The notes under the pieces were generated by a model, which was not told the DNA's origin, made no database searches, and worked only from the letters and a program-made list of their open reading frames with translations. Positions 1-64,000 of a stretch of DNA of 64,000 bases are shown here, one piece after another. The stretch's first letter is position 1; each line of letters begins with the position of its first letter. The translations under genes and the position numbers were made by a program. Origin of the DNA: Nocardioides sp. Kera G14 (GTDB taxonomy: Bacteria; Actinomycetota; Actinomycetes; Propionibacteriales; Nocardioidaceae); NCBI RefSeq assembly GCF_020715565.1, contig NZ_CP085839.1, forward strand, positions 1,922,001 to 1,986,000, written 5' to 3'.

Positions 1-1199
1 CAGATCTGCGAGACCCCCAGCGCCCAGATGAGGTACTGGAAACTGAACGCCCAGCGGAAGGCGTCCTCGGTGTAGTCGTTGCCACCACCCGGCGTGCGCC
101 AGTCGAGGATCCACCCGACGGCGAGGATCAGCACCAGCGACGCGACGAAGCCACCCTGGTTGATGATCCCGCTCGCGCTCGCGTACTTCTCCGGAGGGTT
201 CGACGTCCGTCCGAGGTCGAAGCCGATCATGGACGCCGGGCCACCGATCCCAGCGATCAGTGCGAGCAGGGCGAGTACGGCGACCGGTGCCTGTCCCGGC
301 CAGGCGAAGACGAGCGTCCACATGATCACGTTGGCGCCGATGATCCCCAGCGCGAGCGTCGAGCGGTGCCACGGCTCGTGACCGATCAGCCAACCGATGA
401 ACGGGCCGCTCAGGATCGACGCGAGGGTGATGAGCGAGATCAGCAGGCCGGCGACGTGATCGCTCTGTCCCTCACCCTTCACGAAGAACGGCAGTCCCCA
501 GAGCATCGCCATCGCATTGCTGCTGAAGGGAGTCGTGAAGTGCACCCAGAACGCCAGTCGGGTCCCGGGATGGCGCCACGACGCCCCAAGGTCGCGCACG
601 ACGGCCCTCACCGGGCGGCTCGCCCCACGCTGGGTCCGGGCGACCGGCGCGTCATGGAGGATCAGGAGCGCCACCGCGAAGAGGACCGCGGCCGCGAGGC
701 TCGAGATGAGATACGCCTTCGTCCACCCGACGTGGGCGAGCGCCCAGGTCATCGGCACGGCGGCGAGGATCGCGCCGAGCTGCCCGATCGAGCCGTTGAG
801 GGTGCTCATCAGCGCGATCCGTCGCACCGGGAACCAGCTCGCCGTCAGGCGCAGCAAGCAGATGAACGTCAGCGAGTCGCCGATGCCGACGAAGATGCGC
901 GCGATCAGCGCCAGCGGATAGCTGTCCGCGAAGGCGAAGCCCGCCTGTGCCAGGCCACCCACGACGATCCCGCAGAGGATGACGCTCCGCGGTCCCCACC
1001 GGTCGACCAGCAGTCCGACGGGGATCTGCATGCCGGCGTACACGAGCAGCTGCAGCATCGTGAAGGTGGCCAGCTGCGAGGCACTGATGTGGAAGCGGTC
1101 CGCGGCGATCAGGCCCGCCACCGCGAGCGAGCTGCGGTTGAAGACCGCCAGGAAGTACGCCGCCAGCGCCACGATCCAGACCGTGAACGCTTTCCTCAC
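1..1199 (-). CDS. MFS transporter, C-terminus cut by window edge
   Basis: About 399 codons are visible before the gene runs off the left edge. The start is a GTG at 1199, just after the short upstream frame ending ATGGAGTGA. The protein is a string of hydrophobic helices beginning at residue 5. It carries the major-facilitator loop signature GLLVDRWGPR at residues 62-71 between the second and third helices, and an NRSSLAV stretch after helix 1 as in nitrate/sugar-phosphate-type MFS proteins. It should be an inner-membrane secondary transporter; the substrate cannot be told from the sequence. It is divergent from the hydrolase gene at 1366. Confidence 0.85.
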   Translation of the reverse strand, partial: MRKAFTVWIVALAAYFLAVFNRSSLAVAGLIAADRFHISASQLATFTMLQLLVYAGMQIPVGLLVDRWGPRSVILCGIVVGGLAQAGFAFADSYPLALIARIFVGIGDSLTFICLLRLTASWFPVRRIALMSTLNGSIGQLGAILAAVPMTWALAHVGWTKAYLISSLAAAVLFAVALLILHDAPVARTQRGASRPVRAVVRDLGASWRHPGTRLAFWVHFTTPFSSNAMAMLWGLPFFVKGEGQSDHVAGLLISLITLASILSGPFIGWLIGHEPWHRSTLALGIIGANVIMWTLVFAWPGQAPVAVLALLALIAGIGGPASMIGFDLGRTSNPPEKYASASGIINQGGFVASLVLILAVGWILDWRTPGGGNDYTEDAFRWAFSFQYLIWALGVSQI

Positions 1200-1365
1200 T
1201 CCATCACGGTATCCCTGCACGGCGGGCCGTCTCGAATCGGGAGCCGGACCGGTGCGAGGACACCACGTCCCACATACTTCTCGTCGTGCTGTCCTATGAG
1301 GTCCACGGCCTGACCCATCGTCGTCAGGCCCGGTACCCGTTGCTCCTCGCCGGAAGCGAGGCACG

Positions 1366-2448
1366 GTGAGCATCGGCAGCGGTGCTGTCCGCACCGCGGG
1401 CCAGATGGCGCGCAACGCCTGGGCGGTCTCGTGGTTCGGCGACGGCGTCGAGGAGCACGACGGCGTTCCGACCCAGGTCCTCTACGACGAGCCGCATGCA
1501 CGTGTCGAACACGTCGCGCCGGAGGCACCGGCCAGCGGAAACCCGGTCCTCCTCGTGACGCCGCTCGCCGTCCCGGTGAGCTGCTGGGACCTCCGCCCCG
1601 GACAGAGCCTCGCCGCGCACCTGTCGGGCCTCGACGGCTCGGGCGAGGGCCGCCCGACGTACACCATCGACTACGGCGAGATCCGCTTCCGCGATCGCGG
1701 AATGGGCTTCGAGGACTGGGTCGACGCCATCCTGCCGACGGCGATCCAGCGGATCTCCGACGCGCACGGCGGCCGGTCCGTCCACCTCGTCGGCTGGTCG
1801 CACGGCGGCACGATGTCGCTGCTCACCGCGGCCCACCTGCCCGAGCTGCCGATCGCCTCCATCTCCGCGCTCGGTACGCCGACGGACTACCGCCTCAACC
1901 CCGCCTACGCGCCCGTCTTCTGGGTCCATGACCACGGCCCGGCGTTCGTCGTCGCGCCCGTCGCGGTCCTCGGCGGTACGACGGCACCGGCGACGCGTCT
2001 CGGCTACCGCTGGATGGCGCCGGTCCGTGAGATCACCAAGCCGTGGACGCTGCTGCGCAACCTGCACCAGCCCGAGGTCCTTGCCCGGGTGAACGCCGTC
2101 GACCAGTTCATCGACGCGATGCCCGGCTACCCCGGCCGCTTCTTCAACCAGGCGATCACGCGCCTGGTCTGCGCGAGCGAGCTCGCCACCGGCACCGTCC
2201 ACCTGCGCGACGACGTCGTCGTCTCCATGGACCGGCTCACCGCGCCGCTGCTGCTCATCGGCAGCACCACCGACATCCTCGCCAACGCCGCCTCCGTCGC
2301 CGCGGGCCGGGACGCCTACCGCAGGGCCGACGTCGAGTTCGTCGAGGTTCGCGGCCTCAGCCACCTCGGCCTGATCGCGTCACCCCGCGCGAAGAACGAG
2401 ACCTGGCCAGCCGTCGACCGCCACCTCGCCGCCCACGACAGCGCGTAG
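1366..2448 (+). CDS. alpha/beta-hydrolase, PHA-synthase/depolymerase-like
   Basis: A 360-residue protein with a GTG start preceded by a purine-rich GGAAGCGAGG. The alpha/beta-hydrolase core is clear: the nucleophile elbow GWSHGG puts Ser at residue 145, an acidic residue lies in the GSTTDIL strand, and the catalytic His is in GLSHLGLI near the end. Overall shape and the LLVTPLAVPVSCWDL oxyanion region resemble PhaC-type polyhydroxyalkanoate synthases, but those use Cys in the elbow while this has Ser. A PhaC-like esterase or lipase acting in the cytoplasm is therefore more likely than a polymerase. No signal peptide is seen. It converges on uvrB with 2 bases between stops. Confidence 0.8.
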   Translation: MSIGSGAVRTAGQMARNAWAVSWFGDGVEEHDGVPTQVLYDEPHARVEHVAPEAPASGNPVLLVTPLAVPVSCWDLRPGQSLAAHLSGLDGSGEGRPTYTIDYGEIRFRDRGMGFEDWVDAILPTAIQRISDAHGGRSVHLVGWSHGGTMSLLTAAHLPELPIASISALGTPTDYRLNPAYAPVFWVHDHGPAFVVAPVAVLGGTTAPATRLGYRWMAPVREITKPWTLLRNLHQPEVLARVNAVDQFIDAMPGYPGRFFNQAITRLVCASELATGTVHLRDDVVVSMDRLTAPLLLIGSTTDILANAASVAAGRDAYRRADVEFVEVRGLSHLGLIASPRAKNETWPAVDRHLAAHDSA

Positions 2449-2450
2449 AC

Positions 2451-4583
2451 CTACTTGGTGGCTTCCATGATCTGGCGCAGCTCCTTCTTGAGGTCACCGA
2501 TCTCGTCACGCAACCGTGCGGCGACCTCGAACTGGAGCTCGGCGGCAGCGGACTTCATCTGGTCGGTGAGCTGCTGGATGAGCTCGGCGAGGTCGGAGCT
2601 CGGCATGCCGGCGGCCATGGCGCGGTTGCGGGAGGCCTCACCGAGCATGGGCGTCGGCGCCTTCGCCTTGGAGCCGCCGGCGCGGCCCTTGGCCTCGGTG
2701 CCCGCCCAGGTGTCGAGCAGCTCCTGGGTCGACTCGTCCTCACGGGCGAGCATCTCGGTGATGTCGGCGATCTTCTTCCGCAGCGGCTGCGGGTCGATGC
2801 CGTGCTCGGTGTTGTAGGCCACCTGCTTGGCGCGACGCCGGTTGGTCTCCTCGATCGCGTTCTCCATCGAGGGGGTGATCCGGTCGGCGTACATGTGGAC
2901 CTGGCCGGAGACGTTTCGGGCGGCACGGCCGATGGTCTGGATGAGCGACTTGTCGGAGCGGAGGAACCCCTCCTTGTCGGCATCGAGGATCGCCACGAGG
3001 GAGACCTCGGGCAGGTCGAGACCCTCACGCAGCAGGTTGATGCCGACGAGGACGTCGTACTCACCCAGCCGCAGATCGCGGAGCAGCTCGATCCGCTTGA
3101 GCGTGTCGACCTCGGAGTGGAGGTAGCGGGTGCGGATGCCGGCGTCGAGCAGGTAGTCGGTGAGGTCCTCGGACATCTTCTTCGTCAGCGTCGTCACGAG
3201 GACGCGCTCGTTGCGGTCGACGCGGAGCCGGATCTCGTGGATCAGGTCGTCGATCTGGCCCTTGGTCGGCTTGACGATGACCTCGGGGTCGATCAGGCCG
3301 GTCGGGCGGATGATCTGCTCGACGACGTACGGGGGCACGTCACCGCCCACCTTCTCGAGCTCGTAGTTGCCCGGCGTCGCGGAGAGGTAGATCGTCTGCC
3401 CGATCCGGTCCTCGAACTCCACGAACTTCAGCGGCCGGTTGTCCATCGCGCTCGGCAGACGGAAGCCGTGGTCGACGAGGTTCCGCTTGCGGGACATGTC
3501 GCCCTCGTACATGCCACCGATCTGCGGGACCGCGACGTGCGACTCGTCGACGACGAGCACGAAGTCCTCGGGGAAGTAGTCGAGCAGACAGTTGGGCGCC
3601 GTGCCGGGGCCGCGACCGTCGATGTGCATCGAATAGTTCTCGATCCCCGAACACGTGCCGACCTGCCGCATCATCTCGATGTCGTACGTCGTCCGCATCC
3701 GCAGTCGCTGAGCCTCGAGCAGCTTCCCCTGGGCCTCGAAGGTCGAGAGCTGGCTGGTCAGTTCGTGCTCGATCCCGTTGATCGCGCGCTCCATGCGCTC
3801 CGGGCCGGCGACGTAGTGCGAGGCCGGGAAGATGTAGAGCTCCTGGTCCTCGGTGAGCACCTCGCCGGTGACGGCGTGCAGCGTCTGGAGTCGCTCGATC
3901 TCGTCGCCGAAGAACTCGATCCGGACTGCGTGCTCCTCGTAGACGGGGAAGACCTCGAGGGTGTCACCGCGGACGCGGAAGGTGCCGCGCGTGAAGGCGA
4001 GGTCGTTGCGGGTGTACTGGATGTCGACCAGCCGCCGCAGGATCATGTCGCGGTCGTGCTCCTCGCCGACCTTGAGCCGAATCATCCGGTCGACGTACTC
4101 CTGCGGGGTGCCGAGGCCGTAGATGCAGGAGACGGTGGAGACGACGATGACGTCGCGGCGGGTGAGCAGCGAGTTGGTCGCACTGTGGCGCAGCCGCTCG
4201 ACCTCCTCGTTGATCGAGGAGTCCTTCTCGATGTAGGTGTCCGTCTGCGGGACGTAGGCCTCGGGCTGGTAGTAGTCGTAGTAGCTGACGAAGTACTCGA
4301 CCGCGTTGTTCGGGAAGAGCTGTCGAAGCTCGTTGGCGAACTGCGCGGCCAGCGTCTTGTTCGGTTGCAGCACCAGCATCGGCCGCTGCAACTGCTCGGC
4401 GACCCACGCCACCGTCGCGGTCTTTCCGGTACCGGTCGCGCCGAGGAGGACGACGTCCTTCTCACCGTTCTTGATCCGCGTGGTGATCTCCGCGATCGCC
4501 GCAGGCTGGTCGCCGCCCGGCTGGTAGTCCGAGACCACCTGGAAGGGCGCGACACGACGCTCAAGATCAGTCACCGGACGCAT
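2451..4583 (-). CDS. uvrB: excinuclease ABC subunit B
   Basis: UvrB, the damage-verifying DEAD-like helicase of nucleotide excision repair, which receives DNA from UvrA2 and recruits UvrC. The 710-residue protein has Walker A GATGTGKT at residues 48-55, the beta-hairpin sequence [20 protein letters not shown] from residue 101, Walker B VVDESH, the helicase motif QTIGRAARN, and a C-terminal UVR motif ([11 protein letters not shown]) that contacts UvrC. The length is slightly above the usual ~670 because of an Ala/Gly/Lys linker before the UVR motif. The ATG at 4583 ([10 protein letters not shown]) is the family start. It is divergent from the phospholipase-D-like gene across 82 bases, which must hold both promoters. 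No LexA box was recognised there. Confidence 0.98.
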
Positions 4584-4665
4584 GCGTCCAGCGTACGGGC
4601 CGGCACCGACACAACCGGCGCCGCCGACTCCGCGCGACTGGTGAACGACTGGCTAGGGTGACGGT

Positions 4666-5907
4666 GTGATCGGCCGACACTTCTGGACCTGGGTACGTCG
4701 ACTGCTGCTCGTCGTCGTCGGTGTCCCCACCGGCGTCGCGGTCGGGCTCAGCCTCGTGGACGCCTACCGCAGCCGTGGCCGTCGCGCGAAGCCCTTCCCG
4801 ACCAATCCCCCGATCACCACCGAGCTCGGCGACGGTGAGGTGACGACGTACTCCTTCGGCACCGACCTCTTCGAGGCCATGCTCGCGGCGATCAACGGTG
4901 CGAAGACGCAGATCCTGCTGGAGACCTACATCTGGAAGGGCGACGAGCTCGGTGAGAGGTTCAAGCGCGCACTGACGGAGGCGGCCGGGCGTGGGGTCGA
5001 CGTCCACGTGATCTACGACAGCCTCGCGAACATGGTGGTGCCGAGGAAGTTCAAGAAGTTCCCGTCGACGATCAAGGTGCTCCGCTTCCCGCTCTATCCC
5101 GCAGGGTGGCGCTTCTTCGACCTCGCCCGCTACGGCCGCGACCACCGCAAGATCCTCGTGGTCGACGACACCGTCGGCTTCGTGGGCGGTTACAACATCG
5201 GCGGCCTGTATGCGACGGAGTGGCGTGACACCCACATCCGGGTCACCGGCAGCGCGGTCTGGGATCTCAAGCGTGCCTTCGCGGACTTCTGGAACCTCAA
5301 CCGCGGCCGGCGCCGCAACCACGAGCGCCCGATGCTGCTGGAGACCAGCGCGGAGTGGGAGCCGCGGATCCGCTTCCACCGCAACGTGCCGCGACTGTGG
5401 ATGTTCCCCATCCGGTCGGTCTACCTCGAGGCGATCAACCGGGCGTCGAAGAACATCTACCTCACCACGGCCTACTTCCTGCCGGACCAGGACTTCGTCG
5501 ACGCCCTCAAGGACGCCGCCGAGCGTGGTGTCGACGTGCGCATCCTGATCCCGCTCAAGTCCAACCACGTCGTCACCGACTGGATCGCGCGCGGCTACTT
5601 CGCGCAGATGCTCGAGGCCGGGATCCGGATCTTCCGCTTCAAGGGCGCGATGATCCACGCCAAGACCTGCACCGTCGACGGCTCCTGGAGCACGGTCGGC
5701 ACGGCCAACATCGACCGCGTCAGCCTGACCGGCAACTACGAGATCAACGTCGAGATCATCGACGACTCGTTCGCCGAGGTGCTCGAGCGGGTCTACGAGA
5801 CCGACGAGTCGAACTCACTCGAGCTGACCGAGGGCGAGTGGATGGCCCGCGACGTGCACCGCAAGTTCACCGAGATCGTGCTCTCGCCGCTGCGGCCGTT
5901 CCTCTGA
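4666..5907 (+). CDS. phospholipase D-like / cardiolipin synthase-like protein
   Basis: A 413-residue membrane-anchored phosphatidyltransferase-type enzyme. One N-terminal hydrophobic helix (residues 8-32) is followed by two PLD repeats. Each has an HKD motif: H160-x-K162-x4-D167 in DHRKILVVDD, and H331-x-K333-x4-D338 in IHAKTCTVDG. The GTxNxDxxS downstream box of the second repeat is present as GTANIDRVS. By family the reaction would be cardiolipin or other phospholipid transesterification at the membrane; substrate is unproven. The start is GTG at 4666. It converges on mceF, with a hairpin at the shared end. Cardiolipin synthase is the best guess, but many actinobacterial PLD proteins are uncharacterised. 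Confidence 0.85.
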   Translation: MIGRHFWTWVRRLLLVVVGVPTGVAVGLSLVDAYRSRGRRAKPFPTNPPITTELGDGEVTTYSFGTDLFEAMLAAINGAKTQILLETYIWKGDELGERFKRALTEAAGRGVDVHVIYDSLANMVVPRKFKKFPSTIKVLRFPLYPAGWRFFDLARYGRDHRKILVVDDTVGFVGGYNIGGLYATEWRDTHIRVTGSAVWDLKRAFADFWNLNRGRRRNHERPMLLETSAEWEPRIRFHRNVPRLWMFPIRSVYLEAINRASKNIYLTTAYFLPDQDFVDALKDAAERGVDVRILIPLKSNHVVTDWIARGYFAQMLEAGIRIFRFKGAMIHAKTCTVDGSWSTVGTANIDRVSLTGNYEINVEIIDDSFAEVLERVYETDESNSLELTEGEWMARDVHRKFTEIVLSPLRPFL

Positions 5908-5928
5908 CGGTCCTGCCGCAGCAGCGAG
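5883..5928. terminator. hairpin between convergent PLD gene and mceF
   Basis: Arms CTCGCCGCTGCGGC (5883-5896) and GCCGCAGCAGCGAG (5915-5928) pair at 13 of 14 positions with an 18-base loop, spanning the stop of the PLD gene and lying directly after the mceF stop. There is no T-run. A bidirectional, U-poor terminator of the type common in actinobacteria is inferred. Confidence 0.5.
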
Positions 5929-5930
5929 GA

Positions 5931-7022
5931 TCACTTCGTCGCGCCGGGTGCGTGTGCCGCGCCCCGCTGCAGGTTCGGCGCGCTGGCCGGGCAGTGGCCG
6001 CCGGTCTGGAGCTGCGTGCGTGCGTCCCGTACGCCGTGCGTCGTCGTGCCGTAGCGGCAGACCGTCTCCTTCTGCCCGATGATCTCGAGCTTGAGCGCAC
6101 CACTGGTGAGGAACCCGGTGAGGGTGCTGACGCCGCGTGCGTAGCCGGCGACGATCGCGCGCAGCTGCGCCGAGTGCGAGCCGAAGAGGTCGAGGAACGT
6201 CGCCGCGGCCGGCAGGAAGCCCGGTAGGACGGCACCCCACTGGTCCACGAGTGACTGGACCTGCGTCAGCTGGGCGGGTGCGTGCTCGAGCTGCTTGGTG
6301 AGCTCGGGGTCGTAGTCCTTGAGGAAGGCCGCGAACTGCTTGGCCGACGTGGCCAGCTGCTCGAGGTCGCCGGACTCCGAGACGGGCACCTGGATCGCGG
6401 GGCCGGCGTTGTCGATCAGGCCCTTGGTCTGCGGCCAAGCCTTCTGCAGGGCAGCGAGGACCTCGTCACCCTGGTCGACGATGTGGCCGATCTGGTCGCC
6501 GGTGCCGTTGAGTCCGGTGGCGAGCGAGTCGAGGAGGCTGTGCAGCTTCTCGTCGTCGATCTGGCTCAGCACGTTGTTGACCGCGACGACCGTCGACCCC
6601 AGGCTCTTCGGCAGGTCCGTCTCGCTTCCGGGCACGACGCTGCCGTCCTTGAGGTAGGGCCCCTTCGTCGTGGTCGGCTGGAAGTCGACGTACTGCTCGC
6701 CGACCGGTGAGAGCGAGCGCACCTGCGCGCGCGTCGACGCCGGGATGTCGTAGTCCCCGGTCAACGTGACGATGGCCTTGACGCCGATCGCCGTCAGCTG
6801 GATGTCGGTCACCTTCCCGACCTTCACCCCGCGGTACGTCGCCTCCGACCCCTTGTAGAGGCCCCCGGTGCCACTCATCTCGACGGCGACCTTCGGCGCG
6901 CCACCGGTCAGTGGCACGTCGAGGACGTTCGAGAGGAGGTAGGCGACCGAGACCACGAAGACCGCGATGACGCCGACCAGGCTGAGGTAGAGCCTGTTGC
7001 TGAAGAGCTTGCCCATGATCAC
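5931..7022 (-). CDS. mceF: MCE family protein, MceF-type (last gene of operon)
   Basis: A 363-residue substrate-binding protein of the Mce lipid importer. An N-terminal uncleaved helix (about residues 10-32) anchors it, followed by the MCE/MlaD beta-barrel domain (KVAVEMSGTGGLYKGSEATYRGVKVGKV pattern, residues 44-130) and a long predicted helical region. The C-terminal 45 residues contain two Cys (CRYG and GHCPAS) that may form a disulfide outside the membrane. The start is GTG at 7022, overlapping the mceE stop by 4 bases (GTGA). Its sixth position matches MceF in the canonical A-F order. Family knowledge: the six Mce proteins form a periplasm-spanning channel carrying sterols or fatty acids to the YrbE permease. 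Confidence 0.9.
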   Translation of the reverse strand: MIMGKLFSNRLYLSLVGVIAVFVVSVAYLLSNVLDVPLTGGAPKVAVEMSGTGGLYKGSEATYRGVKVGKVTDIQLTAIGVKAIVTLTGDYDIPASTRAQVRSLSPVGEQYVDFQPTTTKGPYLKDGSVVPGSETDLPKSLGSTVVAVNNVLSQIDDEKLHSLLDSLATGLNGTGDQIGHIVDQGDEVLAALQKAWPQTKGLIDNAGPAIQVPVSESGDLEQLATSAKQFAAFLKDYDPELTKQLEHAPAQLTQVQSLVDQWGAVLPGFLPAAATFLDLFGSHSAQLRAIVAGYARGVSTLTGFLTSGALKLEIIGQKETVCRYGTTTHGVRDARTQLQTGGHCPASAPNLQRGAAHAPGATK

Positions 7023-8158
7023 TTCCCTGCCTGGGGCCGGAGGAGGCCGCCGATGCCGAGGCCGAGGAGCCCGCTGCCGCTGCCGGACGAGCCGGTGCTC
7101 CCGCCACCGAGGAGCCCGCCGACGAGCCCACCGAGTCCGCCCGAGGTGCCCCCCGTGCTGGTGCCGCCGGTCGACCCACCGTTGCCGCCGAGCAGGGTGG
7201 CCGGGTCGATCGCAAGCTGGAGGTTGACGTCCAGGTAGTCGTTCGAGACCACATCGTCGATGGCCTTGCCGAGTGCGGCGAGCTGGTCGAGGGAATCGGC
7301 CCAGCGGCCCTTGTTCGCGGCGAGTTCGGCGAGCACCGGCTCGATCTCCGTGATGGCGCCGAGCAGCTGTGTACGGGTGGCCTTGACGGTGCTGTTGGCC
7401 GTGGCGGAGAACTTCTGCAGCGCGGTGAGGAGCGCGGTGAAGTTCGGCGTCTCCTTGCGCAGCACGTCGGCCGCCGGCTTGATCTGCGTGAGCGCCTTGT
7501 TGATGGTCTCCCGGCGCGCAGCCAGCGTCTGCGACGTCGAGTCGAGGGCCGTGAGCGCGGCGTCGATGCTCTTGGTCGTCTGGTTGGCGACCTGCATGAA
7601 CGTGGAGGTCTGGAGAAGCAGGTCGCGGACCGTGTCCTCCCGGCCACCGATCGCCTTGTTCAGCTCGGTCGTGACCGTCTGGAGCTGGGCGAGGCCACCT
7701 CCGTTGATCAGCAGCGAGGCCTCCGAGAGCGCGTCCTCGACCGTCGGGGCGGTGCTCGTCTCCGCGGTGGTGAGCTCCTCGCCACTGCGCAGGAGCGTGC
7801 CGGAGGCCGGATTGGTGACGTCCACGAAGATCTCACCGAGCGGCGTCGTGTAGCGCAGGCGCGCGGTCGCACCGCGTCGGAGCTGGGCCGAGGTCTTGAC
7901 CTGAACCTCGGTGCGGGCCTTGAAGTCGCGGGCCTCGATCTCCTTGACTTTCCCCGCATCGACGCCGTTGACCTTGACCGGCGCACCGACCGCGAGGTTG
8001 AGCGCCTCGTCGAAGTCCATCACGACCTTGATCGTGTCTCCGCTGACGCCGCTGCCGGGCAGGGGCATGTCGCGCACGCTGGTGCCGCACCCGCTGAGGG
8101 AGCCGAGCACCAGGGCTGCGGTCACCGCCGCGACGGCCGACCGGAGGAGGGGCCTCAC
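7019..8158 (-). CDS. mceE: MCE family lipoprotein, MceE-type
   Basis: A 379-residue lipoprotein when started at the GTG at 8158, whose GTGA overlaps the mceD stop. This start gives a textbook lipoprotein signal: RPLLRSAVAAVTAALVLGSL followed by lipobox LSGC with Cys24. In other Mce operons the fifth gene is also the lipoprotein (LprK-type). The MCE beta domain (IKVVMDFDEALNLAVGAPVKVNGVDAGKV pattern) follows, then a coiled-coil-like helical region. The last ~60 residues are an unusual Gly/Ser-rich tail ending in GLGIGGLLRP. It probably anchors the channel to the outer face of the membrane. Confidence 0.92.
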   Translation of the reverse strand: MRPLLRSAVAAVTAALVLGSLSGCGTSVRDMPLPGSGVSGDTIKVVMDFDEALNLAVGAPVKVNGVDAGKVKEIEARDFKARTEVQVKTSAQLRRGATARLRYTTPLGEIFVDVTNPASGTLLRSGEELTTAETSTAPTVEDALSEASLLINGGGLAQLQTVTTELNKAIGGREDTVRDLLLQTSTFMQVANQTTKSIDAALTALDSTSQTLAARRETINKALTQIKPAADVLRKETPNFTALLTALQKFSATANSTVKATRTQLLGAITEIEPVLAELAANKGRWADSLDQLAALGKAIDDVVSNDYLDVNLQLAIDPATLLGGNGGSTGGTSTGGTSGGLGGLVGGLLGGGSTGSSGSGSGLLGLGIGGLLRPQAGK

Positions 8159-9240
8159 TTGGAACCTCCCAGGCCGAGGAGTCCGTTGAGTCCACTCAGC
8201 AGCTCCGCCACCGTGCCGGTGCCGTCGAGCGTCTCGCACAGGTTGAGCGGCAGCGCCTCACAGACCTTGGTCAACGCACCGCCGAGCGGGGCGAGCACCA
8301 GCGGGTCGGCGTGCGCCGGGAGCCAGCCGTTGTGGTTGGCGAGCTCGACGTTCTGCAGGCCGACGGGGAGGACCTCGAGAACCTCGTTGATCTGGTCCGA
8401 CTTGGTCGTGAGTGACTTCATCAGGGTCGAGGAGGAGTTGAGCGCCTTGACGATCTCGGCCTTGTTGGTCACCGAGAAGTCCGCCACCTGGGTGACGGCC
8501 GAGTCCAGCGCGCGCAGTGCGGAGCGGAAGTCCTCGCGCTGGTCGGCGAGCATCTGGCTCGCGGTCGAGACCTGGCCGATGAACTGCTTCTCGATGGCCG
8601 CGTTGTCCTTGACCGTCCCCGCCAACGAGTTCAGCGAGGTGAGGGTCGCGGTGAAGTCGTCGCTCTGGCCGGCGAGGGTGTCGGCCGCTCCACCGAGGTT
8701 GGTCACGGCCTTGTTGATGTCCTGCCCCTTGCCACCGAGGGCTGCGTCGCCGCTGTCGACGATGCGGCGGACCGCGTCGGCGGTCTGCTTGTTTCCGCCG
8801 ATCTTCGTCGCGAAGTCGTTGATCGTCGCGAGCACCTCGTCGAACTCGACGGGCGTGCGCGTCCGATCGAGCGGGATGGTCGCGCCGTCGTGCATGGTGG
8901 CGCCGGAGTGATAGACCGGCGTGAGCTCGACGTACCGGTCGGTGGCGACCGAGCGCGCGACGACCACCGCACCGGCGTCGGCGGGAATCTTCTGGTCGCC
9001 GTTCACGTGGAGCGTGACCCTGACCCGGTCGCCGTCGGGGACGATCTTCTCGACCGTACCCACCTTGACCCCCAGGACGCCCACGTCGTTGCCCTTGAAG
9101 AGGCCTGCCGAGCTCGGGAAGTACGCCGTCACGGTCATGCCGCCGCCGCCGGAGAACGCCTTGAGCCCGAGCACGATCAGCAGGATCACGATGATTCCGG
9201 CGACGACCTTGGCCATGGGCCGCCGCAGCAGGCCGTTCAC
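8155..9240 (-). CDS. mceD: MCE family protein, MceD-type
   Basis: 361 residues. A short cytoplasmic start (MNGLLRRPMAK), one transmembrane helix (residues 10-28), the MCE domain (MTVTAYFPSSAGLFKGNDVGVLGVKVGTV pattern, residues 35-120) and a long helical segment with regularly spaced hydrophobics. A short Gly/Leu tail (GLNGLLGLGG) echoes the end of MceE. The GTG start overlaps the mceC stop by 4 bases. It is the fourth Mce subunit of the same importer; no feature identifies the lipid carried. Confidence 0.92.
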   Translation of the reverse strand: MNGLLRRPMAKVVAGIIVILLIVLGLKAFSGGGGMTVTAYFPSSAGLFKGNDVGVLGVKVGTVEKIVPDGDRVRVTLHVNGDQKIPADAGAVVVARSVATDRYVELTPVYHSGATMHDGATIPLDRTRTPVEFDEVLATINDFATKIGGNKQTADAVRRIVDSGDAALGGKGQDINKAVTNLGGAADTLAGQSDDFTATLTSLNSLAGTVKDNAAIEKQFIGQVSTASQMLADQREDFRSALRALDSAVTQVADFSVTNKAEIVKALNSSSTLMKSLTTKSDQINEVLEVLPVGLQNVELANHNGWLPAHADPLVLAPLGGALTKVCEALPLNLCETLDGTGTVAELLSGLNGLLGLGGSK

Positions 9241-10208
9241 TTGCAGTTCCCGACTGCGCAGAGCATCTCGTCACTGGGGACCACGGGATCGTGGACATTG
9301 AGCGAGAGCCATGGGCCGTTGCCGAGGGCGTTGGTGAGGTAGCGCAGCGACGGCGCCACGATGTCGAGCGTCTGCTTCAACTTCGCATCCTGCTGATTGA
9401 GAGTGGCCACGACCTGGTTGAGCGCCACGAGGGAGGGCTTCAGGTCGGCCTTGGTCTGCGTCACGATCGTGCTCAACGCCTTGCTGAGCGTCGTGACCTG
9501 GACGAGGAGCGTCTTGATCGCCTCGCGGCGGCTCGTGATCTCGGCGAGGACGAGGTTCGACTGCTTCATCAGCTCGATCAGGTCGGGGCTGGTCGCGACC
9601 AGCTGGTCGCTGACGCTGCGCGCCGCCTGCAGGAGCGCGGTGGTCTGCGCGCCGCGCTTGGTGATGATCGCGGAGAGGGCGGCGACACCGTCGATCGCCG
9701 GGCCGATGTCCTCCTTGGTGGTGTCGAGGGTGTCGGCCGCGGTCGTCAGGGCCTTCGCCAGGACGACGGGGTCGAGCTCCTCGAGCTTTCCGGTGCCCTC
9801 GTTGAGGACGTCCTGGAGGTTGTAGGGAACCGAGGTCCGGGCGAGCGGGATGGTGTTGGTGCAGCAGCCACCCTTGGGGTCGACCTCGAGGTAATGCGAG
9901 CCCAGCAGGGTCGCGACCTTGACGGCTGCGCTCGACTGGGAGCCGACCTTGATGCCGCTCTTGACCCTGAAGGTGACCTTCACGTGGTCGCCGTCGAGCG
10001 CCACGCTCTTGACCTTGCCCACGACGACACCGTGGACCTCGACCGATTCGCCGGCGCGGAGGCCCGCGCTGTGCTGGAGGATCGCCGTGTAGGCCTTGGA
10101 CCCGAAGGAGGCGCTCGCGAGGAGCACGACGAGGATCGCGAAGACCACGAGCGCCGCGATGGCGGCGAGACCGATCCGATAGGGATCCCGGTCGGCGAGC
10201 GGCTTCAC
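9237..10208 (-). CDS. mceC: MCE family protein, MceC-type
   Basis: About 323 residues. One N-terminal transmembrane helix is followed by the MCE domain (YTAILQHSAGLRAGESVEVHGVVVGKV pattern) with a CC pair in the PKGGCC loop, and then the helical needle-forming region. The GTG at 10208 is chosen because its GTGA overlap with the mceB stop matches the coupling used elsewhere in this operon. A GTG two codons upstream (10214) is the alternative and changes only the first residues. A Cys near each end (LCAVGNC at the C-terminus) suggests an extracytoplasmic disulfide. Confidence 0.9.
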   Translation of the reverse strand: MKPLADRDPYRIGLAAIAALVVFAILVVLLASASFGSKAYTAILQHSAGLRAGESVEVHGVVVGKVKSVALDGDHVKVTFRVKSGIKVGSQSSAAVKVATLLGSHYLEVDPKGGCCTNTIPLARTSVPYNLQDVLNEGTGKLEELDPVVLAKALTTAADTLDTTKEDIGPAIDGVAALSAIITKRGAQTTALLQAARSVSDQLVATSPDLIELMKQSNLVLAEITSRREAIKTLLVQVTTLSKALSTIVTQTKADLKPSLVALNQVVATLNQQDAKLKQTLDIVAPSLRYLTNALGNGPWLSLNVHDPVVPSDEMLCAVGNCK

Positions 10209-11227
10209 TGGCACACCTTCGATCGCTTGGCGTTGTTGCCTGCCGGATTGATCGCGGGCGCGGCACCCAGCTTGATCTTCACTGCACAGGCATAGATGTT
10301 GAGGGCGTTCTGGTAGGAGCCCGCCCGACCGAGGCTGCCGAACGCGTCCCGGTAGCCCAGGACCGCCGCGATGATCTTGTCCCGGGTCTGGGCGAGCATC
10401 GTGGCGACGGTCCGGAACTGCTTGACCGAGTCCACGAGCGGCTTCTGCGTCTCCTGGAGGAGTCCGGACGTGGAGCCGATCAGCTGACTGACCCCGTCGA
10501 TCGAGTTCCCGATCGACTCACGGTCCTGCGCGAGCCCCTGCATGAGCTGCTTCAGCGACACGATGGTCGAGGAGAGCTGGGTGTCGTGACCCGACAGGTT
10601 CTGCAGGACCGGCGTGAGGTTGGTCAGCACCCGGCCGATCACCGCGTCGCGGTCCGCGACGAAGGTCGTCAGCTTCGTGGTCTGCTGGAGCAGGCCCTCG
10701 ATGGTGCCGCCCTCCCCCTGCAACACCTGCACGAGCGAGGTCGCGAGCTTGTTGACGTCGGCCGGCTGCAGCACCTCGAAGAGCGGCCGGAAGCCGTTGA
10801 GCAGCGTCGTGAGGTCGAAGCCCGGATCCGTGCGTGTGACCGGGATGGTGGCACCGTCGTGGAGCGGGACACCGTGCTGCGCCGGCTGCTCCATCGCGAG
10901 GTAGCGCTGCCCGACGAGGTTCTGGTAGCGCATGACGAGCGAGGTGTTGTCGAGGATCTGCTGATCGTCGCTCAGGCTGAAGTCCACCACCGCGTCGGCA
11001 CCGTCGCCCCCGACGCTGATGCCGTTGACCCGGCCGACCCGGACGCCGGCGACCTTGACATCGTCGCCGACGCGGAGGCCGCTGACGTCGGTGAAGTGCG
11101 CCTTGTAGTCGTTGGTCCCGCCCTCCACGCCGTTGTGCATCGTGCTGATGAGGACGACGAGCAGCATGATCGCGACGAGCGCGAAGAGCGCGAACTTGAT
11201 CGCGATGCCGCGGATTCCGGCCACCAT
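10205..11227 (-). CDS. mceB: MCE family protein, MceB-type
   Basis: 340 residues with an N-terminal helix (residues 8-28), then an MCE domain starting at YKAHFTDVSGLRVGDDVKVAGVRVGRV, and a long helical tail. The ATG at 11227 shares its A with the TGA of mceA (TGATG), implying translational coupling. The C-terminus ends in KVCQ with a second Cys in IYACAVKI, typical of MceB-like proteins. Role: second subunit of the hetero-hexameric Mce channel for lipid uptake. Confidence 0.92.
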   Translation of the reverse strand: MVAGIRGIAIKFALFALVAIMLLVVLISTMHNGVEGGTNDYKAHFTDVSGLRVGDDVKVAGVRVGRVNGISVGGDGADAVVDFSLSDDQQILDNTSLVMRYQNLVGQRYLAMEQPAQHGVPLHDGATIPVTRTDPGFDLTTLLNGFRPLFEVLQPADVNKLATSLVQVLQGEGGTIEGLLQQTTKLTTFVADRDAVIGRVLTNLTPVLQNLSGHDTQLSSTIVSLKQLMQGLAQDRESIGNSIDGVSQLIGSTSGLLQETQKPLVDSVKQFRTVATMLAQTRDKIIAAVLGYRDAFGSLGRAGSYQNALNIYACAVKIKLGAAPAINPAGNNAKRSKVCQ

Positions 11228-12288
11228 CAGTTCCCTCCGAAGCTGGGTCGGTCGCCGGTCCCGTAATAGCGCGGGCTGTCGAGGCGGAGCTTGGCGTCGA
11301 TCTTGAGGATCCCCTTGTCCATCGCGCCCTGGACGACCTTGGCGGCCTTCTGGTTGGCCTGGACGGCGGCGGAGATGCCGCCGGGGTTGTCGTGCAGGGC
11401 GTCGATGACCTGGAAGGCGCTCGACAGGAACCGCTCCAGCTGCTTGGTGTTGGTCGTCAGGAACGTGTCGCCGCTCTTCGCCAGCTTCGTCGCGTTGACG
11501 AGGACGCCGTCGAGGTCGGTGCGGTGGTCGACGAGCGTCTTGAGGGCCACGAGGCCGTCGTCGGTCGCGTCGAGGAGGTCGGGCGCGACCTTGTCCACCA
11601 GCTGGAGCAACGTCGCGAGCTGGTCGAGGTCGCTTCCGACCTGCGTCAGCTCGGGGTTGAACTGGTGGAGGTAGGCATCGAGGCCGTCGATCGTCGTGCC
11701 GAGCTGCTCACCGCGGCCCTGCAGCGCGACGGAGACCGCGCCGATGGCGGTGGCGAGGTCGGCCGGGCCGAGGGCCTTGACGAGACGGTCGATGTCGTCG
11801 AGCGCCTGCTGCAGCTCGAGCGTGTCCTGGCTCGTGTCGGCCGGAACGACCGCGCCCGGCTTGAGCGACGCTGCCCCCGAGGTCGCCGTCTCGCCCGTGG
11901 TGGGGCGGAGGTCGACGTACGTCGTCCCGAAGACGGTCGCGGGCAGGATCCTGGCCACGACGTTCGCCGGAACGTGCGGGAGCTGGTCGTCCTGCATGGC
12001 CAGGGTGACGCGGACGCCGCCGTCGGTGCCGTTGGTGATCGACTTGACCCGTCCGACGACGAGGCCGAAGAGCTTGACGTCGGAGCCCGAGGTGAGCGCG
12101 CCGCCCGCGTTCCTCAGGTCGGCGCTGACCATGGGTGGCCCGCCCCACGCGCCACTGGTGCGGAGGCGGATGAGCCCGAGCAGGACGAGGATGACGAGGA
12201 GCGTGGCGAGGCCACGACGGGCGAGCTGCTGCTTCGTCGGGTCCTTGCGCGGCTTCACGGTGCGGGTGGGCATCAGCATCGCGATCAC
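11227..12288 (-). CDS. mceA: MCE family protein, MceA-type
   Basis: 353 residues. The first ~40 hold a basic start (PTRTVKPRKDPTKQQLARR) and one membrane helix, followed by the MCE domain (VSADLRNAGGALTSGSDVKLFGLVVGRV pattern) and the helical region. A GTG start at 12288 overlaps the yrbEB stop by 4 bases. Two ATGs lie 3 and 5 codons in and are possible alternatives. The first mce gene immediately after the two permease genes is the canonical order. Pathogen 'mammalian cell entry' naming is historical; lipid import is the supported role. Confidence 0.92.
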   Translation of the reverse strand: MIAMLMPTRTVKPRKDPTKQQLARRGLATLLVILVLLGLIRLRTSGAWGGPPMVSADLRNAGGALTSGSDVKLFGLVVGRVKSITNGTDGGVRVTLAMQDDQLPHVPANVVARILPATVFGTTYVDLRPTTGETATSGAASLKPGAVVPADTSQDTLELQQALDDIDRLVKALGPADLATAIGAVSVALQGRGEQLGTTIDGLDAYLHQFNPELTQVGSDLDQLATLLQLVDKVAPDLLDATDDGLVALKTLVDHRTDLDGVLVNATKLAKSGDTFLTTNTKQLERFLSSAFQVIDALHDNPGGISAAVQANQKAAKVVQGAMDKGILKIDAKLRLDSPRYYGTGDRPSFGGN

Positions 12289-13118
12289 CCCGAGATCCGG
12301 AAGCCGGGGTCGCCACCCCAGAAGATGAGGGTCAGGAGCATGTTGAGCGCGACCACCACGACGATGCTGGCGCGGATCGAGGCGCCGGTGGCCTCGCCCA
12401 CCGCCTGCGGACCGCCGCCGGCCTTGAGGCCGTACCAGCAGTGGATCAGCGTGATGATCACCGAGAAGAGCATGATCTTGATGACGGAGTAGAACACATC
12501 ACGTCCCTGCACGAAGGTCGAGAAGTAGTGCTCGTACTGGCCCGGTGACTGGTGGAAGAGGAAGACGACGGACCACTGCGAGGCGACGTAGGAGCCGATC
12601 AGCCCGACGAGGTAGAGCGGCAGGATGGCGACCACCGTCGCCGCCAGCCGGGTCGCGACGAGGTAGCGCACCGGCCGTACCGCCATCACCTCGAGGGCGT
12701 CGACCTCCTCGCTGATCTTCATCGAGCCGAGCTGCGCGGTGAAGCGGCAGCCGACCTGCGCGGCCAGGGCGAGCGCCGCGATCAGGGGCGCCAGCTCGCG
12801 GGTGTTCGCGCTGGCGGAGATGAATCCGGTGAGCGGCGCCAGGCCGACGAGCTCGAGGCCGTTGAAGCCCTCGATGCCGAGCGACGTGCCGGCAGCGATG
12901 GAGAGCAGCACCATGACACCGACGGTGCCGCCGCCGACGAGCAGCGCGCCCGAGCCCCACGCGATGTCCTTGAGCTGGCGCAGCGCCTCGTTGGGATAGA
13001 GCCGCAGCGTGGTCGGGACGCTGCGCAGCGCGGTCCAGCTGAAGGTGGCGAAGTCACCCAGGGCGGCGAACGCGTCGACGACCGCGTTCGTCGTGCTCGC
13101 GACGAGACCCCGGGCCAT
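12285..13118 (-). CDS. yrbEB: YrbE/MlaE-type ABC permease, second subunit
   Basis: 277 residues with about five to six transmembrane helices and the MlaE permease signature EEVDALEVMAVRPVRYLVATR, which forms the coupling helix contacting the ATPase. With the first YrbE it makes the inner-membrane permease of the Mce lipid importer. The ATG at 13118 shares a base with the upstream TGA (TGATG). No ATPase gene (MceG/Mkl) is in this operon; in actinobacteria it is normally encoded elsewhere and shared. Confidence 0.93.
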   Translation of the reverse strand: MARGLVASTTNAVVDAFAALGDFATFSWTALRSVPTTLRLYPNEALRQLKDIAWGSGALLVGGGTVGVMVLLSIAAGTSLGIEGFNGLELVGLAPLTGFISASANTRELAPLIAALALAAQVGCRFTAQLGSMKISEEVDALEVMAVRPVRYLVATRLAATVVAILPLYLVGLIGSYVASQWSVVFLFHQSPGQYEHYFSTFVQGRDVFYSVIKIMLFSVIITLIHCWYGLKAGGGPQAVGEATGASIRASIVVVVALNMLLTLIFWGGDPGFRISG

Positions 13119-13909
13119 CAGGCCGCACCGCTCGGCGAGAGCATCGAGTAGGCCTGCGTGAGGGCCACGTTCACGACGGCGAGCAGGATGACGCTGAGCA
13201 CGACCGCCTGGTTGACCGCGTCGGCGACGCCCTTGGCGCCACCGCTGGCCGACAGGCCCTTGTGGCAGGCGACGATCGTGGCGATGAAGCCGAAGATCAG
13301 CGCCTTGAGCTCGGCCAGCGCGAGGTCCATCGGCTGGCTGAAGCTGACGAAGGAGTTGATGTAGGTGCCGGCGGAGACCTTGCCGCCGCCGACGTTGAGG
13401 ATGAAGCCGGTGAGCATGGCCGCGACGGCGACGACGACGGTGAGCAGCAGTGCGACGACGAGTGCCGCGACGACCCGCGGGGCCACGAGGCGCTGGATCG
13501 GGTTGATGCCCATCACCTTCATCGCGTCGATCTCCTCACGGACCTGCCGTGCGCCGATGTCCGAGCAGATCGCAGAGCCGACCGCACCGGCGATCATCAG
13601 GCTCGTGACGAGCGGCGCGCCCTGACGCAGGACGCCGATGCCGTTGACCGCGCCGGAGAAGGAGACGGCGCCGATCTGGGAGGCGATGCCGCCGATCTGC
13701 ACCGAGGTGATCACGCCGAACGGGATGGCCACGAGGATCGTCGGGAGCAGGGAGACCTTGGTCATGAACCAGGCCTGGAGGAGGAACTCGGTCCAGCTGA
13801 AGCGTCGCGCGATCATGTCGCTCACCGCTGATCTGCTGGCTTCGGCGCTCAACACCACGAGCTTCCCGCTCGTGACGACGCCGGCCCGCGTACGGTCCGC
13901 AAAACTCAC
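13118..13909 (-). CDS. yrbEA: YrbE/MlaE-type ABC permease, first subunit
   Basis: 263 residues, the first gene of the eight-gene mce operon. Transmembrane helices surround the EEIDAMKVMGINPIQRLVAPR coupling signature typical of MlaE/YrbE permeases. The start is GTG at 13909 (MSFADRTRAG). Upstream lie 146 bases shared with the divergent phosphodiesterase gene, containing an inverted repeat (13956-13971) that could control the operon. The tight overlaps downstream indicate one transcript of about 8 kb. Confidence 0.93.
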   Translation of the reverse strand: MSFADRTRAGVVTSGKLVVLSAEASRSAVSDMIARRFSWTEFLLQAWFMTKVSLLPTILVAIPFGVITSVQIGGIASQIGAVSFSGAVNGIGVLRQGAPLVTSLMIAGAVGSAICSDIGARQVREEIDAMKVMGINPIQRLVAPRVVAALVVALLLTVVVAVAAMLTGFILNVGGGKVSAGTYINSFVSFSQPMDLALAELKALIFGFIATIVACHKGLSASGGAKGVADAVNQAVVLSVILLAVVNVALTQAYSMLSPSGAA

Positions 13910-13955
13910 TGACGTGCCTTCCCCCGCTGATGCTCTCCCCGAGTTGTCCTCCGAC

Positions 13956-13971
13956 TGTAACGCGCGTCACA
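13956..13971. promoter_or_regulatory. inverted repeat upstream of the mce operon
   Basis: TGTAACGCGCGTCACA: TGTAAC and GTCACA are inverted repeats (5 of 6) around GCGC, 47 bases upstream of the yrbEA start. The TGTAAC half-site also occurs in front of the tetR gene at 15697 and, inverted, at the fadA2/fabG4 promoter. An operator is inferred only from position and symmetry. Confidence 0.4.
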
Positions 13972-14055
13972 GATAAGGGTTACGGCGCGGTCGTTCACAG
14001 TTGTTCACAGCCTGCGCATCCGTGCTTCACCGGTGCCGACCGTAGGGTCGGCGGC

Positions 14056-15657
14056 ATGGCCCGACGACGACATCTCGCCCTCGCCGCCCTCGCTCCCGTT
14101 CTCGCCGGCTTCCTGCTGATCGCGCCTGTCAGCGCTCCCGCAGAGGCCGCGACGGTCCACCGCGCAGCCCCCGTCAGCTCCGTCGCACACCCCATCGCGG
14201 GCGAGCGCTTCACCCTCTCAGGAGGTCTGGGCCGGTCCGTGTCCCGCTACGCGCTGCTGCAGCGCAGGAGCGGCAACCGCTGGGTCGGCGTCCAGAAGAA
14301 GCGGATCCCGGCCTCGGGCCGCTACGGCTTCGTCATCACCCAGCCGAGCACCACCGCGTCCTGGCGGGTGATCGCCCGCCGGACCCGGGTCCGTCACCAC
14401 ACCTACGCCCTTCGGCAGAGCGCGCCGCGGACCCTCACCCGCGCCGCCCAGAGGGGCAGCATCGCCGGCGCACGCGTCATGAGGGTCGGCGGCAGTCTGC
14501 TCGTCGAGGCGGCCTTCTCGCCGGGCCGACCCGGCCGGGCGGTCCAGTTCCAGATCAACGACGGCTCCGGTTGGCGCGCGGCGCGCAACGGCCGACAGGG
14601 TCCGATCGGCCGCACGCGCTACACCGTGGCCAGTTCCACGCAGCGACTCCTCCAGGTGCGGGCCGTCACCGGCGCACGCAACGGCGCGCCGGCGTACACC
14701 ACTCCGTCGGTGAAGGTGCCGGTCGTCGGCGTACGGCCCCAGATCGCGGCCCACCGCGGCTTCTCCTCCTACTACCCCGAGAACACGCTGCCCGCGTACA
14801 GCGGTGCCCTCGGCAACGGGACCGACTGGCTCGAGACGGACTTCCAGCGCACGGCGCCCGACACCCAGGCCGAGGTCGACAGCGTCGCCACCGGCGAGTG
14901 TCCCGCCGCCGTGACGACGGCCGGAGCACAGCACTTCATCGCCCTGCACGACAACGACTTCGACCGCACCACCAACGTCCGCACGGTCTTCCCGCCCAGC
15001 TCCTACCCGGACCTCTATGACGCGAAGGGCAACCCGGTCGTCGGGGAGTTCACGCTCTGCCAGATCAAGCAGCTCGACGCCGGGTCGTGGAAGAACCCTG
15101 CCCTCTTCGCCCACACCCCGGTGCCGACGCTGGAGGAGGTGCTGGACCTGCTGCGCACGTCGTCCAACACGACGGCGCGGATCATGATCGAGCCGAAGCT
15201 CTCCAACGTCACCGAGTCGACCGCGCTCGCCGATGCCGTCCAGGCGTACGACGTCGCTCACGCCTCCGACGCGGGTTACTGGCCTCTCATCGACCCGAGT
15301 GGCCACCATGACCGCGCCCTCTTCGACACCTTCGACTTCGCCGACGCGACGGCCCTGACCGCCCACACCCCGGGGATCGAGGTCGGCACCGTCGCCGACA
15401 ACACGGCCGATGCCATGCATGGTGACGAGACCGCGCCCGCGATCTCGACCGCGGCAGGCGCCACAGCCGTGCTGGTCAAGGACAACCTCGTCACGGCAGC
15501 ACGGGTCGATCGCCTGCACGCGGCGGGCTTGAAGGTCTACGTCTGGACGGTCGACAGTGCGGCCCGCTGGTTCGAGCTCGCCGCGCTCGGCATCGACGGC
15601 GTCATCACCGACAACTCGAAGGGCATGGCGGCGCAGTTCCGAACCCTCGGGCTGTGA
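14056..15657 (+). CDS. secreted glycerophosphodiester phosphodiesterase
   Basis: A 533-residue exported enzyme started at ATG 14056, where a signal peptide begins (MARRRHLALAALAPVLAGFL, then an Ala-rich cleavage region near residue 31). About 200 residues of beta-rich sequence of unknown type follow. The GDPD catalytic TIM barrel starts at residue 231 with AHRGFSSYYPENT: His233 of the HRG motif, ENT, then ETDFQ metal ligands and HDNDFDRTT. It ends with the typical VYVWTVDS and GIDGVITDN strands. Family reaction: hydrolysis of glycerophosphodiesters to glycerol-3-phosphate plus alcohol, outside the membrane. It is divergent from the mce operon. Confidence 0.92.
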   Translation: MARRRHLALAALAPVLAGFLLIAPVSAPAEAATVHRAAPVSSVAHPIAGERFTLSGGLGRSVSRYALLQRRSGNRWVGVQKKRIPASGRYGFVITQPSTTASWRVIARRTRVRHHTYALRQSAPRTLTRAAQRGSIAGARVMRVGGSLLVEAAFSPGRPGRAVQFQINDGSGWRAARNGRQGPIGRTRYTVASSTQRLLQVRAVTGARNGAPAYTTPSVKVPVVGVRPQIAAHRGFSSYYPENTLPAYSGALGNGTDWLETDFQRTAPDTQAEVDSVATGECPAAVTTAGAQHFIALHDNDFDRTTNVRTVFPPSSYPDLYDAKGNPVVGEFTLCQIKQLDAGSWKNPALFAHTPVPTLEEVLDLLRTSSNTTARIMIEPKLSNVTESTALADAVQAYDVAHASDAGYWPLIDPSGHHDRALFDTFDFADATALTAHTPGIEVGTVADNTADAMHGDETAPAISTAAGATAVLVKDNLVTAARVDRLHAAGLKVYVWTVDSAARWFELAALGIDGVITDNSKGMAAQFRTLGL

Positions 15658-15696
15658 TCGACTGTGGCCGGGATCGTGTCCTGCACCGCGTGAACC

Positions 15697-15713
15697 TGTA
15701 ACTCCGAGTTTCA
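15697..15713. promoter_or_regulatory. probable TetR operator in front of tetR
   Basis: TGTAACTC-C-GAGTTTCA, an inverted repeat with 7 of 8 matching positions around one base, 19 bases upstream of the tetR start codon. Size, symmetry and position are those of an autoregulatory TetR operator. The same GAGTTACA half-site occurs twice in the fadA2/fabG4 promoter at 17765-17784. Confidence 0.6.
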
Positions 15714-15732
15714 CATCCCGTACAGTTCAAGG

Positions 15733-16410
15733 GTGAGTACCGCCCCCGAGACCGACGGTCGACGATCCGCAGCGGCCGCGCGCCGGCGCGCGCGGGAGAG
15801 CGACATCATCGGCGCGACCCGGAAGCTCTTCGACGAGCGCGGCGTCCGCGATGCCCAGATCGAGGACATCGCCCGAGCCGTCGGGATCAACCGCGCGATC
15901 GTCTACCGCCACTTCACCGGCAAGGAGGAGCTCTTCGCGCTCACCCTCGTGGGCTACCTGGAGGAGCTGCGCGCGGAGCTCGAGACGGCAAGCGCCGGCG
16001 AGGGATCGCTCGCCGACAAGGTGGCCGCGACCATCGGCGCCTTCGTGGACTACGGCGTGGCGCACCCCGCCTTCTCCGACTGCGCCCAGGCGCTGATGCG
16101 CCGGACCGGCCCCGAGCTCTTCGACGAGATCTCCGAGGGTGCGATGCTCCGCCTCGGTCGCGCGATGACGGGTTGCCTGTCGATCCTGACCCGCCTCATC
16201 GACGAGGGAAACGCCGCCGGCGACTTCCACGTCGAGAACCCGGCCTTCCTCGCGAACACCCTCTATGCGAGCGGACTCGGCGCCCTCCAGCTTGCGCGGA
16301 TCGGCATCACCGTCACGGAGGCGATGCCGGGTGTCCCCGTCGTGGGCGAGCTCTCCGTGGCAGAGGTGAGGGGCTACATGACGAAGGCCGCCCTAGCCAT
16401 GCTCCGCTAG
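15733..16410 (+). CDS. TetR family transcriptional regulator
   Basis: 225 residues. The N-terminal DNA-binding domain has a clear helix-turn-helix (IEDIARAVGINRAIVYRHFTGKEELF, about residues 43-68) and a larger helical ligand-binding domain behind it. The start is GTG at 15733. A palindrome overlaps its promoter. It sits between a phosphodiesterase and a convergent fatty-acid thiolase gene, and the palindrome half-site recurs at the thiolase/fabG4 promoter. A repressor of lipid-degradation genes responding to an acyl-CoA-like ligand is therefore inferred; the ligand is not known. Confidence 0.9.
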   Translation: MSTAPETDGRRSAAAARRRARESDIIGATRKLFDERGVRDAQIEDIARAVGINRAIVYRHFTGKEELFALTLVGYLEELRAELETASAGEGSLADKVAATIGAFVDYGVAHPAFSDCAQALMRRTGPELFDEISEGAMLRLGRAMTGCLSILTRLIDEGNAAGDFHVENPAFLANTLYASGLGALQLARIGITVTEAMPGVPVVGELSVAEVRGYMTKAALAMLR

Positions 16411-16421
16411 GACGGCCTTCG
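16382..16421. terminator. hairpin between convergent tetR and fadA2-like gene
   Basis: Arms CGAAGGCCGCCCTAGC (16382-16397) and GCTAGGACGGCCTTCG (16406-16421) match at 15 of 16 positions with an 8-base loop. The left arm lies inside the last codons of tetR. Both genes end here, so a bidirectional terminator is the simplest reading. Confidence 0.65.
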
Positions 16422-16434
16422 GCAGGATTCCTGA

Positions 16435-17724
16435 CTACTTCTCCAGGATCGCCACCACGCCTTGGCCGCCTGCGGCGCAGACGGAGATGAGCGCGCGACC
16501 GCTGCCCTTGGCGTCGAGGAGCTTCGCGGCATTGGCGACGATGCGACCACCGGTGGCGGCGAAGGGGTGACCCGCAGCCAGCGAGGAGCCCTTGACGTTG
16601 AGCTTGGACCGGTCGACCGAGCCGAGCGGCTCGTCCAGGCCGAGGCGCTCCTTGCAGAACACCTCGTCCTCCCACGCCTTGAGCGTGGAGAGCACCTGGG
16701 AGGCGAAGGCCTCGTGGATCTCGTAGTAGTCGAAGTCCTGCAGGGTCAGCCCGTTGCGCGCGAGCATCCGGGGGACGGCGTACGCCGGCGCCATCAGCAG
16801 GCCTTCGCGGCCGGTGACGAAGTCGACCGCCGCCGTCTCGGAGTCCACGAAGTACGCGAGCGGCTTGAGGCCGTGGGCCTCGGCCCACTCCTCCGAGGAG
16901 AGCAGGACGGTGGAGGCGCCGTCGGTGAGCGGCGTCGAGTTGGCCGCCGTCATCGTGGCCCCCTCCCCCTTGCCGAAGACCGGCTTGAGCGTGGAGAGTT
17001 TCTCCACCGAGGAGTCGCCGCGCAGGTTGTTGTCGCGCTCGAGGCCGCGGAACGGCGTGACCAGGTCGTCCTGCCAGCCCTCCTCGTAGGAGGCGAAGAG
17101 GTTGTGGTGCGAGGCGACGGCCAGCTCGTCCTGCGCCTCACGGGTGATCTTCCACTCCAGTGCGGTCAGCGCCTGGCTGTCACCCATCGAGAGGCCGGTC
17201 CGCGGCTCGCCGTTGGACGGGACCGCGAGGCCGATGTCGCCCGGACGGATGGCGGCGAGCGCCTTGAGCTTGTCGGCCGTCGTGCGCTTGTTGTTGACGG
17301 CGATGAGCTTCTTGCGGAGCTTCTCCGAGATCGCGATCGGGGCGTCCGACGTGGTGTCCACGCCTCCGCCGATGCCCGAGTCGAGCTGGCCGAGGGCGAT
17401 CTTGTTGGCGATGTAGTTGATCGCCTGGAGCCCGGTCCCGCAGGCCTGCTGCAGGTCGACGCCGGGGGTCTCGGGCGCGAGCTTGGTGCTCAGCACCGAC
17501 TCGCGGACCAGGTTGAAGTCGCGGCTGTGCTTGAGCACCGCGCCGCCGGCGACCTCGCCGAGACGCTCACCGTCGAGGCCGAAGCGGGCGACCAGGCCGT
17601 CGAGCGCGGCCGTGAACATCTCCTGGTTGGAGGCGTTCGAGTAGGCACCGTTGGAGCGGGCGAACGGGATCCGGTTGCCGCCGAGGATGGCGACCTTGCG
17701 GGCCGCACGCGAGGAGTCAGTCAT
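16435..17724 (-). CDS. fadA2: acetyl-CoA C-acetyltransferase (FadA2/FadI-like thiolase)
   Basis: 429 residues. Thiolase signatures: nucleophile Cys95 in QQACGTGLQ, the IHEAFASQ motif, AAGHPFAATGGRI with the catalytic His, and the second Cys in SVCAAGGQG near the end. Expected to cleave 3-ketoacyl-CoA (or condense acetyl-CoA) in the cytoplasm during beta-oxidation. It is divergent from fabG4-htdX across 90 bases. This arrangement matches the mycobacterial fadA2 / fabG4-htdX locus as I recall it, which supports the symbol. Direct repeats GAGTTACA lie in the shared promoter. Confidence 0.9.
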   Translation of the reverse strand: MTDSSRAARKVAILGGNRIPFARSNGAYSNASNQEMFTAALDGLVARFGLDGERLGEVAGGAVLKHSRDFNLVRESVLSTKLAPETPGVDLQQACGTGLQAINYIANKIALGQLDSGIGGGVDTTSDAPIAISEKLRKKLIAVNNKRTTADKLKALAAIRPGDIGLAVPSNGEPRTGLSMGDSQALTALEWKITREAQDELAVASHHNLFASYEEGWQDDLVTPFRGLERDNNLRGDSSVEKLSTLKPVFGKGEGATMTAANSTPLTDGASTVLLSSEEWAEAHGLKPLAYFVDSETAAVDFVTGREGLLMAPAYAVPRMLARNGLTLQDFDYYEIHEAFASQVLSTLKAWEDEVFCKERLGLDEPLGSVDRSKLNVKGSSLAAGHPFAATGGRIVANAAKLLDAKGSGRALISVCAAGGQGVVAILEK

Positions 17725-17764
17725 GGTTCGATCCTACGCACGCCCGGATCGATTTGTGGACAGT

Positions 17765-17784
17765 GAGTTACACAACGAGTTACA
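17765..17784. promoter_or_regulatory. direct repeats in the fadA2 / fabG4 divergent promoter
   Basis: Two exact GAGTTACA copies at 17765-17772 and 17777-17784, 12 bases apart start to start, in the middle of the 90-base divergent intergenic region. GAGTTACA is the reverse complement of the TGTAACTC half-site in front of the nearby tetR. Likely binding sites for that or a related regulator. Confidence 0.5.
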
Positions 17785-17814
17785 GATGCTCGGTGGTCGG
17801 TTAGATTGGCTCGC

Positions 17815-19152
17815 ATGAGCGACAAGTACCAGTCCTTCAGCCAGTCCACGATCGGCAAGATCCTGGTCAAGAACCTGGGTCTTCCCCAGCCCACCAAGCT
17901 CGAGCGGTACGTCGACGGCGACCCGCTCGTCAAGGGCACCGTCCTGGTCGGCGGTCACGGCCGCCTCGTCGAGTCGCTGCCCGGCCTCCTGGGCGTCTTC
18001 GGCGCCGAGGACGTGACGGACACCGTGACCGAGGGCAGCCGCTACAAGGCGCTGGTCTTCGACGCGACCGGCTACACCTCGCCCGACCAGCTCATGGCGC
18101 TGCGTGACTTCTTCACGCCGGTGCTCCGCTCGCTCGAGAGCTGCCCCCGCGTCGTCGTGATCGGCACCCCTCCCGAGACGGTGTCGGGCCAGGAGCGCGT
18201 CGCCCAGCGCGCGCTCGAGGGCTTCACCCGCAGCCTCGGCAAGGAGATCGGCAAGGGCGGCACCGTCCAGCTCGTCTATGTCGCCGACGGCTTCGAGGGC
18301 TCCGCCACCTCCACGCTCGCCTTCCTCCTCTCCCCCAAGTCGGCCTACGTCAGCGGCCAGGTCATCCGGATCGGTCTGCACGAGGCCGAGGCGTCCCACG
18401 CCGTGCCCGACTGGTTCCGCCCGCTCGAGGGCAAGATCGCCCTCGTCACCGGCGCCAGCCGCGGAATCGGTGAGCAGATCGCCCGGGTCCTGCACCGCGA
18501 CGGCGCGACCGTCGTCGGCGTCGACGTACCCCAGGCCGCCTCCGACCTGCAGAAGGTCACCGGCGAGATCGACGGTGACTGGCTCACGCTCGACATCACC
18601 GCGCCCGACGCTCCGCAGCGGATCGCCAAGCACCTCAAGGACAACCACGGCGGCGTCGACATCGTCGTGCATAACGCCGGCATCACGCGGGACAAGAAGC
18701 TCGCCAACATGGCCGAGGACCGCTGGTCCTCCGTCGTCTCGGTGAACCTCGTCGCTCCCGAGAAGATCACCGCCGAGCTCCTGGCCCAGAAGGTGATCCG
18801 CCCCAACGGCCGGATCATCGCCGTCAGCTCGATCGCCGGCATCGCCGGCAACGTAGGCCAGACCAACTACGCCGTCTCCAAGGCCGGCGTGATCGGCTTC
18901 GTGGACTCGCTGGCCGACCTGCTCACCGACGGCATCACCGTCAACGCCGTCGCGCCCGGCTTCATCATCACGCAGATGACGGCGGCCGTCCCGTTCGCGA
19001 CCCGCGAGGTCGGTCAGCGGATGAATGCCATGGCCCAGGGCGGCCTACCCGTCGACGTCGCCGAGACCATCGCCTGGTACGCCAGCCCCGGCTCGACGGC
19101 CGTCAACGGCAACGTCGTCCGGGTCTGCGGCCAGATGATGCTGGGCGCCTGA
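17815..19152 (+). CDS. fabG4: 3-oxoacyl-ACP/CoA reductase, high-molecular-weight FabG4 type
   Basis: 445 residues from ATG 17815, almost double a standard FabG. Residues 1-200 are a degenerate flavodoxin/Rossmann-like domain. Residues 206-445 are a full short-chain dehydrogenase with TGASRGIG (212-219), NAG (287-289), the catalytic Ser338/339 region and YxxxK at Tyr352/Lys356. This two-domain form is the FabG4 family of actinobacteria, which reduces 3-oxoacyl thioesters with NADH. The gene is followed after one base by htdX, so reductase and dehydratase are probably co-expressed, as in the mycobacterial locus. Confidence 0.92.
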   Translation: MSDKYQSFSQSTIGKILVKNLGLPQPTKLERYVDGDPLVKGTVLVGGHGRLVESLPGLLGVFGAEDVTDTVTEGSRYKALVFDATGYTSPDQLMALRDFFTPVLRSLESCPRVVVIGTPPETVSGQERVAQRALEGFTRSLGKEIGKGGTVQLVYVADGFEGSATSTLAFLLSPKSAYVSGQVIRIGLHEAEASHAVPDWFRPLEGKIALVTGASRGIGEQIARVLHRDGATVVGVDVPQAASDLQKVTGEIDGDWLTLDITAPDAPQRIAKHLKDNHGGVDIVVHNAGITRDKKLANMAEDRWSSVVSVNLVAPEKITAELLAQKVIRPNGRIIAVSSIAGIAGNVGQTNYAVSKAGVIGFVDSLADLLTDGITVNAVAPGFIITQMTAAVPFATREVGQRMNAMAQGGLPVDVAETIAWYASPGSTAVNGNVVRVCGQMMLGA

Positions 19153-19153
19153 G

Positions 19154-20023
19154 GTGCCCACCACCCGCACCTACTCCGGGAAGGCGGGAGTCGGCGACCT
19201 GCTCAAGGCCGCACTCCCCGCCCTTCCGGTCGTGGGCTCGCTCCCCGGCATCAGCAAGACCAAGGGGTACGACGGCTTCGTCTTCGACCGGCCCCCGGTG
19301 ACCGTCACGCACGAGATGGTGCAGCCCTTCGCCGAGGTCTGCGGCTTCCTCCCCAAGGACCAGGTGCCGCCGCCCTACCCGCATCTGCTGGTCTTCCCGC
19401 TGCAGCTCAAGGCGCTCGGCGACCGGGCCTTCCCGGCGCCCGCGATGGGCATGGTCCACCTGGACAACTCGATCTCGCATCACCGGCCGATCCGCTTCGG
19501 TGAGACCCTCGAGGCGCAGATGACCGTCGGCGAGGGCATCCCGCATCCGGCCGGCACCGCGTACCGGTTCGAGGCGAGTGTGCACTCGGAGGGCGAGCTG
19601 GTGTGGGAGGAGACGTCGACGTACCTCAGCCGCGGGAAGCGCAACCCCGACGTCGAATGGCCCGACACCTACGAGCGGGTCCCGGCCGCCCTTCCCGTGT
19701 GGTCACTGCCGGCCAATCTGGGCCGCCGGTACGGCGCCGTCTCCGGTGACATCAACCCGATCCACCTGAGCGCACTGAGCGCCAGGGCCTTGGGCTTCAA
19801 GCGCCAGATCGCCCACGGTTACTGGACGATGGCCCGCAGCGTCGCCGCCCTCGACGGCCGTCTCCCCGACGCCGTCAAGGTCGAGGCGTCCTTCCGCAAG
19901 CCGCTGTTCCTGCCGTCGAAGGTCGCCTTCGGCGCCCAGCCGACCGGCGAGGGCTACGCCTTCTCGCTCACCAAGGCCGGCTCGGACACGATCCACCTGC
20001 TGGGGCGGACCACAGCGCTCTAG
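19154..20023 (+). CDS. htdX: MaoC-like (3R)-hydroxyacyl dehydratase, HtdX type
   Basis: 289 residues with a GTG start one base after the fabG4 stop. Two hot-dog folds: the N-terminal half is degenerate, and the C-terminal half carries the hydratase-2 motif GDINPIHLS with Asp199 and His204, followed by the GFKRQIAHG loop. Family reaction: reversible dehydration of (3R)-hydroxyacyl-CoA/ACP to the trans-2-enoyl form. With FabG4 it would supply two successive steps of chain elongation or breakdown. Its TAG stop overlaps the TAG of the convergent tesB in the shared sequence CTAG. Confidence 0.9.
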   Translation: MPTTRTYSGKAGVGDLLKAALPALPVVGSLPGISKTKGYDGFVFDRPPVTVTHEMVQPFAEVCGFLPKDQVPPPYPHLLVFPLQLKALGDRAFPAPAMGMVHLDNSISHHRPIRFGETLEAQMTVGEGIPHPAGTAYRFEASVHSEGELVWEETSTYLSRGKRNPDVEWPDTYERVPAALPVWSLPANLGRRYGAVSGDINPIHLSALSARALGFKRQIAHGYWTMARSVAALDGRLPDAVKVEASFRKPLFLPSKVAFGAQPTGEGYAFSLTKAGSDTIHLLGRTTAL

Positions 20024-20874
20024 CCGCGAGGCGGGCGGATGATGCCCTCCTGCGCGACGGTGGCACCGAGCACACCGTCCGCGGTGAAGACCCGACCGAT
20101 GCCGAGCCCCCGTCCGCCCTGCGCGGACGGGGAGTTCTGGTCGTAGAGCCACCACTCGTCGGCCCGGAACGGCCGGTGGAACCAGATCGAGTGGTCGAGG
20201 GAGGCCATCTGGATGCCGGAGTGGTCGAGCGTGTGTGCCGCCAGCGTGGAGCCGAGCAGCGAGATGTCGCTCATCCATGTGAACGCGCCGACCTGGATCT
20301 TCGGGTCGTCGGGGAGCTCGCCGTTGATCTTCAGCCAGACCCGCTGACGCGCGGGATAGCGCTCGTCCGGCTTCAGGCCGCGCAGGGAGTTGCCGATCGC
20401 GCTGGCCGAGACGACGGCCCATTCCTCGGCGAGCGCCTGGCCCTCGTGGTCCGTACGGGCGCGGAGCAGCTCGATCAGGTCGAGGCCCTTCTCCGGCGGG
20501 ATGACCTCGGGCATCCGGTCCTGGTGCTCGTAGCCCTCTTCGTGCCGGTGGAAGTTCACCGTCTGGTAGTAGATGTCGCGCCCGTGCTGGCGCGCCGCGA
20601 CCCGCCGCGTCTCGAAGGAGCGGCCGTCCCGGATCCGGTCGACGTCGTAGATGATCGGGTGCGTCGGGTCACCCGGCAGCAGGAAGTAGGAGTGCATCGA
20701 GTGGACGAAGAACTCCTCGCCCACTGTCGACTGCGCGGCCATGATCGACTGCGCGGCGACGTGCCCGCCGAAGGAGCGGCCACGGCCGTTGTCGGTGCCG
20801 CCGCCCCGGAAGAGGTTGTCGTCGAGCCGCTCGAGGGTGAGTACGTCGACGAGCGCCTGGACCGGGTCAGTCAT
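20020..20874 (-). CDS. tesB: acyl-CoA thioesterase II
   Basis: 284 residues from ATG 20874, the usual length of TesB. Double hot-dog sequence with FRGGGTDNGRGRSFGGHVAAQSI at the N-terminus (FGGxxxAQ motif), VHSMHSYFLLPGD, and the C-terminal LDHSIWFHRPFRADEW with WLLYD-like WWLYDQNSPSAQGGRGL. The Asp, Thr and Gln catalytic positions fall in these blocks. Hydrolyses acyl-CoA to free fatty acid and CoA. Two further ATGs at 20883 and 20892 are in frame; 20874 is chosen because MTDPVQALVDVL aligns with family starts. It overlaps the end of the PAC2 gene by 8 bases, so the two are translationally coupled. Confidence 0.92.
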   Translation of the reverse strand: MTDPVQALVDVLTLERLDDNLFRGGGTDNGRGRSFGGHVAAQSIMAAQSTVGEEFFVHSMHSYFLLPGDPTHPIIYDVDRIRDGRSFETRRVAARQHGRDIYYQTVNFHRHEEGYEHQDRMPEVIPPEKGLDLIELLRARTDHEGQALAEEWAVVSASAIGNSLRGLKPDERYPARQRVWLKINGELPDDPKIQVGAFTWMSDISLLGSTLAAHTLDHSGIQMASLDHSIWFHRPFRADEWWLYDQNSPSAQGGRGLGIGRVFTADGVLGATVAQEGIIRPPRG

Positions 20875-21817
20875 CTCCGTCATGGCCGTCATCTTCGAGC
20901 CCGGCGAGGAATCGCTCAAATTCACGCCCGAGCTCCTCGCCCGTCGGGAGAGGCTGGTTGGGCGCGAGCAGGTTCGCACCCGACTCCTCCGCCCGGGTGA
21001 ACGAGTCGTACTGCCGCTCGAGGGCCTTGACGACCTCGCCGACCTCCTCGTTCTGCTCCAGGTAGGAGGCGATCTCCTCGTCACGCCGCTGGGCCTCGGC
21101 GTGCAGGTCGGCCATGTCGATCGTCAGCCGGCCGGCGTACTCCACCTGCTCGAGCAGGGTGATCGCGGCCGCCGGGTAGTCGAGCTGGGCGAGGTAGTGC
21201 GGGATGTGGGCGACGAAGCCGAGCGCGTCGTGGCCCCACTCCCCGAGCCGGATCTCGACCAGCACCTGGGCGCTCGACGGCACCCGGAGCTCGCCCTGCC
21301 ACGGGCTCTCGACGGTGACGAGGTGCGGGTCGTTGGCGTGGTGGGTGATCGTCAGCGGACGCGTGTGTGGGACCGCCATCGGCACCGAGCCGAGGCTGAT
21401 GACCGTGTCGACCTGGAAACGCTCGACGACCTCACGCACGGCACGGGCGAAGGCCTCCCAGCGGTTGTCGGGCTCGGGCCCGCTCAGCAGGAGGTACGGC
21501 GTCCCGCCGGCGTCCTTGAGCAGCCGGACGACCAGCCGCGGGGTCTCGTAGTCCTCGTAGTGGTCCCGCGCGAACGTCACCGGAGGCCGGCGGGCGCGGT
21601 AGTCGTGGAATGCGTCGACATCGAAGGTCGCGACCACCGGCGCGGACACCGCCGAGTCGACCAGGTGGCGCGCGGCGCGCACCGAGGCGTTGCCGGCGTC
21701 GAGGAAACCGTCGAGTACCTGCACCATCACCAGCGGGCCCTCGAAGTCATCCAGAGCCGGAACCTCGTCGACGATGTGGACGAGCCGGCTTCGGGAACTC
21801 TTCGGCTCCTTGGCCAT
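20867..21817 (-). CDS. PAC2 family (proteasome assembly chaperone-like) protein
   Basis: 316 residues from ATG 21817 (MAKEPKSSRSR). The PAC2 fold is recognisable from VQVLDGFLDAGNASVRAARHL, the FDVDAFHDYRARRP block, LLLSGPEPDNRWEAF and the VAHIPHYLA segment. Actinobacteria encoding a Pup-proteasome often carry such proteins, but a direct function has not been shown for most. The C-terminal 50 residues are a charged, probably helical extension ending in acidic DDGHDGDD, which overlaps the start of tesB. It is divergent from fadA. Confidence 0.88.
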   Translation of the reverse strand: MAKEPKSSRSRLVHIVDEVPALDDFEGPLVMVQVLDGFLDAGNASVRAARHLVDSAVSAPVVATFDVDAFHDYRARRPPVTFARDHYEDYETPRLVVRLLKDAGGTPYLLLSGPEPDNRWEAFARAVREVVERFQVDTVISLGSVPMAVPHTRPLTITHHANDPHLVTVESPWQGELRVPSSAQVLVEIRLGEWGHDALGFVAHIPHYLAQLDYPAAAITLLEQVEYAGRLTIDMADLHAEAQRRDEEIASYLEQNEEVGEVVKALERQYDSFTRAEESGANLLAPNQPLPTGEELGREFERFLAGLEDDGHDGDD

Positions 21818-21892
21818 GTCGTCCCCCCTTCCCCATCTGCGCAGCACGCAAGGCCCAACGAGCCTCACCGGCAACCCTATTCCCCGGCCAAG

Positions 21893-21906
21893 TTACCGAC
21901 CAGTAA
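21893..21906. promoter_or_regulatory. inverted repeat in the fadA promoter
   Basis: TTACCGACCAGTAA has TTAC/GTAA arms around six bases and ends 11 bases before the fadA ATG, at a position where a bound repressor would block transcription or leader translation. The repeat is short, so this is tentative. Confidence 0.35.
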
Positions 21907-21916
21907 TGTAGGGGGC

Positions 21917-23128
21917 ATGACACGAGAACTTCGCGCGGTCGTCTTCGTCGACGGCGTACGCACCCCGTTCGGCAAGGCCAAGGGCCAGTACGCCGAGACC
22001 CGCGCCGACGACCTGGTCGTCAAGCTCATCCGTGAGCTCGTCCGCCGCAACCCGAGCCTTCCGCCGGAGCGGATCGATGACGTCGCCATCGCCGCGACCA
22101 CGCAGATCGGCGACCAGGGCCTCACGATCGGCCGCACGGCCGGCCTGCTCGCGGGCCTGCCGAACACGGTCCCCGGCTTCTCGATCGACCGGATGTGCGC
22201 CGGTGCGATGACCGCGGTGACCAGCGTGTCGGGCGGTATCGCCTTCGGCGCCTACGACATCGCCATCGCCGGCGGTGTCGAGCACATGGGCCGCCACCCG
22301 ATGGGTGAGGGCGTCGACCCGAACCCCCGCATCGTGTCGGAGAAGCTCGTCGACCCCTCCGCGCTCGTGATGGGCAACACGGCCGAGAACGTCCACGACC
22401 GCTACCCGGCGATCACCAAGGAGCGCGCCGACCGTTTCGCCGTGCGCAGCCAGGAGAACGCCGCCAAGGCGTACGCCGACGGCAAGATCCAGCCCGACCT
22501 CGTGCCTGTCGCGACCCGCTCGGTCGAGAAGGGCTGGGGCCTGGCCACCAGCGACGAGCCGATGCGGCCGGGCACCACGATGGAGTCCCTTGCCGGCCTG
22601 AAGACGCCGTTCCGCCCGCACGGTCGGGTGACCGCCGGCAACGCGGCAGGCATCAACGACGGCGCGACCGCCTCCCTGCTCGCCTCCGAGGAGACCGCTC
22701 GCGAGCTCGGGCTTCCCATCAAGATGCGTCTCGTCACCTACGCCTTCGCCGGTGTGGCCCCAGAGGTCATGGCCGTCGGCCCGATCCCCTCGACCGAGAA
22801 GGCGCTGGCCAAGGCCGGGCTGACGATCGACGACATCGACGCCTACGAGCTCAACGAGGCCTTCGCCATCCAGGTGCTCGCCTTCCTCGACCACTTCGGC
22901 ATCGACCAGGACGACCCGCGGGTCAACCCGTACGGCGGCGCGATCGCCTTCGGCCACCCGCTGGCCTCCTCGGGCGTGCGCCTGATGATCCAGCTGGCCC
23001 GCCAGTTCGAGGAGGACCCGTCGATCCGCTACGGCCTCACGAGCATGTGCATCGGGCTCGGCATGGGCGGCACGGTGATCTGGGAGAACCCGCACTGGAA
23101 CGGCGAGAAGAAGAAGGTTGGTGCCTGA
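21917..23128 (+). CDS. fadA: acetyl-CoA C-acyltransferase (3-ketoacyl-CoA thiolase)
   Basis: 403 residues, ATG at 21917 after a GGGGG-containing leader. Cys94 in RMCAGAM is the acyl-accepting nucleophile. NEAFAIQVLAF, the FGHPLASSGVR His motif and TSMCIGLGMGGTV complete the thiolase active site. It cleaves 3-ketoacyl-CoA with CoA in the last step of beta-oxidation. The gene is followed after 3 bases by fadB, so this is the fadAB pair encoding the trifunctional oxidation complex. It is distinct in sequence from the FadA2-like thiolase at 16435, which suggests different chain-length preferences. Confidence 0.94.
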   Translation: MTRELRAVVFVDGVRTPFGKAKGQYAETRADDLVVKLIRELVRRNPSLPPERIDDVAIAATTQIGDQGLTIGRTAGLLAGLPNTVPGFSIDRMCAGAMTAVTSVSGGIAFGAYDIAIAGGVEHMGRHPMGEGVDPNPRIVSEKLVDPSALVMGNTAENVHDRYPAITKERADRFAVRSQENAAKAYADGKIQPDLVPVATRSVEKGWGLATSDEPMRPGTTMESLAGLKTPFRPHGRVTAGNAAGINDGATASLLASEETARELGLPIKMRLVTYAFAGVAPEVMAVGPIPSTEKALAKAGLTIDDIDAYELNEAFAIQVLAFLDHFGIDQDDPRVNPYGGAIAFGHPLASSGVRLMIQLARQFEEDPSIRYGLTSMCIGLGMGGTVIWENPHWNGEKKKVGA

Positions 23129-23131
23129 CCG

Positions 23132-25222
23132 ATGAGCACGACTGAGATCACGAAACTTCTCGTGGATATCGAGAAGGTCTTCACCGACGACGAGGTCGTC
23201 ACCAACGCGCGCCTCTCGAAGGTCACCCTGCCCTCGGGCAAGGTGCTCGGCCTCGTCACGCTGGACAATGGCCTCGACCACACCCGCCCGAACACCTTCG
23301 GCCCGAAGGGCCTGGTCGAGCTCAACACGGCGTACGACGCCGCGCTGGCCGACGACACGATCGACGCCATCGCGGTGACGGGCAAGCCGTTCATCCTCGC
23401 GGCCGGCGCTGACCTCAACACGTTCAAGCAGGCGCCGACCGAGGGTGTGCGCACGATCGCCGAGCTCGGCCACGCGGTGTTCCGCAAGCTCGCAGACGGC
23501 GGTAAGCCGAGCTTCGGCTTCATCAACGGGCTCGCGCTGGGCGGTGGCCTCGAGGTTGCGCTCCACGCCGACTACCGCACCGTCATCGACTCCGTGCCGG
23601 CCGTCGGCCTGCCCGAGGTCATGCTCGGCCTGGTCCCCGGCTGGGGCGGCGCGTGGCTGCTGCCCAACCTGATCGGTCCCGAGAAGGCCGCCAAGGTCTT
23701 CATCCAGAACCCGCTCAACAATGGCACCGTGCTTCGCAGCGGTGCCGAGGTCGTGGAGCTCGGCATCGCCGACGTGTCGTTCAACGGCGCGGACTACCTC
23801 GAGCAGTCGCTGCTCTGGGCGGACAAGGTGCTGACCGGCGAGGTCACGGTGGAGCGCCCGTCGATCGACCGTGGTGCGGGCTGGGACGAGGCGGTCAAGA
23901 ACGCCGGCTTCTTCGCCTGGGCCAAGACCGGTGACAAGTCGCCGGCCGCCAAGAAGGCCGTCGAGCTGCTCGCCCTGGCCAAGACCGCGTCGAAGGACGA
24001 GGGCTTCGCGGCCGAGGACGAGGCGCTCACGACCGCGGTCTCGCAGCCGGAGACGCTCGCGTCGCTCTACTCCTTCGACCTGGTGCAGAAGCGGGCCAAG
24101 CGCCCGGCCGGCGCTCCGGACAAGTCACTCGCGCAGCCGATCACCAAGGTCGGCATCATCGGCGCCGGCCTGATGGCTTCGCAGTTCGCGCTGCTCTTCG
24201 TCCAGCGCCTCAAGGTGCCGGTCGTGCTGGTCGACCTCGACCAGGAGCGCGCCGACAAGGGCGTGGCCTACGTCCACGCCGAGCTGGACAAGCGCCTCGC
24301 CAAGGGCAAGTCCGACCAGGACAGGACGAACCGGCTCAAGGCGCTCGTCTCCGCGACGACGGACTACTCCGTCGCCTTCTCGGACGCGGACTTCATCATC
24401 GAGGCCGTCTTCGAGGAGATGTCGGTCAAGAAGACCGTCTTCGCCAACGCCGAGAAGGTCGCCCCGGCGACGGCGGTCTTCGCCACCAACACCTCGTCGC
24501 TCTCCATCACCGAGATGGCGGCCGACCTCGAGCACCCGGAGCGGGTCGTGGGCTTCCACTTCTTCAACCCGGTCGCGGTGATGCCGCTGCTCGAGATCAT
24601 CCGAGGCCAGAAGACCGGCGATGCCGCGCTGGCCACCGCGTTCGCGGCCGGCAAGGGGCTGGGCAAGACGACGATCCTCGTGAAGGACTCGCCGTCCTTC
24701 ATCGTCAACCGCCTGCTGGGTCGCTTCATGGGCGAGGTCGCGAAGATCGCCGACGAGGGCACCCCGATCCCGGTCGTGGACCAGGCCTTCGCGGGTGTGA
24801 CTCCGATGCCGCCGTACCAGCTGATCGCACTCGTCGGCCCGGCCATCGCCTATCACAACAACGAGACGCTGGCGCAGGCGTTCCCCGAGCGGTTCTACCT
24901 CTCGGAGAACCTGCACAAGGTCGTCGAGGCAAAGAAGGGCTCGTTCTACGGCCCCGACGGCAAGACCCTCGACCCCGAGGTCGAGGCTCTCCTCACTGTC
25001 GGCGACAAGCAGCTCACGGCCGAGCAGGTACGCCGCCAGACGCTCGAGGCCCTGGCCGACGAGACCCGGCGGATGCTCGACGAGGGCGTCGCTGCTGCTC
25101 CCGAGGACATCGACCTCGGCATGATCACCGGCGCCGGCTTCCAGTTCTGGAACGGAGGTCTGACGCAGCTCCTCGACCGTGAGGGCATCTCGGAGGCCGT
25201 CACGGGGAAGAAGTTCCACTGA
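23132..25222 (+). CDS. fadB: fatty-acid oxidation multifunctional enzyme (enoyl-CoA hydratase / 3-hydroxyacyl-CoA dehydrogenase)
   Basis: 696 residues. The N-terminal crotonase domain (about 30-240) has the oxyanion-hole block FILAAGADL and GLALGGGLEVALHADYR. The middle NAD-binding domain starts at about residue 336 (VGIIGAGLMASQFALLF), with the HAD signature FHFFNPVAVMPLLEII and VKDSPSFIVNRLLGRFMGE. The C-terminal domain binds the hydroxyacyl chain. It hydrates enoyl-CoA and oxidises the 3-hydroxy product, passing it to FadA encoded just upstream. An IS481-type element is inserted 3 bases after its stop, so the original downstream terminator may have been displaced. Confidence 0.96.
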   Translation: MSTTEITKLLVDIEKVFTDDEVVTNARLSKVTLPSGKVLGLVTLDNGLDHTRPNTFGPKGLVELNTAYDAALADDTIDAIAVTGKPFILAAGADLNTFKQAPTEGVRTIAELGHAVFRKLADGGKPSFGFINGLALGGGLEVALHADYRTVIDSVPAVGLPEVMLGLVPGWGGAWLLPNLIGPEKAAKVFIQNPLNNGTVLRSGAEVVELGIADVSFNGADYLEQSLLWADKVLTGEVTVERPSIDRGAGWDEAVKNAGFFAWAKTGDKSPAAKKAVELLALAKTASKDEGFAAEDEALTTAVSQPETLASLYSFDLVQKRAKRPAGAPDKSLAQPITKVGIIGAGLMASQFALLFVQRLKVPVVLVDLDQERADKGVAYVHAELDKRLAKGKSDQDRTNRLKALVSATTDYSVAFSDADFIIEAVFEEMSVKKTVFANAEKVAPATAVFATNTSSLSITEMAADLEHPERVVGFHFFNPVAVMPLLEIIRGQKTGDAALATAFAAGKGLGKTTILVKDSPSFIVNRLLGRFMGEVAKIADEGTPIPVVDQAFAGVTPMPPYQLIALVGPAIAYHNNETLAQAFPERFYLSENLHKVVEAKKGSFYGPDGKTLDPEVEALLTVGDKQLTAEQVRRQTLEALADETRRMLDEGVAAAPEDIDLGMITGAGFQFWNGGLTQLLDREGISEAVTGKKFH

Positions 25223-25231
25223 TCGCCTAGG

Positions 25232-25251
25232 TGTGATGTCCAGAGAGGTTG
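25232..25251 (+). repeat. left terminal inverted repeat of the IS481 element
   Basis: TGTGATGTCCAGAGAGGTTG; matches the inverted right end at 19 of 20 positions. It directly follows the CCTAGG target duplication. Confidence 0.92.
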
Positions 25252-25347
25252 TACCTCTCGGGATCGGTGAGCCTGCCTGACAGGTGAAGGCCTCCCGTTG
25301 TGAAGTGGAGCTGTCTAAGGAACCGCTTCACGCACCAGGAGGCCTTC

Positions 25348-26346
25348 GTGTCCCACGCTAACGCTGCTCTGACCCCACGCGCCCGTCTGCGGCTCGCCCA
25401 ACTCATCGTCGACCACGGCTGGACGTACGCCCCAGCGGCCAAGATGTTCATGGTCGCCCCGCGCACCGCGAAGAAGTGGGCCGACCGCTACCGCCATGAA
25501 GGCGTCGCCGGCATGGCCGACCGCAGCTCGCGACCCCACACCAGCCCGACCCGGACGAGCCCTGAGGTGGTCCGTCAGATCGTGCGGCTTCGCTGGCGTC
25601 AACGGCTCGGACCCGTGCAGATAGGCGGCCGACTCGGGATGCGGTCCTCGACCGTCCACGCCGTGCTCGTCAGGTGTCGGATCAACCGGCTCTCCCACAT
25701 CGACCGTGTCACCGGTGAGCCGTTGCGACGCTATGAGCACCCGCACCCCGGATCGCTCATCCACGTCGACGTCACCAAGTTCGGCAACATCCCCGACGGC
25801 GGCGGTCACCGCTACGTCGGCCGCCAGCAAGGCCTGAAGAACAAGGAAGCCACAGCCAAGCGCACCGGTCTACGAGGCGATGACTATCGACCCTTGGCCG
25901 GGACCGCGTTCGTGCACACCGTGATCGACGACCACTCCCGCATGGCCTACGCCGAGATCTGCACCGACGAAAAGGCCGACACGGCAATCGGAGTCCTGCA
26001 ACGAGCGGTCGCGTGGTTCGCAGACCACGGCGTCACCGTCGAACGCGTGCTGTCCGACAACGGCTCGGCGTACAAGTCGTTCGCGTGGCGCGACGCCTGC
26101 GCCGAGCTCGGCATCGTCCACAAGCGGACCCGGCCCTACCGACCGCAGACCAACGGAAAGATCGAACGCTTCCACCGCACCTTGGCCGACGGCTGGGCCT
26201 ACGCACGGCTCTACGAATCCACCCAGCAGCGCAACCAAGCCCTACCCGACTGGCTCCACTTCTACAATCACCACCGCGCCCACTCCGCCATCGGAGGCCA
26301 GCCACCGGTCACCCGACTGACCAACCTCCCTGGACATCACACCTAG
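25348..26346 (+). CDS. IS481 family transposase
   Basis: 332 residues from GTG 25348, which has an ideal AGGAGG at 25338-25343. An N-terminal helix-turn-helix (RLRLAQLIVDHGWTYAPAAKMFMV) and a second HTH precede the rve integrase core. The catalytic triad is D in LIHVDVTKF, D in LSDNGSAYKS, and E in TNGKIERFHRTL, 35 residues later. The stop codon TAG (26344-26346) lies in the CCTAGG target duplication, not in the element, so the frame is closed by the target site. All catalytic residues are present, so it is likely active. Confidence 0.95.
   Translation: MSHANAALTPRARLRLAQLIVDHGWTYAPAAKMFMVAPRTAKKWADRYRHEGVAGMADRSSRPHTSPTRTSPEVVRQIVRLRWRQRLGPVQIGGRLGMRSSTVHAVLVRCRINRLSHIDRVTGEPLRRYEHPHPGSLIHVDVTKFGNIPDGGGHRYVGRQQGLKNKEATAKRTGLRGDDYRPLAGTAFVHTVIDDHSRMAYAEICTDEKADTAIGVLQRAVAWFADHGVTVERVLSDNGSAYKSFAWRDACAELGIVHKRTRPYRPQTNGKIERFHRTLADGWAYARLYESTQQRNQALPDWLHFYNHHRAHSAIGGQPPVTRLTNLPGHHT
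26322..26341 (-). repeat. right terminal inverted repeat of the IS481 element
   Basis: CAACCTCCCTGGACATCACA, the inverted counterpart of the left end with one mismatch. It forms part of the transposase coding sequence. Confidence 0.92.
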
Positions 26347-26360
26347 GCGCCGGCACCGGC

Positions 26361-26441
26361 AAAGGGTCACCGTGACCTTTGGCGCTGTGGGTGACCGTTC
26401 TGAACGGTCACCCACACGCCAAACCGTCACGGTGACCCTTT
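26361..26441. repeat. 81-base near-perfect palindrome, copy 1
   Basis: Outer arms AAAGGGTCACCGTGAC (26361-26376) and its exact reverse complement (26426-26441). Inner arms GTGGGTGACCGTTC (26387-26400) and its exact reverse complement (26402-26415) around a single T, extended by TTTGGCG/CGCCAAA with one bulged base. The whole segment could fold into one long hairpin. A second copy lies at 27491. It is 20 bases from the IS end and beyond the 3' end of the nuclease-like gene, so it may also act as a terminator. Confidence 0.85.
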
Positions 26442-26472
26442 GCGTTCGGGCCGCACCCAACGGCAGGGTGGT

Positions 26473-27426
26473 TCACGCGGCTCTACGAGCAGGAGGCAGT
26501 ACGCCGGCACCGGCAAGGACCCGTGCCAGGCGATCTCGCGAGAGGGCGGTCGCCCAGTCCCATCGCACGGCGCGAGGCCGGATCCGCCTGATGCGGTCCT
26601 CACGAACCTTCTCGTCCCAGAGCACCTCCTCGGGGGAACGACCAGCGGTGAACTCCTCCCGGAAGTACTTGCCCTTGCCGTCGAACTCACCGAAGACACC
26701 CAGGTCCGGCCAGTCGAAGTCGACGATGTCGTCGCCCGGCTGGTCACCTCGGGGAAACGCCACCTGCAGCTGAGGCCGCGGGACGCCCAGCAGCTCCATC
26801 TGCCCGCGGCTGAGCGACTCCCCCGCCGAACCGGAACGGGCATCCGCGAGCCGAAGAAGGCGCTCAGCGCGGGCATGGCCCTTCATTCGCGGCGAGATCA
26901 GCTCGATGAGGTCCTCGACCACCTCTCCAGCAGCCGGATCATCGGCGTCAGGACCGTTGAGCAGTCGCACAAGGTGGTCGAGTGGAAGCAGCGCGTTCGG
27001 TAAGCCGAGCGTCGAAGCGACCTGGACGGCCGTCCACCCGGGACTGGTCACCAAGAGCCCGCTCGCATGTATGACCACGTGCTCGTCCGGTATCGCCGCG
27101 CGGTGCACCTGGACGCCGGCCGCGGTACGCCGCGCCTTCCCGGGCCGAGTCGCGTGCACGAGCGCCAGGTCAGCACGGAGAAGCGGGCATCCCCAGAGAT
27201 GGGCCGCCGTGACATGGGACAGCACCATCTCCTCCCGGCGCGCCTCGACCGTAGCGTCGATCCGCAGTCGATAAAGCTCTCCTGACTCGATCGTGGGGTC
27301 GACCGGCCGGTAGTACCCGCGGCGAATCCGCGCCAGGCTGCCGTCGAGATGGGGCGCCAACGCGCCTTCAAGCCGCCGCTGGCGGGATGAGACGAGTTGG
27401 GTGCGGGGGCCGGATTCAGCGCTCAT
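26473..27426 (-). CDS. AbiEi-type N-terminal / DUF559-like nuclease protein, function unknown
   Basis: About 317 residues from ATG 27426 (an ATG at 27435 is also possible; neither has a strong RBS). The N-terminus has the AbiEi-antitoxin-like pattern LDGSLARIRRGYYRPVD, followed by a region that reads like a promoter-recognition/winged-helix domain. The C-terminal third has D236-x-D238 and E247-x-D249-x-K251 (VDFDWPDLGVFGEFDGKGKY), resembling the Asp...Glu-x-x-Lys layout of Vsr/DUF559 nucleases. Such two-part proteins are scattered and multicopy in actinobacteria, without a proven role. No partner AbiEii toxin gene is adjacent. The gene is bracketed by two copies of an ~80-base palindrome. Confidence 0.7.
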   Translation of the reverse strand: MSAESGPRTQLVSSRQRRLEGALAPHLDGSLARIRRGYYRPVDPTIESGELYRLRIDATVEARREEMVLSHVTAAHLWGCPLLRADLALVHATRPGKARRTAAGVQVHRAAIPDEHVVIHASGLLVTSPGWTAVQVASTLGLPNALLPLDHLVRLLNGPDADDPAAGEVVEDLIELISPRMKGHARAERLLRLADARSGSAGESLSRGQMELLGVPRPQLQVAFPRGDQPGDDIVDFDWPDLGVFGEFDGKGKYFREEFTAGRSPEEVLWDEKVREDRIRRIRPRAVRWDWATALSRDRLARVLAGAGVLPPARRAA

Positions 27427-27490
27427 GGCGCACATGATCGGCCCTGCCGCGCGGCCCCGCATCCGCGCAGGCACCGCCCTGTGGACAACC

Positions 27491-27570
27491 AAACGGTCAC
27501 GGTGACCTCTTGCGGTGTGGGTGACCGCTCTGAACGGTCACCCACACCGCAAAGGGTCACGGTGACGTTT
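27491..27570. repeat. ~80-base palindrome, copy 2
   Basis: Same architecture as copy 1: central GTGTGGGTGACCGCTC / GAACGGTCACCCACAC (27515-27548) around a single T, with one mismatched pair and further pairing TTGCG/CGCAA, and outer GGTCACGGTGACC blocks on both sides. It lies in the promoter side of the nuclease-like gene, and its right end encodes the last codons of the APC permease. Confidence 0.85.
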
Positions 27571-29062
27571 TGCGAAGAGCCGCGTCGGCCCCCGTGACGC
27601 CACGGCGGCTGTGGCGATAGCCGTAGCCGAAGTAGAGCCCGAAGCCGATCACCATCCAGACGAGGAACCGCAGCCAGGTCTCGAGGCTCAGGTTGAGCGC
27701 CAGGTAGAGGCAGATCAGGGCAGCGACGATCGGCAACACGGGGTTGAGCGGCACGCGGAAGGAGCGCTCCAGGTCGGGCCGGGTGCGCCGCAGCACCGGC
27801 ACGGCGAGCGAGACGAGCGCGAAGGCAGTCAGCGTGCCGATGTTGACCATCTCCTCGAGCTTCTCGATCGGGGTGAAGGCGGCGACGACAGCCACCAGCG
27901 CGCCGACAGTCAGGGTGATCCGCACAGGCGTTCCCGTACGGGGACTGGTGCGCCCGAAGCCGAAGGGCAGCAGGCCGTCGCGGCTCATCGCGAAGAGCAC
28001 GCGGACGGCGCCGATCATCAGCGTCATCACGACCGTCGTCAGGCCGGCCACCGCGCCGGCGGCGATCAGCGTCGCGAAGCCGTCATGGCCGACGTCGCGG
28101 AAGGCGCTGGCGAGCGCTGCTGCCGTGTCGATCTTGTCGTAGCGGACCATGCCGGTGATGACGAGCGCGACGGCGATGTAGAGGACCGTGCAGATCACGA
28201 GCGAGCCGATGATGCCGCGGGGCAGGTCGCGCTGCGGGTTCTTCGCCTCCTCGGCGGTGGTCGCCACGACGTCGAACCCGATGTAGGCGAAGAAGACGAC
28301 CGACGCGGCGCTGATGATGCCGAGGACGCCGTACGTCTGCGGCTGAAGCCCGAAGACCCACTGCACGAGTGGCTGGGCCAGGCCGCTGGCGTCCACCGGA
28401 TCGGCCCGCGGCGGCACGAAGGGGTGGTAGTTGGCGCCGTGGATGTAGAAGAGCCCGGCGACGATGACGAAGAGGACGATGAAGAGCTTCACCCCGACCA
28501 GGATGAGGTTGACTCGCATCGACTCCTTGATCCCGATGGCGACCAGCGCGGCAAGGACGAGGACGAGGAGCAGGGCGAGCACGTTGACGTGGCCGAAGGA
28601 GAAGTGCTCGGCGTCAGCCGGGCCGATGCTGTCGGGCCAGCCCAGGCCGATCTCGTCGAGGAAGGTGGTCGCGTACGTGCTCCAGCCCTGCGCCACCACG
28701 GACGCACCGAGCATGAGCTCGAGGACGAGGTCCCAGCCGATGATCCACGCGATCAGCTCGCCCAGCGTCGCGTAGGAGAAGGTGTACGCCGACCCGGAGA
28801 CCGGCAGCGTCGACGCGAACTCGGCGTAGCAGAGCGCCGCGAGTCCACAGCAGATCGCTGCGAGGGCGAAGGAGAAGACCACGCCGGGGCCGGCGAACTG
28901 GGCGGCCGCCTTGCCGGTGAGGGTGAAGATCCCGGCGCCGATGATGACGCCGATGCCGAAGACGGTGAGGTCGAGCGCGGTGAGCTTCCGCTTCAGCTGG
29001 TACTCCGGATCGTCGGTGTCACGCAGGGACTGCTCCACCGACTTCGTGCGTAGGACGTCCAT
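27557..29062 (-). CDS. APC family amino acid permease (cationic amino acid transporter type)
   Basis: 501 residues from ATG 29062 (MDVLRTKSVEQSL). Twelve or more hydrophobic helices. The conserved APC helix-1 sequence VFGIGVIIGAGIFTLTG is present, as are GPGVVFSFALAAICCGLAALCYAEFA and FFAYIGFDVVATTAEEAKNPQRDLPRGI. This is the CAT-like branch that usually imports basic amino acids or polyamines by proton coupling. It sits 36 bases downstream of dxs on the same strand and may be co-transcribed. Its last codons (RKTSP) and stop are built from palindrome copy 2, so the native C-terminus was probably altered by that repeat. Confidence 0.92.
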   Translation of the reverse strand: MDVLRTKSVEQSLRDTDDPEYQLKRKLTALDLTVFGIGVIIGAGIFTLTGKAAAQFAGPGVVFSFALAAICCGLAALCYAEFASTLPVSGSAYTFSYATLGELIAWIIGWDLVLELMLGASVVAQGWSTYATTFLDEIGLGWPDSIGPADAEHFSFGHVNVLALLLVLVLAALVAIGIKESMRVNLILVGVKLFIVLFVIVAGLFYIHGANYHPFVPPRADPVDASGLAQPLVQWVFGLQPQTYGVLGIISAASVVFFAYIGFDVVATTAEEAKNPQRDLPRGIIGSLVICTVLYIAVALVITGMVRYDKIDTAAALASAFRDVGHDGFATLIAAGAVAGLTTVVMTLMIGAVRVLFAMSRDGLLPFGFGRTSPRTGTPVRITLTVGALVAVVAAFTPIEKLEEMVNIGTLTAFALVSLAVPVLRRTRPDLERSFRVPLNPVLPIVAALICLYLALNLSLETWLRFLVWMVIGFGLYFGYGYRHSRRGVTGADAALRKTSP

Positions 29063-29098
29063 GCGCCCTGTGTGCCCCGAGGGACGAAAATTCAACCG

Positions 29099-31003
29099 TC
29101 AGGCTGAGGACTCGGCCTCGGCGACGTCTGCCGGGTGGGTGTGCTCGGCCAGCTCCTCGATGACGCTCAGCGCGATGGCCTGGGGCGTGAGGCCGATCCG
29201 CCCGAGGATCTTCGGCCGCTTCGCGTGGTCGAGGAACTCCTGCGGGATGCCGTGGATGCGCACCGGGGTCGTGACACCTGCGGCGGTCATGGTCTGCAGC
29301 AGCACCGCGCCGACCCCGCCGATCACCCCGTTGTCCTCGATCGTGACGACCAGGCGGTGCTGTCCGGCGAGCTCGACGACCGCCGGGTCGACCGGCTTCA
29401 CCCAGCGCGGGTCGACGACGGTCACGCCGAGCCCCTGGGCGACGAGCCGCTCAGCGACCCCCATCGCCGTCTCGGCCATGGCGCCGACGGCGACGACGAG
29501 CACGTCGCGTGGCCCCGACCGCAGGAGTACGTCGGCACCCCCGACGGTGCTCACGGCCTCGATTTCGGCGGGCGGCGGGCCCTTGGGGAAGCGCACGACG
29601 GTGGGCGCGTCTGAGACCTCCACGGCCTCGTCGAGCAGCTCGCACATCCGGGTGACGTCACGGGGCGCGGCGAGTCGCAGCCCGGGCACGACCTGCAGCA
29701 TCGACATGTCCCACATGCCGTTGTGGCTGGCGCCATCGTCACCGGTCACGCCCGAGCGGTCGAGCACGAACGTGACGCCACAGCGGTGCAGCGCGACGTC
29801 CATGAGGACCTGGTCGAAGGCCCGGTTGAGGAAGGTCGCATAGACCGCGAAGACCGGATGCAGGCCGCCCATGGCCAGGCCTGCGGCCGACGTGGTCGCG
29901 TGCTGCTCGGCGATGCCGACGTCGAAGGTCCGCTCAGGGAAGCGGCGCTGGAACGCGTCGAGCCCGACGGGGTGCATCATCGCCGCCGTGATCGCGACGA
30001 CGTCGGGGCGCCGCTCGCCGATCGACACGATGTGGTCGGAGAAGTGGTCGGTCCAGATCCGGCCTTTGGGCTTCTCGGCCCCGGTCTGGACGTCGAAGGG
30101 ACCGGGGGCGTGGAACTGGTCGGCCTCGTGGCGCTCGGCGGGGTCGTAGCCGAAGCCCTTGCGCGTGATCGCATGGACGATGACCGGACCGCCGTAGCCC
30201 TTGGCCTGCTTGAGTGCCTGCTCCATGGCCGCCCGGTCGTGACCGTCGACGGGGCCGACGTACTTCAGCCCGAGGTCCTCGAAGAGACCCTGCGGGGCGA
30301 GCGCGTCCTTGACGCCCTTCTTCATGGCGTGCAGCACCTCGTAGGCGGGGGCGCCGACGCCGGGCACCTGTGGGAGGCGGCGCTTGATCGTGTCGAGGAC
30401 GCGCTCGTAGCGCGGGTTGGTGCGCAGGGTCGTCAGTGCGGTCGCGAGACCGCCGATCGTCGGCGTGTAGGAGCGGCCGTTGTCGTTGACCACGATCACG
30501 AGCCGGGACGAGTGCGCGATCGCGATGTTGTTGAGCGCCTCCCAGGCCATGCCACCGGTGAGTGCACCGTCGCCGATGACGGCTACGACGTGGCGGTCCT
30601 CGCCGCGGATCGCATAGGCCTTGGCCAGGCCGTCGGCGTAGCTGAGGGCCGTGGAGGCGTGGGAGTTCTCGACGAGGTCGTGGTCGGACTCCGCCTGGCT
30701 CGGGTAGCCGCTCAGGCCGCCCTCGCGGCGGAGGGTGTCGAACTGGTCGACCCGTCCGGTCACCAGCTTGTGCACGTAGGACTGGTGGCCGGTGTCGAAG
30801 ACGATGCTGTCCCGCGGCGATTCGAAGACACGGTGGAGGGCCAGGGTCAGCTCGACGACGCCGAGGTTGGGCCCGAGGTGACCGGTGTTGGTGGCGACCG
30901 TCCGGATCAGCAGGTCACGGATCTCGGCCGCAAGGGCGACGAGCTGGCCCTCGTCCAGTCCGTCGAGATCCCGGGGCGACGAGATCTGCTGCAGCACACC
31001 CAT
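29099..31003 (-). CDS. dxs: 1-deoxy-D-xylulose-5-phosphate synthase
   Basis: 634 residues from ATG 31003 ([13 protein letters not shown]), matching the usual ~620-640. It condenses pyruvate and glyceraldehyde-3-phosphate to DXP, the entry of the MEP isoprenoid pathway. Thiamine-diphosphate binding is shown by [16 protein letters not shown] (144-159), [12 protein letters not shown] near residue 41 and [14 protein letters not shown]. The transketolase pyrimidine domain has [18 protein letters not shown], with the catalytic Glu, and [18 protein letters not shown]. The C-terminal domain is complete. It is divergent from a GNAT gene across 75 bases. Confidence 0.97.
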
Positions 31004-31078
31004 GGCCAGCAGACTACCGGCGCGATCGTTACGCCCGCGAAACCTCCCTGCCGATCCACTGAGGGAGAGTCCCACGCC

Positions 31079-31867
31079 ATGGAGATCCTGTCGAAGGCCT
31101 GGCAGACGGACCTGGCGCTGCGGGAGGCGTCGGGGAGCGACGTCGAGGATCACGGCACCTGCATCCTGGTTCGGACACCGGCCAACCCGACGTACCACTG
31201 GGGCAACTTCCTGCTGCTGCGGCGCACGCCCGTGCGCCGGGACATCCCGGCGTGGATCGAGGTGTTTCGGGAGGCCTTCCCCGAGGCCTCCCACTGTGCA
31301 TTCGGCGTCGACGACCCGACCGGCGACCTGACCGACCTTCGTCCCTTCGCCGAGGCCGGCTTCACCACCGAGGTGACCCGCGCGATGACGGCGACCTCAC
31401 TGCGGCTCACCCGACGCCGCACGACGAACGCGACCTTCCGCCAGCTCAAGACCGACGAGGACTGGGAGCGGCGGATCGCACTCTCCGTCCTGGTCGACCA
31501 GGACCGTTTCGGGAACGGGTTCCCGGAGTTCGTCCGCCGCAAGGCCGCGGCCGAGCGCGCGCTCGCCGACTCGGGGGCCGGTGACTGGTTCGGCGCGTTC
31601 GTGGGCGACGAGATGGTGGCGGGGCTGGGGATCTTCTCCACCGGCCATGGCCCTGCCCGTTTCCAGGACGTGGTGACGCATCCGGCCTGGCGGCGTCGCG
31701 GCCTCGCCTCCGGACTCGTGGTGCACGCGGGCGACTACGCCGTCACGGCGCTGCGCGCGGACTCGCTGGTCATCGTCACCGAGCCTGACAATCCTGCCCG
31801 CCGGGTCTATGAGGCCGTCGGCTTCGTCGACCGGGAGGCACAGCTGCAGGCCACCCTGATCAGGTGA
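31079..31867 (+). CDS. GNAT family N-acetyltransferase
   Basis: 262 residues, ATG at 31079 with GAGGGAGAG 8-16 bases upstream. The C-terminal half is a GNAT domain: [13 protein letters not shown] (beta4), [21 protein letters not shown] (motif A, acetyl-CoA pyrophosphate loop R-R-x-G-L-A) and [16 protein letters not shown] (motif B). The N-terminal ~130 residues resemble a degenerate second GNAT fold, as in other double-GNAT actinobacterial proteins. The acceptor substrate is unknown. The gene end forms one arm of a strong terminator shared with the convergent Calx-beta gene. Confidence 0.88.
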
Positions 31868-31883
31868 TCTGGGTGGCCTGCAG
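31844..31883. terminator. hairpin between convergent GNAT and Calx-beta genes
   Basis: Perfect 13-base arms CTGCAGGCCACCC (31844-31856) and GGGTGGCCTGCAG (31871-31883), 14-base loop, spanning the GNAT stop codon. No T-run follows. Bidirectional terminator inferred from position and stability. Confidence 0.7.
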
Positions 31884-31907
31884 TCAGAAGCGACGCGCCG
31901 CGGTGCG

Positions 31908-32504
31908 TCAGTCGTTGTCGATGATCGTCACGGGGGCGATGACCGACCTGCTGAAGCCTCGGTGGAAGCCCCGGTGGGAGGAGTGGGTGCCGGAGCGCGA
32001 GCTCGGCGTCGCGGTCGAGTCCGCCGTCGGCCTGAACTTCACGAGGAAGACCTCGCTCCGCTCGTCGGTGGTGTCATCGAGGACCGGGACCGTCACGGTC
32101 GCCGAGCGCTCACCGGCCTTGATCGTCACGGTGCCGGAGCTCGCGGTGTAGTCCTCACCGGCGGTCGCGAAGCGCTTGTAGCCCTTGTACGCCCCGTTGT
32201 GACCACGGAAGCCGCGGTACGACGTGTGCGTGCCCCGCCGCTGCGAGGTCGACGATGGCACGGTGCGGTCGAGGGTCGACCAGGTGTAGGTGATGTCCTC
32301 CGTGGCAGGCTTGCGCAGCTTGAGCTTGACGGCGGCCGTGCCGGCGCCCTCGGCGACGGACGTGGGGCGAGCCCCCGCGAAGGGCTTCGCATGGCCGCGG
32401 TGATGACCCTCGTGGGCCATGGCGGCGGGGGCAGTGGCGCCCAGGGCGAGAGCGCCGACGGCGGCGCCTGACAGGATCCGAGATGTGGTCTTCATGTCAG
32501 CCAT
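31908..32504 (-). CDS. small secreted Calx-beta-domain protein with His/Arg/Gly inserts
   Basis: 198 residues with a signal peptide (SRILSGAAVGALALGATAPA, cleavage near AMA-HEG). The mature protein is one Calx-beta unit: AVKLKLRKPATEDITYTWSTLD, then AGEDYTASSGTVTIKAGERSATVTVPVLDDTTDERSEVFLVKF, ending in VTIIDND. Two similar His/Arg/Gly-rich inserts, RGTHTSYRGFRGHN and SGTHSSHRGFHRGF, interrupt the domain, and the mature N-terminus is HEGHHRGH. These could bind metal or be flexible linkers. A second ATG at 32495 is equally possible. A similar but insert-free protein is encoded at 34583. Calx-beta units often bind calcium or mediate adhesion; the role here is unknown. Confidence 0.8.
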   Translation of the reverse strand: MADMKTTSRILSGAAVGALALGATAPAAMAHEGHHRGHAKPFAGARPTSVAEGAGTAAVKLKLRKPATEDITYTWSTLDRTVPSSTSQRRGTHTSYRGFRGHNGAYKGYKRFATAGEDYTASSGTVTIKAGERSATVTVPVLDDTTDERSEVFLVKFRPTADSTATPSSRSGTHSSHRGFHRGFSRSVIAPVTIIDND

Positions 32505-32514
32505 GTTAACTAGG

Positions 32515-32528
32515 GTGGTCTAGACCAC
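32515..32528. promoter_or_regulatory. perfect palindrome upstream of the Calx-beta gene
   Basis: GTGGTCTAGACCAC, 14 bases, ending 10 bases before the start of the Calx-beta gene and 6 bases after the stop of the DUF3105 gene. Position suggests an operator of the downstream secreted protein. A weak terminator for DUF3105 is the alternative. Confidence 0.4.
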
Positions 32529-32534
32529 TCAAGG

Positions 32535-33173
32535 TCAGACCGAGGTTCCTTCGGGCGCATGACCGCCGTTCGGGTCCTTGAGACCGCCGGCGCAGGAGAC
32601 ACCGGACTCAGGCGCCGCCTCCCCGTGCCCGAACTTCGCGAGGAAGGCGCCGATGCGCGGGTCATCGGCCGAGGACAGCGGCAGCTGGATCCCCCACACG
32701 GTCAGCACGACCTTGGCCGGAATGCCGGGGTACGGCGCCATGATCCCGTTCGCCGGAAGCTCCTTCGCCAGTTTGGCGACCTGGTCCCGGGAGAGGTCCG
32801 GGTCGTAGGCGATCCAGACGGCCCCGTGCTCGAGGTCATGCACGGCGTTCTCATCACGCACCGGCACGTCATAGACGCCACAGGCGAGCCATACAGGGTC
32901 GTGCTCGCCGCCGACCGGCGGGGTCTGGGGATAGTCGACCGAGCCGTCGGTGTGGGCGTTGCTCAGATGGGCGTAGGTGTGCACACCGCGGATGCCGGCG
33001 TACGACGCCGAGAGCGTCTCGACCGTGTGCTCGGGGCGGACCATCGGCCATGCGGCGAGTCCGGCGACGAGCATCACCGCGAGGACGGTCACGGCGATGA
33101 CGAGTCCCCGGCGGCGGCGGCGCCGCGGCGGCGGGGTCGGTCCGAGGATCTCCAGCGCCGCCCCTTCAGTCAC
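32535..33173 (-). CDS. DUF3105 domain membrane protein
   Basis: 212 residues. A basic PPPRRRRRRG stretch and one transmembrane helix (residues 23-45) precede an extracytoplasmic DUF3105 domain. It is recognised by HTYAHLSNAHTDGSVDYPQTPPVGGEHDPVW, CGVYDVPVRDENAVHDLEHGAVWIAYDPDL and the conserved HDLEHG histidines. Two Cys (LACGVY and VSCAGG) may pair. The His-rich core suggests metal binding, but no function is established for the family. It is divergent from the small gene at 33279. Confidence 0.88.
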   Translation of the reverse strand: MTEGAALEILGPTPPPRRRRRRGLVIAVTVLAVMLVAGLAAWPMVRPEHTVETLSASYAGIRGVHTYAHLSNAHTDGSVDYPQTPPVGGEHDPVWLACGVYDVPVRDENAVHDLEHGAVWIAYDPDLSRDQVAKLAKELPANGIMAPYPGIPAKVVLTVWGIQLPLSSADDPRIGAFLAKFGHGEAAPESGVSCAGGLKDPNGGHAPEGTSV

Positions 33174-33213
33174 GGAGCAAGGGTAGTGAGCGCCCCGGCG
33201 CCGCCTTCAACGA

Positions 33214-33223
33214 GACACGTGTC
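33214..33223. promoter_or_regulatory. short palindrome in the divergent DUF3105 / unknown-operon region
   Basis: GACACGTGTC, perfect 10-base palindrome in the 105-base region between divergent starts at 33173 and 33279. Possible operator; short enough to occur by chance. Confidence 0.25.
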
Positions 33224-33278
33224 ACGCATACCTTCCGTATCCGTTAGTGTGCGCCCCATCACACCCTTGGGAGGACAG

Positions 33279-33515
33279 ATGGGCGTAGAACACGCGCGAC
33301 TGGCGAAGCGGCTCGGCGTTCCCGAGACCCGCCTCGCGGCACTTCAGGACCACAGGGCGGAGGACCTGGCCCGGCTCGACGCGGTGATCGACCGCGCGAT
33401 GGAGTCCGAGGACAGGGCCTTCGACGGCGCCCTGGACGAGGCGCTGCGCTTCGTGCCCCGGCTGGTGCGCGGCCCGGCCCAGAAGCTGCTCTTCCCAGGA
33501 GGCCGCCGTGGGTGA
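33279..33515 (+). CDS. small unknown protein, first of a two-gene operon
   Basis: 78 residues, ATG at 33279 with GGGAGGA 6 bases upstream, a strong start signal. The sequence (MGVEHARLAKRLGVPETRLAAL...) is helical and charged, with no signal peptide, and ends in LLFPGGRRG. The first 25 residues resemble a helix-turn-helix-like segment, but no family was recognised. Its stop overlaps the next gene's GTG by 8 bases, so the two products are probably made together and may interact. Confidence 0.7.
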   Translation: MGVEHARLAKRLGVPETRLAALQDHRAEDLARLDAVIDRAMESEDRAFDGALDEALRFVPRLVRGPAQKLLFPGGRRG

Positions 33516-34554
33516 CCTCGCCAGCCGGATCGAGATCCGCAAGCTCGCCCATGAGCTCGGCGCCACCGAGGAGGAGCTCGCCTTCCTCGCCTCCAACTCC
33601 CCGACCCAACTCCGCGAGCTCCGCACCGACGTGAGCAACGCACTCTTCGCCCGGCACGAGGACCGCGTGACGCGGCTCGCCTCCCTCAGCAAGCTGCTGC
33701 CCGTCCCCCTCACCGCCAAGATCGCCGAGCTGGCGTTGGGCCCGATGCTGTCGGCCCGCGTCGCCGGCGCCCTCGACCCGCGCGACGCCGCACGACTCGC
33801 GGGCCACCTCTCCCCCGGCTTCCTGACGACCCTCGCGGTCTCGCTCGACCCGCAGCGGGTCGCACCGATCGTCTCCCTGCTTCCCGACGATCTCATCGTC
33901 GACGTGGGCCGACGCCTGCTCGAGCGGGAGGAGTTCCTCGTACTCGGACGGTTCGTGTCGATCATCGACGCCGACGTCGCGCTCCGGGTCGTCGAGGTCG
34001 CCAGCGAGCACGCGCTGCTCCAGACCGCGCTCTTCGCCGACGACCCGTCCTCACTGGACGCCATCGTCGAGCATCTCTCCGACGACACGCTCGCCGGCAT
34101 CATCCGCGCGGCCTCCGAGGCCGATGCGTACGACGCCGCCGTCGCGATCCTCGCCGCCCTCTCCCCCGAGAGCTGCACCCGCATCGTCGCGCAGGCCGAT
34201 GCCGTGAGCCCGGACTCGCGCGACGAGCTGGTGAGGGCCATTGCCTTCAACGAGGTGTGGGCAGAAGTCCTGCCTGCGATGCACGCGGTCGAGCAGCCGA
34301 CGCTCGCCGGGTTGATCAATGTGCCCAGCACCCTCGACATCGAGCTCGTCGACCATGTCGTGGCAGTGGCGCGTGAGATCGGCGTGGCCCCCGTGCTGGT
34401 CCAGCTCATGCTCGCGATGGACGACGAGCACCTCGACGTACTCAAGGAGTCGACCGCCCTGCGGGATCCCGCGACGCAGAGGTGGCTGCTGGACAACGCC
34501 GGCGTGGCGTCGCGCCTGGTCGAGGCGGTGCTCAGCCAGCTCTCGCTGAACTGA
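33508..34554 (+). CDS. unknown all-helical repeat protein (MgtE-N/HEAT-like)
   Basis: 348 residues, GTG start inside the end of the upstream gene. It has no membrane helix or signal. The sequence is a series of ~35-residue two-helix units: DPRDAARLAGHLSPGFLTTLAVSLD, DPQRVAPIVSLLPDDLIVDVGRRL, DPSSLDAIVEHLSDDTLAGIIRAA, and so on. These look like the superhelical N domain of MgtE or HEAT repeats, suggesting a scaffold or protein-binding role in the cytoplasm. I do not recognise a named family. It converges on a Calx-beta gene. Confidence 0.75.
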   Translation: MGDLASRIEIRKLAHELGATEEELAFLASNSPTQLRELRTDVSNALFARHEDRVTRLASLSKLLPVPLTAKIAELALGPMLSARVAGALDPRDAARLAGHLSPGFLTTLAVSLDPQRVAPIVSLLPDDLIVDVGRRLLEREEFLVLGRFVSIIDADVALRVVEVASEHALLQTALFADDPSSLDAIVEHLSDDTLAGIIRAASEADAYDAAVAILAALSPESCTRIVAQADAVSPDSRDELVRAIAFNEVWAEVLPAMHAVEQPTLAGLINVPSTLDIELVDHVVAVAREIGVAPVLVQLMLAMDDEHLDVLKESTALRDPATQRWLLDNAGVASRLVEAVLSQLSLN

Positions 34555-34576
34555 GCACCGCCCCGAGCGGTTCAGT
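34550..34576. terminator. weak hairpin between convergent genes
   Basis: ACTGAGCACCGC and GCGGTTCAGT pair with bulges around CCCGA, at the end of the helical-repeat gene and just beyond the Calx-beta gene stop. Tentative bidirectional terminator. Confidence 0.35.
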
Positions 34577-34582
34577 GATCGA

Positions 34583-35044
34583 TCAGCTGGCCGGAGCCGG
34601 CGTCGTGTCGTTGTCGGTGATCGTGACGGCCACACGCGGCTTCTTGACGTGTGCAGCCTTGCCGTTGAACTTGATGTAGAAGGTCTCGGTCCCCTCGACG
34701 GTGGCGTCGTCGATGATCGGCACGACGAGGTCGGCGCTCTTCTCACCCTTGGTCAGGACGACGCGGCCCTTGACGGCGGCGTAGTCGGCGCCTGCCGTGG
34801 CCGCACCCTTCTTGCCGACGGACTGGGTCGACCAGTTGAGCTTGAGCTTCCTCTTGGCCTTCTTGGTGAGCGTGACGGTGACGGTCACGAACCCGGCGTC
34901 CTCGGAGACGGTGACCCCGGTGACGGAGGCCTTCGGCTTGGCGGGCTTCGCAGCGTCGGCAGCCGCGGTGCCGAGGGCGAGTGAGGACAGAGCGAGAGCG
35001 GCCGTGCTGGCAGCGGTGACAGCGGCCTTGGTGAGAGCGTTCAT
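34583..35044 (-). CDS. small secreted Calx-beta-domain protein
   Basis: 153 residues from ATG 35044 (AGGG 4-7 bases upstream; a GTG at 35053 is the alternative). Signal peptide MNALTKAAVTAASTAALALSS with cleavage near ADA-AKP. The mature part is a single Lys-rich Calx-beta unit: VTVSEDAGFVTVTVTLTKKAKRKLKLNWSTQ, AGADYAAVKGRVVLTKGEKSADLVVPIIDDATVEGTETFYIKF, closing with AVTITDND. It lies just downstream of aconitase but is separated from it by a strong terminator. Related in sequence to the secreted protein at 31908. Function unknown; surface adhesion or calcium binding are family-based guesses. Confidence 0.85.
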   Translation of the reverse strand: MNALTKAAVTAASTAALALSSLALGTAAADAAKPAKPKASVTGVTVSEDAGFVTVTVTLTKKAKRKLKLNWSTQSVGKKGAATAGADYAAVKGRVVLTKGEKSADLVVPIIDDATVEGTETFYIKFNGKAAHVKKPRVAVTITDNDTTPAPAS

Positions 35045-35060
35045 ACCCTGCACATGTCAC

Positions 35061-35090
35061 AGCGCCCCCGCGTTGTTACGCGGGGGCGCT
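35061..35090 (-). terminator. terminator after aconitase
   Basis: Perfect 12-base arms AGCGCCCCCGCG (35061-35072) and CGCGGGGGCGCT (35079-35090) with a 6-base loop, 21 bases after the acn stop on the minus strand. Very stable, no U-tract. Confidence 0.8.
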
Positions 35091-35110
35091 GTTCGGATCG
35101 ACGGATGGCG

Positions 35111-37930
35111 TCAGCCAGCGACCAGGTTCCGCAGCACGTACTGCAGGATGCCGCCGTTGCGGTAGTAGTTCGCCTCACCGGGAGTGTCGATGCGGACGAC
35201 CGCGTCGAACTCCACACCGGTGTCCGTGGTGACCTTGACCGTCTTCGGCGTCCGGCCCTCGTTGAGCTCGGTGATCCCGGTGATGGAGAAGGTCTCCTCG
35301 CCGGTCAGGCCCAGGCTGTCGGCGTTCTCACCGGCCGGGAACTGGAGCGGGATGACGCCCATACCGATGAGGTTGGAGCGGTGGATCCGCTCGAACGACT
35401 CGGTGATGACGGCCTTGACGCCGAGGAGCGAGGTGCCCTTGGCGGCCCAGTCACGCGAGGAGCCCGAGCCGTACTCCTTGCCACCGAGGACGACGAGCGG
35501 GATGCCCGCGGCCTGGTAGTTGACGCTGGCGTCGTACACGGGGACGACGGGGGCGTCGGCCTGCGTGAAGTCGCGGGTCAGGCCACCCTCGGTGCCGGGT
35601 GCGACCTGGTTCTTGATCCGGATGTTGGCGAAGGTGCCGCGGATCATGACCTCGTGGTTGCCTCGACGCGAGCCGTAGGAGTTGAAGTCGCGCTGGGCGA
35701 CGCCGTTCTCCGCGAGGTACTTGCCGGCCGGGCTGTCGGCCTTGATGTTGCCGGCCGGGCTGATGTGGTCGGTCGTGACGGAGTCACCGAGCTTGAGGAG
35801 CACGCGGGCACCCTCGATGTCGGTCACCGGGCTCGGCGTCAGGGACATGCCGTCGAAGTACGGCGCCTTGCGGACGTACGTCGATGCGTCGTCCCACGTG
35901 AAGGTGTCACCCGTCGGGGTGGGGAGGTTCTGCCAGCGCTCGTCACCCGCGAAGACGTCGGCGTAGTCCTTGGTGAACATGTCGGAGTCGATCGCCTGGG
36001 CGATGGTCGTCTCGACCTCGGCCGGGGACGGCCAGATGTCCTTGAGGAAGACGTCGTTGCCGTCGGTGTCCTGACCGATCGGGTCGTTGAACAGGTCGAC
36101 GTCCATCGAGCCGGCCAGCGCGTACGCGATGACGAGCGGCGGCGACGCGAGGTAGTTCATCTTCACGTCCGGGTTGATGCGACCCTCGAAGTTGCGGTTG
36201 CCGGAGAGCACCGAGACGACCGCGAGGTCCTTCTCGTTCACCGCGGCGGAGACCTCGGGGATGATCGGGCCCGAGTTGCCGATGCAGGTGACGCAGCCGT
36301 AGCCGACGAGGTTGAAGCCGACCTTCTCGAGGTACGGCGTGAGGCCGGCCTTGTCGTAGTAGTCGGTGACGACCTTCGACCCGGGGGCGAGCGTGGTCTT
36401 GACCCACGGCTTGCGGGTCAGGCCCTTCTCCACGGCCTTCTTGGCCAGGAGCGCGGCACCGATCATCACGCTCGGGTTGGAGGTGTTGGTGCAGGACGTG
36501 ATGGACGCGATCGTGACCGCACCGTGGTCGAGCTCGAACGTCGTCCCGTCCTCGAGGGTCACCTCGACCGGGTTGGAGGCGCGGCCACCGTCCTTGGGCG
36601 CGGCCGAGAGGAAGTCCCGCGGGGCCGCCTCACCGTTGGACTGCGCCGGGTCCTTGGAGGGGACGTCGGAGCCGGGGAAGCTCTCCTCGACGGACTCGTC
36701 GTAGCCCTTGGTGTCCTGTGTGTCACCGGCGTAGTCGACCAGCGCGCCGCGGAAGGACTGCTTGGCGTTGGTGAGCTCGACGCGGTCCTGGGGACGCTTC
36801 GGGCCGGCGATCGACGGCACGACGGTGGAGAGGTCGAGCTCGAGCTTCTCGGAGAAGCGCGGCTCAGCGGCGGGGTCGAGCCAGAGGCCCTGCTCCTTCG
36901 CGTAGGTCTCGACGAGCTTGAGCTGCTGCTCATCGCGGCCCGTGAGGCGCAGGTAGTTGATCGTCTCGTCGTCGATCGGGAACATCGCGACGGTCGAGCC
37001 GAACTCGGGGCTCATGTTGCCGATGGTGGCGCGGTTGGCGAGCGGCAGCGCCGCGACACCGGCGCCGTAGAACTCGACGAACTTGCCGACGACGCCGTGC
37101 TTGCGCAGCATCTCGGTGATCGTGAGGACGAGGTCGGTCGCGGTGGAGCCTTCGGGCAGGTCGCCGGTCAGCTTGAAACCCACGACGCGCGGGATCAGCA
37201 TGGAGACGGGCTGGCCGAGCAGGGCCGCCTCTGCCTCGATGCCGCCGACGCCGAAGCCGAGGACGCCGAGGCCGTCGACCATCGTGGTGTGGGAGTCGGT
37301 GCCGACGCAGGTGTCGGGGTATGCCAGGAGCTCGCCGTCGACCTCACGGGTGAAGACGGTGCGGGCCAGGTGCTCGATGTTGACCTGGTGGACGATGCCG
37401 GTGCCCGGCGGGACGACCTTGAAGTCGTCGAACGCGGTCTGGCCCCAGCGCAGGAACTGGTAGCGCTCCTTGTTGCGGTCGTACTCGATCTCGACGTTCT
37501 TCTCGAACGCCTCGGGCGTACCGAAGACCTCCGCGATGACCGAGTGGTCGATGACCATCTCGGCCGGGCTCAGCGGGTTGATCTTCGTCGGGTCGCCGCC
37601 GAGGTCGGCCGCGGCCTCACGCAGGGTGGCGAGGTCGACGATGCACGGGACGCCGGTGAAGTCCTGCATGATCACGCGCGCCGGCGTGAACTGGATCTCC
37701 TTGTCCGGCTCGGCGTCCTGGTCCCAGCCGGCGAGCGCCTTGATGTCGTCGGCCGTGATGTCCGCGCCGTCCTCGGTGCGGAGCAGGTTCTCCAGGAGGA
37801 CCTTGAGCGAGTACGGCAGGGACTGCACGTCCAAGCCGTCGCCCGTGACCGCGTCGAGGCGGAAGATCTCGTAGTCGGTGCCGTCCACCGAGAGGGTGCT
37901 CTTGGCACCGAAACTGTTCTTGCTGGCCAT
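35111..37930 (-). CDS. acnA: aconitate hydratase A
   Basis: 939 residues from ATG 37930 ([13 protein letters not shown]), typical for the actinobacterial AcnA/IRP-like form with its acidic insertion ([21 protein letters not shown]) in the middle. The [4Fe-4S] ligands are Cys in SCTNTSNPS and the two Cys of [23 protein letters not shown] and the C-terminal swivel domain with [11 protein letters not shown] and [14 protein letters not shown] are present. It isomerises citrate to isocitrate in the TCA cycle. The promoter region holds a perfect TCTTGATATCAAGA palindrome, a half repeat, and a DtxR-like box. Confidence 0.98.
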
Positions 37931-37963
37931 GGTTCCCATCCTGCCGTCCGCGTGGGCGCCGTT

Positions 37964-37982
37964 GAAAGTAAGGCTCGCCTTG
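37964..37982. promoter_or_regulatory. possible DtxR/IdeR-like iron box upstream of acnA
   Basis: GAAAGTAAGGCTCGCCTTG matches the 19-base DtxR/IdeR consensus at about 13 positions by eye, including the central AGGCT and the CCT of the right arm. It lies 34-52 bases before the acnA ATG. Iron control would make sense for an iron-sulfur enzyme, but the match is imperfect. Confidence 0.3.
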
Positions 37983-38008
37983 CTTCGCGTCGCTCGCTTG
38001 CTCATTTG

Positions 38009-38036
38009 TCTTGATATCAAGATACACGATATCAAG
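38009..38036. promoter_or_regulatory. palindrome plus repeated half-site upstream of acnA
   Basis: A perfect TCTTGATATCAAGA (38009-38022) is followed by a second GATATCAAG (38028-38036). This is an AT-rich island in a GC-rich genome, 79 bases before acnA, and the most likely regulator-binding site or promoter core for that gene. Size and symmetry suit a dimeric MarR- or TetR-type protein. Confidence 0.6.
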
Positions 38037-38110
38037 CGGCCTAGGTGGGCGGTCCTGCGTGCCGCCGTCACTCAGGCAGCGGGTCGCGCTGATGCAGGAG
38101 GATGGAGCCC

Positions 38111-38488
38111 GTGACCATCGTCCTGGCTGTGCTCGCCGCCGTGGCCCTCGTCGCGACCGTCGCCGTCGCGATCACCGCGCTCCTCCTTCGCCGACGCGTC
38201 GCCGCGCTCTCGACCACCGTGCTCGGGTTGCAGGAGGAGGTGGCCGCGCGTGCGGAGGGACCGGCAGCTCCGGCAGTTCCGGGCGACCTCGGACCGCGCC
38301 GCCTGATCACGATCGAGATCCTCAACCCGCTCGAGGTCGCCGCCAAGCACTCGCGTGCGGCGAAGCTCCTCGGCGGCGTCACGCCCGCGATGATCTCGCG
38401 GATCGTCTACGACCAGGCCAGCACGCAGATCCTGGAGACCCTCGAGGAGGAGGGCATCGCGGCCGAGGTACGGGTCCATGTCGGCTGA
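38111..38488 (+). CDS. small membrane protein of unknown function
   Basis: 125 residues from GTG 38111, which has AGGAGG 9 bases upstream. An ATG at 38102 directly abuts the same AGGAGG and is less likely. One N-terminal transmembrane helix (residues 2-26), a short coiled-coil-like stretch (RRRVAALSTTVLGLQEEVAAR), then a soluble domain RRLITIEILNPLEVAAKHSRAAKLLGGVTPAMISRIVYDQASTQI. I recognise no named family. It overlaps the next gene by 11 bases, so the pair is probably a unit. Confidence 0.65.
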   Translation: MTIVLAVLAAVALVATVAVAITALLLRRRVAALSTTVLGLQEEVAARAEGPAAPAVPGDLGPRRLITIEILNPLEVAAKHSRAAKLLGGVTPAMISRIVYDQASTQILETLEEEGIAAEVRVHVG

Positions 38489-38918
38489 CCTCCTTGCCCG
38501 GCTCCTGGTCTTGGCCGCGCTGGTGGCAGCCGGGCTGGCCATCGGCCTGGTCGTCATCACCGTGCGAGGCTGGCTCGCCGCCAGCGCCGCCGCCGAGGAC
38601 GTACGCCGACAGCTGCTGCGTCGCGCCGCGTGGCGGGAGGAGGCGACCCGACTCCTCGCGCTCCGCTCGCCGTTGGCCGACAGCGCCCAGCGGGCGGCCG
38701 ATGCGGTCGACCTCGGGGCAACCGTCACCCGGCTCGGCCACGAGACCGTCGCCGGCCTCTCCTTCGCCCTGCTCGACGCGATCCCCGCGACCCGCGGGAG
38801 GACCACGCGCTTCCGTCGCAGGCACGACGAGATCGCCGGACGGTTCTACAGCGCGATCAACGACGCCACCACCACCGCCCGCCGCGCAGGGCGCGCGCTC
38901 ACCGGTGACGAGGAGTGA
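38478..38918 (+). CDS. small membrane protein of unknown function, partner of upstream gene
   Basis: 146 residues, ATG inside the end of the upstream gene. One transmembrane helix (about residues 7-30) followed by an Ala/Arg-rich helical domain with LGHETVAGLSFALLDAIPATRGRTTRFRRRHDEIAGRFY. No signal peptidase or lipobox motif. It has the same topology as its upstream partner (short outside, helical domain inside or the reverse), suggesting a membrane complex. No family recognised. Confidence 0.65.
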   Translation: MSADLLARLLVLAALVAAGLAIGLVVITVRGWLAASAAAEDVRRQLLRRAAWREEATRLLALRSPLADSAQRAADAVDLGATVTRLGHETVAGLSFALLDAIPATRGRTTRFRRRHDEIAGRFYSAINDATTTARRAGRALTGDEE

Positions 38919-38923
38919 GCAGG

Positions 38924-38949
38924 GCGACGCACTCGACGCGGTGCATCAT
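38924..38949. repeat. imperfect repeat with dyad, copy 1
   Basis: Begins GCGACGCACTCG and ends GGTGCATCAT; 22 of 26 positions match the copy at 39826. Contains GACGCAC...GTGCATC arms. The two copies flank the repeat-protein gene at 38970-39785. Confidence 0.45.
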
Positions 38950-38964
38950 CGGGCCGACGCCCGA
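38949..38964. terminator. short hairpin between convergent genes
   Basis: TCGGGC-CGAC-GCCCGA, perfect 6-base arms, in the 51 bases between the membrane-protein gene and the convergent repeat-protein gene. Weak terminator candidate. Confidence 0.4.
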
Positions 38965-38969
38965 AGACC

Positions 38970-39785
38970 TCAGGCGGCAGGCGCGGTGTAGGCCCAGGTG
39001 ATCTCGGCGAAGGTCCAGCCGGCGCCGGCGACGGGCGTGTACTTGAGCACGAATCCGTGCGGACCGTAGGAGAGTGGCTCCAGCGTGCCGACGTGGTTCG
39101 CCCCACCGTCATCGGCTTTGAGGTAATAGCAGATGTAGCCGGCAGCCGCCTGCGGAGAGACGTAGCTGCCGGTGCAGTGCGAGTCGCCGGTGGTCACCGG
39201 AGCCGACCGGATCGTCTGGGCGGCCGCCGGGAAGGAGAACGACACCCCGCGCGCGTCGGTGGCCCCGCTCGCGTTGTAGGCCGTCGCGCCGTAGCCGGTG
39301 AGGACGCTGCCCGCGTTGATCGGCCGGTCCGCCCAGACCTGGCTCAACTGGGTCTTGGCGTCGTTGGAGAGTTTCTCGAAGCCCAGCGCGCCGTTGCCGA
39401 CGTCGGCGTTGCTGATCGTGCCGTCCGCGATGTCGACGCTGGTGAGCGACTGGTTCGCGATCCGCGAGGAGTCGACCGAGTTGGGCACCAGCCTGCTGCC
39501 GGCGACGGAGGCGCCCGCGATGTCCTGTCCGCCGAGTGAGCCGTCGGCGACGTCGACGCCGCCGAGGGAGCCGTTCTTGATCTCGTTGCCGCCGATGCTG
39601 CCCGTGGCGACGTCGGCCGCGATGATCGAGCGGTTCTTGATCGTCTTCGAGGTCACGGAGTTCGGGGCGAGCTTCTTGACCACTGCGGCGACCGCCTGTC
39701 CCCCGCCGGTGCCGGCGACCGCGATCAGGAGCGCCAGGGTGGCGGCGACGTTGGCATAGCTGAATCGGGGCAGGCGCAGGCGCAT
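38970..39785 (-). CDS. secreted protein with repeated GSLGGxDVADGS-type units
   Basis: 271 residues from ATG 39785. Signal/anchor MRLRLPRFSYANVAATLALL then an Ala/Gly region. Residues ~40-130 consist of short repeats built around Asn/Ser-Gly-Asp: SVTSKTIKNRSIIAADVATG, SIGGNEIKNGSLGGVDVADG, SLGGQDIAGASVAGSRLVPN. These read like a pentapeptide-like beta-helix. The C-terminal ~110 residues form a globular domain with two Cys (HCTGS, YICYY). Such proteins are common, multicopy and uncharacterised in actinobacteria; surface exposure is inferred. Confidence 0.75.
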   Translation of the reverse strand: MRLRLPRFSYANVAATLALLIAVAGTGGGQAVAAVVKKLAPNSVTSKTIKNRSIIAADVATGSIGGNEIKNGSLGGVDVADGSLGGQDIAGASVAGSRLVPNSVDSSRIANQSLTSVDIADGTISNADVGNGALGFEKLSNDAKTQLSQVWADRPINAGSVLTGYGATAYNASGATDARGVSFSFPAAAQTIRSAPVTTGDSHCTGSYVSPQAAAGYICYYLKADDGGANHVGTLEPLSYGPHGFVLKYTPVAGAGWTFAEITWAYTAPAA

Positions 39786-39825
39786 GGCGCCCATGATCCG
39801 TCAACCGGCCGCTGGCGCCAAGAGC

Positions 39826-39851
39826 GCGACGCACTCGCCATGGTGCGTCAT
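39826..39851. repeat. imperfect repeat with dyad, copy 2
   Basis: Begins GCGACGCACTCG and ends GGTGCGTCAT, with perfect GACGCAC/GTGCGTC arms around eight bases. It lies in the 139-base gap between the repeat-protein start and the ferredoxin end. Confidence 0.45.
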
Positions 39852-39924
39852 GCACGATCCTCGGCATGCCTCGCCCATCCCCGATGCAGGTGCCGGTCGC
39901 GGAGCGGGCGAGGGCCTGGCTCAC

Positions 39925-40119
39925 TCATCTCTGGAGCCGCAGCGCAAGGGCCGGGCAGACCCCGACGACCTGACGCGCACGGGCCATCTCGTCCTCGCCC
40001 AGTTCCGGCGGCAGCAGGGGGAAGCCCCAAGGGTCGGTACCGATGCGCTCACCCCACAGTTGAGCGCACAGTCCGTGTCCGTCGCAACGCGTCCAGTCGA
40101 CCTCGAGTCGCGCGCTCAC
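39925..40119 (-). CDS. ferredoxin, three-Cys [3Fe-4S] type
   Basis: 64 residues with a GTG start overlapping the NuoF-like stop by 4 bases. Cys12 and Cys18 (RCDGHGLC) and Cys55 followed by Pro (GVCPALAL) give the C-x5-C...CP pattern of small single-cluster actinobacterial ferredoxins, where a third spacing residue replaces the fourth Cys. Best fit is one [3Fe-4S] cluster. Context: last gene of the ApbE, heme membrane protein, NuoF-like, ferredoxin operon, so it probably passes electrons from the NuoF-like flavoprotein to the membrane. Confidence 0.9.
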   Translation of the reverse strand: MSARLEVDWTRCDGHGLCAQLWGERIGTDPWGFPLLPPELGEDEMARARQVVGVCPALALRLQR

Positions 40120-41366
40120 GCCGCACCCCCCGAGGTCAGCGGAAGCACGCCGCGGGTCGGGCGGCCGCAGCCACGACCCAAGCGGTGTAGCTCGATCTCC
40201 TCGGCGTACGCCGTCAGACCCGTGCCCAGGAACCGCACGGCTCCCGTGGGGTGGGCACACGCGCCACGACCGGAGATCAGCCCGGCCCGTCGCTTGAGTG
40301 CGTCCACGTCCGGGAGCGCGCCGGCGTGGAGGGCGCCCAGGTCGCGCGCGAGGGAGTCGAGCCCGAAGACACACGGTCCGCACTGCCCCGCCGATTCGCG
40401 GGCGAGCCACTGCCCGACGCGGGCGAGCTCCCCGAGGGCGCAGGTGTCATCGGGAAGTACGGCGACCACGCCGGCGCCCCAGGCCAGTCCGGCCGCCTTC
40501 AGCGCCGATCGGTCGACCGTCAGATGGGCCGCGGACGACCAGACGCCGTGATAGCCGCCGATCAGCACGGGCCGGCCGTCGAGTGCGCCGGTGAGGTCTC
40601 GGAGCCGCAGGCCGTGCGGCACCTCGATCACGCCGCGATGGGGCACGTCGCCGACGAGCGTCACGAGCGTGGTGCCCGCCTCATGCGGGAGTCCGCCCGT
40701 CAGGCCCGAGTCCGCGAGGACGCCCAGCGCGGCGAACGTCTCCACGTTCGACGCGAACGTCGGTCGTCCCAGGAGTCCCCGCTCCGTCGGCAGCACGCGA
40801 CGCCCCTCGGGCACGGCGGGGCGGTTCTCGAGCCCGTTGATCGCCGCCCGGACCTCGCCGGACACGAAGCCGCCCTCCGAGCGCACCACCCGGATGTCGC
40901 GAGCATCGCGACGCTCCGCGCAGGCCGCGAGCAGGGCGTCCGCCGAGACCGGGTCGTGCACGGTGATTGTCGCGCCGCGCGCGCTGAGGGCGGTGGCGAC
41001 CACGACGACCCCGTCGATGACCCGGTGGGGCGCCGACCGCATCAGCACGCGGTCCTTCCAGCTCGAGGGATCGCTCTCGCTGCCGTTGACGAGCACCTCG
41101 GCACCCGGACCGACGGCGGCGAGCTTCGCGCTCACCGGGAACCCGGCGCCGCCGCGCCCCAGGAGGCCTGCTTCGCGGGTCGCCGTACACAACCAGGCAT
41201 GGGTGCGCGGGATCGGCGCGCCCGCGAACCCTCGGTGCTCGGGGTAGCTCACCGGTCGGTTGCCGGAGGTGCCCGCCAGCAGCACCGCCGGCCCGACGGA
41301 CAGCACCGGCGGTGTGGCGGAGTGGCGGGTCCGCCGCTGCGTGTTCGGGCTTGTCGTCATGGTCAT
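40116..41366 (-). CDS. NuoF-like (NADH dehydrogenase 51-kDa family) flavoprotein
   Basis: 416 residues from ATG 41366. The FMN/NADH domain is shown by EAGLLGRGGAGFPVSAKLAAV and the following VNGSESDP. The SLBB region lies in the middle, and the iron-sulfur domain at the end has QCGPC (Cys329, Cys332) and Cys370 in GRGACAHPTGAV. The first Cys of the canonical SCGxCxPC motif is Ala (ESAGQCGPC), leaving three recognisable ligands. No other Nuo genes are nearby, so this is not complex I. A cytosolic NAD(P)H-oxidising input module for the neighbouring ferredoxin and heme protein is inferred. Its start overlaps the upstream stop by 4 bases (ATGA). Confidence 0.88.
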   Translation of the reverse strand: MTMTTSPNTQRRTRHSATPPVLSVGPAVLLAGTSGNRPVSYPEHRGFAGAPIPRTHAWLCTATREAGLLGRGGAGFPVSAKLAAVGPGAEVLVNGSESDPSSWKDRVLMRSAPHRVIDGVVVVATALSARGATITVHDPVSADALLAACAERRDARDIRVVRSEGGFVSGEVRAAINGLENRPAVPEGRRVLPTERGLLGRPTFASNVETFAALGVLADSGLTGGLPHEAGTTLVTLVGDVPHRGVIEVPHGLRLRDLTGALDGRPVLIGGYHGVWSSAAHLTVDRSALKAAGLAWGAGVVAVLPDDTCALGELARVGQWLARESAGQCGPCVFGLDSLARDLGALHAGALPDVDALKRRAGLISGRGACAHPTGAVRFLGTGLTAYAEEIELHRLGRGCGRPTRGVLPLTSGGAA

Positions 41367-41953
41367 CGAAGGGCTCCGATCGGTTGGTGATGGTCCAGCC
41401 GCAGGCGGCCGGTCGTGTCGGGGATCCGGCGCGGTGGAGCGCCGAGCCGGAGTGCGGCGGCGGTGACCACCGTGGCGCCGCAGAGGACGTACGTCGCGGC
41501 GCCCCACCAGGTGCGGGTGTCGGTGCCGCCGAAGATGCCGTGGGCCATGCTCAGCGCCCAGCCGAGGTACGCCGACGTGTGGACGATGCGCCACGTGCGA
41601 GCAGCGCGCGCCGACCCAGCCAGCCGGTGGCGCAGGCCGCCCGAGAGGCCCGTGAGGATGAAGGCATAGAGCGCGAAGACGCCGAGGGCGACGGCGACGG
41701 GGCGATAGCCGGCCGCGAACGGGAACAGGAGCGTCGTCGCAGGCACGCTGACGTAGGCATCCGCCAGTGTGGCCGCGATGTGCAGACCGAGCACGACGAG
41801 GCCGAGGACGCCCACGCTGCGATGGACGAGTTGACGTATCAGCCGCGATTGTCCAGCGCCGCCACGAGTGGCGAGCGCACCGAGCGCGGTCGACGCGGTG
41901 AGGGCGAGCAGGGCGACAAAGCCGAGTGCGCGAATGAGGTACCAGAGCGTCAT
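41363..41953 (-). CDS. ferric-reductase-like di-heme transmembrane protein
   Basis: 196 residues with about six transmembrane helices and no soluble domain. Paired histidines at His44/His58 and His125/His138, 13-14 apart on two helices, match the bis-heme spacing of the ferric-reductase/NADPH-oxidase membrane domain. It lacks the FAD/NAD domain normally fused to it; that role may be filled by the NuoF-like protein and ferredoxin encoded immediately downstream. The start shares a base with the ApbE stop (TGATG). It should carry electrons across the membrane, probably to an FMN protein outside. Confidence 0.85.
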   Translation of the reverse strand: MTLWYLIRALGFVALLALTASTALGALATRGGAGQSRLIRQLVHRSVGVLGLVVLGLHIAATLADAYVSVPATTLLFPFAAGYRPVAVALGVFALYAFILTGLSGGLRHRLAGSARAARTWRIVHTSAYLGWALSMAHGIFGGTDTRTWWGAATYVLCGATVVTAAALRLGAPPRRIPDTTGRLRLDHHQPIGALR

Positions 41954-42867
41954 CAGGCGGCCCTCGACTCCGACGGCCAGGTACCCCACGTCGTGACATC
42001 GTGGCGGTGGTCGACGAGCCTCGCGGGAAAGCGGCGCTCGCGGATCCGACGGCCGGCGGCGATGTCGTCGACCAGCGCCCAGGTGCTCACCACGTTGGCG
42101 GTCAGCGCCGAGGGGGCGGCGATGCTGGCGGTGCGCCACATCCCGGACGCCGGCTCGCCCGTGCGCGGGTCGACCACGTGATGGGCCGGCCGGCCGTCGG
42201 GACCGGTCCAGCGCCGGCCCACCAGCGAGGAGGTCGCCAGGCCGCCACCGGTGAGCCCGATCCGGACCGAGGGTCCCCCCTCGATCTCGGCGACGTCGAC
42301 GAGCCAGTCGTGCTTGCCCGCAGCCGAGAGGTCGCCGCCGATCCCGACCAGCGCCGGGGCGCCGTACTTCCGAAGGATGCGGCGGGCCGCCTCGTCCGCA
42401 GTCCAGGCCTTGGCGGTCGCGCCGAGGTCGAGCCGCATCCCCCGCGGTACGCCGAGCCGGCACAGCGTTCGGTCGACGCGGACCCGGTTCCAGCCGGGCG
42501 CGGGTTGCGGAGTCACGGCGGGCGTCCCCGTGCGGGCTCGAACGGTAGCGATATCGGCGTCGTACCCGAGCCCGATGAGCGCTGTGCCAATGGTCGGGTC
42601 GACTGCGCCGTCGGTGTCACGGGCGGCGTCGAGTGCGACGTTGACCAGGTGGAGCGCGAGCGGACTGACCGGCACGAGCTCGCCGGCATGGTCGTTGACG
42701 CGCTCGAGCTCGGAGTCGGCGCGGAACCGGCTGGCGGCGGCCTCGACCTTCCCCATCAGCTCGCTGACGATCCGCGTGGCGCCGTCGAGGTGACGGGGCT
42801 CGATCACGGCGACCGTGACGGCGCACGACCAGTCGCGCCACGCCGCGAGGTTCGGGGATGCCCTCAT
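41953..42867 (-). CDS. apbE: FAD:protein FMN transferase
   Basis: 304 residues. ApbE transfers FMN from FAD to a Thr/Ser in a DxxSGAT-type motif of a target protein. Recognisable blocks: ASRFRADSELERVND, VDPTIGTALIGLGYD, RLDLGATAKAWTADEAARRI, GIGGDLSAAG, HHVVDPRTGEPASG and ASIAAPSALTANVVSTWALV, with the conserved metal-binding Asp/Thr near the end. No signal peptide or lipobox is visible, so flavinylation may occur in the cytoplasm before export. The probable target is the FMN-binding protein at 46482, which has DTVSGAT. It overlaps the small gene upstream (ATGA). Confidence 0.93.
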   Translation of the reverse strand: MRASPNLAAWRDWSCAVTVAVIEPRHLDGATRIVSELMGKVEAAASRFRADSELERVNDHAGELVPVSPLALHLVNVALDAARDTDGAVDPTIGTALIGLGYDADIATVRARTGTPAVTPQPAPGWNRVRVDRTLCRLGVPRGMRLDLGATAKAWTADEAARRILRKYGAPALVGIGGDLSAAGKHDWLVDVAEIEGGPSVRIGLTGGGLATSSLVGRRWTGPDGRPAHHVVDPRTGEPASGMWRTASIAAPSALTANVVSTWALVDDIAAGRRIRERRFPARLVDHRHDVTTWGTWPSESRAA

Positions 42868-43172
42868 GAGGAGTGGCTCGATCCGCTCGCTGAGCCGTTG
42901 CTGCCGGAGTTGACCGTCGAGCCGGTGTCTCCGGAGGTGGTGCCACTCGCGCTGTCATTGCTCGAGCTCGTCGTACCGCTGTCATAGCCGCTGTAGGAAC
43001 CGCTGCCGGATGAGGTCGTGGTGGATGTGGTGGTCGTCGACGTCGTCGCCGCGGTCGACGCGGTCGAGTCATGGGCTGCGACCGTGAGGGCCGCGGTGCC
43101 CAGCAGGCTGGCACCGACAGCGCCGAACAGCCAGCGACGGGCGCGGATGAGGGGACTTGGTTTCGTGGACAT
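42864..43172 (-). CDS. small secreted Ser/Thr/Gly-rich protein
   Basis: 102 residues. A basic start (MSTKPSPLIRARRW) and one hydrophobic helix (residues 15-33), then about 65 residues made almost only of Ser, Thr, Gly, Asn and Asp with a Tyr-Ser-Gly-Tyr patch. It is first in the apbE operon and overlaps apbE by 4 bases, so it is likely translated. Low complexity prevents family assignment; it resembles the Ser/Thr linker of the FMN-binding protein at 46482. Perhaps a wall-spanning or glycosylated tether. Confidence 0.65.
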   Translation of the reverse strand: MSTKPSPLIRARRWLFGAVGASLLGTAALTVAAHDSTASTAATTSTTTTSTTTSSGSGSYSGYDSGTTSSSNDSASGTTSGDTGSTVNSGSNGSASGSSHSS

Positions 43173-43216
43173 GTCTTCACCGTGGGGGCTCGGTCTATGA
43201 GACTCATGTGGAGCCT

Positions 43217-43236
43217 TGATGAACGGTCACTCATCA
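43217..43236. promoter_or_regulatory. inverted repeat in the divergent promoter of the electron-transfer operon and two-component genes
   Basis: TGATGA (43217-43222) and TCATCA (43231-43236) are inverted repeats around eight bases, with a nearby TGAGACTCA symmetry just upstream. They lie in the 194-base region between divergent starts at 43172 and 43367. A response-regulator site is the natural guess; otherwise nothing clear is seen in this gap. Confidence 0.35.
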
Positions 43237-43366
43237 GGAACGCATAGGAAGCGGCTGGCGCACGCCAAGACGAGCGTCCTCGGATGGCCACGTGCGGGCT
43301 CGCGGCCCGTCGACACGGCTAAGGTCGATTCCCGACGGTCCGTACGAACCACTTGACGGAGGTGTG

Positions 43367-44090
43367 ATGAGCGAGCGCCCGCAGTTGACGCGCCCTGACG
43401 GGTCGCCCATGCGTGTGCTGGTCGTCGAGGACGAGGACACACTCGCGCAGCTGCTGTCGATGGCGTTCAAGTACGAGGGTTGGGAGGTCCTGACCGCCGG
43501 CGACGGCCCGAGCGGCGTCCGGGCCGCCCGGGACTTCCGGCCCGACGTGGCGGTCCTCGACGTGATGCTGCCGGGCTTCGACGGACTCGAAGTACTCAAG
43601 AGGCTGCGCGCCGAGACGATCGCCGCACCGGTCCTCTTCCTGTCCGCGAGGGATGCCGTGAGTGACCGCATCGCCCGGCATCACCGCCGGCGGCGACGAC
43701 TACGTCACGAAGCCGTTCAGCCTCGAGGAGGTCGTGGCCCGCGTGGGCGGCATGCTGCGCCGGGTCGGAGCGGCCGCCTCAGGAGATGACAGTCTGATCG
43801 TCGTCGGCGACCTCACCCTGGACGAGGCCAGCCGCGAGGTGACCCGTGGCGGTCAGCAGATCGAGCTCACTGCGACCGAGTTCGAAGTCCTGCGTCACCT
43901 GATGCTGAACCCACGCCGTGTGCTGTCCAAGGGACAGCTGCTGGACAGTGTGTGGCACTACGACTTCGGTGGTCAGACCAACGTGGTCGAGCTCTACATC
44001 TCCTACCTGCGGCGCAAGATCGACGCGGGTCGCCCCCCGATGATCCACACCGTTCGCGCCGTCGGATACGTGCTCAAGCCGGCGGAGTGA
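43367..44090 (+). pseudogene. OmpR/PhoB-type response regulator, frameshifted
   Basis: The start ATG at 43367 has GGAGG 5 bases upstream. The first 103 codons give a normal receiver domain: acidic pocket VVEDED, phospho-acceptor Asp65 in AVLDVMLPG, and LFLSARDAV. Then a run of three C at 43674-43676 (one base too many) shifts the frame. Continuing in the next frame restores GITAGGDDYVTKPFSLEEVVARV and a complete winged-helix DNA-binding domain to 44090, and the summed length (about 240 residues) is normal. The shifted frame reads on for about 35 further codons of nonsense to a stop near 43789. Either a recent inactivating insertion or a sequencing error. The histidine kinase follows directly. 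Confidence 0.88.
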
Positions 44091-45571
44091 TGTTCGGACG
44101 ACGCCGTGCCGACGATGCGCCCCGTGGCCGTCGGCACTCGCTGCGGCTCCGACTGGTGATCGTGCTGGTCACCCTGCTCGCCGTTGTGTCGGCACTGGTC
44201 GGGTTGATCACCGTCGTCGCGTTGCGGGGGTTCCTCGTCGGACGCCTCGACGCCTCTCTCACCGCGGCCGGGCAGCGCTCTTCGCAGGCCGGCACCCTGA
44301 CGTCGGATGACGACGACCCGACGAATGCCGGTGGCAACCACTTCCTCCTGGCGCCCGGTCAGGCCTCGGGCACGCTCGGTGCGCGCGTCGTGAGCGGCAA
44401 GCTGACCCAGGTCGGGGTCCTGAAGGACGATGGGTCCATCCAGAACATCTCGATCGAGTCCGTGAGCGTGCTGCTGCACGTGGCCGTCGATGAGCGGCCG
44501 CACACCATCAACGTCGGGAGCTTGGGAGACTTCCGGGTCCTCGCCGCGCGCTCACCCGACGGCGACGTGCTCATCACCGGACTGCCGCTGGACGACGTCG
44601 ACCGCGTCGTTCTCCGGCTGATCGCGCTGGAGGTCGCGGTGGCGGCCGGAGCGATCCTGGCGGCCAGCATCGTGGGCGCGATCATCGTCCGGCGCACGCT
44701 GCGTCCGCTGCAGCGTGTGGCCGGCACGGCAGAGCGGGTCAGCACACTGCCGCTCTCCCAGGGCGAGGTCGCGCTGACCGAGCGGATCGAGCGTCGCGAC
44801 GTGGACGACCGCACCGAGGTCGGTCAGGTCGCCGGCTCGGTCAACCGTCTGCTCGACCACGTGACGGGTGCCCTGACGGCCCGCCACGAGAGCGAGACGA
44901 AGGTCCGCAGGTTCGTCGCCGACGCCAGCCACGAGCTGCGCACCCCGTTGGCGGCCATCCGCGGGTACGCCGAGCTCACCCGCCGCATCCGCCACGACGC
45001 ACCCCCGCAGATCACCTACGCGATGGAGCGGGTCGAGTCGGAGGCCGCACGCATGACCACCATGGTGGAGGACCTTCTGCTCCTGGCCCGTCTCGACACC
45101 GACCCCGTGCTCGCCAGCGAACCGGTCGACCTGACGCACCTGCTCCTCGACGTGGTCAGCGATGCGACCGCCAGTGGGCCCGACCACAACTGGCGGACCA
45201 GATTCCCCGAAGCCCCGGTCCACGTGAGGGGGGACGCCGCGAGCCTTCATCAGGTGCTCGCGAACCTGCTCGCGAACGCGCGCGTCCACACGCCGCCCGG
45301 AACCACCATCACGGCGAGCCTGAGCGCCACCAACTCGACCACAGCCGTCATCACCGTCGTCGACGACGGACCCGGCATCCCGGAGGACCTCGTCGCGACC
45401 GTGTTCGAGAGGTTCGCTCGCGGCGAGTCCTCGCGCAGTCGAGCCTCCGGAAGCACGGGACTCGGTCTCGCCATCGTGCGCGCCATCGTCGAGGCACATC
45501 ACGGCACCGTTGAGGTGACCACCAGGCCCGGACAGACGTCGTTCGTGGTGCGCCTTCCTGCGATCGAGTAG
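44090..45571 (+). CDS. sensor histidine kinase
   Basis: 493 residues; its ATG shares a base with the response-regulator stop (TGATG). Topology: helix 1 (residues 20-45), an extracytoplasmic sensor loop of about 125 residues rich in Asp/Gly, helix 2 (172-200), HAMP linker. Then HisKA with phospho-acceptor His281 in ADASHELRTPLAAIRGYAELT and a complete HATPase_c (N box LANLLANARVHTPPG, G1 VVDDGPGIPEDL, G2 GSTGLGLAIVRAI). Its partner regulator is frameshifted, so signalling may currently be broken. The stimulus is unknown; the neighbours suggest redox or envelope state. Confidence 0.93.
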   Translation: MFGRRRADDAPRGRRHSLRLRLVIVLVTLLAVVSALVGLITVVALRGFLVGRLDASLTAAGQRSSQAGTLTSDDDDPTNAGGNHFLLAPGQASGTLGARVVSGKLTQVGVLKDDGSIQNISIESVSVLLHVAVDERPHTINVGSLGDFRVLAARSPDGDVLITGLPLDDVDRVVLRLIALEVAVAAGAILAASIVGAIIVRRTLRPLQRVAGTAERVSTLPLSQGEVALTERIERRDVDDRTEVGQVAGSVNRLLDHVTGALTARHESETKVRRFVADASHELRTPLAAIRGYAELTRRIRHDAPPQITYAMERVESEAARMTTMVEDLLLLARLDTDPVLASEPVDLTHLLLDVVSDATASGPDHNWRTRFPEAPVHVRGDAASLHQVLANLLANARVHTPPGTTITASLSATNSTTAVITVVDDGPGIPEDLVATVFERFARGESSRSRASGSTGLGLAIVRAIVEAHHGTVEVTTRPGQTSFVVRLPAIE

Positions 45572-45646
45572 GCGGCGCCCCGCAGTCATACGCTTTCGAT
45601 AAGGACGCGACACGGCCGCGCTAATCAGCCGGCCCGCTGTGAGGTC

Positions 45647-46402
45647 ATGACCATCACAGCCTCGCCGGTGGCGACACCGAGCGAACTCCCCTCACTCGCC
45701 CCGGCGATTCCCGGCACGCCGATCCTCGACGTCGTCATCCCGGTCTACAACGAGCAGGCCGCCCTCGAGACGTCGGTCAGGAGGCTCCACGCCTACCGAC
45801 TCCAGGCTCGTGGAGGGCACTGGTTCGAGTGGCGGTTCCTCACCCCTGCGCTGTTCCTGCAGCCGCATCCGTTCTCGCTCTCGTCCCATCCCCACGACAA
45901 CACCATGCGGATCACGGTGCGCAATCTGGGAGAAGGTACAGGGCGACTGCGCCATGTCAGACCGGGCACCCGTGTGTTCATCGAAGGCCCCTACGGGAGG
46001 TTCACCGACTCGGCGCGTACTCGGGACCGACTGGTGCTCATCGGTGCGGGCATCGGCATCGCCCCGGTGCGCGCCGTCTTGGGTGCCACCCACCTCGAGG
46101 CCGGAAAGGCCGTCGTCATCCTGCGCGCCTCCACCCCCGGTGAGCTCTATCTCGCCGACGAGGTTCGCGCAATCTGCGCGGAACAGGACATCGACCTCGT
46201 CGAGCTCGTCGGGAACCGAGCCGGGGCGAGCTGGCTCCCTGCGACGCACGTCGGCCAGCACCTGGACGACCTGGTCCCGTGGGTTGCCGACGCCGATGTC
46301 TTCGCCTGCGGCCCCGAGGCGTGGATGGAGGCCGTCTTCGAGGATGCCCGCGTCTGCGGCGTGCCGAAGAGCCAGATGCACCGCGAGAGCTTCGCCTGGT
46401 GA
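45647..46402 (+). CDS. chimeric remnant: glycosyltransferase-2 N-terminus fused to ferredoxin-reductase C-terminus
   Basis: 251 residues. Residues 1-50 (ending ILDVVIPVYNEQAALETSVR then RLHAY) are the start of a family-2 glycosyltransferase of the polyprenyl-phosphate-mannose type. From residue 53 the sequence becomes the latter part of an FNR/ferric-reductase flavoprotein: FEWRFLT, HPFSLSS (FAD), GAGIGIAPVRAVL (NAD), ACGPEAWMEAV. The rest of the glycosyltransferase, the membrane domain and the first half of the FAD barrel are missing. A deletion joining two formerly separate genes at about 45797 explains this. The product may be non-functional because the FAD barrel is incomplete; the frame remains open. 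Confidence 0.8.
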   Translation: MTITASPVATPSELPSLAPAIPGTPILDVVIPVYNEQAALETSVRRLHAYRLQARGGHWFEWRFLTPALFLQPHPFSLSSHPHDNTMRITVRNLGEGTGRLRHVRPGTRVFIEGPYGRFTDSARTRDRLVLIGAGIGIAPVRAVLGATHLEAGKAVVILRASTPGELYLADEVRAICAEQDIDLVELVGNRAGASWLPATHVGQHLDDLVPWVADADVFACGPEAWMEAVFEDARVCGVPKSQMHRESFAW

Positions 46403-46423
46403 GCGGCGCTCGAAGCCATTACG

Positions 46424-46442
46424 CGTCCGACGTCGTCGGACG
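46424..46442. promoter_or_regulatory. small hairpin upstream of the FMN-binding protein gene
   Basis: CGTCCGAC-GTC-GTCGGACG, perfect 8-base arms with a 3-base loop, 22 bases after the chimeric gene's stop and 40 bases before the next ATG. Either a weak terminator or an mRNA stem. Confidence 0.35.
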
Positions 46443-46481
46443 TCCCAGCAGCGTCACGATGTTCCAGGAAGGAGGCAGCGC

Positions 46482-46958
46482 ATGAGTGTGGGCGGCAAAG
46501 TCGCATCCGTGCTGACCGCCGCCGGCGTGATCGGCGTCGGTTGGTGGGTCGGGAGCCAGAACGACTCGACAGCGACCGTCGTCACTGACACGTCGACGAG
46601 CAGCGGCTCGACCAGCGTCTCTCCGACAGCCGCCGGCAGCTCCTCGTCCGGCACCGGCACGCCCTCGGCAACTGCCTCGTCCACGGCGTCGAGCGGGACG
46701 TACACCGGCAGCACCGAGTCAGACCGCTATGGCGAACTCACCGTCACCGTGACGATGTCCTCAGGCAAGATCTCCGACATCACCTACACCTCGACGGCAC
46801 ATGACGGACATTCGCTCGAGATCGAGAGTCGTGCCATCCCGACTCTGAAGTCCGAGGCCGTCGAGGCCAATTCCGCCGACATCGACACCGTCTCCGGCGC
46901 GACGTACACCTCGACGAAGTACAAGACGTCACTGCAGTCCGCTCTGGACAAGGCCTGA
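46482..46958 (+). CDS. exported FMN-binding domain protein
   Basis: 158 residues, ATG with GGAAGGAGG 6 bases upstream. N-terminal helix (residues 6-24) anchors or exports it, then a Ser/Thr-rich linker (29-75) and an FMN-bind domain: DRYGELTVTVTMSSGKISDI, then ESRAIPTLKSEAVEANSADI, with the flavinylation motif DTVSGATYTS, in which Thr141 is the expected covalent FMN site. ApbE, encoded at 41953, is the enzyme that would attach it. It probably accepts electrons from the di-heme membrane protein outside the membrane. Confidence 0.9.
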   Translation: MSVGGKVASVLTAAGVIGVGWWVGSQNDSTATVVTDTSTSSGSTSVSPTAAGSSSSGTGTPSATASSTASSGTYTGSTESDRYGELTVTVTMSSGKISDITYTSTAHDGHSLEIESRAIPTLKSEAVEANSADIDTVSGATYTSTKYKTSLQSALDKA

Positions 46959-46963
46959 TCCCC

Positions 46964-47458
46964 GTGATGCGTTCGTCCGTCAGGGCGACGAGGGCCCGGT
47001 GGGCCGTCGCGGCGGCAACGTTGGCCCTGACCGCGGGGTGCGGGGGCGGGCTGGGGTGGTCACCGAGCCGGCCCACCCAATCCATCGACGCCAGCGGCTT
47101 CGACGACAAGTACACCGCGGTGATCACCAGCATCACCTCGGCCACGAGCGATGCCGGCTTCGCGTGGGACAGCACGCCACCGACGCACGGGCTCATCGAC
47201 AAGCTGGGCATCTGCTCGTGGCAGCTGCTCCAGTCCGGCACGTGGGCAGGCGACATGGGGCGGCTGCGCGACCTTCGGAACATCGTCAACCGCGCGCTGG
47301 TGCGCAACGGCTTCCACGCGGCGATCTGGAAAAAGGAATCCAGCACGCCCCTGCTTATCACCCAGGACTCCTCCCGAGCCTTGCTGGAGGTGAGGCTCGC
47401 GAACCCCGCCACGATCGCCATCTACAGCCCGGCGGCCGCTTCAACCTGCGACTCGTGA
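46964..47458 (+). CDS. lipoprotein of unknown function
   Basis: 164 residues. GTG at 46964 directly followed by ATG at 46967; either may start it. Signal ARWAVAAATLALTAGC with lipobox LTAGC, so the mature protein is lipid-anchored. The globular part has a DDKYTAVITSITSATSDAGFAWDSTPP region and two more Cys (GICSW and the C-terminal STCDS), which may pair. No family recognised. It follows the FMN-binding gene after 5 bases and is probably co-transcribed, hence a possible accessory of the same module. Confidence 0.75.
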   Translation: MMRSSVRATRARWAVAAATLALTAGCGGGLGWSPSRPTQSIDASGFDDKYTAVITSITSATSDAGFAWDSTPPTHGLIDKLGICSWQLLQSGTWAGDMGRLRDLRNIVNRALVRNGFHAAIWKKESSTPLLITQDSSRALLEVRLANPATIAIYSPAAASTCDS

Positions 47459-47540
47459 CAGCGCTGAGCACCCTGGCAGCGGTGAGGTCGAGGTGGTCGA
47501 ACGCCTTCTCGGCCGGATCCGCCCGGCGGGGCCCCACGCG

Positions 47541-48722
47541 CTACCTCGTCACGAGTTGCGCAACACACTCCACGTGGGACGTCATGGGGAAGAGATCGAA
47601 GGCGCGGATGCTCCGCAGTTCGTAGCCCCGCTCAGCGAAGAGCGCGAGGTCCCGCGCCAGGGCGGCTGGATCGCAGGCGACGTAGGCGATCGCCCTCGGC
47701 CCCCGCGCGACGACGGCGTCGACCACAGGCCGCCGCGCACCCTCCCGAGGCGGGTCGAGCACGACGAGGTCGAAGTCCTCGGTGTACGCCGACGCCAGCA
47801 CCGTCGCGACATCACCCGCCGTCACCTCGGCGTCCGGCAGGTTGCGCGCGGACAGGGTGGAGGCGGTGCGGTCGCCCTCGATCGCGACGACCCGGCCACC
47901 GGTACCGACGCGGTCGGCGAGGAAGGCGCTGAAGAGGCCGACACCGGCGTAGAGGTCCAGCACCGACTCCCCCGGCTGCGGGTCGAGCCCGCGGAGCACC
48001 TCGGCCACCAGCGTGGCGGGCGCGGAGGGGTGCACCTGCCAGAAGCCGTCCGCGGCGACGGTGAAGTCGTGGGCGCTGTCAGCCACGGTCACCGTCTCGA
48101 TGACCGTCCCCGGCACCGGCTCGCGGGCGTCCGTCCGGGCGATCAGGCAGTCGTCGATGGGGATGAGGTCGTGGGAGCGGAACTTCCGCATGGCGCGGCC
48201 GGCGGGGCTGTCGACGTACCGCTGACGGGTGCGCCAGCGCAGGCCGTCGGGAGCGCCGGCCACCTCCTCGACGACGACGTCGGAGTCGATCCCGGCGAGG
48301 CGCTTCAGCTGCTCCCGCACAACGGCGGTCTTGAGCTCCCGCTGTCCGGCGAGCGAGACGTGCTGGAAGTCGCAGCCACCGCAGCGGGCGGGGCCGGCGT
48401 ACGGGCAGGGCGCGGCCACCCGATCGGACGAGGGCGTCAGGATCTCGACGGCGTCGCCGCGCCAGAAGCGGTCGCCGTCCGTGCCCTCGGTGATCTCGAG
48501 GACCACGCGTTCGCCCGGCAGGGTGTGGCGGACGAAGATCACGCGGAGGGCATCACCGTCGGCGACACGAGCGACGCAGTGCCCGCCGTGCGCGACCGGT
48601 CCGACCTCGACCTCGAAACGCTCCCCGACCCTCGAGCGACCGCGCGGCACCTTGGCCCGGGGCACCCGACCCCGCCGCTCAGGACGACCGCGACCACCAC
48701 GACGAGGGCGGTCCGCGCTCAC
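47541..48722 (-). CDS. class I SAM-dependent RNA methyltransferase (TrmA/RumA family)
   Basis: 393 residues. After a basic Arg/Gly-rich N-terminus comes a TRAM domain (residues ~32-95). A four-Cys iron-sulfur motif follows: Cys106, Cys114, Cys117 (PCPYAGPARCGGC) and Cys192, as in RumA. The methyltransferase domain has DLYAGVGLFSAFLA (SAM), DPPREGA and the catalytic Cys in YVACDPAALARDL. Family reaction: 5-methyluridine formation in rRNA or tRNA. The exact nucleotide cannot be told. GTG start overlaps the stop of the upstream permease by 4 bases (GTGA). Confidence 0.93.
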   Translation of the reverse strand: MSADRPRRGGRGRPERRGRVPRAKVPRGRSRVGERFEVEVGPVAHGGHCVARVADGDALRVIFVRHTLPGERVVLEITEGTDGDRFWRGDAVEILTPSSDRVAAPCPYAGPARCGGCDFQHVSLAGQRELKTAVVREQLKRLAGIDSDVVVEEVAGAPDGLRWRTRQRYVDSPAGRAMRKFRSHDLIPIDDCLIARTDAREPVPGTVIETVTVADSAHDFTVAADGFWQVHPSAPATLVAEVLRGLDPQPGESVLDLYAGVGLFSAFLADRVGTGGRVVAIEGDRTASTLSARNLPDAEVTAGDVATVLASAYTEDFDLVVLDPPREGARRPVVDAVVARGPRAIAYVACDPAALARDLALFAERGYELRSIRAFDLFPMTSHVECVAQLVTR

Positions 48723-50749
48723 CGTCGGACCTGACCGTCCCGGTAGCCCTCAGAGCGGATGGCGCCCGGCGCCACCCACGTGGTGTCGCGCAGTTCCTTG
48801 GCCTTCGCGAGGCCGGAGGAGAGCTGGTACGGCACCGAGATGACCATGACGCCGGGGGTGAAGAGCAGCCGTGCCTTGAGCCGTAGGGCCGACTGGTTGT
48901 GCAGCGCCGACTCCCACCAGCGGCCGACGACGTACTCCGGGATGAAGACGGCGACGACGCCGCGCGGGTTCGACTTCCGGATGGCGGTGGCGTAGTCGAC
49001 GATCGGGCGGATCAGCTCGCGGTACGGCGAGTGCAGCACCTTGAGCGGGATGTCGAAGTGCCGCTCGTCCCACTCCTCGAGGAGTCGCGCGGTGGTCTCG
49101 TCGTCGACGGAGACCGTGACCGCCTCGAGGGTGTTCGGCCGGGTGGCGCGGGCGAAGGCCAATGCCCGCAGGGTCGGCTTGTGCAGCTTGGACACCAGCA
49201 CCATGGCGTGGACGCGGGTCGGCATGACCTTGTCCTCGTCCCCGGCCTTGAGCTCCTCGGCCACCGCGTCGTAGTGCTTCCGGATCCGGCGCATGACGAT
49301 GTAGAAGAAGATCATCGCCAGGATCGTGATCCACGCGCCGGCGAGGAACTTCGTGATCAGGACGACCACGAGCACGACCGCGGTGAAGGTGAGGCCGATG
49401 GCGTTGATCGTGCGCGACTGCATCATCTTGCGACGCCTGCCCGCATCGGTCTCGGCGGCGAGCTCGCGCGTCCAGTGCCGGATCATGCCGAGCTGGCTGA
49501 GGTTGAAGCTGACGAAGACGCCGACGATGTAGAGCTGGATCAGACGGGTCGTCTGGGCGTCGAAGGCGACGATGAGCACCGTCGCCATGACGGCGAGGAA
49601 GACGATGCCGTTGCTGTAGGCGAGCCGGTCACCGCGAGCACTCAACGCACGGGGTGCGTAGCCGTCCTTGGCAAGGATCGAGCCGAGCACCGGGAAGCCG
49701 TTGAACGCCGTGTTGGCGGCCAGCACGAGGATCAGGCCCGTGACGGTGACGACGAAGTAGAAGGCCGGCGGGAAGTCGGCCCACACGGCCTTGGCGACCT
49801 GCGCGATGACGGCGTTCTGCGTGTGCGAGTCGCCGAGCGGCACGCCGTTGAGGAGGAGGCGGTGCTGGTCGTCCGGGTCGACGAAGCGCAGTCCCATCTC
49901 CCGCGCCAGCACGATGATGCTCACCATCATCGTGACCGCGATCAGGCCCAGCATCAGCAGCGTCGTCGCGGCGTTCTTCGACTTCGGTCGGCGGAAGGCG
50001 GGCACTCCGTTGGAGATCGCCTCGACACCGGTCAGCGCGGCACAGCCGCTGGAGAACGCACGCGCCAGGAGGAAGAGGAGCGCGGCGGTGTTGAGCGGGG
50101 ACTCCATGCCCTCCCGCGGCACGATGTCGAACTTCGCGCTCTCGACGTGGGGGAGGTTGCCCGTCGCCCACAGGAAGAAGCCGACGATCGCGGTGCCGAG
50201 GATGGCGACCATGAAGGCGTAGGTCGGGATCGCGAACGTCGAGCCCGCCTCGCGGATGCCGCGCAGGTTCATCGCCGTCAGGATGATGACGAGTGCGACG
50301 GCGAGCGTGGCCTCATGGCCCTGCAGCGCTGGGATCGCGGCGCTCGCGTAGTTCGCTCCTGAGGAGATCGAGACCGCGACCGTCAGCATGTAGTCGACGA
50401 TCAGTGCGCAGGCGACGGTCGTTCCGGCCCGCGCCCCGAGGTTGACCGTGGCGACCTCGTAGTCACCACCACCACTGGGATAGGCGTGCACCGTCTGGCG
50501 GTACGACGCGATCACCGCGGCCATGACGAGCGCGACCGCGATGGCGATCTTCCACGAGAACGCGTACGCCGACACCCCCGCCAGCGACAGCATGATGAAG
50601 ACCTCGTCGGGGGCATAGGCCACCGACGAGAGCGCATCGCTCGCGAAGATCGGTAGCGCGATGCGCTTCGGTAGAAGGGTCTCCCCCAGCTGGGAACTGC
50701 GCAGCTTCCGACCGATCAGAATGCGCTTGGAGACGTCGCCGACACCCAC
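48719..50749 (-). CDS. APC superfamily permease, KimA-like K+ importer
   Basis: About 676 residues. Twelve transmembrane helices with the motif PIFASDALSSVAYAPDEV near the start and SYRQTVHAYPSGGGDYEVA, followed by a ~190-residue cytoplasmic C-terminal domain with a USP-like fold (VHAMVLVSKLHKPTLRALAFARATRPNTLEAVTV). This layout is that of the KimA/YdaO group of K+ symporters, and the divergent pair of TrkA genes supports a K+ role. The GTG at 50749 is chosen; a TTG at 50758 is an in-frame alternative. It is coupled to the RNA methyltransferase by a 4-base overlap. Confidence 0.9.
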   Translation of the reverse strand: MGVGDVSKRILIGRKLRSSQLGETLLPKRIALPIFASDALSSVAYAPDEVFIMLSLAGVSAYAFSWKIAIAVALVMAAVIASYRQTVHAYPSGGGDYEVATVNLGARAGTTVACALIVDYMLTVAVSISSGANYASAAIPALQGHEATLAVALVIILTAMNLRGIREAGSTFAIPTYAFMVAILGTAIVGFFLWATGNLPHVESAKFDIVPREGMESPLNTAALLFLLARAFSSGCAALTGVEAISNGVPAFRRPKSKNAATTLLMLGLIAVTMMVSIIVLAREMGLRFVDPDDQHRLLLNGVPLGDSHTQNAVIAQVAKAVWADFPPAFYFVVTVTGLILVLAANTAFNGFPVLGSILAKDGYAPRALSARGDRLAYSNGIVFLAVMATVLIVAFDAQTTRLIQLYIVGVFVSFNLSQLGMIRHWTRELAAETDAGRRRKMMQSRTINAIGLTFTAVVLVVVLITKFLAGAWITILAMIFFYIVMRRIRKHYDAVAEELKAGDEDKVMPTRVHAMVLVSKLHKPTLRALAFARATRPNTLEAVTVSVDDETTARLLEEWDERHFDIPLKVLHSPYRELIRPIVDYATAIRKSNPRGVVAVFIPEYVVGRWWESALHNQSALRLKARLLFTPGVMVISVPYQLSSGLAKAKELRDTTWVAPGAIRSEGYRDGQVRR

Positions 50750-50775
50750 GGGGCGCAACGCTATACGCTCGTCGG

Positions 50776-51438
50776 GTGCACGTTGTGATCATGGGATGCG
50801 GCCGCGTCGGCTCGACCCTCGCCCGCAGTCTCGAGGACCGCAACCACACGGTCTCCGTGATCGACTCCGAGCCCGACGCCTTCCGGCGTCTGGGCCCCGG
50901 ATTCAACGGCGACAAGATCATGGGCATCGGCTTCGACCAAGAGGTCCTGGAGAAGGCCGGCATCCGTCGCGCCGACGCCTTCGCGGCGGTCTCCAGCGGT
51001 GACAACTCCAACATCATCGCGGCCCGCGTGGCCCGCGAGACGTTCGGCATCCAGCAGGTCGTCGCCCGCATCTACGACCCCGGCCGGGCCGAGGTCTACC
51101 AGCGACTCGGCATCACCACCGTCGCCACCGTGAAGTGGACCGCCGACCAGGTCCTGCGCCGGCTCCTGCCGGCGGGCGCCGAGCCCGACTACCGCGACCC
51201 GTCCGGCACGATCCGCCTCGACCAGGTCCCCGTGACCGAGGCGTGGATCGGCCAGCGGACGATCCACTTCCAGGAGCAGACCCGCTGTCGGATCGCGTGG
51301 ATCGACCGCCTCGGCGAGGGCGTCCTGCCCACGCGGGAGAGCGTCATCCAGGAGGGCGACCTGCTCCACATCGTGATGCGCGAGGAGAACGCGCAGCACG
51401 TCTACGACACCCTGACCGCCGGTCCCCAGGAGCAGTGA
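50776..51438 (+). CDS. TrkA family K+ regulatory protein (CeoB-like)
   Basis: 220 residues, GTG start. RCK_N Rossmann domain (HVVIMGCGRVGSTLARSL, acidic VIDSEPDAF at the end of beta2) binds NAD(H) or nucleotides. An RCK_C domain follows from about residue 135 (VTEAWIGQRTIHFQEQTRCRIAWIDR). It should gate a K+ transporter on the cytoplasmic side. It stands divergent from the KimA-like permease and 4 bases before a second trkA; in mycobacteria the equivalent pair is called ceoB-ceoC. Confidence 0.93.
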   Translation: MHVVIMGCGRVGSTLARSLEDRNHTVSVIDSEPDAFRRLGPGFNGDKIMGIGFDQEVLEKAGIRRADAFAAVSSGDNSNIIAARVARETFGIQQVVARIYDPGRAEVYQRLGITTVATVKWTADQVLRRLLPAGAEPDYRDPSGTIRLDQVPVTEAWIGQRTIHFQEQTRCRIAWIDRLGEGVLPTRESVIQEGDLLHIVMREENAQHVYDTLTAGPQEQ

Positions 51439-51442
51439 CGAC

Positions 51443-52114
51443 ATGAGGGTTGCCATCGCCGGAGCCGGCGCCGTGGGGCGCTCGATCGCCCGCGAGCTCA
51501 TCGCCAACGGCCACGAGATCCTCCTGATCGACAAGGAGGCCGACGCGATCAGGCCCGAGCGCGTCCCCGACGCGGAGTGGCTCCTCGCCGACTCGTGTGA
51601 GCTCTCCTCGCTCGAGGAGGCGCGCCTGGACCGGTGTGATGTGGTGATCGCGGCGACCGGTGACGACAAGGTCAACCTCGTCACGTCGCTGTTGGCCAAG
51701 ACGGAGTTCGGTGTCCCGCGGACCGTCGGCCGGGTCAACCACCCCAACAACGAGTGGCTCTTCACCGAGGCCTGGGGTGTCGACGTGAACGTCTCGACGC
51801 CGCGGATCATGAGCGCCCTGGTCGAGGAGGCGGTCACGATCGGCGACCTCGTCCGGCTCTTCACGTTCCGTCAGGGCAGCGCCAACCTGGTCGAGCTCAC
51901 GCTCCCCGCCGACAGCCCGTACGTCGGCCGCCAGTCAGGTCTGATCCCCTTGCCCGAGAACTGCGCTCTGGTCACGATCCTGCGCGACGGCATGGTCTAC
52001 ACCCCCGACCCGCAGCACCCCGTCGAGTCCGGCGACGAGCTCCTCTTCGTCGTTCCGGCCGACAAGGAGGACGAGCTCGAGCGGCTACTCGCTCCCTCGA
52101 AGCACGGCGGCTGA
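51443..52114 (+). CDS. TrkA family K+ regulatory protein (CeoC-like)
   Basis: 223 residues, ATG at 51443. RCK_N motif VAIAGAGAVGRSIARELIANGHEILLIDKE and RCK_C with ELTLPADSPYVGRQSGLIPLPENCALVTILRDG. Pairs with the upstream TrkA; the two probably form a hetero-octameric ring controlling potassium flux. The 3' end overlaps the convergent DUF3159 gene by 30 bases, which leaves no room for an intergenic terminator. Confidence 0.93.
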   Translation: MRVAIAGAGAVGRSIARELIANGHEILLIDKEADAIRPERVPDAEWLLADSCELSSLEEARLDRCDVVIAATGDDKVNLVTSLLAKTEFGVPRTVGRVNHPNNEWLFTEAWGVDVNVSTPRIMSALVEEAVTIGDLVRLFTFRQGSANLVELTLPADSPYVGRQSGLIPLPENCALVTILRDGMVYTPDPQHPVESGDELLFVVPADKEDELERLLAPSKHGG

Positions 52115-52897
52115 GCCGGGCGGCCGGATCGGCGTGGCGTTGCGGGCGAGCAGCCAGATGATGGTGGCGGCCGCCGCGATGCGGAGCGCCGTCCCGAGCC
52201 CGAGTCGCAGGGTGGCGATGATCGAGACCGCAGTGTCCCCGTCGATCGCGCCCGTGTGCCCGAGGACCCAGACGGGCCCCTGACCGAGCACGCCGATCGC
52301 GCCCGGGGCGAGGAAGACCCACGTGATCCGCTGGCACAGCCGCACGATCTGCCTGTCCTCGTGCCATCCGTTGGGGTCGCCGGTCGCGAGCCCCACCATG
52401 AAGCCGACGATCGGCCAGCCCGCCAGGCAGGCGAGGCCGACGACGAGCGTGTAGACGCCCGTCCAGAGGATCCCCGGCAGGAAGTAGGCGAGCGCCTGCT
52501 CGGTGGCGTCTCCCCCGCCGTGCGCAGCCACCCGGACGAAGACCCAGCCGATCGCGATCCCGAAGATCGCGTTCATGACGTACGACGTCGTGGACCGCTG
52601 CACGAGCCGGACCACCAGCGCTACCACGGCGACGGCCCCGGCGGCGACGAGCGACACGGTGAGGTCCTTCGTCACCAGCCACAGCACGGTGAAGATGACG
52701 GACGGAACACCGGCCTCGACCATACCCCGGCGGCCGCCCAGGGAGGCGGCGATGCGTCGGCGTACCAGCGCCTCGACGGTGTCGACACCCTCCTCACCGT
52801 GCTCTGCCTGCTCGGTCTCGACGACCTCGGCCGGCTCGACCGCGTCGTGGACGGCCTCCCGGAAGGTCTCATGGGGCTCCCCGTGCCCACTGGTCAC
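52085..52897 (-). CDS. DUF3159 membrane protein
   Basis: 270 residues. An acidic N-terminal ~45 residues, then about six to seven hydrophobic helices. Family landmarks: RRGMVEAGVPSVIFTVLWLVTKDL, SYVMNAIFGIAIGWVFVRV, GDPNGWHEDRQIVRLCQRITWVF and LRLGLGTALRIAAAATIIWLLAR. DUF3159 is widespread in actinobacteria in this location, beside the OB-fold gene and trkA, but has no assigned function. GTG start overlaps the OB-fold stop by 4 bases. The 3' end runs 30 bases into trkA. Confidence 0.9.
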   Translation of the reverse strand: MTSGHGEPHETFREAVHDAVEPAEVVETEQAEHGEEGVDTVEALVRRRIAASLGGRRGMVEAGVPSVIFTVLWLVTKDLTVSLVAAGAVAVVALVVRLVQRSTTSYVMNAIFGIAIGWVFVRVAAHGGGDATEQALAYFLPGILWTGVYTLVVGLACLAGWPIVGFMVGLATGDPNGWHEDRQIVRLCQRITWVFLAPGAIGVLGQGPVWVLGHTGAIDGDTAVSIIATLRLGLGTALRIAAAATIIWLLARNATPIRPPGSAAVLRGSE

Positions 52898-53247
52898 GGG
52901 ATCAGCTCGTAGCGCGGGTTGTAGAGGACGCGTACGCCGTCCTGGAGTCCGATCCGACCCGCGACCTGGATGGACCGGCCCGGGCTGATGCCGGCGATGC
53001 GGCGGCGCCCCAGCCAGATGACCGTGACCATGCCGCTGCCGTCGAAGAGCTCCGCCTCCAGCGCCGGTACGCCACCGCGCGGACGCAGCGTCACGGTGCG
53101 CAGGGTGCCACGCAGCTGGACGGGCTGCCGGTCGGGCGCCGCCGCGATCGCGGCGCAGTCCTTGGCGCCGTACTCCTCGCGCATGTCCCGACGGTCCTGG
53201 TCCTCGGAGTTGGCCCAGGCGCTCAGCCGCTCACGGAGCTTGCCCAT
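52894..53247 (-). CDS. OB-fold nucleic-acid-binding protein
   Basis: 117 residues from ATG 53247. After a short helical start (MGKLRERLSAWANSEDQDRRD) comes an OB-fold: VQLRGTLRTVTLRPRGGVPALEAELFDGSGMVTVIWLGRRRIAGISPGRSIQVAGRIG, like the nucleic-acid-binding domain of RecG or aaRS anticodon-binding proteins. It is a conserved small actinobacterial gene in the dut-DUF3710-DUF3159 block. Role unproven, possibly DNA repair. Three bases separate it from the DUF3710 stop. Confidence 0.88.
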   Translation of the reverse strand: MGKLRERLSAWANSEDQDRRDMREEYGAKDCAAIAAAPDRQPVQLRGTLRTVTLRPRGGVPALEAELFDGSGMVTVIWLGRRRIAGISPGRSIQVAGRIGLQDGVRVLYNPRYELIP

Positions 53248-53250
53248 GGG

Positions 53251-53913
53251 TCAGGCCTCCGTCGTCGGCGCGGGCTGGGGCGGCATCACCAGCGGCAGCG
53301 CTTCACCGACGGGAAGTGCGGCGTCGCCGCGACGGATCGCGCTGGCGGCGAGGCCCTGGAGCCAGATGTTCGCGTAGTCGCCGTCGACCGCCGGGCGGCC
53401 GATCAGGGTCGCCCGCAGCATCCAGCGCGAGCCGTTGATGCCGATGATCCGTGAGGCCTGCACGCCCTGCGTGCCGTCGGGCAGCTGAACGGGCATCTGC
53501 CCGACGAGGTGGATGCCCCAGGTGCCCTCGATCTCGCTGACCTCACCGCCACGGTTGACGATGTCCTGGGCCAGCTGCGGGCGGACGGTGGCCCAGAGGT
53601 CACCGTTGCGCGGCGCGGCGAAGGCCCGCAGTTCGAGGGCGCCCTCGTCGGAGGTCAACAGGACGGCCTGGACCTCCTGGGTGCGCTCGTCCACCTGGAG
53701 CCGGAGCTCGCAGTTGGGCACCGGTGCGACGAGGATCGAACCGAGGTCGACACGGTCGATCGCTGCCATCTCGGCAGGGATGTCGTCGACGTCGTAGGGG
53801 CCGAGCCGCACCATCACGGTGCCGTCGGGCCCCTCGATCGTGTCGGGGGCGGTCCCGTCGAGCTCGTCGGGGTTCGGCGTGGCGTCGGACGGTGACCTAC
53901 GGCGGAACTTCAC
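53251..53913 (-). CDS. DUF3710 protein
   Basis: 220 residues, GTG start. Family blocks: [92 protein letters not shown] and [21 protein letters not shown]. Soluble, no signal. It is strongly conserved next to dut in actinobacteria; its function is unknown. It overlaps dut by 4 bases, so expression is probably coupled to dUTP pool control. Confidence 0.9.
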
Positions 53914-54359
53914 CCTCGAAGGCTACCCGTGCCCGTCGACCCGTAGCCGCCCTCACCCCGCACCGAGTCCGGCAGGACGTCGACCACTGTGAAGGTCGCG
54001 CGCTCGACCTGCTGGATCACCAGTTGCGCGATGCGCTCGCCGCGCGTGAGCGTCACCGTCTCCCGCGGATCGTGGTTGATCAGGAGCACCTTGATCTCGC
54101 CGCGGTAGCCGGCGTCGACGGTGCCGGGGGTGTTGACGATCGAGAGGCCGTGGCGGGCGGCCAGCCCGGAGCGGGGGTGCACGAGGGCGACGTACCCCTC
54201 CGGCAGGGCGATGCCGACACCGGTCGGCACCACGGCACGCTCGCCCGGGGCGAGGCTCACGTCGACCGTCGTCATCAAGTCCGCACCGGCGTCACCGGGA
54301 TGGGCGTACGACGGCACGGGGAGCTCCGGGTCGAGCCGGACGAGTGCGATGTCAACCAC
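53910..54359 (-). CDS. dut: dUTP diphosphatase
   Basis: 149 residues, normal for trimeric dUTPases. All five motifs are visible: [11 protein letters not shown] (1), [12 protein letters not shown] (2), [20 protein letters not shown] (3, with the catalytic Asp), [11 protein letters not shown] (4) and [10 protein letters not shown] (5, C-terminal P-loop-like arm). It hydrolyses dUTP to dUMP, preventing uracil incorporation and feeding thymidylate synthesis. Start GTG at 54359. It is divergent from the DUF3093 gene over 29 bases and heads the DUF3710, OB-fold, DUF3159 operon. Confidence 0.97.
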
Positions 54360-54388
54360 GCGCGGACCCTATGGGAAACTCCTCTCTC

Positions 54389-54859
54389 GTGACCACTGCG
54401 ACGAGCTACCGCGAGCGCCTCCATGTGCCGCTGCGGTGGTGGGTGCAGGGCGTCATGTTCATCGCCACCCTCTGGCTGGCCCTCGTCGTGGCGGTGCCGG
54501 GCCTGTGGGCATGGTCGATCACGGCGGCGATCCTCGCCCTGCTGGCACTGGCGTTCCTCGCCTACGGTGCCGCCGAGATCGTCGTCACCGAGGGACGTCT
54601 CGAGGCCGGATCGGCCCGGATCGACGCCCGGTGGCTCGGCCGTGCCGAGGCACTCGACGCCGAGGCCGCACGTCGTGCCGCCGGGGTCGACGCCGATGCC
54701 CGCGCCTTCCTGCTGCTGCGCCCCTATCTCAAGCGCGCGGTCAAGGTCGCCATCGAGGACCCGTCCGACCCTGCTCCGTACTGGCTGCTGTCCACCCGCC
54801 GCCCGGACGAGCTCGCCGCCGCGCTCACGGCGCTGAAGGGCTCTTCCGCCGCACACTAA
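54389..54859 (+). CDS. DUF3093 membrane protein
   Basis: 156 residues from GTG 54389 (MTTATSYRERLHVPLRWWVQG); ATG 54371 is an in-frame alternative that adds six residues. Two adjacent transmembrane helices (about 20-65) and a C-terminal soluble domain with ARFLLLRPYL-like AFLLLRPYLKRAVKVAIEDPSDPAPYWLLSTRRPDELAAAL, the DUF3093 signature. It is conserved divergent from dut in actinobacteria, without known function. Confidence 0.88.
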   Translation: MTTATSYRERLHVPLRWWVQGVMFIATLWLALVVAVPGLWAWSITAAILALLALAFLAYGAAEIVVTEGRLEAGSARIDARWLGRAEALDAEAARRAAGVDADARAFLLLRPYLKRAVKVAIEDPSDPAPYWLLSTRRPDELAAALTALKGSSAAH

Positions 54860-54869
54860 GGTGAGTGGC

Positions 54870-55175
54870 ATGGCGAAGAAGAAGGCGAAAGCACCGAGTT
54901 CGAAGGTGTGGGCACTGATGGCAACGGTCACGGCGCTGGGCGCCGCCGCCGTGGCGCGCAAGGGCCTCGACAAGGGCTGGCAGGCCACCACCGGCCGCAA
55001 GCCCCCGGCCAACCCGGCCGACCCGGACGTCGACATCTGGGAGGCCGTCACCTGGGCCGCCGTCACCGGTGCCGCTGTCGCCCTCGCCCGGATGTTCGCG
55101 CAGCGCAAGGCCGCCCACTACTACGTGAAGTCGACCGGCCAGCTGCCGCCGCAGCTCGCGCACGACGGCAAATAG
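54870..55175 (+). CDS. DUF4235 small membrane protein
   Basis: 101 residues from ATG 54870, preceded by AAGGTGAG at a proper distance. A Lys-rich start (MAKKKAKAPSSKVW), a hydrophobic segment, the DUF4235 pattern KGWQATTGRKPPANPADPDVDIWEAVTWAAVTGAAVALARMFAQRKAA, and a basic end. Probably inner-membrane; function unknown. It follows the DUF3093 gene after 10 bases and ends at a strong terminator. Confidence 0.88.
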   Translation: MAKKKAKAPSSKVWALMATVTALGAAAVARKGLDKGWQATTGRKPPANPADPDVDIWEAVTWAAVTGAAVALARMFAQRKAAHYYVKSTGQLPPQLAHDGK

Positions 55176-55190
55176 CCTCGGACGAATGAG

Positions 55191-55225
55191 AGAAGCCGCT
55201 CCCTGACATCCAGGGAGCGGCTTCT
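55191..55225. terminator. strong bidirectional terminator
   Basis: Perfect 15-base arms AGAAGCCGCTCCCTG (55191-55205) and CAGGGAGCGGCTTCT (55211-55225), 5-base loop, followed by GTTGCT. It lies between the convergent DUF4235 and DUF4193 genes. Confidence 0.85.
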
Positions 55226-55238
55226 GTTGCTCTGGGCC

Positions 55239-55529
55239 CTACGCGCAGTCGCGGCAGATCATCTTCTTGCTGTCTGCCAGCTGGCTGCGGTGGTGCACCA
55301 GGAAGCAGCTCATGCAGGTGAACTCGTCATCCTGCTTCGGCTTCACCTCGACGGCAAGCTCCTCATGCGACAGATCGGCACCGGGGAGCTCGAAGGCTTC
55401 GGCGGCCTCCGCCTCGTCCTCGTCGACCTTGCCGGAGTTCTTGTCGTGACGGCGCGCCTTGAGCTCTTCAATGCTCTCCTCGGACTGCTCTTCCTCGGTC
55501 TTGCGCGGGGCGTCGTAGTCAGTGGCCAT
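55239..55529 (-). CDS. DUF4193 zinc-ribbon-like protein
   Basis: 96 residues. Acidic first half (EEEQSEESIEELKARR, DEDEAEAAEAFELPGADLS), then EELAVEVKPKQDDEFTCMSCFLVHHRSQLADSK with a second pair CRDC at the end: a C-x2-C...C-x2-C zinc knuckle. Very highly conserved in actinobacteria, usually abundant, and of unknown function; RNA-polymerase or ribosome association has been suggested by its character but is not shown here. Ends just before the shared terminator. Confidence 0.93.
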   Translation of the reverse strand: MATDYDAPRKTEEEQSEESIEELKARRHDKNSGKVDEDEAEAAEAFELPGADLSHEELAVEVKPKQDDEFTCMSCFLVHHRSQLADSKKMICRDCA

Positions 55530-55646
55530 CCGTCATCACTCCCTCTTCTGCTCGGCACCTGCCGGGCGGCGATTGTGCACCATTCACGCGGTTCTTCGCA
55601 CACTGGCCCCGTGTTCGTCGCATGAACATCCAGTGACGACGGACTA

Positions 55647-55660
55647 TTCCCCGTGGGGAA
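55647..55660. promoter_or_regulatory. palindrome between inositol monophosphatase and DUF4193 genes
   Basis: TTCCCCGTGGGGAA, 6-base perfect arms, in the 149-base gap. It could terminate the phosphatase/ferrochelatase operon (19 bases after its stop) or be an operator of DUF4193. Nothing else distinctive is seen in this gap. Confidence 0.4.
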
Positions 55661-55678
55661 CACCGCGTTGATACCCGT

Positions 55679-56488
55679 TCAGACGGGTCCGAAACCCGCA
55701 GCCTGCACTGCTTCGCGGAACTCGGTGAATCCGTGACGAGGAGCACACACCACCAGCGTCCGGCCGGCCGTTCCCGTCCCGACCTCGACGGTCGCGCCCG
55801 CGCCCTGCGCGACGAGTGCTGCGGCGGCGAAGTCCCAGAGGTGGACGCCCTCCTCGACATAGGCGTCGAGCCGGCCGCAGGCCACGTCACACAGGTCGAG
55901 CGCGGCGGCACCGGCCCGTCGGATGTCCCGCACCTCCGGCAGCAGCCGGACCAGCGCCTCGGCCTGGCGACGCCGCTGTTCGGCGTCGTAGCTGAAGCCG
56001 GTGGCCACCAGCCGTTGGGAGAGCGGCGCAGGCGCCCGCACCGCGATCGGCTCGCCGTCACGCTCGGCCACGACGTGGCCGTCGTCGTCGACGTACGCCG
56101 TGAAGGCGGTGCCATGGGACACGTCGATGACCACGCCCGCGACCGTCTGCTCGTCGACCTGGGCGGCGATGGAGACGGCGTAACGCGGAATCCCGTAGAG
56201 GAAGTTCACGGTGCCGTCGATCGGGTCGACGACCCACCGGACACCCGAGGTGCCGGGCCCCGAACCACCCTCCTCGCCGCCCTCCTCCCCGAGGAAGGCG
56301 TCGTCGGGGCGCGCGGCCAGGATCACCGAGCGGATCAGGGTCTCGCTGTCCCGGTCGGTCTGCGTGACGACATCGACGTCGGAGCTCTTGGTGGCGGCGA
56401 CGCTGACACCGGACTCGGCACGGCCGCGGACCAGCTCGGCGGCAGCCCGCGCGGTGCTCAGGCCCAGCTCCATCAGCTCGCGGCTCAT
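55679..56488 (-). CDS. inositol monophosphatase family protein
   Basis: 269 residues from ATG 56488, which overlaps the ferrochelatase stop (ATGA). Metal-binding motifs of the family: [18 protein letters not shown] (Glu), [24 protein letters not shown] (DPIDGT) and the C-terminal [23 protein letters not shown] (WD). It dephosphorylates inositol-1-phosphate or similar (histidinol phosphate, fructose bisphosphate are alternatives) using Mg2+. In actinobacteria inositol feeds mycothiol and phosphatidylinositol synthesis. Confidence 0.93.
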
Positions 56489-57573
56489 GGCGCGTCCACC
56501 CCACAGAGCGCCGGGCGTTCCTGGCGGGCGGCGCAGCACCCGACCGGGCAGCGGTCCCAGAGCGGGCCGATCTCCCCCACCGCGGCCCGGGCGACCTCCT
56601 CGCCCCGCTCGACCGCGGCCCGCTCGAGCAGCAGGTCACGGACCGCGGCGACGAACCGCGGATCGGTGCCGGGCGTCGGCGAGCGTCGGGCCTCGATCCC
56701 CAGACGGCTGCAGGTGGCGAGCGCCTCGGTGTCGAGGTCGTAGACGACCTCCATGTGGTCGGAGACGAAGCCGACCGGGATCAGCACGATGGCCCGGGTG
56801 CCCTCGGCGGCCAGCTCCTCGAGCCGGTCGTTGACGTCCGGCTCCAGCCACGGAACCCGGCCGTCACCGGACCTGGAGCAGAAGACGAGCTCGTGCGGTC
56901 GGTCGAGGCCGCTCTCGGTGCGGATGCGGTCCGCGATCACGGCAGCGACGTCGAGGTGCTGGCGCAGGTAGGCGCCACCGGCGTCCGGCGGCCCGGCCGC
57001 ATCGTTCATGGCGGTCGGGATCGAGTGCGTGACGAAAACGAGTCGGGCCTCGCCCCGCACGTCCTCGGGCAGGTCGGCGAGCGCCTCGAGCACGCCGTCG
57101 ACGACCGGCTCGACGAAGCCGGGGTGGTTGAAGTAGTTGCGCAGCTTGTCGAGGGTGATCGCGCCATCCGCGGCGGCCCAGGCGTCGTACAGGTTCTCGC
57201 GGTACTGCCGACAGGAGGAGTACGACGAGTAGGCGCTGGTCGTGAAGGCGGCCGCCCGGGTGATGCCGTCGGCGCGCATCTGCGCGACCGTGTCGGTGAG
57301 GTAGGGGTCCCAGTTCCGGTTGCCCCAGTAGACCGGCAGGTCCAGCCCGTGCTCCGCGAGGTCGGCCCGCAGCGCCTCGAGGAACGCCCGGTTCTGGTCG
57401 TTGATCGGCGAGCGCCCACCGAAGCCGAAGTAGTGCTGGCCGACCTCGACGAGGCGTTCGCGCGGGATGCCGCGACCGCGCGTGACGTTCTCCAGGAACG
57501 GCACCACGTCGTCGGGCTTCTCCGGTCCGCCGAAGGAGACCAGCAGCAGGGCGTCGTACGGGCGCGGATCCAT
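56485..57573 (-). CDS. hemH: ferrochelatase (coproporphyrin ferrochelatase type) with C-terminal Fe-S cysteines
   Basis: 362 residues from ATG 57573 ([20 protein letters not shown]). Ferrochelatase blocks: [57 protein letters not shown] (catalytic His) and [20 protein letters not shown] (Glu). It inserts Fe2+ into (copro)porphyrin III in the actinobacterial heme pathway (hence also called cpfC). The C-terminal extension [10 protein letters not shown]...LCG supplies Cys342, 346, 347 and 357, and FCSRSG gives another, consistent with the [2Fe-2S] cluster seen in actinobacterial and animal enzymes. It is coupled to the inositol phosphatase gene. Confidence 0.95.
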
Positions 57574-57669
57574 GCGGGCACTGTAATGACACGGGGATTC
57601 ACAGCGAGCCACAACCTGACCACAGCGCAGCCTGACGCTCCTCGCAAGTGGCGGCCGCACGCTCGACGG

Positions 57670-58821
57670 GTGGCTGAACGACTCGTCCTGCACCTCGGTG
57701 CGATGAAGACCGGCACGACCTACCTGCAGTCGATGATCCGGCAGAACCGCGAGGTGCTGCACGCCGCGGGGCTCCGTGACGCACGGACGCTGGGTCGCCC
57801 GGCGGGTGCCGTCTCGAAGCTGCTGGCCCGGCCCCGCACCGCGGAGGCGGTCCGACCGTGGCACGCCCTCATCACCGCCGTCCGTGCCGCGCCGGAGCCG
57901 ACCGTCGTGCTCTCGACGGAGTTCCTGAGCCTGGCCCGGCCGCACCAGATCGCGGCGCTGCTGGCCCCCACCGACGGCCTCGTGGTCGACGTCGTGCTCG
58001 TGGCCCGGGACCAGACAGGTGCCATCCCCTCGCAGTGGCAGACCTACTGCCGCAACTACGGGGACGACTCGTGGCCGACGTACCTCGCCCGGATCGACCC
58101 GGCCCGTGCGGGCGACCCGGAGAGCCGGGCCTGGCGCAGCTACTACCGGGCGCAGGAGCTCGACCGGATCGTGGGGGACTGGAGCGGTCATGACGGCGTC
58201 TCCCAGATGGACCTGATCACGCTGCCGCACACGCGTCGGGAGAGCCTGCCGCTGTGGCGCACCTTCGCCGCGATCGCCCGCGCCGATGTCCCCGTCACCG
58301 AGCCCGGCGGCCGGGTCAATCCGTCCGTCGGCCATGCGTCGGCGCAGATGCTCCTTGACCTCGGTCGCCACTGGCGGCGTGCCGGCCACCGGATCCAGGT
58401 GGTCAAGCCGGCCATGCGTCACCTCATCGCCGAGACCCTCGCCCCGCGGCGCGCCATGGAGGGGCCGCCGCAGCTCGACCGCGCGGCCTGGTCCTTCGCG
58501 CAGCGCCGTAACCAGGCGGTGCGGGAGGCCGTCGGAGACGCGGTGGCGTCCTCGCGGCTCACCGTCCACGGTCGTCTCGACGACCTGACGTCGCCCGCGT
58601 CCGCCGGACCGCTGCCCAGTGAGGCCTCCAATCCCGAGGCGATCCACGTGCAGGCCGCGGCCCGCGCCCTCTGGCAGGAGGTACGCCGACGGGCCGGCCT
58701 GACGACCGCCACGCCGCCCCTCACCTATCCCGACACCCTGCGGGACATCGTGGACCTCGTCCCGCGGACCGCGTCGTGGCCGACTGAGGATGCCCGCGCC
58801 CAGGAGGAATGCCAGGTCTAG
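57670..58821 (+). CDS. sulfotransferase-like protein
   Basis: 383 residues from GTG 57670. The N-terminal [29 protein letters not shown] is the 5'-phosphosulfate-binding loop of the sulfotransferase fold (KTGTTxLQ). A later [23 protein letters not shown] corresponds to the 3'-phosphate-binding Arg/Ser region. Family role would be PAPS-dependent sulfation of a carbohydrate or lipid, but no acceptor is indicated. There is no signal or membrane helix. It is divergent from ferrochelatase and ends 10 bases before the lactone oxidase gene. Confidence 0.8.
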
Positions 58822-58831
58822 CCTGTGCGCC

Positions 58832-60154
58832 ATGCCTGAGTGGAGGAACTGGTCGGGGCTCGAGTCCGCGACCCCCGGACATGTCGTCACGCCCCGCTCA
58901 CCGGGTGAGGTGATCACCGCCGTGACGTCGGCAGCGGAGGCGGGTCGCCGGGTCAAGATGGTCGGCACCGGGCACAGCTTCACCGGGATCTCGGCACCGG
59001 TCTCGGGCAACGCCGGCGTGATGCTCTCCCCCACCGCGATGACCGGCATCCTCGCGGTCGACCGCGACGCGATGACCGTCACCGCTGCAGCGGGCACGCA
59101 GCTCAAGCACCTCAACGCGGCGTTGGAGTCCCTCGGCCTCTCGCTGCACAACATGGGTGACATCGCCGAGCAGACGCTCGCCGGGGCGATCTCGACCGGC
59201 ACCCACGGCACCGGCGGCCTCCGTGCCGGCCTCGGTGCCCAGGTCGCCGGTCTCGAGATGGTCACCGCCGACGGGGAGCTCGTGGCGGTGACGGAGGAGG
59301 ACGGCGAGCTGCTCGACCTGGTCCGTGTGGGCCTCGGTGCCGTCGGGATCATCGTCTCGGTCACCTTCCGGGTGGAGCCGCTCTTCGGGCTCCGCGCCAC
59401 GGAGACGCCGATGGCGTGGGACGAGTTCGTCGGCTCCTTCACCGACCTCATCGCCGACGACGGGGCGGGCCGGTCGACCCACGTCGACGCCTACTGGTTC
59501 CCGCACAGCGATCGCGTCGCAACCAAGCGAAACGTCCGGGTCGAGCTCGACGAGCTCGACCCGCTGCCGGGGTGGAAGGCCTGGCTCGACGACGACTTCA
59601 TGCAGAACACGCTCTTCGGCGCGCTCTGCCGGACCACCAACCGCTTCCCCCGTGCCATCCCGCGGGCCAATCGCTTCGCCGCCTCCCAGCTGGCGCACCG
59701 GACCTACGCCGACGTGGCGCACAAGGTCTTCGTGGCGGAGCGTCGGGTGGTCTTCCGCGAGATGGAGTACGCCGTCCCGCTCGAGTCGGGACTCGACGTA
59801 CTCGAGGAGTGCCGGCGTGCCGTGGAGGCCTCGGACCTACGGATCAACTTCCCCGTGGAGCTGCGCGTCGGCCGCGCCGAGTCACCGGCCCTGTCGACCG
59901 CACACGGACGCGACAGCCTCTACCTCGCCTTCCACACGCATGCCGAGGTGGACCACCGGCCCTACTTCGCCCTGATCGAGCCGATCCTCGCGGCCGCTGA
60001 CGGCCGACCGCACTGGGGCAAGGTGCACACCCGCACCGCCGCCGAGTTCGCCGACCTGTATCCGCGGTTCAACGAGTTCGTCGCGCTGCGCGATCGCCTC
60101 GACCCGCGACGCGTGTTCTCCAACGCCTACCTGGAGCGGGTCCTAGGCTCCTAG
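58832..60154 (+). CDS. FAD-dependent D-arabinono/L-gulono-1,4-lactone oxidase family protein
   Basis: 440 residues from ATG 58832 (MPEWRNWSG). N-terminal FAD_binding_4 domain with [28 protein letters not shown] and the [22 protein letters not shown] loop. The C-terminal ALO domain has [41 protein letters not shown] and the terminal [20 protein letters not shown] with the conserved HWGK. It oxidises an aldono-lactone; in mycobacteria a homologue is an L-gulono-1,4-lactone dehydrogenase. Its 3' end overlaps the convergent TRIC gene by 86 bases. Confidence 0.92.
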
Positions 60155-60797
60155 GGGCCTTCTGCCAGGCCTCGGAGACTGGGCGCGGCATGGGGGCGTG
60201 CCAGTCCCGGTAGAGGGCGAGCAGCCGCCAGACCACACAGACGACGCCGCCGACGAGCGCAGCCGCGCCCTCCGAGGCACCCGTCTCGAGCCCGACGATC
60301 GCCACCGCCGCGCCGGCCGCCGCCGGAGTCGCATAGAGGGTCCCGCGGAAGATGTCGGGCACCCGGTCGCTGAGCAGGTCTCGGATGACGCCTCCGCCGA
60401 CGGCGGTCATCAGGCCCATCAGGATCGACGCGACCGGCGACAGTCCGTAGTCGTAGGCCTTGAACGAGCCGGAGATCGAGAAGAGCGAGAGGCCGACCGC
60501 ATCGATCACGTCGATGGTCGACTCGGCACGGCTCACCGTCGGGTGGAAGAAGAAGACCAGCAGGCCCGCGAAGCCGACCGCCGCCAGGAGTTTCCAGTCC
60601 GTCAGGGCGACCGGCGGGGTGGCGTCGATCAGGACGTCACGCATGATGCCGCCGCCGAGACCGGTCACACTCGCCAGGACCAGCACACCGAAGATGTCCA
60701 TCGACCGGTTGACCGCCACCAGGCCGCCGGCCAGTCCGTAGACGAAGATGCCGACCAGGTCGAAGATCTCGATGAGCAGCGACGGATCGGTGGTCAT
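60069..60797 (-). CDS. TRIC-type cation channel family (UPF0126) membrane protein
   Basis: 242 residues with seven predicted helices arranged as two three-helix repeats. Each repeat carries the pore motif: GLGGGIMRDVLI and AVGGGVIRDLLS, both G-G-G-x-x-R-D. This is the prokaryotic relative of trimeric intracellular cation channels, probably a K+ or small-cation channel. The last ~35 residues ([26 protein letters not shown]) are a basic tail read antisense to the lactone-oxidase end and may be a read-through extension rather than a conserved part. Confidence 0.9.
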   Translation of the reverse strand: MTTDPSLLIEIFDLVGIFVYGLAGGLVAVNRSMDIFGVLVLASVTGLGGGIMRDVLIDATPPVALTDWKLLAAVGFAGLLVFFFHPTVSRAESTIDVIDAVGLSLFSISGSFKAYDYGLSPVASILMGLMTAVGGGVIRDLLSDRVPDIFRGTLYATPAAAGAAVAIVGLETGASEGAAALVGGVVCVVWRLLALYRDWHAPMPRPVSEAWQKAPRSLGPAPGRRWRTRVAGRGDRAARRTR

Positions 60798-60872
60798 GGC
60801 CGAACGCTACTGGCGCGCCGTTACGGGCGTGGCAACGTCCCTCAGGGCTCGCGTCACAGATAGGCTCTCCCC

Positions 60873-61955
60873 ATGTCGGCCGAGGAACTGTCACTCGAGG
60901 CGCGAGGTGAGCTGCACCGCTCTCCCGCGCACCAGGAGTGGACGGTCGCCTCTGTCAGCCGCGACGGCACCCGCATGCTGCTGGTCGATGCCGACGGAAA
61001 CGAGATGTCCGTGGCGGTCGCGCCGGACGCGCTGCCCCGGCGATCGGAGAAGACGACGGTGAACACAGGCAATCAGGGATCACCCACGCTGCGGCCCCGT
61101 GACATCCAGGCACGCATCCGTGCCGGCGAGAGTCCGGAGTCGGTCGCCGAGGCCGCCGGCACCACGCTCGAGCGGATCATGCCCTTCGCGGCCCCCGTCA
61201 TGGCCGAGCGCGAGCACATGGCGGGCCGTGCCCAGAAGGCGACCGTACGCCGACAGGCCAGTGAGTCGACCGCCCGCACGCTCGGCGACGCGGTCGCGAA
61301 GCAGGTCGCCGAGACCGACTCGATCGGCACCGTCTCGGCCGAGGACGTCGTCGAGTGGGACGCCTGGCGTCGCCCTGACGGCCGCTGGGCCCTCGTCGCG
61401 CTCTACACGACCTCCGCGCGCTCCGGTGCCGGCGAGTTCACCTTCGACGCCCCGGGCAACTTCGTCTCGCTCGACAACGATGACGCCCGCTGGCTGGTCG
61501 GCGACCTGCCGCCCGAGGAGGTGGCCCCGCCCGCACCCGAGGGCCTGCGCCTGGTCGAGGCACCCGCTCCGCCGACGACGCCTCCTCCCACTGCCGCCGC
61601 CTCCGCCGAGCCCATCGCGCCGGTCGTGACGCCCGTTCAGGCCGACGAGCCGGTCGTCGAGGCGCCCGCTGTCGACGCGGACCCCCAGCTCGACGAGTCC
61701 CCGATCGAGCCCACCGCGGTGATCCCCCCGACCACGCCGCCGCCGTCCTGGACGCCGCCCGCGCCGCAGCCGATCGTGCCGGGGTCGTCGCAGTCCCCGG
61801 CGCCGCCTCCGGCGAAGAAGTCGAAGCGCCGTCGGGCCTCCATCCCGTCGTGGGACGAGATCATGTTCGGCGGAGCCGAACCATCCAAGACCGACGGTGG
61901 TGCCGAGCGGTCCACGACGGACGACCGGCCGTCCGACGACTCCTCGGATGGCTGA
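60873..61955 (+). CDS. sepH: septation protein SepH (DUF3071)
   Basis: 360 residues. The N-terminal DUF3071 domain has DGTRMLLVDADGNEMSVAV, LRPRDIQARIRAGESPESVAEAAGTTLERIMPFAAPVMAEREHMA (the helix-turn-helix-like FtsZ-interacting part) and DAWRRPDGRWALVALY. A Pro/Ala-rich linker follows (residues ~225-315), with a conserved C-terminal KKSKRRRASIPSWDEIMFGG. Family knowledge: SepH binds FtsZ and stimulates filament assembly in Streptomyces and mycobacteria. It overlaps tdk by 8 bases. Confidence 0.95.
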   Translation: MSAEELSLEARGELHRSPAHQEWTVASVSRDGTRMLLVDADGNEMSVAVAPDALPRRSEKTTVNTGNQGSPTLRPRDIQARIRAGESPESVAEAAGTTLERIMPFAAPVMAEREHMAGRAQKATVRRQASESTARTLGDAVAKQVAETDSIGTVSAEDVVEWDAWRRPDGRWALVALYTTSARSGAGEFTFDAPGNFVSLDNDDARWLVGDLPPEEVAPPAPEGLRLVEAPAPPTTPPPTAAASAEPIAPVVTPVQADEPVVEAPAVDADPQLDESPIEPTAVIPPTTPPPSWTPPAPQPIVPGSSQSPAPPPAKKSKRRRASIPSWDEIMFGGAEPSKTDGGAERSTTDDRPSDDSSDG

Positions 61956-62604
61956 GCTCCGCTTCTACACGGGTCCGATGGACTCCGGTAAGTCCACGCT
62001 GGCTCTCCAGACCGACCACAACCGGGCCGCCCGCGGCCTCGCGGGACGTCTCTTCACCGTGCACGACCGCGCCGGCGTCGCGCAGGTCTCCTCGCGCCTG
62101 GGTCTGACCCGTGAGGCGATCGAGGTGCCCGCAGACTTCGACTTCTGGCACTACACGGTCGACGCCCTGACCCACGGAGCGCGGATCGACTACTTCATCT
62201 GCGACGAGGCGCAGTTCTACACGACGCGCCAGATCGACGACCTGGCCAAGATCGTCGACGAGCTGCAGATCGACGTCTACTGCTTCGGCATCCTCACCGA
62301 CTTCCGCACCAAGCTCTTCGAGGGCAGCCAGCGTCTCGTCGAGCTCGCCGACTCCACCCAGCTCCTCCAGGTCGAGGCGCTGTGCTGGTGCGGGAAGCGC
62401 GCCACCCACCAAGCCCGGCTCGAGGACGGGATCATGGTGACCGAGGGCGACGTCATCGTGGTCGGCGACACCGACGCGGACCCCGGCGCCCTGCCGGGCG
62501 AGGTGACCTACGAGGTGCTGTGCCGCCAGCACCACCGCCGTCAACTCACGGCGGGCCGGGCCAAGGCGGTCTCGCTCACGGCCGAGCCACTCCCCTTCGC
62601 CTGA
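61948..62604 (+). CDS. tdk: thymidine kinase
   Basis: 218 residues from ATG 61948, inside the end of sepH. P-loop GPMDSGKST at residues 9-17, Mg/catalytic CDEAQFY, the lasso loop FRTKLFEGS, and the zinc site CWCGKRATHQAR with CRQHH. This is a type II thymidine kinase that phosphorylates thymidine to dTMP in salvage. Translational coupling with a division gene is unusual but frequent in this group of actinobacteria as far as I can judge. Confidence 0.95.
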   Translation: MAELRFYTGPMDSGKSTLALQTDHNRAARGLAGRLFTVHDRAGVAQVSSRLGLTREAIEVPADFDFWHYTVDALTHGARIDYFICDEAQFYTTRQIDDLAKIVDELQIDVYCFGILTDFRTKLFEGSQRLVELADSTQLLQVEALCWCGKRATHQARLEDGIMVTEGDVIVVGDTDADPGALPGEVTYEVLCRQHHRRQLTAGRAKAVSLTAEPLPFA

Positions 62605-62628
62605 GCTTGCGGCTCTGGGCCTCAGGCG
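62598..62628. terminator. hairpin between tdk and the convergent condensation-domain gene
   Basis: CGCCTGAG (62598-62605) and CTCAGGCG (62621-62628), perfect 8-base arms with a 15-base loop spanning both gene ends. Modest bidirectional terminator candidate. Confidence 0.4.
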
Positions 62629-63974
62629 CTGCCCGACAGGGTGAGGTTCGGCCTCAGGCCGTCGGCGGACAGGGCGCGGAGCTCGGAGACCCAGGCATCG
62701 ACGAGCGCGAAGAGCGTGCTGCGTGCCAGATCGCCCTCGGGGTGGCGGGCGCGGACGAAGAGTCCGTCGGCAGTGCGGGAGAGCCGCAGCTGGACGTCGT
62801 CGGCCCGGCCCGCGGACGAGACATGGCAGGCCGCACGGGCGGCAGCGTCCGCCGCGCCGGGGAGATGGCGGTAGTCCAACCAGGAGACCAGGAAGGCATC
62901 CCGGCTCTCCGGCGCCTCGGAGCCACCCAGCGCCCCGATCACCTCGTCGAGGGGTACGTCGGCAAGCTGCATCCCGTCACGGACGGCCCGGTCGGCCGCC
63001 TTGAGGTCGGCGCCCGACCGCCCCGCGTGGATCGAGAGCGGCGCCGTGGTGGTGAACCAGCCGACGGCCGGACGGGCGGCACCACCACGGCGGGTGTCGA
63101 CCGGGGTCAGCGCGTCGAGGCGCTCGGGGCCGCCCAGCTGGGAGACCGCATTGGCGAGGGCGAGGAGGGTGACGGCGTACGTGCTGACGCCGTGGCGGTC
63201 GGCGAGCTCGGTGAGGGCGTCGATCTCCTCCGCGTCGGCCAGGCGGCGCACGACGGTCGCGGGTCGGCGTACGGCTTCGGAGCGGCCGACGGAAAGCGGG
63301 AAGGTCGGAAGTTCACCGTCGGTCGCCTGCAGCAGGCGCCGCCAGGTGTCGAGTCGCGGGTCGTCGGGCTCGACCGAGTGGGCGGCCGGCTCGCCGACGG
63401 CGGCGAGGAAGCTCGTCGGCATGGGCGGAGCACTGTCGGGCTCGGCCTGGCACTGCGCATAGAGGCCGGCCAGCTCGTCGGCGATGACGGGGACCGACCA
63501 GTCGTCGCAATGCAGTTGGTGCATGGCGAGCACGATCGTGGAGCGGTCTGGACGCGAGATCCCCAACGGCACGAAGCTCGGGTAGCCCGAGAGCGCACAC
63601 CCGGCGTTGACCAGGTCGACCACGGCCTGCCGGGTCTCCTCGTTGGAGGTCGTCCGACTGCAGTCGAGGTGGGTCCACGTCATGGCCTCGGCGCGGTGCC
63701 GCACGACGGCGCCGGCCTCGAGCACCTCGAGTTGCAGTGAGCTGTGTCGGGCCACGAGGACCTTGAGGCTCTGCTCCAGTGCCTCGACATCCACGGCACC
63801 GTCGACGTCGAAGACCGCGGCGTGCCACTCGGTCGGTGCGCCGAGTCCGCGGGCGAGGAGGCGGCGCTGGTGGAGACCGAGCCTGGCCGGCTCACCCTCG
63901 TCACCCGGAGTGACGGTCCACCGCATGATGTGACCCGGTTGGGGCTGCCAGAGATCGGCCGAGGTCTCCTTCAC
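62622..63974 (-). CDS. stand-alone condensation-domain protein with altered HHxxxDG motif
   Basis: 450 residues, GTG at 63974. The fold is that of NRPS condensation / wax-ester/PapA acyltransferases: FDVDGAVDVEALEQSLKVLVARHSSLQLEVLE at the start, DRSTIVLAMHQLHCDDWSVPVIADELAGLY in the middle, and VGWFTTTAPLSI with the C-terminal floor loop. The active site reads H152-Q-L-H-C-D157-D-W-S instead of HHxxxDG: the second His is Gln and the Gly is Asp. It may be a non-catalytic or divergent acyltransferase. No adenylation or carrier domain is in the window; upstream DNA is not visible. It converges on tdk. Confidence 0.85.
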   Translation of the reverse strand: MKETSADLWQPQPGHIMRWTVTPGDEGEPARLGLHQRRLLARGLGAPTEWHAAVFDVDGAVDVEALEQSLKVLVARHSSLQLEVLEAGAVVRHRAEAMTWTHLDCSRTTSNEETRQAVVDLVNAGCALSGYPSFVPLGISRPDRSTIVLAMHQLHCDDWSVPVIADELAGLYAQCQAEPDSAPPMPTSFLAAVGEPAAHSVEPDDPRLDTWRRLLQATDGELPTFPLSVGRSEAVRRPATVVRRLADAEEIDALTELADRHGVSTYAVTLLALANAVSQLGGPERLDALTPVDTRRGGAARPAVGWFTTTAPLSIHAGRSGADLKAADRAVRDGMQLADVPLDEVIGALGGSEAPESRDAFLVSWLDYRHLPGAADAAARAACHVSSAGRADDVQLRLSRTADGLFVRARHPEGDLARSTLFALVDAWVSELRALSADGLRPNLTLSGSA

Positions 63975-64000
63975 GCGAACAGATGTTCCCCTGCCTCGTC

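Follow-up and report, generated by a model that had tools for sequence, protein, structure and literature searches.

Flavinylation systems built around an MsrQ-like membrane cytochrome are the closest described relatives of the locus analysed here. Thirty-one MsrQ-like flavinylation clusters that include a NuoF-like protein, mostly from Actinobacteria, are reported in the parts of Meheust et al. (2021, eLife, PMC8238504) that were consulted. These systems share with an operon in the window, the 64,000-nt stretch of the Nocardioides sp. Kera G14 genome that was analysed, a membrane cytochrome of the ferric reductase superfamily, ApbE, and a NuoF-like NADH protein. A first-pass annotation of this DNA had placed the combination outside the known systems, a view that the published clusters contradict. 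The operon encodes a PF01794-type six-helix cytochrome and ApbE, and as NAD(P)H donor, which in such systems is either an NAD-binding C-terminus or a NuoF-like protein, it has the latter. Unlike the described clusters, it contains no gene for an FMN_bind protein, a typical and not an absolute component, which is encoded only on the opposite strand. It additionally encodes a ferredoxin and a small tail protein that is predicted to be exported, neither of which is named for the MsrQ-like/NuoF-like clusters in the consulted part of PMC8238504. For the NqrB/RnfD subunit (PF03116) of NQR and RNF complexes, no match exceeded the cut-off in 15 genomes, including that of the window, and two weak ones stayed below it.

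The ApbE substrates named in the literature consulted are folded domains or membrane subunits. With DUF2271 and DUF3570, as here, an orphan ApbE lies beside a protein that carries a conserved [ST]GA[ST]-type motif and lacks an FMN_bind domain (PMC8238504, consulted part). These are defined domains of about 135 and about 420 aa, whereas the tail protein is a transmembrane (TM) anchor followed by a low-complexity tail with the motif at its very end. Short ApbE motifs at protein termini are also used in flavin-tag biotechnology. According to the consulted part of PMC12052999, a 7-residue ApbE tag performs best at the protein end, and loss of the motif Asp has only minor effects. That tag is man-made; the tail protein would be its natural counterpart.

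Two gene units are present at the locus (Table 1), not the one that had been proposed. The operon consists of the five minus-strand genes between 39925 and 43172, which are linked by overlapping stop and start codons. For ferredoxin, NuoF-like protein, membrane protein and ApbE, the coordinates, strands and overlaps given earlier agree with the ORF map of the window; the true fifth gene, which encodes the tail protein, had been overlooked. The host of the operon is a soil bacterium.

Table 1. Features of the two gene units, with positions in the window
Feature	Position	Strand	Characteristics
Ferredoxin	39925..40119	-	PF13459 (Fer4_15) E 1.3e-10; Cys conservation; GTG start
NuoF-like NAD(P)H:FMN protein	40116..41366	-	PF01512 (Complex1_51K) E 1.8e-30; PF10589 (NADH_4Fe-4S) E 2.9e-12
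MsrQ/NOX/STEAP-like membrane cytochrome	41363..41953	-	196 aa; four invariant His; without FAD/NAD half
ApbE, FAD:protein FMN transferase	41953..42867	-	PF02424 E 3.9e-42
Tail protein, small, exported (predicted), low-complexity	42864..43172	-	102 aa; ORF overlaps ApbE
OmpR-type response regulator	43292..44090	+	Two ORFs; Response_reg, Trans_reg_C; frame changes near 43675
Histidine kinase	44087..45571	+	HisKA, HATPase_c, HAMP
Chimeric ORF	45647..46402	+	FAD_binding_8, NAD_binding_1 (ferric reductase FAD/NAD half)
Exported (predicted) FMN_bind protein	46482..46958	+	PF04205 E 8.1e-10; DTVSGAT, Thr141

The best 80 of 109 confirmed NuoF-like loci were compared. In 66 of these 80, ApbE, cytochrome and ferredoxin genes share the strand of the NuoF-like gene and lie no more than 3 kb from it, and the four form a single conserved operon. 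Counted anywhere in the fetched stretch around the NuoF-like gene, several contigs being cut, matches to ferredoxin, cytochrome and ApbE occur in 76, 73 and 70 of the best 80, respectively, the ApbE match of L063 being one linked to FMN_bind. As exceptions to the four-gene arrangement, the NuoF-like gene stands alone in L070 and L097 and is accompanied by ferredoxin only in L082 and L091, in each case on a 21-kb stretch; the fetched stretches of L065, L076 and L094 contain no ApbE match. In L067, the operon partners are on the opposite strand. As to rarity, an exact DNA signature was detected in at least four of 396 genomes of the phylum, own genome counted, the strictness of this test making the number a lower bound.

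The window cytochrome has no Pfam match of its own. Its residues H44, H58, H125 and H138 are invariant in all 72-73 relatives with a residue there. Among 49 members of the cytochrome alignment, 37 match PF01794 at E values up to 1 (best 2.1e-10), and the cytochromes of L071 and L113 exceed the curated cut-off for this family; Ni_hydr_CYTB is also matched by 27 members and DUF4405 by 18. The predicted fold is NOX/STEAP/b561-like, with SpNOX, b561 and STEAP ranking highest in a structural comparison by VIA-align. Fold and paired heme-type His in a six-helix membrane domain are shared with the SpNOX/STEAP/NOX reductases, but the window protein has no FAD/NAD(P)H domain in its chain. It had been regarded as a protein whose own FAD/NAD half is missing; members of its family are usually short, and nothing has been lost. 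The NuoF-like protein and the ferredoxin stand in for this half.

The NuoF-like protein has the FMN domain and the C-terminal Fe-S domain of the NuoF/HydB/NfnB family, and its AlphaFold2 model reaches a pLDDT of 89.3. It differs from that family in the altered Fe-S site, SAGQCGPC, and in the lack of other Nuo genes in the operon. The four N3 ligands of Complex I, CxxCxxC...C, are incomplete, the first Cys being replaced by Ala326 in the window protein and likewise by Ala in 75 of 79 relatives. The cluster type is therefore uncertain, which counts against the relay proposed below. C309 is invariant (79/79) and C400 nearly so (76/78). Against the NuoF equivalog model, the protein scores 145.1 bits, the cut-off being 558.65. 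In the ferredoxin, C11, C17 and C54 are kept in 76, 76 and 75 of 76 relatives (one gap), and the position of a would-be fourth Cys is never occupied by Cys in these 76. No match to the ferredoxin sequence was obtained in the PDB at E 0.01.

The tail protein, which matches no Pfam or NCBIfam family, has a short basic N-terminus, one TM segment, and a Ser/Thr/Gly-rich tail ending in SASGSSHSS. Searches with a finder blind to the C-terminus revealed tail candidates in 62 of the best 80 of 109 loci, 58 of them not more than 700 nt upstream of the operon. These 58 were used for statistics (L037, L095, L100 and L106 were left out for position). They contain 281 Lys and Arg residues before the TM segment versus 48 after it, and the predicted topology therefore places the tail outside.

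Thirty of the 58 tails come from lineages other than Kribbella and Nocardioides/Aeromicrobium. Fifteen of them have [ST]G[AG]S as their exact ending (mean of shuffled tails, 0.05), and 20 show [ST]G[AG][ST] within the last eight residues (shuffled mean, 0.54); the ten without it count against reading the ending as a flavin tag. The same holds for the strict [ST]G[AG]S ending being found in none of the 20 Kribbella rows, one of which is labelled Streptomyces, and in none of the eight Nocardioides/Aeromicrobium rows. Endings in this branch are [ST][NH][AGS]S, as opposed to [ST]G[AG]S elsewhere. The looser terminal pattern [ST][GNH][AGSQ]S fits 27 of the 28 rows, versus about 1.3 expected from shuffling, a figure reflecting few independent events since the two groups are close kin. 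Further points against a flavin tag are that the window tail, ending in SHSS, has no Asp and does not show Dxx[ST]GA[ST], and that tail endings in general lack the Asp of this motif. In favour of the tag, the exact ApbE core [ST]GA[ST] is located near the tail end in seven related loci (L067, L069, L076, L084, L094, L105 and L155), the only ones with an exact match.

Thirteen operon copies beyond the discovery set gave a similar range of endings: [ST]G[AG]S in four (L155, L178, L186, L194), variants in seven (L146, L152, L153, L154, L156, L157, L181), the motif inside the tail in L180, and no motif in L182. L146 is not an independent case, its tail being almost identical to that of L060. Tail genes with the same ending are sometimes located elsewhere, downstream in L061 and L075 and divergent in L101. 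At some loci, such as L082, L091 and L097, these scans revealed no tail, which counts against the proposal. An automated scan requiring the motif detected it in 59 of the best 80 of 109 loci; several of the 21 without it are cut contigs, and L037, L105, L108 and the loci with an internal motif or SEGS (L074, L079, L083, L087, L092) might be added by eye. For both controls, a wider pattern than in the shuffled-tail statistics was applied. The motif was present in two of 25 similar candidates more than 1.5 kb away from the operon, and in two of 13 candidates from 20 stretches of the own genome plus the window (464 kb in total), one of the two being the window tail. Endings in [ST]G[GA]S or a related sequence are frequent among the tails; they resemble the motif that ApbE targets and occur much more often than chance would predict.

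None of 70 ApbE relatives has an N-terminal hydrophobic stretch over the threshold used, and none was seen by eye in the window ApbE. Since this enzyme shows no signal segment and the tail is predicted to be outside, the attachment of FMN would have to precede export or coincide with it, a point against the proposal. The ApbE proteins linked to FMN_bind likewise start, by eye, without an obvious signal segment. In 13 of 48 genomes, out of 50 chosen from those of the 80 loci, there is one ApbE match and no FMN_bind match. Twelve of these 13 (G067, of 1.7 Mb, was left out) were searched for five known substrate families, FMN_bind, NqrB/RnfD, DUF2271, DUF3570 and Flavodoxin_4; FMN_red, another known class, is outside this set. 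In ten of the 12 none of the five was found: Flavodoxin_4 exceeds the cut-off in two, NqrB/RnfD, DUF2271 and DUF3570 in none. Against the proposal, nine of the 12 belong to Kribbella or its nearest relatives, and the remaining three are metagenome genomes with completeness not stated. As targets within the operon, cytochrome, NuoF-like protein and ferredoxin were rejected, as none of them shows a conserved motif of this kind. The tail protein is proposed as the ApbE substrate. It might represent a new substrate class and a natural flavin tag, with FMN at the end of an unfolded membrane tether that has no flavin-binding fold and swings as a carrier from the di-heme cytochrome to the cell wall; we put the chances of this just short of even.

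Alternatively, the tail protein could be a structural partner, such as an anchor, a wall spacer or an export helper, its motif binding the cytochrome or ApbE, and ApbE acting on another target or in flavin trafficking. The variable composition of the tails among relatives, the departure of the motif in the window family from the canonical one, and the missing signal segment of ApbE would fit this explanation. It is nevertheless considered rather unlikely, since in many lineages the endings agree with the ApbE core at each position, much more often than shuffled tails do, and the other four operon products show no conserved motif of this kind (best column, 3 of 81 rows).

With a flavinylated tail protein, the operon could specify an NAD(P)H-oxidising relay across the membrane. 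The FMN of the NuoF-like protein would accept hydride from NAD(P)H, and the electrons would leave singly through the Fe-S site of this protein for the 3-Cys ferredoxin. The ferredoxin would pass them to the inner one of the two hemes in the MsrQ/NOX-like cytochrome, and this pair of hemes would conduct them to the outside. ApbE would put FMN on a Ser or Thr at the C-terminal end of the membrane-anchored tail protein or close to it. This FMN would collect the electrons and hand them to an acceptor within the cell wall or further out, possibly Fe(III), a quinone, an oxygen species or a protein. Because the four genes form one conserved operon, the path from NADH over flavin and Fe-S to heme is a sound inference, and up to the heme it is the path drawn in the first-pass annotation. 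To the whole relay, with a disordered, flavin-tagged protein as outer carrier, we assign an even chance.

The outer carrier had been sought in the FMN_bind protein on the plus strand, which would be flavinylated by the operon ApbE and complete a five-part module. Its gene is indeed present with intact DTVSGAT and Thr141, the two units together fall within 7 kb, and in L063 and L101, too, the operon has an FMN_bind/ferric reductase unit in its vicinity. Co-occurrence of the families across genomes, which had been suggested as a check, keeps the other four genes mostly together and separates FMN_bind from them. Of 48 genomes holding a NuoF-like relative, 23 gave no match to the domain, and FMN_bind pairs with another type of ApbE. 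The 137 ApbE matches comprise 70 contiguous ones, 34 to the C-terminal and 33 to the N-terminal part, the latter two arising where the match to the profile is interrupted midway (split hits). FMN_bind is located within 6 kb of none of the 70 contiguous hits and within 10 kb of one, not all of the 70 belonging to this operon. Conversely, 33 of 41 FMN_bind matches lie within 6 kb of a split hit and none within this distance of a contiguous one; the split match in G066 is the operon ApbE of L068, which is broken up by unknown bases. FMN_bind as operon partner is rejected on these data, and the model of a single module is improbable.

In the window, the FMN_bind gene is the remnant of a separate ferric-reductase system amid debris of other operons. 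It follows the chimeric ORF, in which the first ~50 aa correspond to the start of a family-2 glycosyltransferase-like protein and match GT2-like ORFs, and the ten best matches of this ORF in other genomes belong to open frames 472-635 aa long. Elsewhere, the genome contains an intact ferric reductase-FMN_bind-ApbE set. The frame change in the regulator was recognised against a relative in L150 that is intact, and relatives of the kinase in L149 and L150 (456 and 500 bits) belong to regulator-kinase-GT39-GT2-like operons, GT39 and GT2 being recognised by eye. As these are the closest relatives seen, the two-component genes are probably unrelated to the relay. Related regulators and kinases are also found near some operon copies (e.g. 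L153).

A reverse or internal relay, with electrons entering the cytochrome from the exterior or from quinol and NADH or reduced ferredoxin being produced by the NuoF-like protein, is least probable: direction is not readable from sequence and the four closest solved sequence relatives include NfnB, NiFe hydrogenase subunit B and bifurcating HydB, but SpNOX, b561 and STEAP, which rank highest among the structures similar to the cytochrome, carry electrons outward.

The basic kit of cytochrome, ApbE and NuoF-like protein is thus already known, and the tail protein looks like an overlooked ApbE target. Among the papers listed by full-text literature searches, which covered few subscription journals, neither titles and abstract openings nor the consulted parts describe a disordered or C-terminal-tail ApbE substrate or the tail protein itself. 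The consulted part of the eLife 2021 paper (PMC8238504) counts 670 genomes with ApbE and no known target. If the proposal is true, the tail protein could supply the substrate for some of these orphan-ApbE genomes. A disordered tether tipped with FMN would then be a new electron route through the Gram-positive wall, and one simple enough to engineer.

The window covers positions 1922001-1986000 of a single-contig genome of 3.47 Mb and harbors, at 39925-43172, five minus-strand genes overlapping one another by stop/start codons. The electron-transfer operon of the first-pass annotation proved genuine for its last four genes, encoding ApbE, the membrane protein, the NuoF-like protein and ferredoxin, while the first gene, specifying a small exported protein with a low-complexity tail (tail protein), had been overlooked.

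Genes of the operon and selected plus-strand neighbours (window positions)
Feature	Position	Strand	Remark
Tail protein	42864-43172	-	first gene of operon, overlaps ApbE
ApbE	41953-42867	-	overlaps neighbours by stop/start codons
Membrane protein (cytochrome)	41363-41953	-	overlaps neighbours by stop/start codons
NuoF-like protein	40116-41366	-	overlaps neighbours by stop/start codons
Ferredoxin	39925-40119	-	last gene of operon
OmpR-type response regulator	43292-44090	+	split, frame change near 43675
Chimeric ORF, 251 codons	45647-46402	+	family-2 glycosyltransferase-like start, then ferric reductase FAD/NAD half

Relatives of the NuoF-like gene were searched in one genome per species, and the best 80 of the 109 found were kept. 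These 80 stretches stem from Nocardioides, Aeromicrobium, Kribbella, Leifsonia, Trebonia, Acidithrix, Paractinoplanes and metagenome genomes, the labels being mainly those of Actinomycetota classes and of Dormibacterota; single contigs are labelled Acidobacteriota and Myxococcales. Profiles built from these relatives gave matches to ferredoxin (76 stretches), the membrane protein (73) and ApbE (70); in 66 of the 80, the NuoF-like gene has all three within 3 kb in the same orientation. The operon is therefore a real conserved unit. It is also uncommon: among 396 genomes from the phylum, its exact DNA signature occurs in 4, its own included. In two Chloroflexi-labelled loci (L082, L091), the NuoF-like gene is accompanied by ferredoxin and another NuoF-related ORF, with cytochrome and ApbE absent nearby.

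Other arrangements were also observed. ApbE-cytochrome pairs of the same superfamily, with NuoF-like and ferredoxin genes not adjacent, occur in stretches L178 (5935-7436), L189 (6902-8376), L193 (156-1753), L196 (5866-7259) and L197 (6197-7737), preceded in L178 and L189 by short ORFs with a TM segment and a tail. In L071 (8841-9932), L113 (8883-9974), L065, L078 and L106, the cytochrome carries an extra in-frame C-terminal part of roughly 150-200 aa, which is probably outside the membrane and gave no Pfam match in the two searched, L071 and L113.

The plus strand encodes the response regulator, whose frame change may be a sequencing error or indicate a pseudogene, a histidine kinase, the chimeric ORF and an FMN_bind protein. 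GT39- and GT2-like genes accompany relatives of this kinase and regulator in L149 and L150; the regulator-kinase-GT39-GT2-like operons there (6447-12617 and 6000-11836) contain the closest relative seen of the kinase. The ten best matches of the FAD/NAD half in other genomes all lie within open frames of 472-635 aa, and an FMN_bind gene adjoins such a ferric reductase in all six stretches examined, which include one of the own genome. There, an intact set of ferric reductase, FMN_bind and ApbE is located at about 3154527-3157223 of contig G000:C1 (L128, 8527-11223), its FAD/NAD half being only 36% identical to that of the window. Because of these arrangements, the plus-strand genes look like remnants of two other operons after a deletion, of which the chimeric ORF is probably the scar; alternatively, the arrangement may be an assembly error. 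The operon and the plus-strand genes are two units rather than one.

The FMN_bind protein had been proposed as outer carrier, but this half of the scheme was drawn from the wrong gene. Of 48 genomes carrying the NuoF-like gene, 23 yielded no FMN_bind match. All 25 genomes with FMN_bind also possess an ApbE whose profile match is broken in the middle (split-hit), and 33 of 41 FMN_bind matches are within 6 kb of it. None of 70 ApbEs with an unbroken match (contiguous-hit) is within 6 kb of FMN_bind, and one within 10 kb. Thirteen of the 48 genomes combine a single ApbE match with lack of FMN_bind. Four further substrate families were sought in 12 of these (nine Kribbella or close kin, three metagenome genomes): NqrB/RnfD over the cut-off, DUF2271 and DUF3570 were detected in none, and Flavodoxin_4 was detected in two. 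Since FMN_bind pairs with the split-hit ApbE and the tested families are mostly missing from single-ApbE genomes, the operon's ApbE seems to need another substrate.

In most loci, the ORF directly upstream of ApbE encodes a protein whose N-terminus is basic and is followed by a single TM segment and a tail composed of Ser/Thr/Gly/Pro/Ala/Gln. With a finder blind to the C-terminal end, 62 of the 80 loci yielded such a candidate, which lay at most 700 nt upstream of the operon in 58. Of the 30 tails from lineages other than Kribbella and Nocardioides/Aeromicrobium, 15 have [ST]G[AG]S as their exact ending (shuffled tails, average 0.05) and 20 contain [ST]G[AG][ST] within the final eight residues (0.54); exact [ST]GA[ST] is found near the end in L067, L069, L076, L084, L094, L105 and L155. 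The ending is unchanged where the gene is downstream of ferredoxin (L061, L075) or divergent (L101). No conserved motif of the ApbE-target kind is present in the operon's other four products. A reading of 13 operon copies outside the discovery set revealed [ST]G[AG]S endings in four (L155, L178, L186, L194), variants in seven (L146 SSNAS, L152 GSHAS, L153 TTSGS, L154 and L157 PSSGS, L156 SSGSHHG, L181 TTSAS), an internal motif in L180 and none in L182 (TSHGGG). A subgroup of tails has an internal SGGSG and a different ending. The window's own tail ends in SASGSSHSS; endings in its branch are mostly [ST][NH][AGS]S (26 loci) and differ from the canonical core, with none of the 28 tested rows ending in [ST]G[AG]S. 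Here, FMN could be attached to the final Ser or to the Ser/Thr three positions earlier.

Judged by the charges around the TM segment (281 Lys plus Arg before, 48 after), the tail would lie outside. None of 70 ApbE relatives has an N-terminal hydrophobic segment over the threshold, so FMN would have to be attached before or during export. By eye, the ApbEs of FMN_bind systems seen in the six ferric reductase stretches likewise lack an obvious signal segment, and the export puzzle is thus not peculiar to this operon.

The combination of genes is less novel than first assumed. Meheust et al. 2021 (PMC8238504) report 1797 MsrQ-like flavinylation clusters, of which 1437 include an NAD-binding domain and 31 a NuoF-like protein, as well as 670 genomes having ApbE without a known substrate. 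Flavodoxin_4 and FMN_red were added as substrates in 2024 (mSystems, PMC11334425), and a 2025 review (PMC12052999) describes the target motif, a minor effect of an Asp-to-Ala change, acceptance of Ser, and a terminal flavin tag. The consulted parts of these three sources do not mention a disordered tail as substrate. The novel part of the system is the tail protein. An NAD(P)H-oxidising transmembrane relay from the NuoF-like protein through ferredoxin and the cytochrome hemes to FMN on this protein as outer carrier has, in our estimate, an even chance of being correct; that the tail protein is a natural flavin tag falls just short of that.
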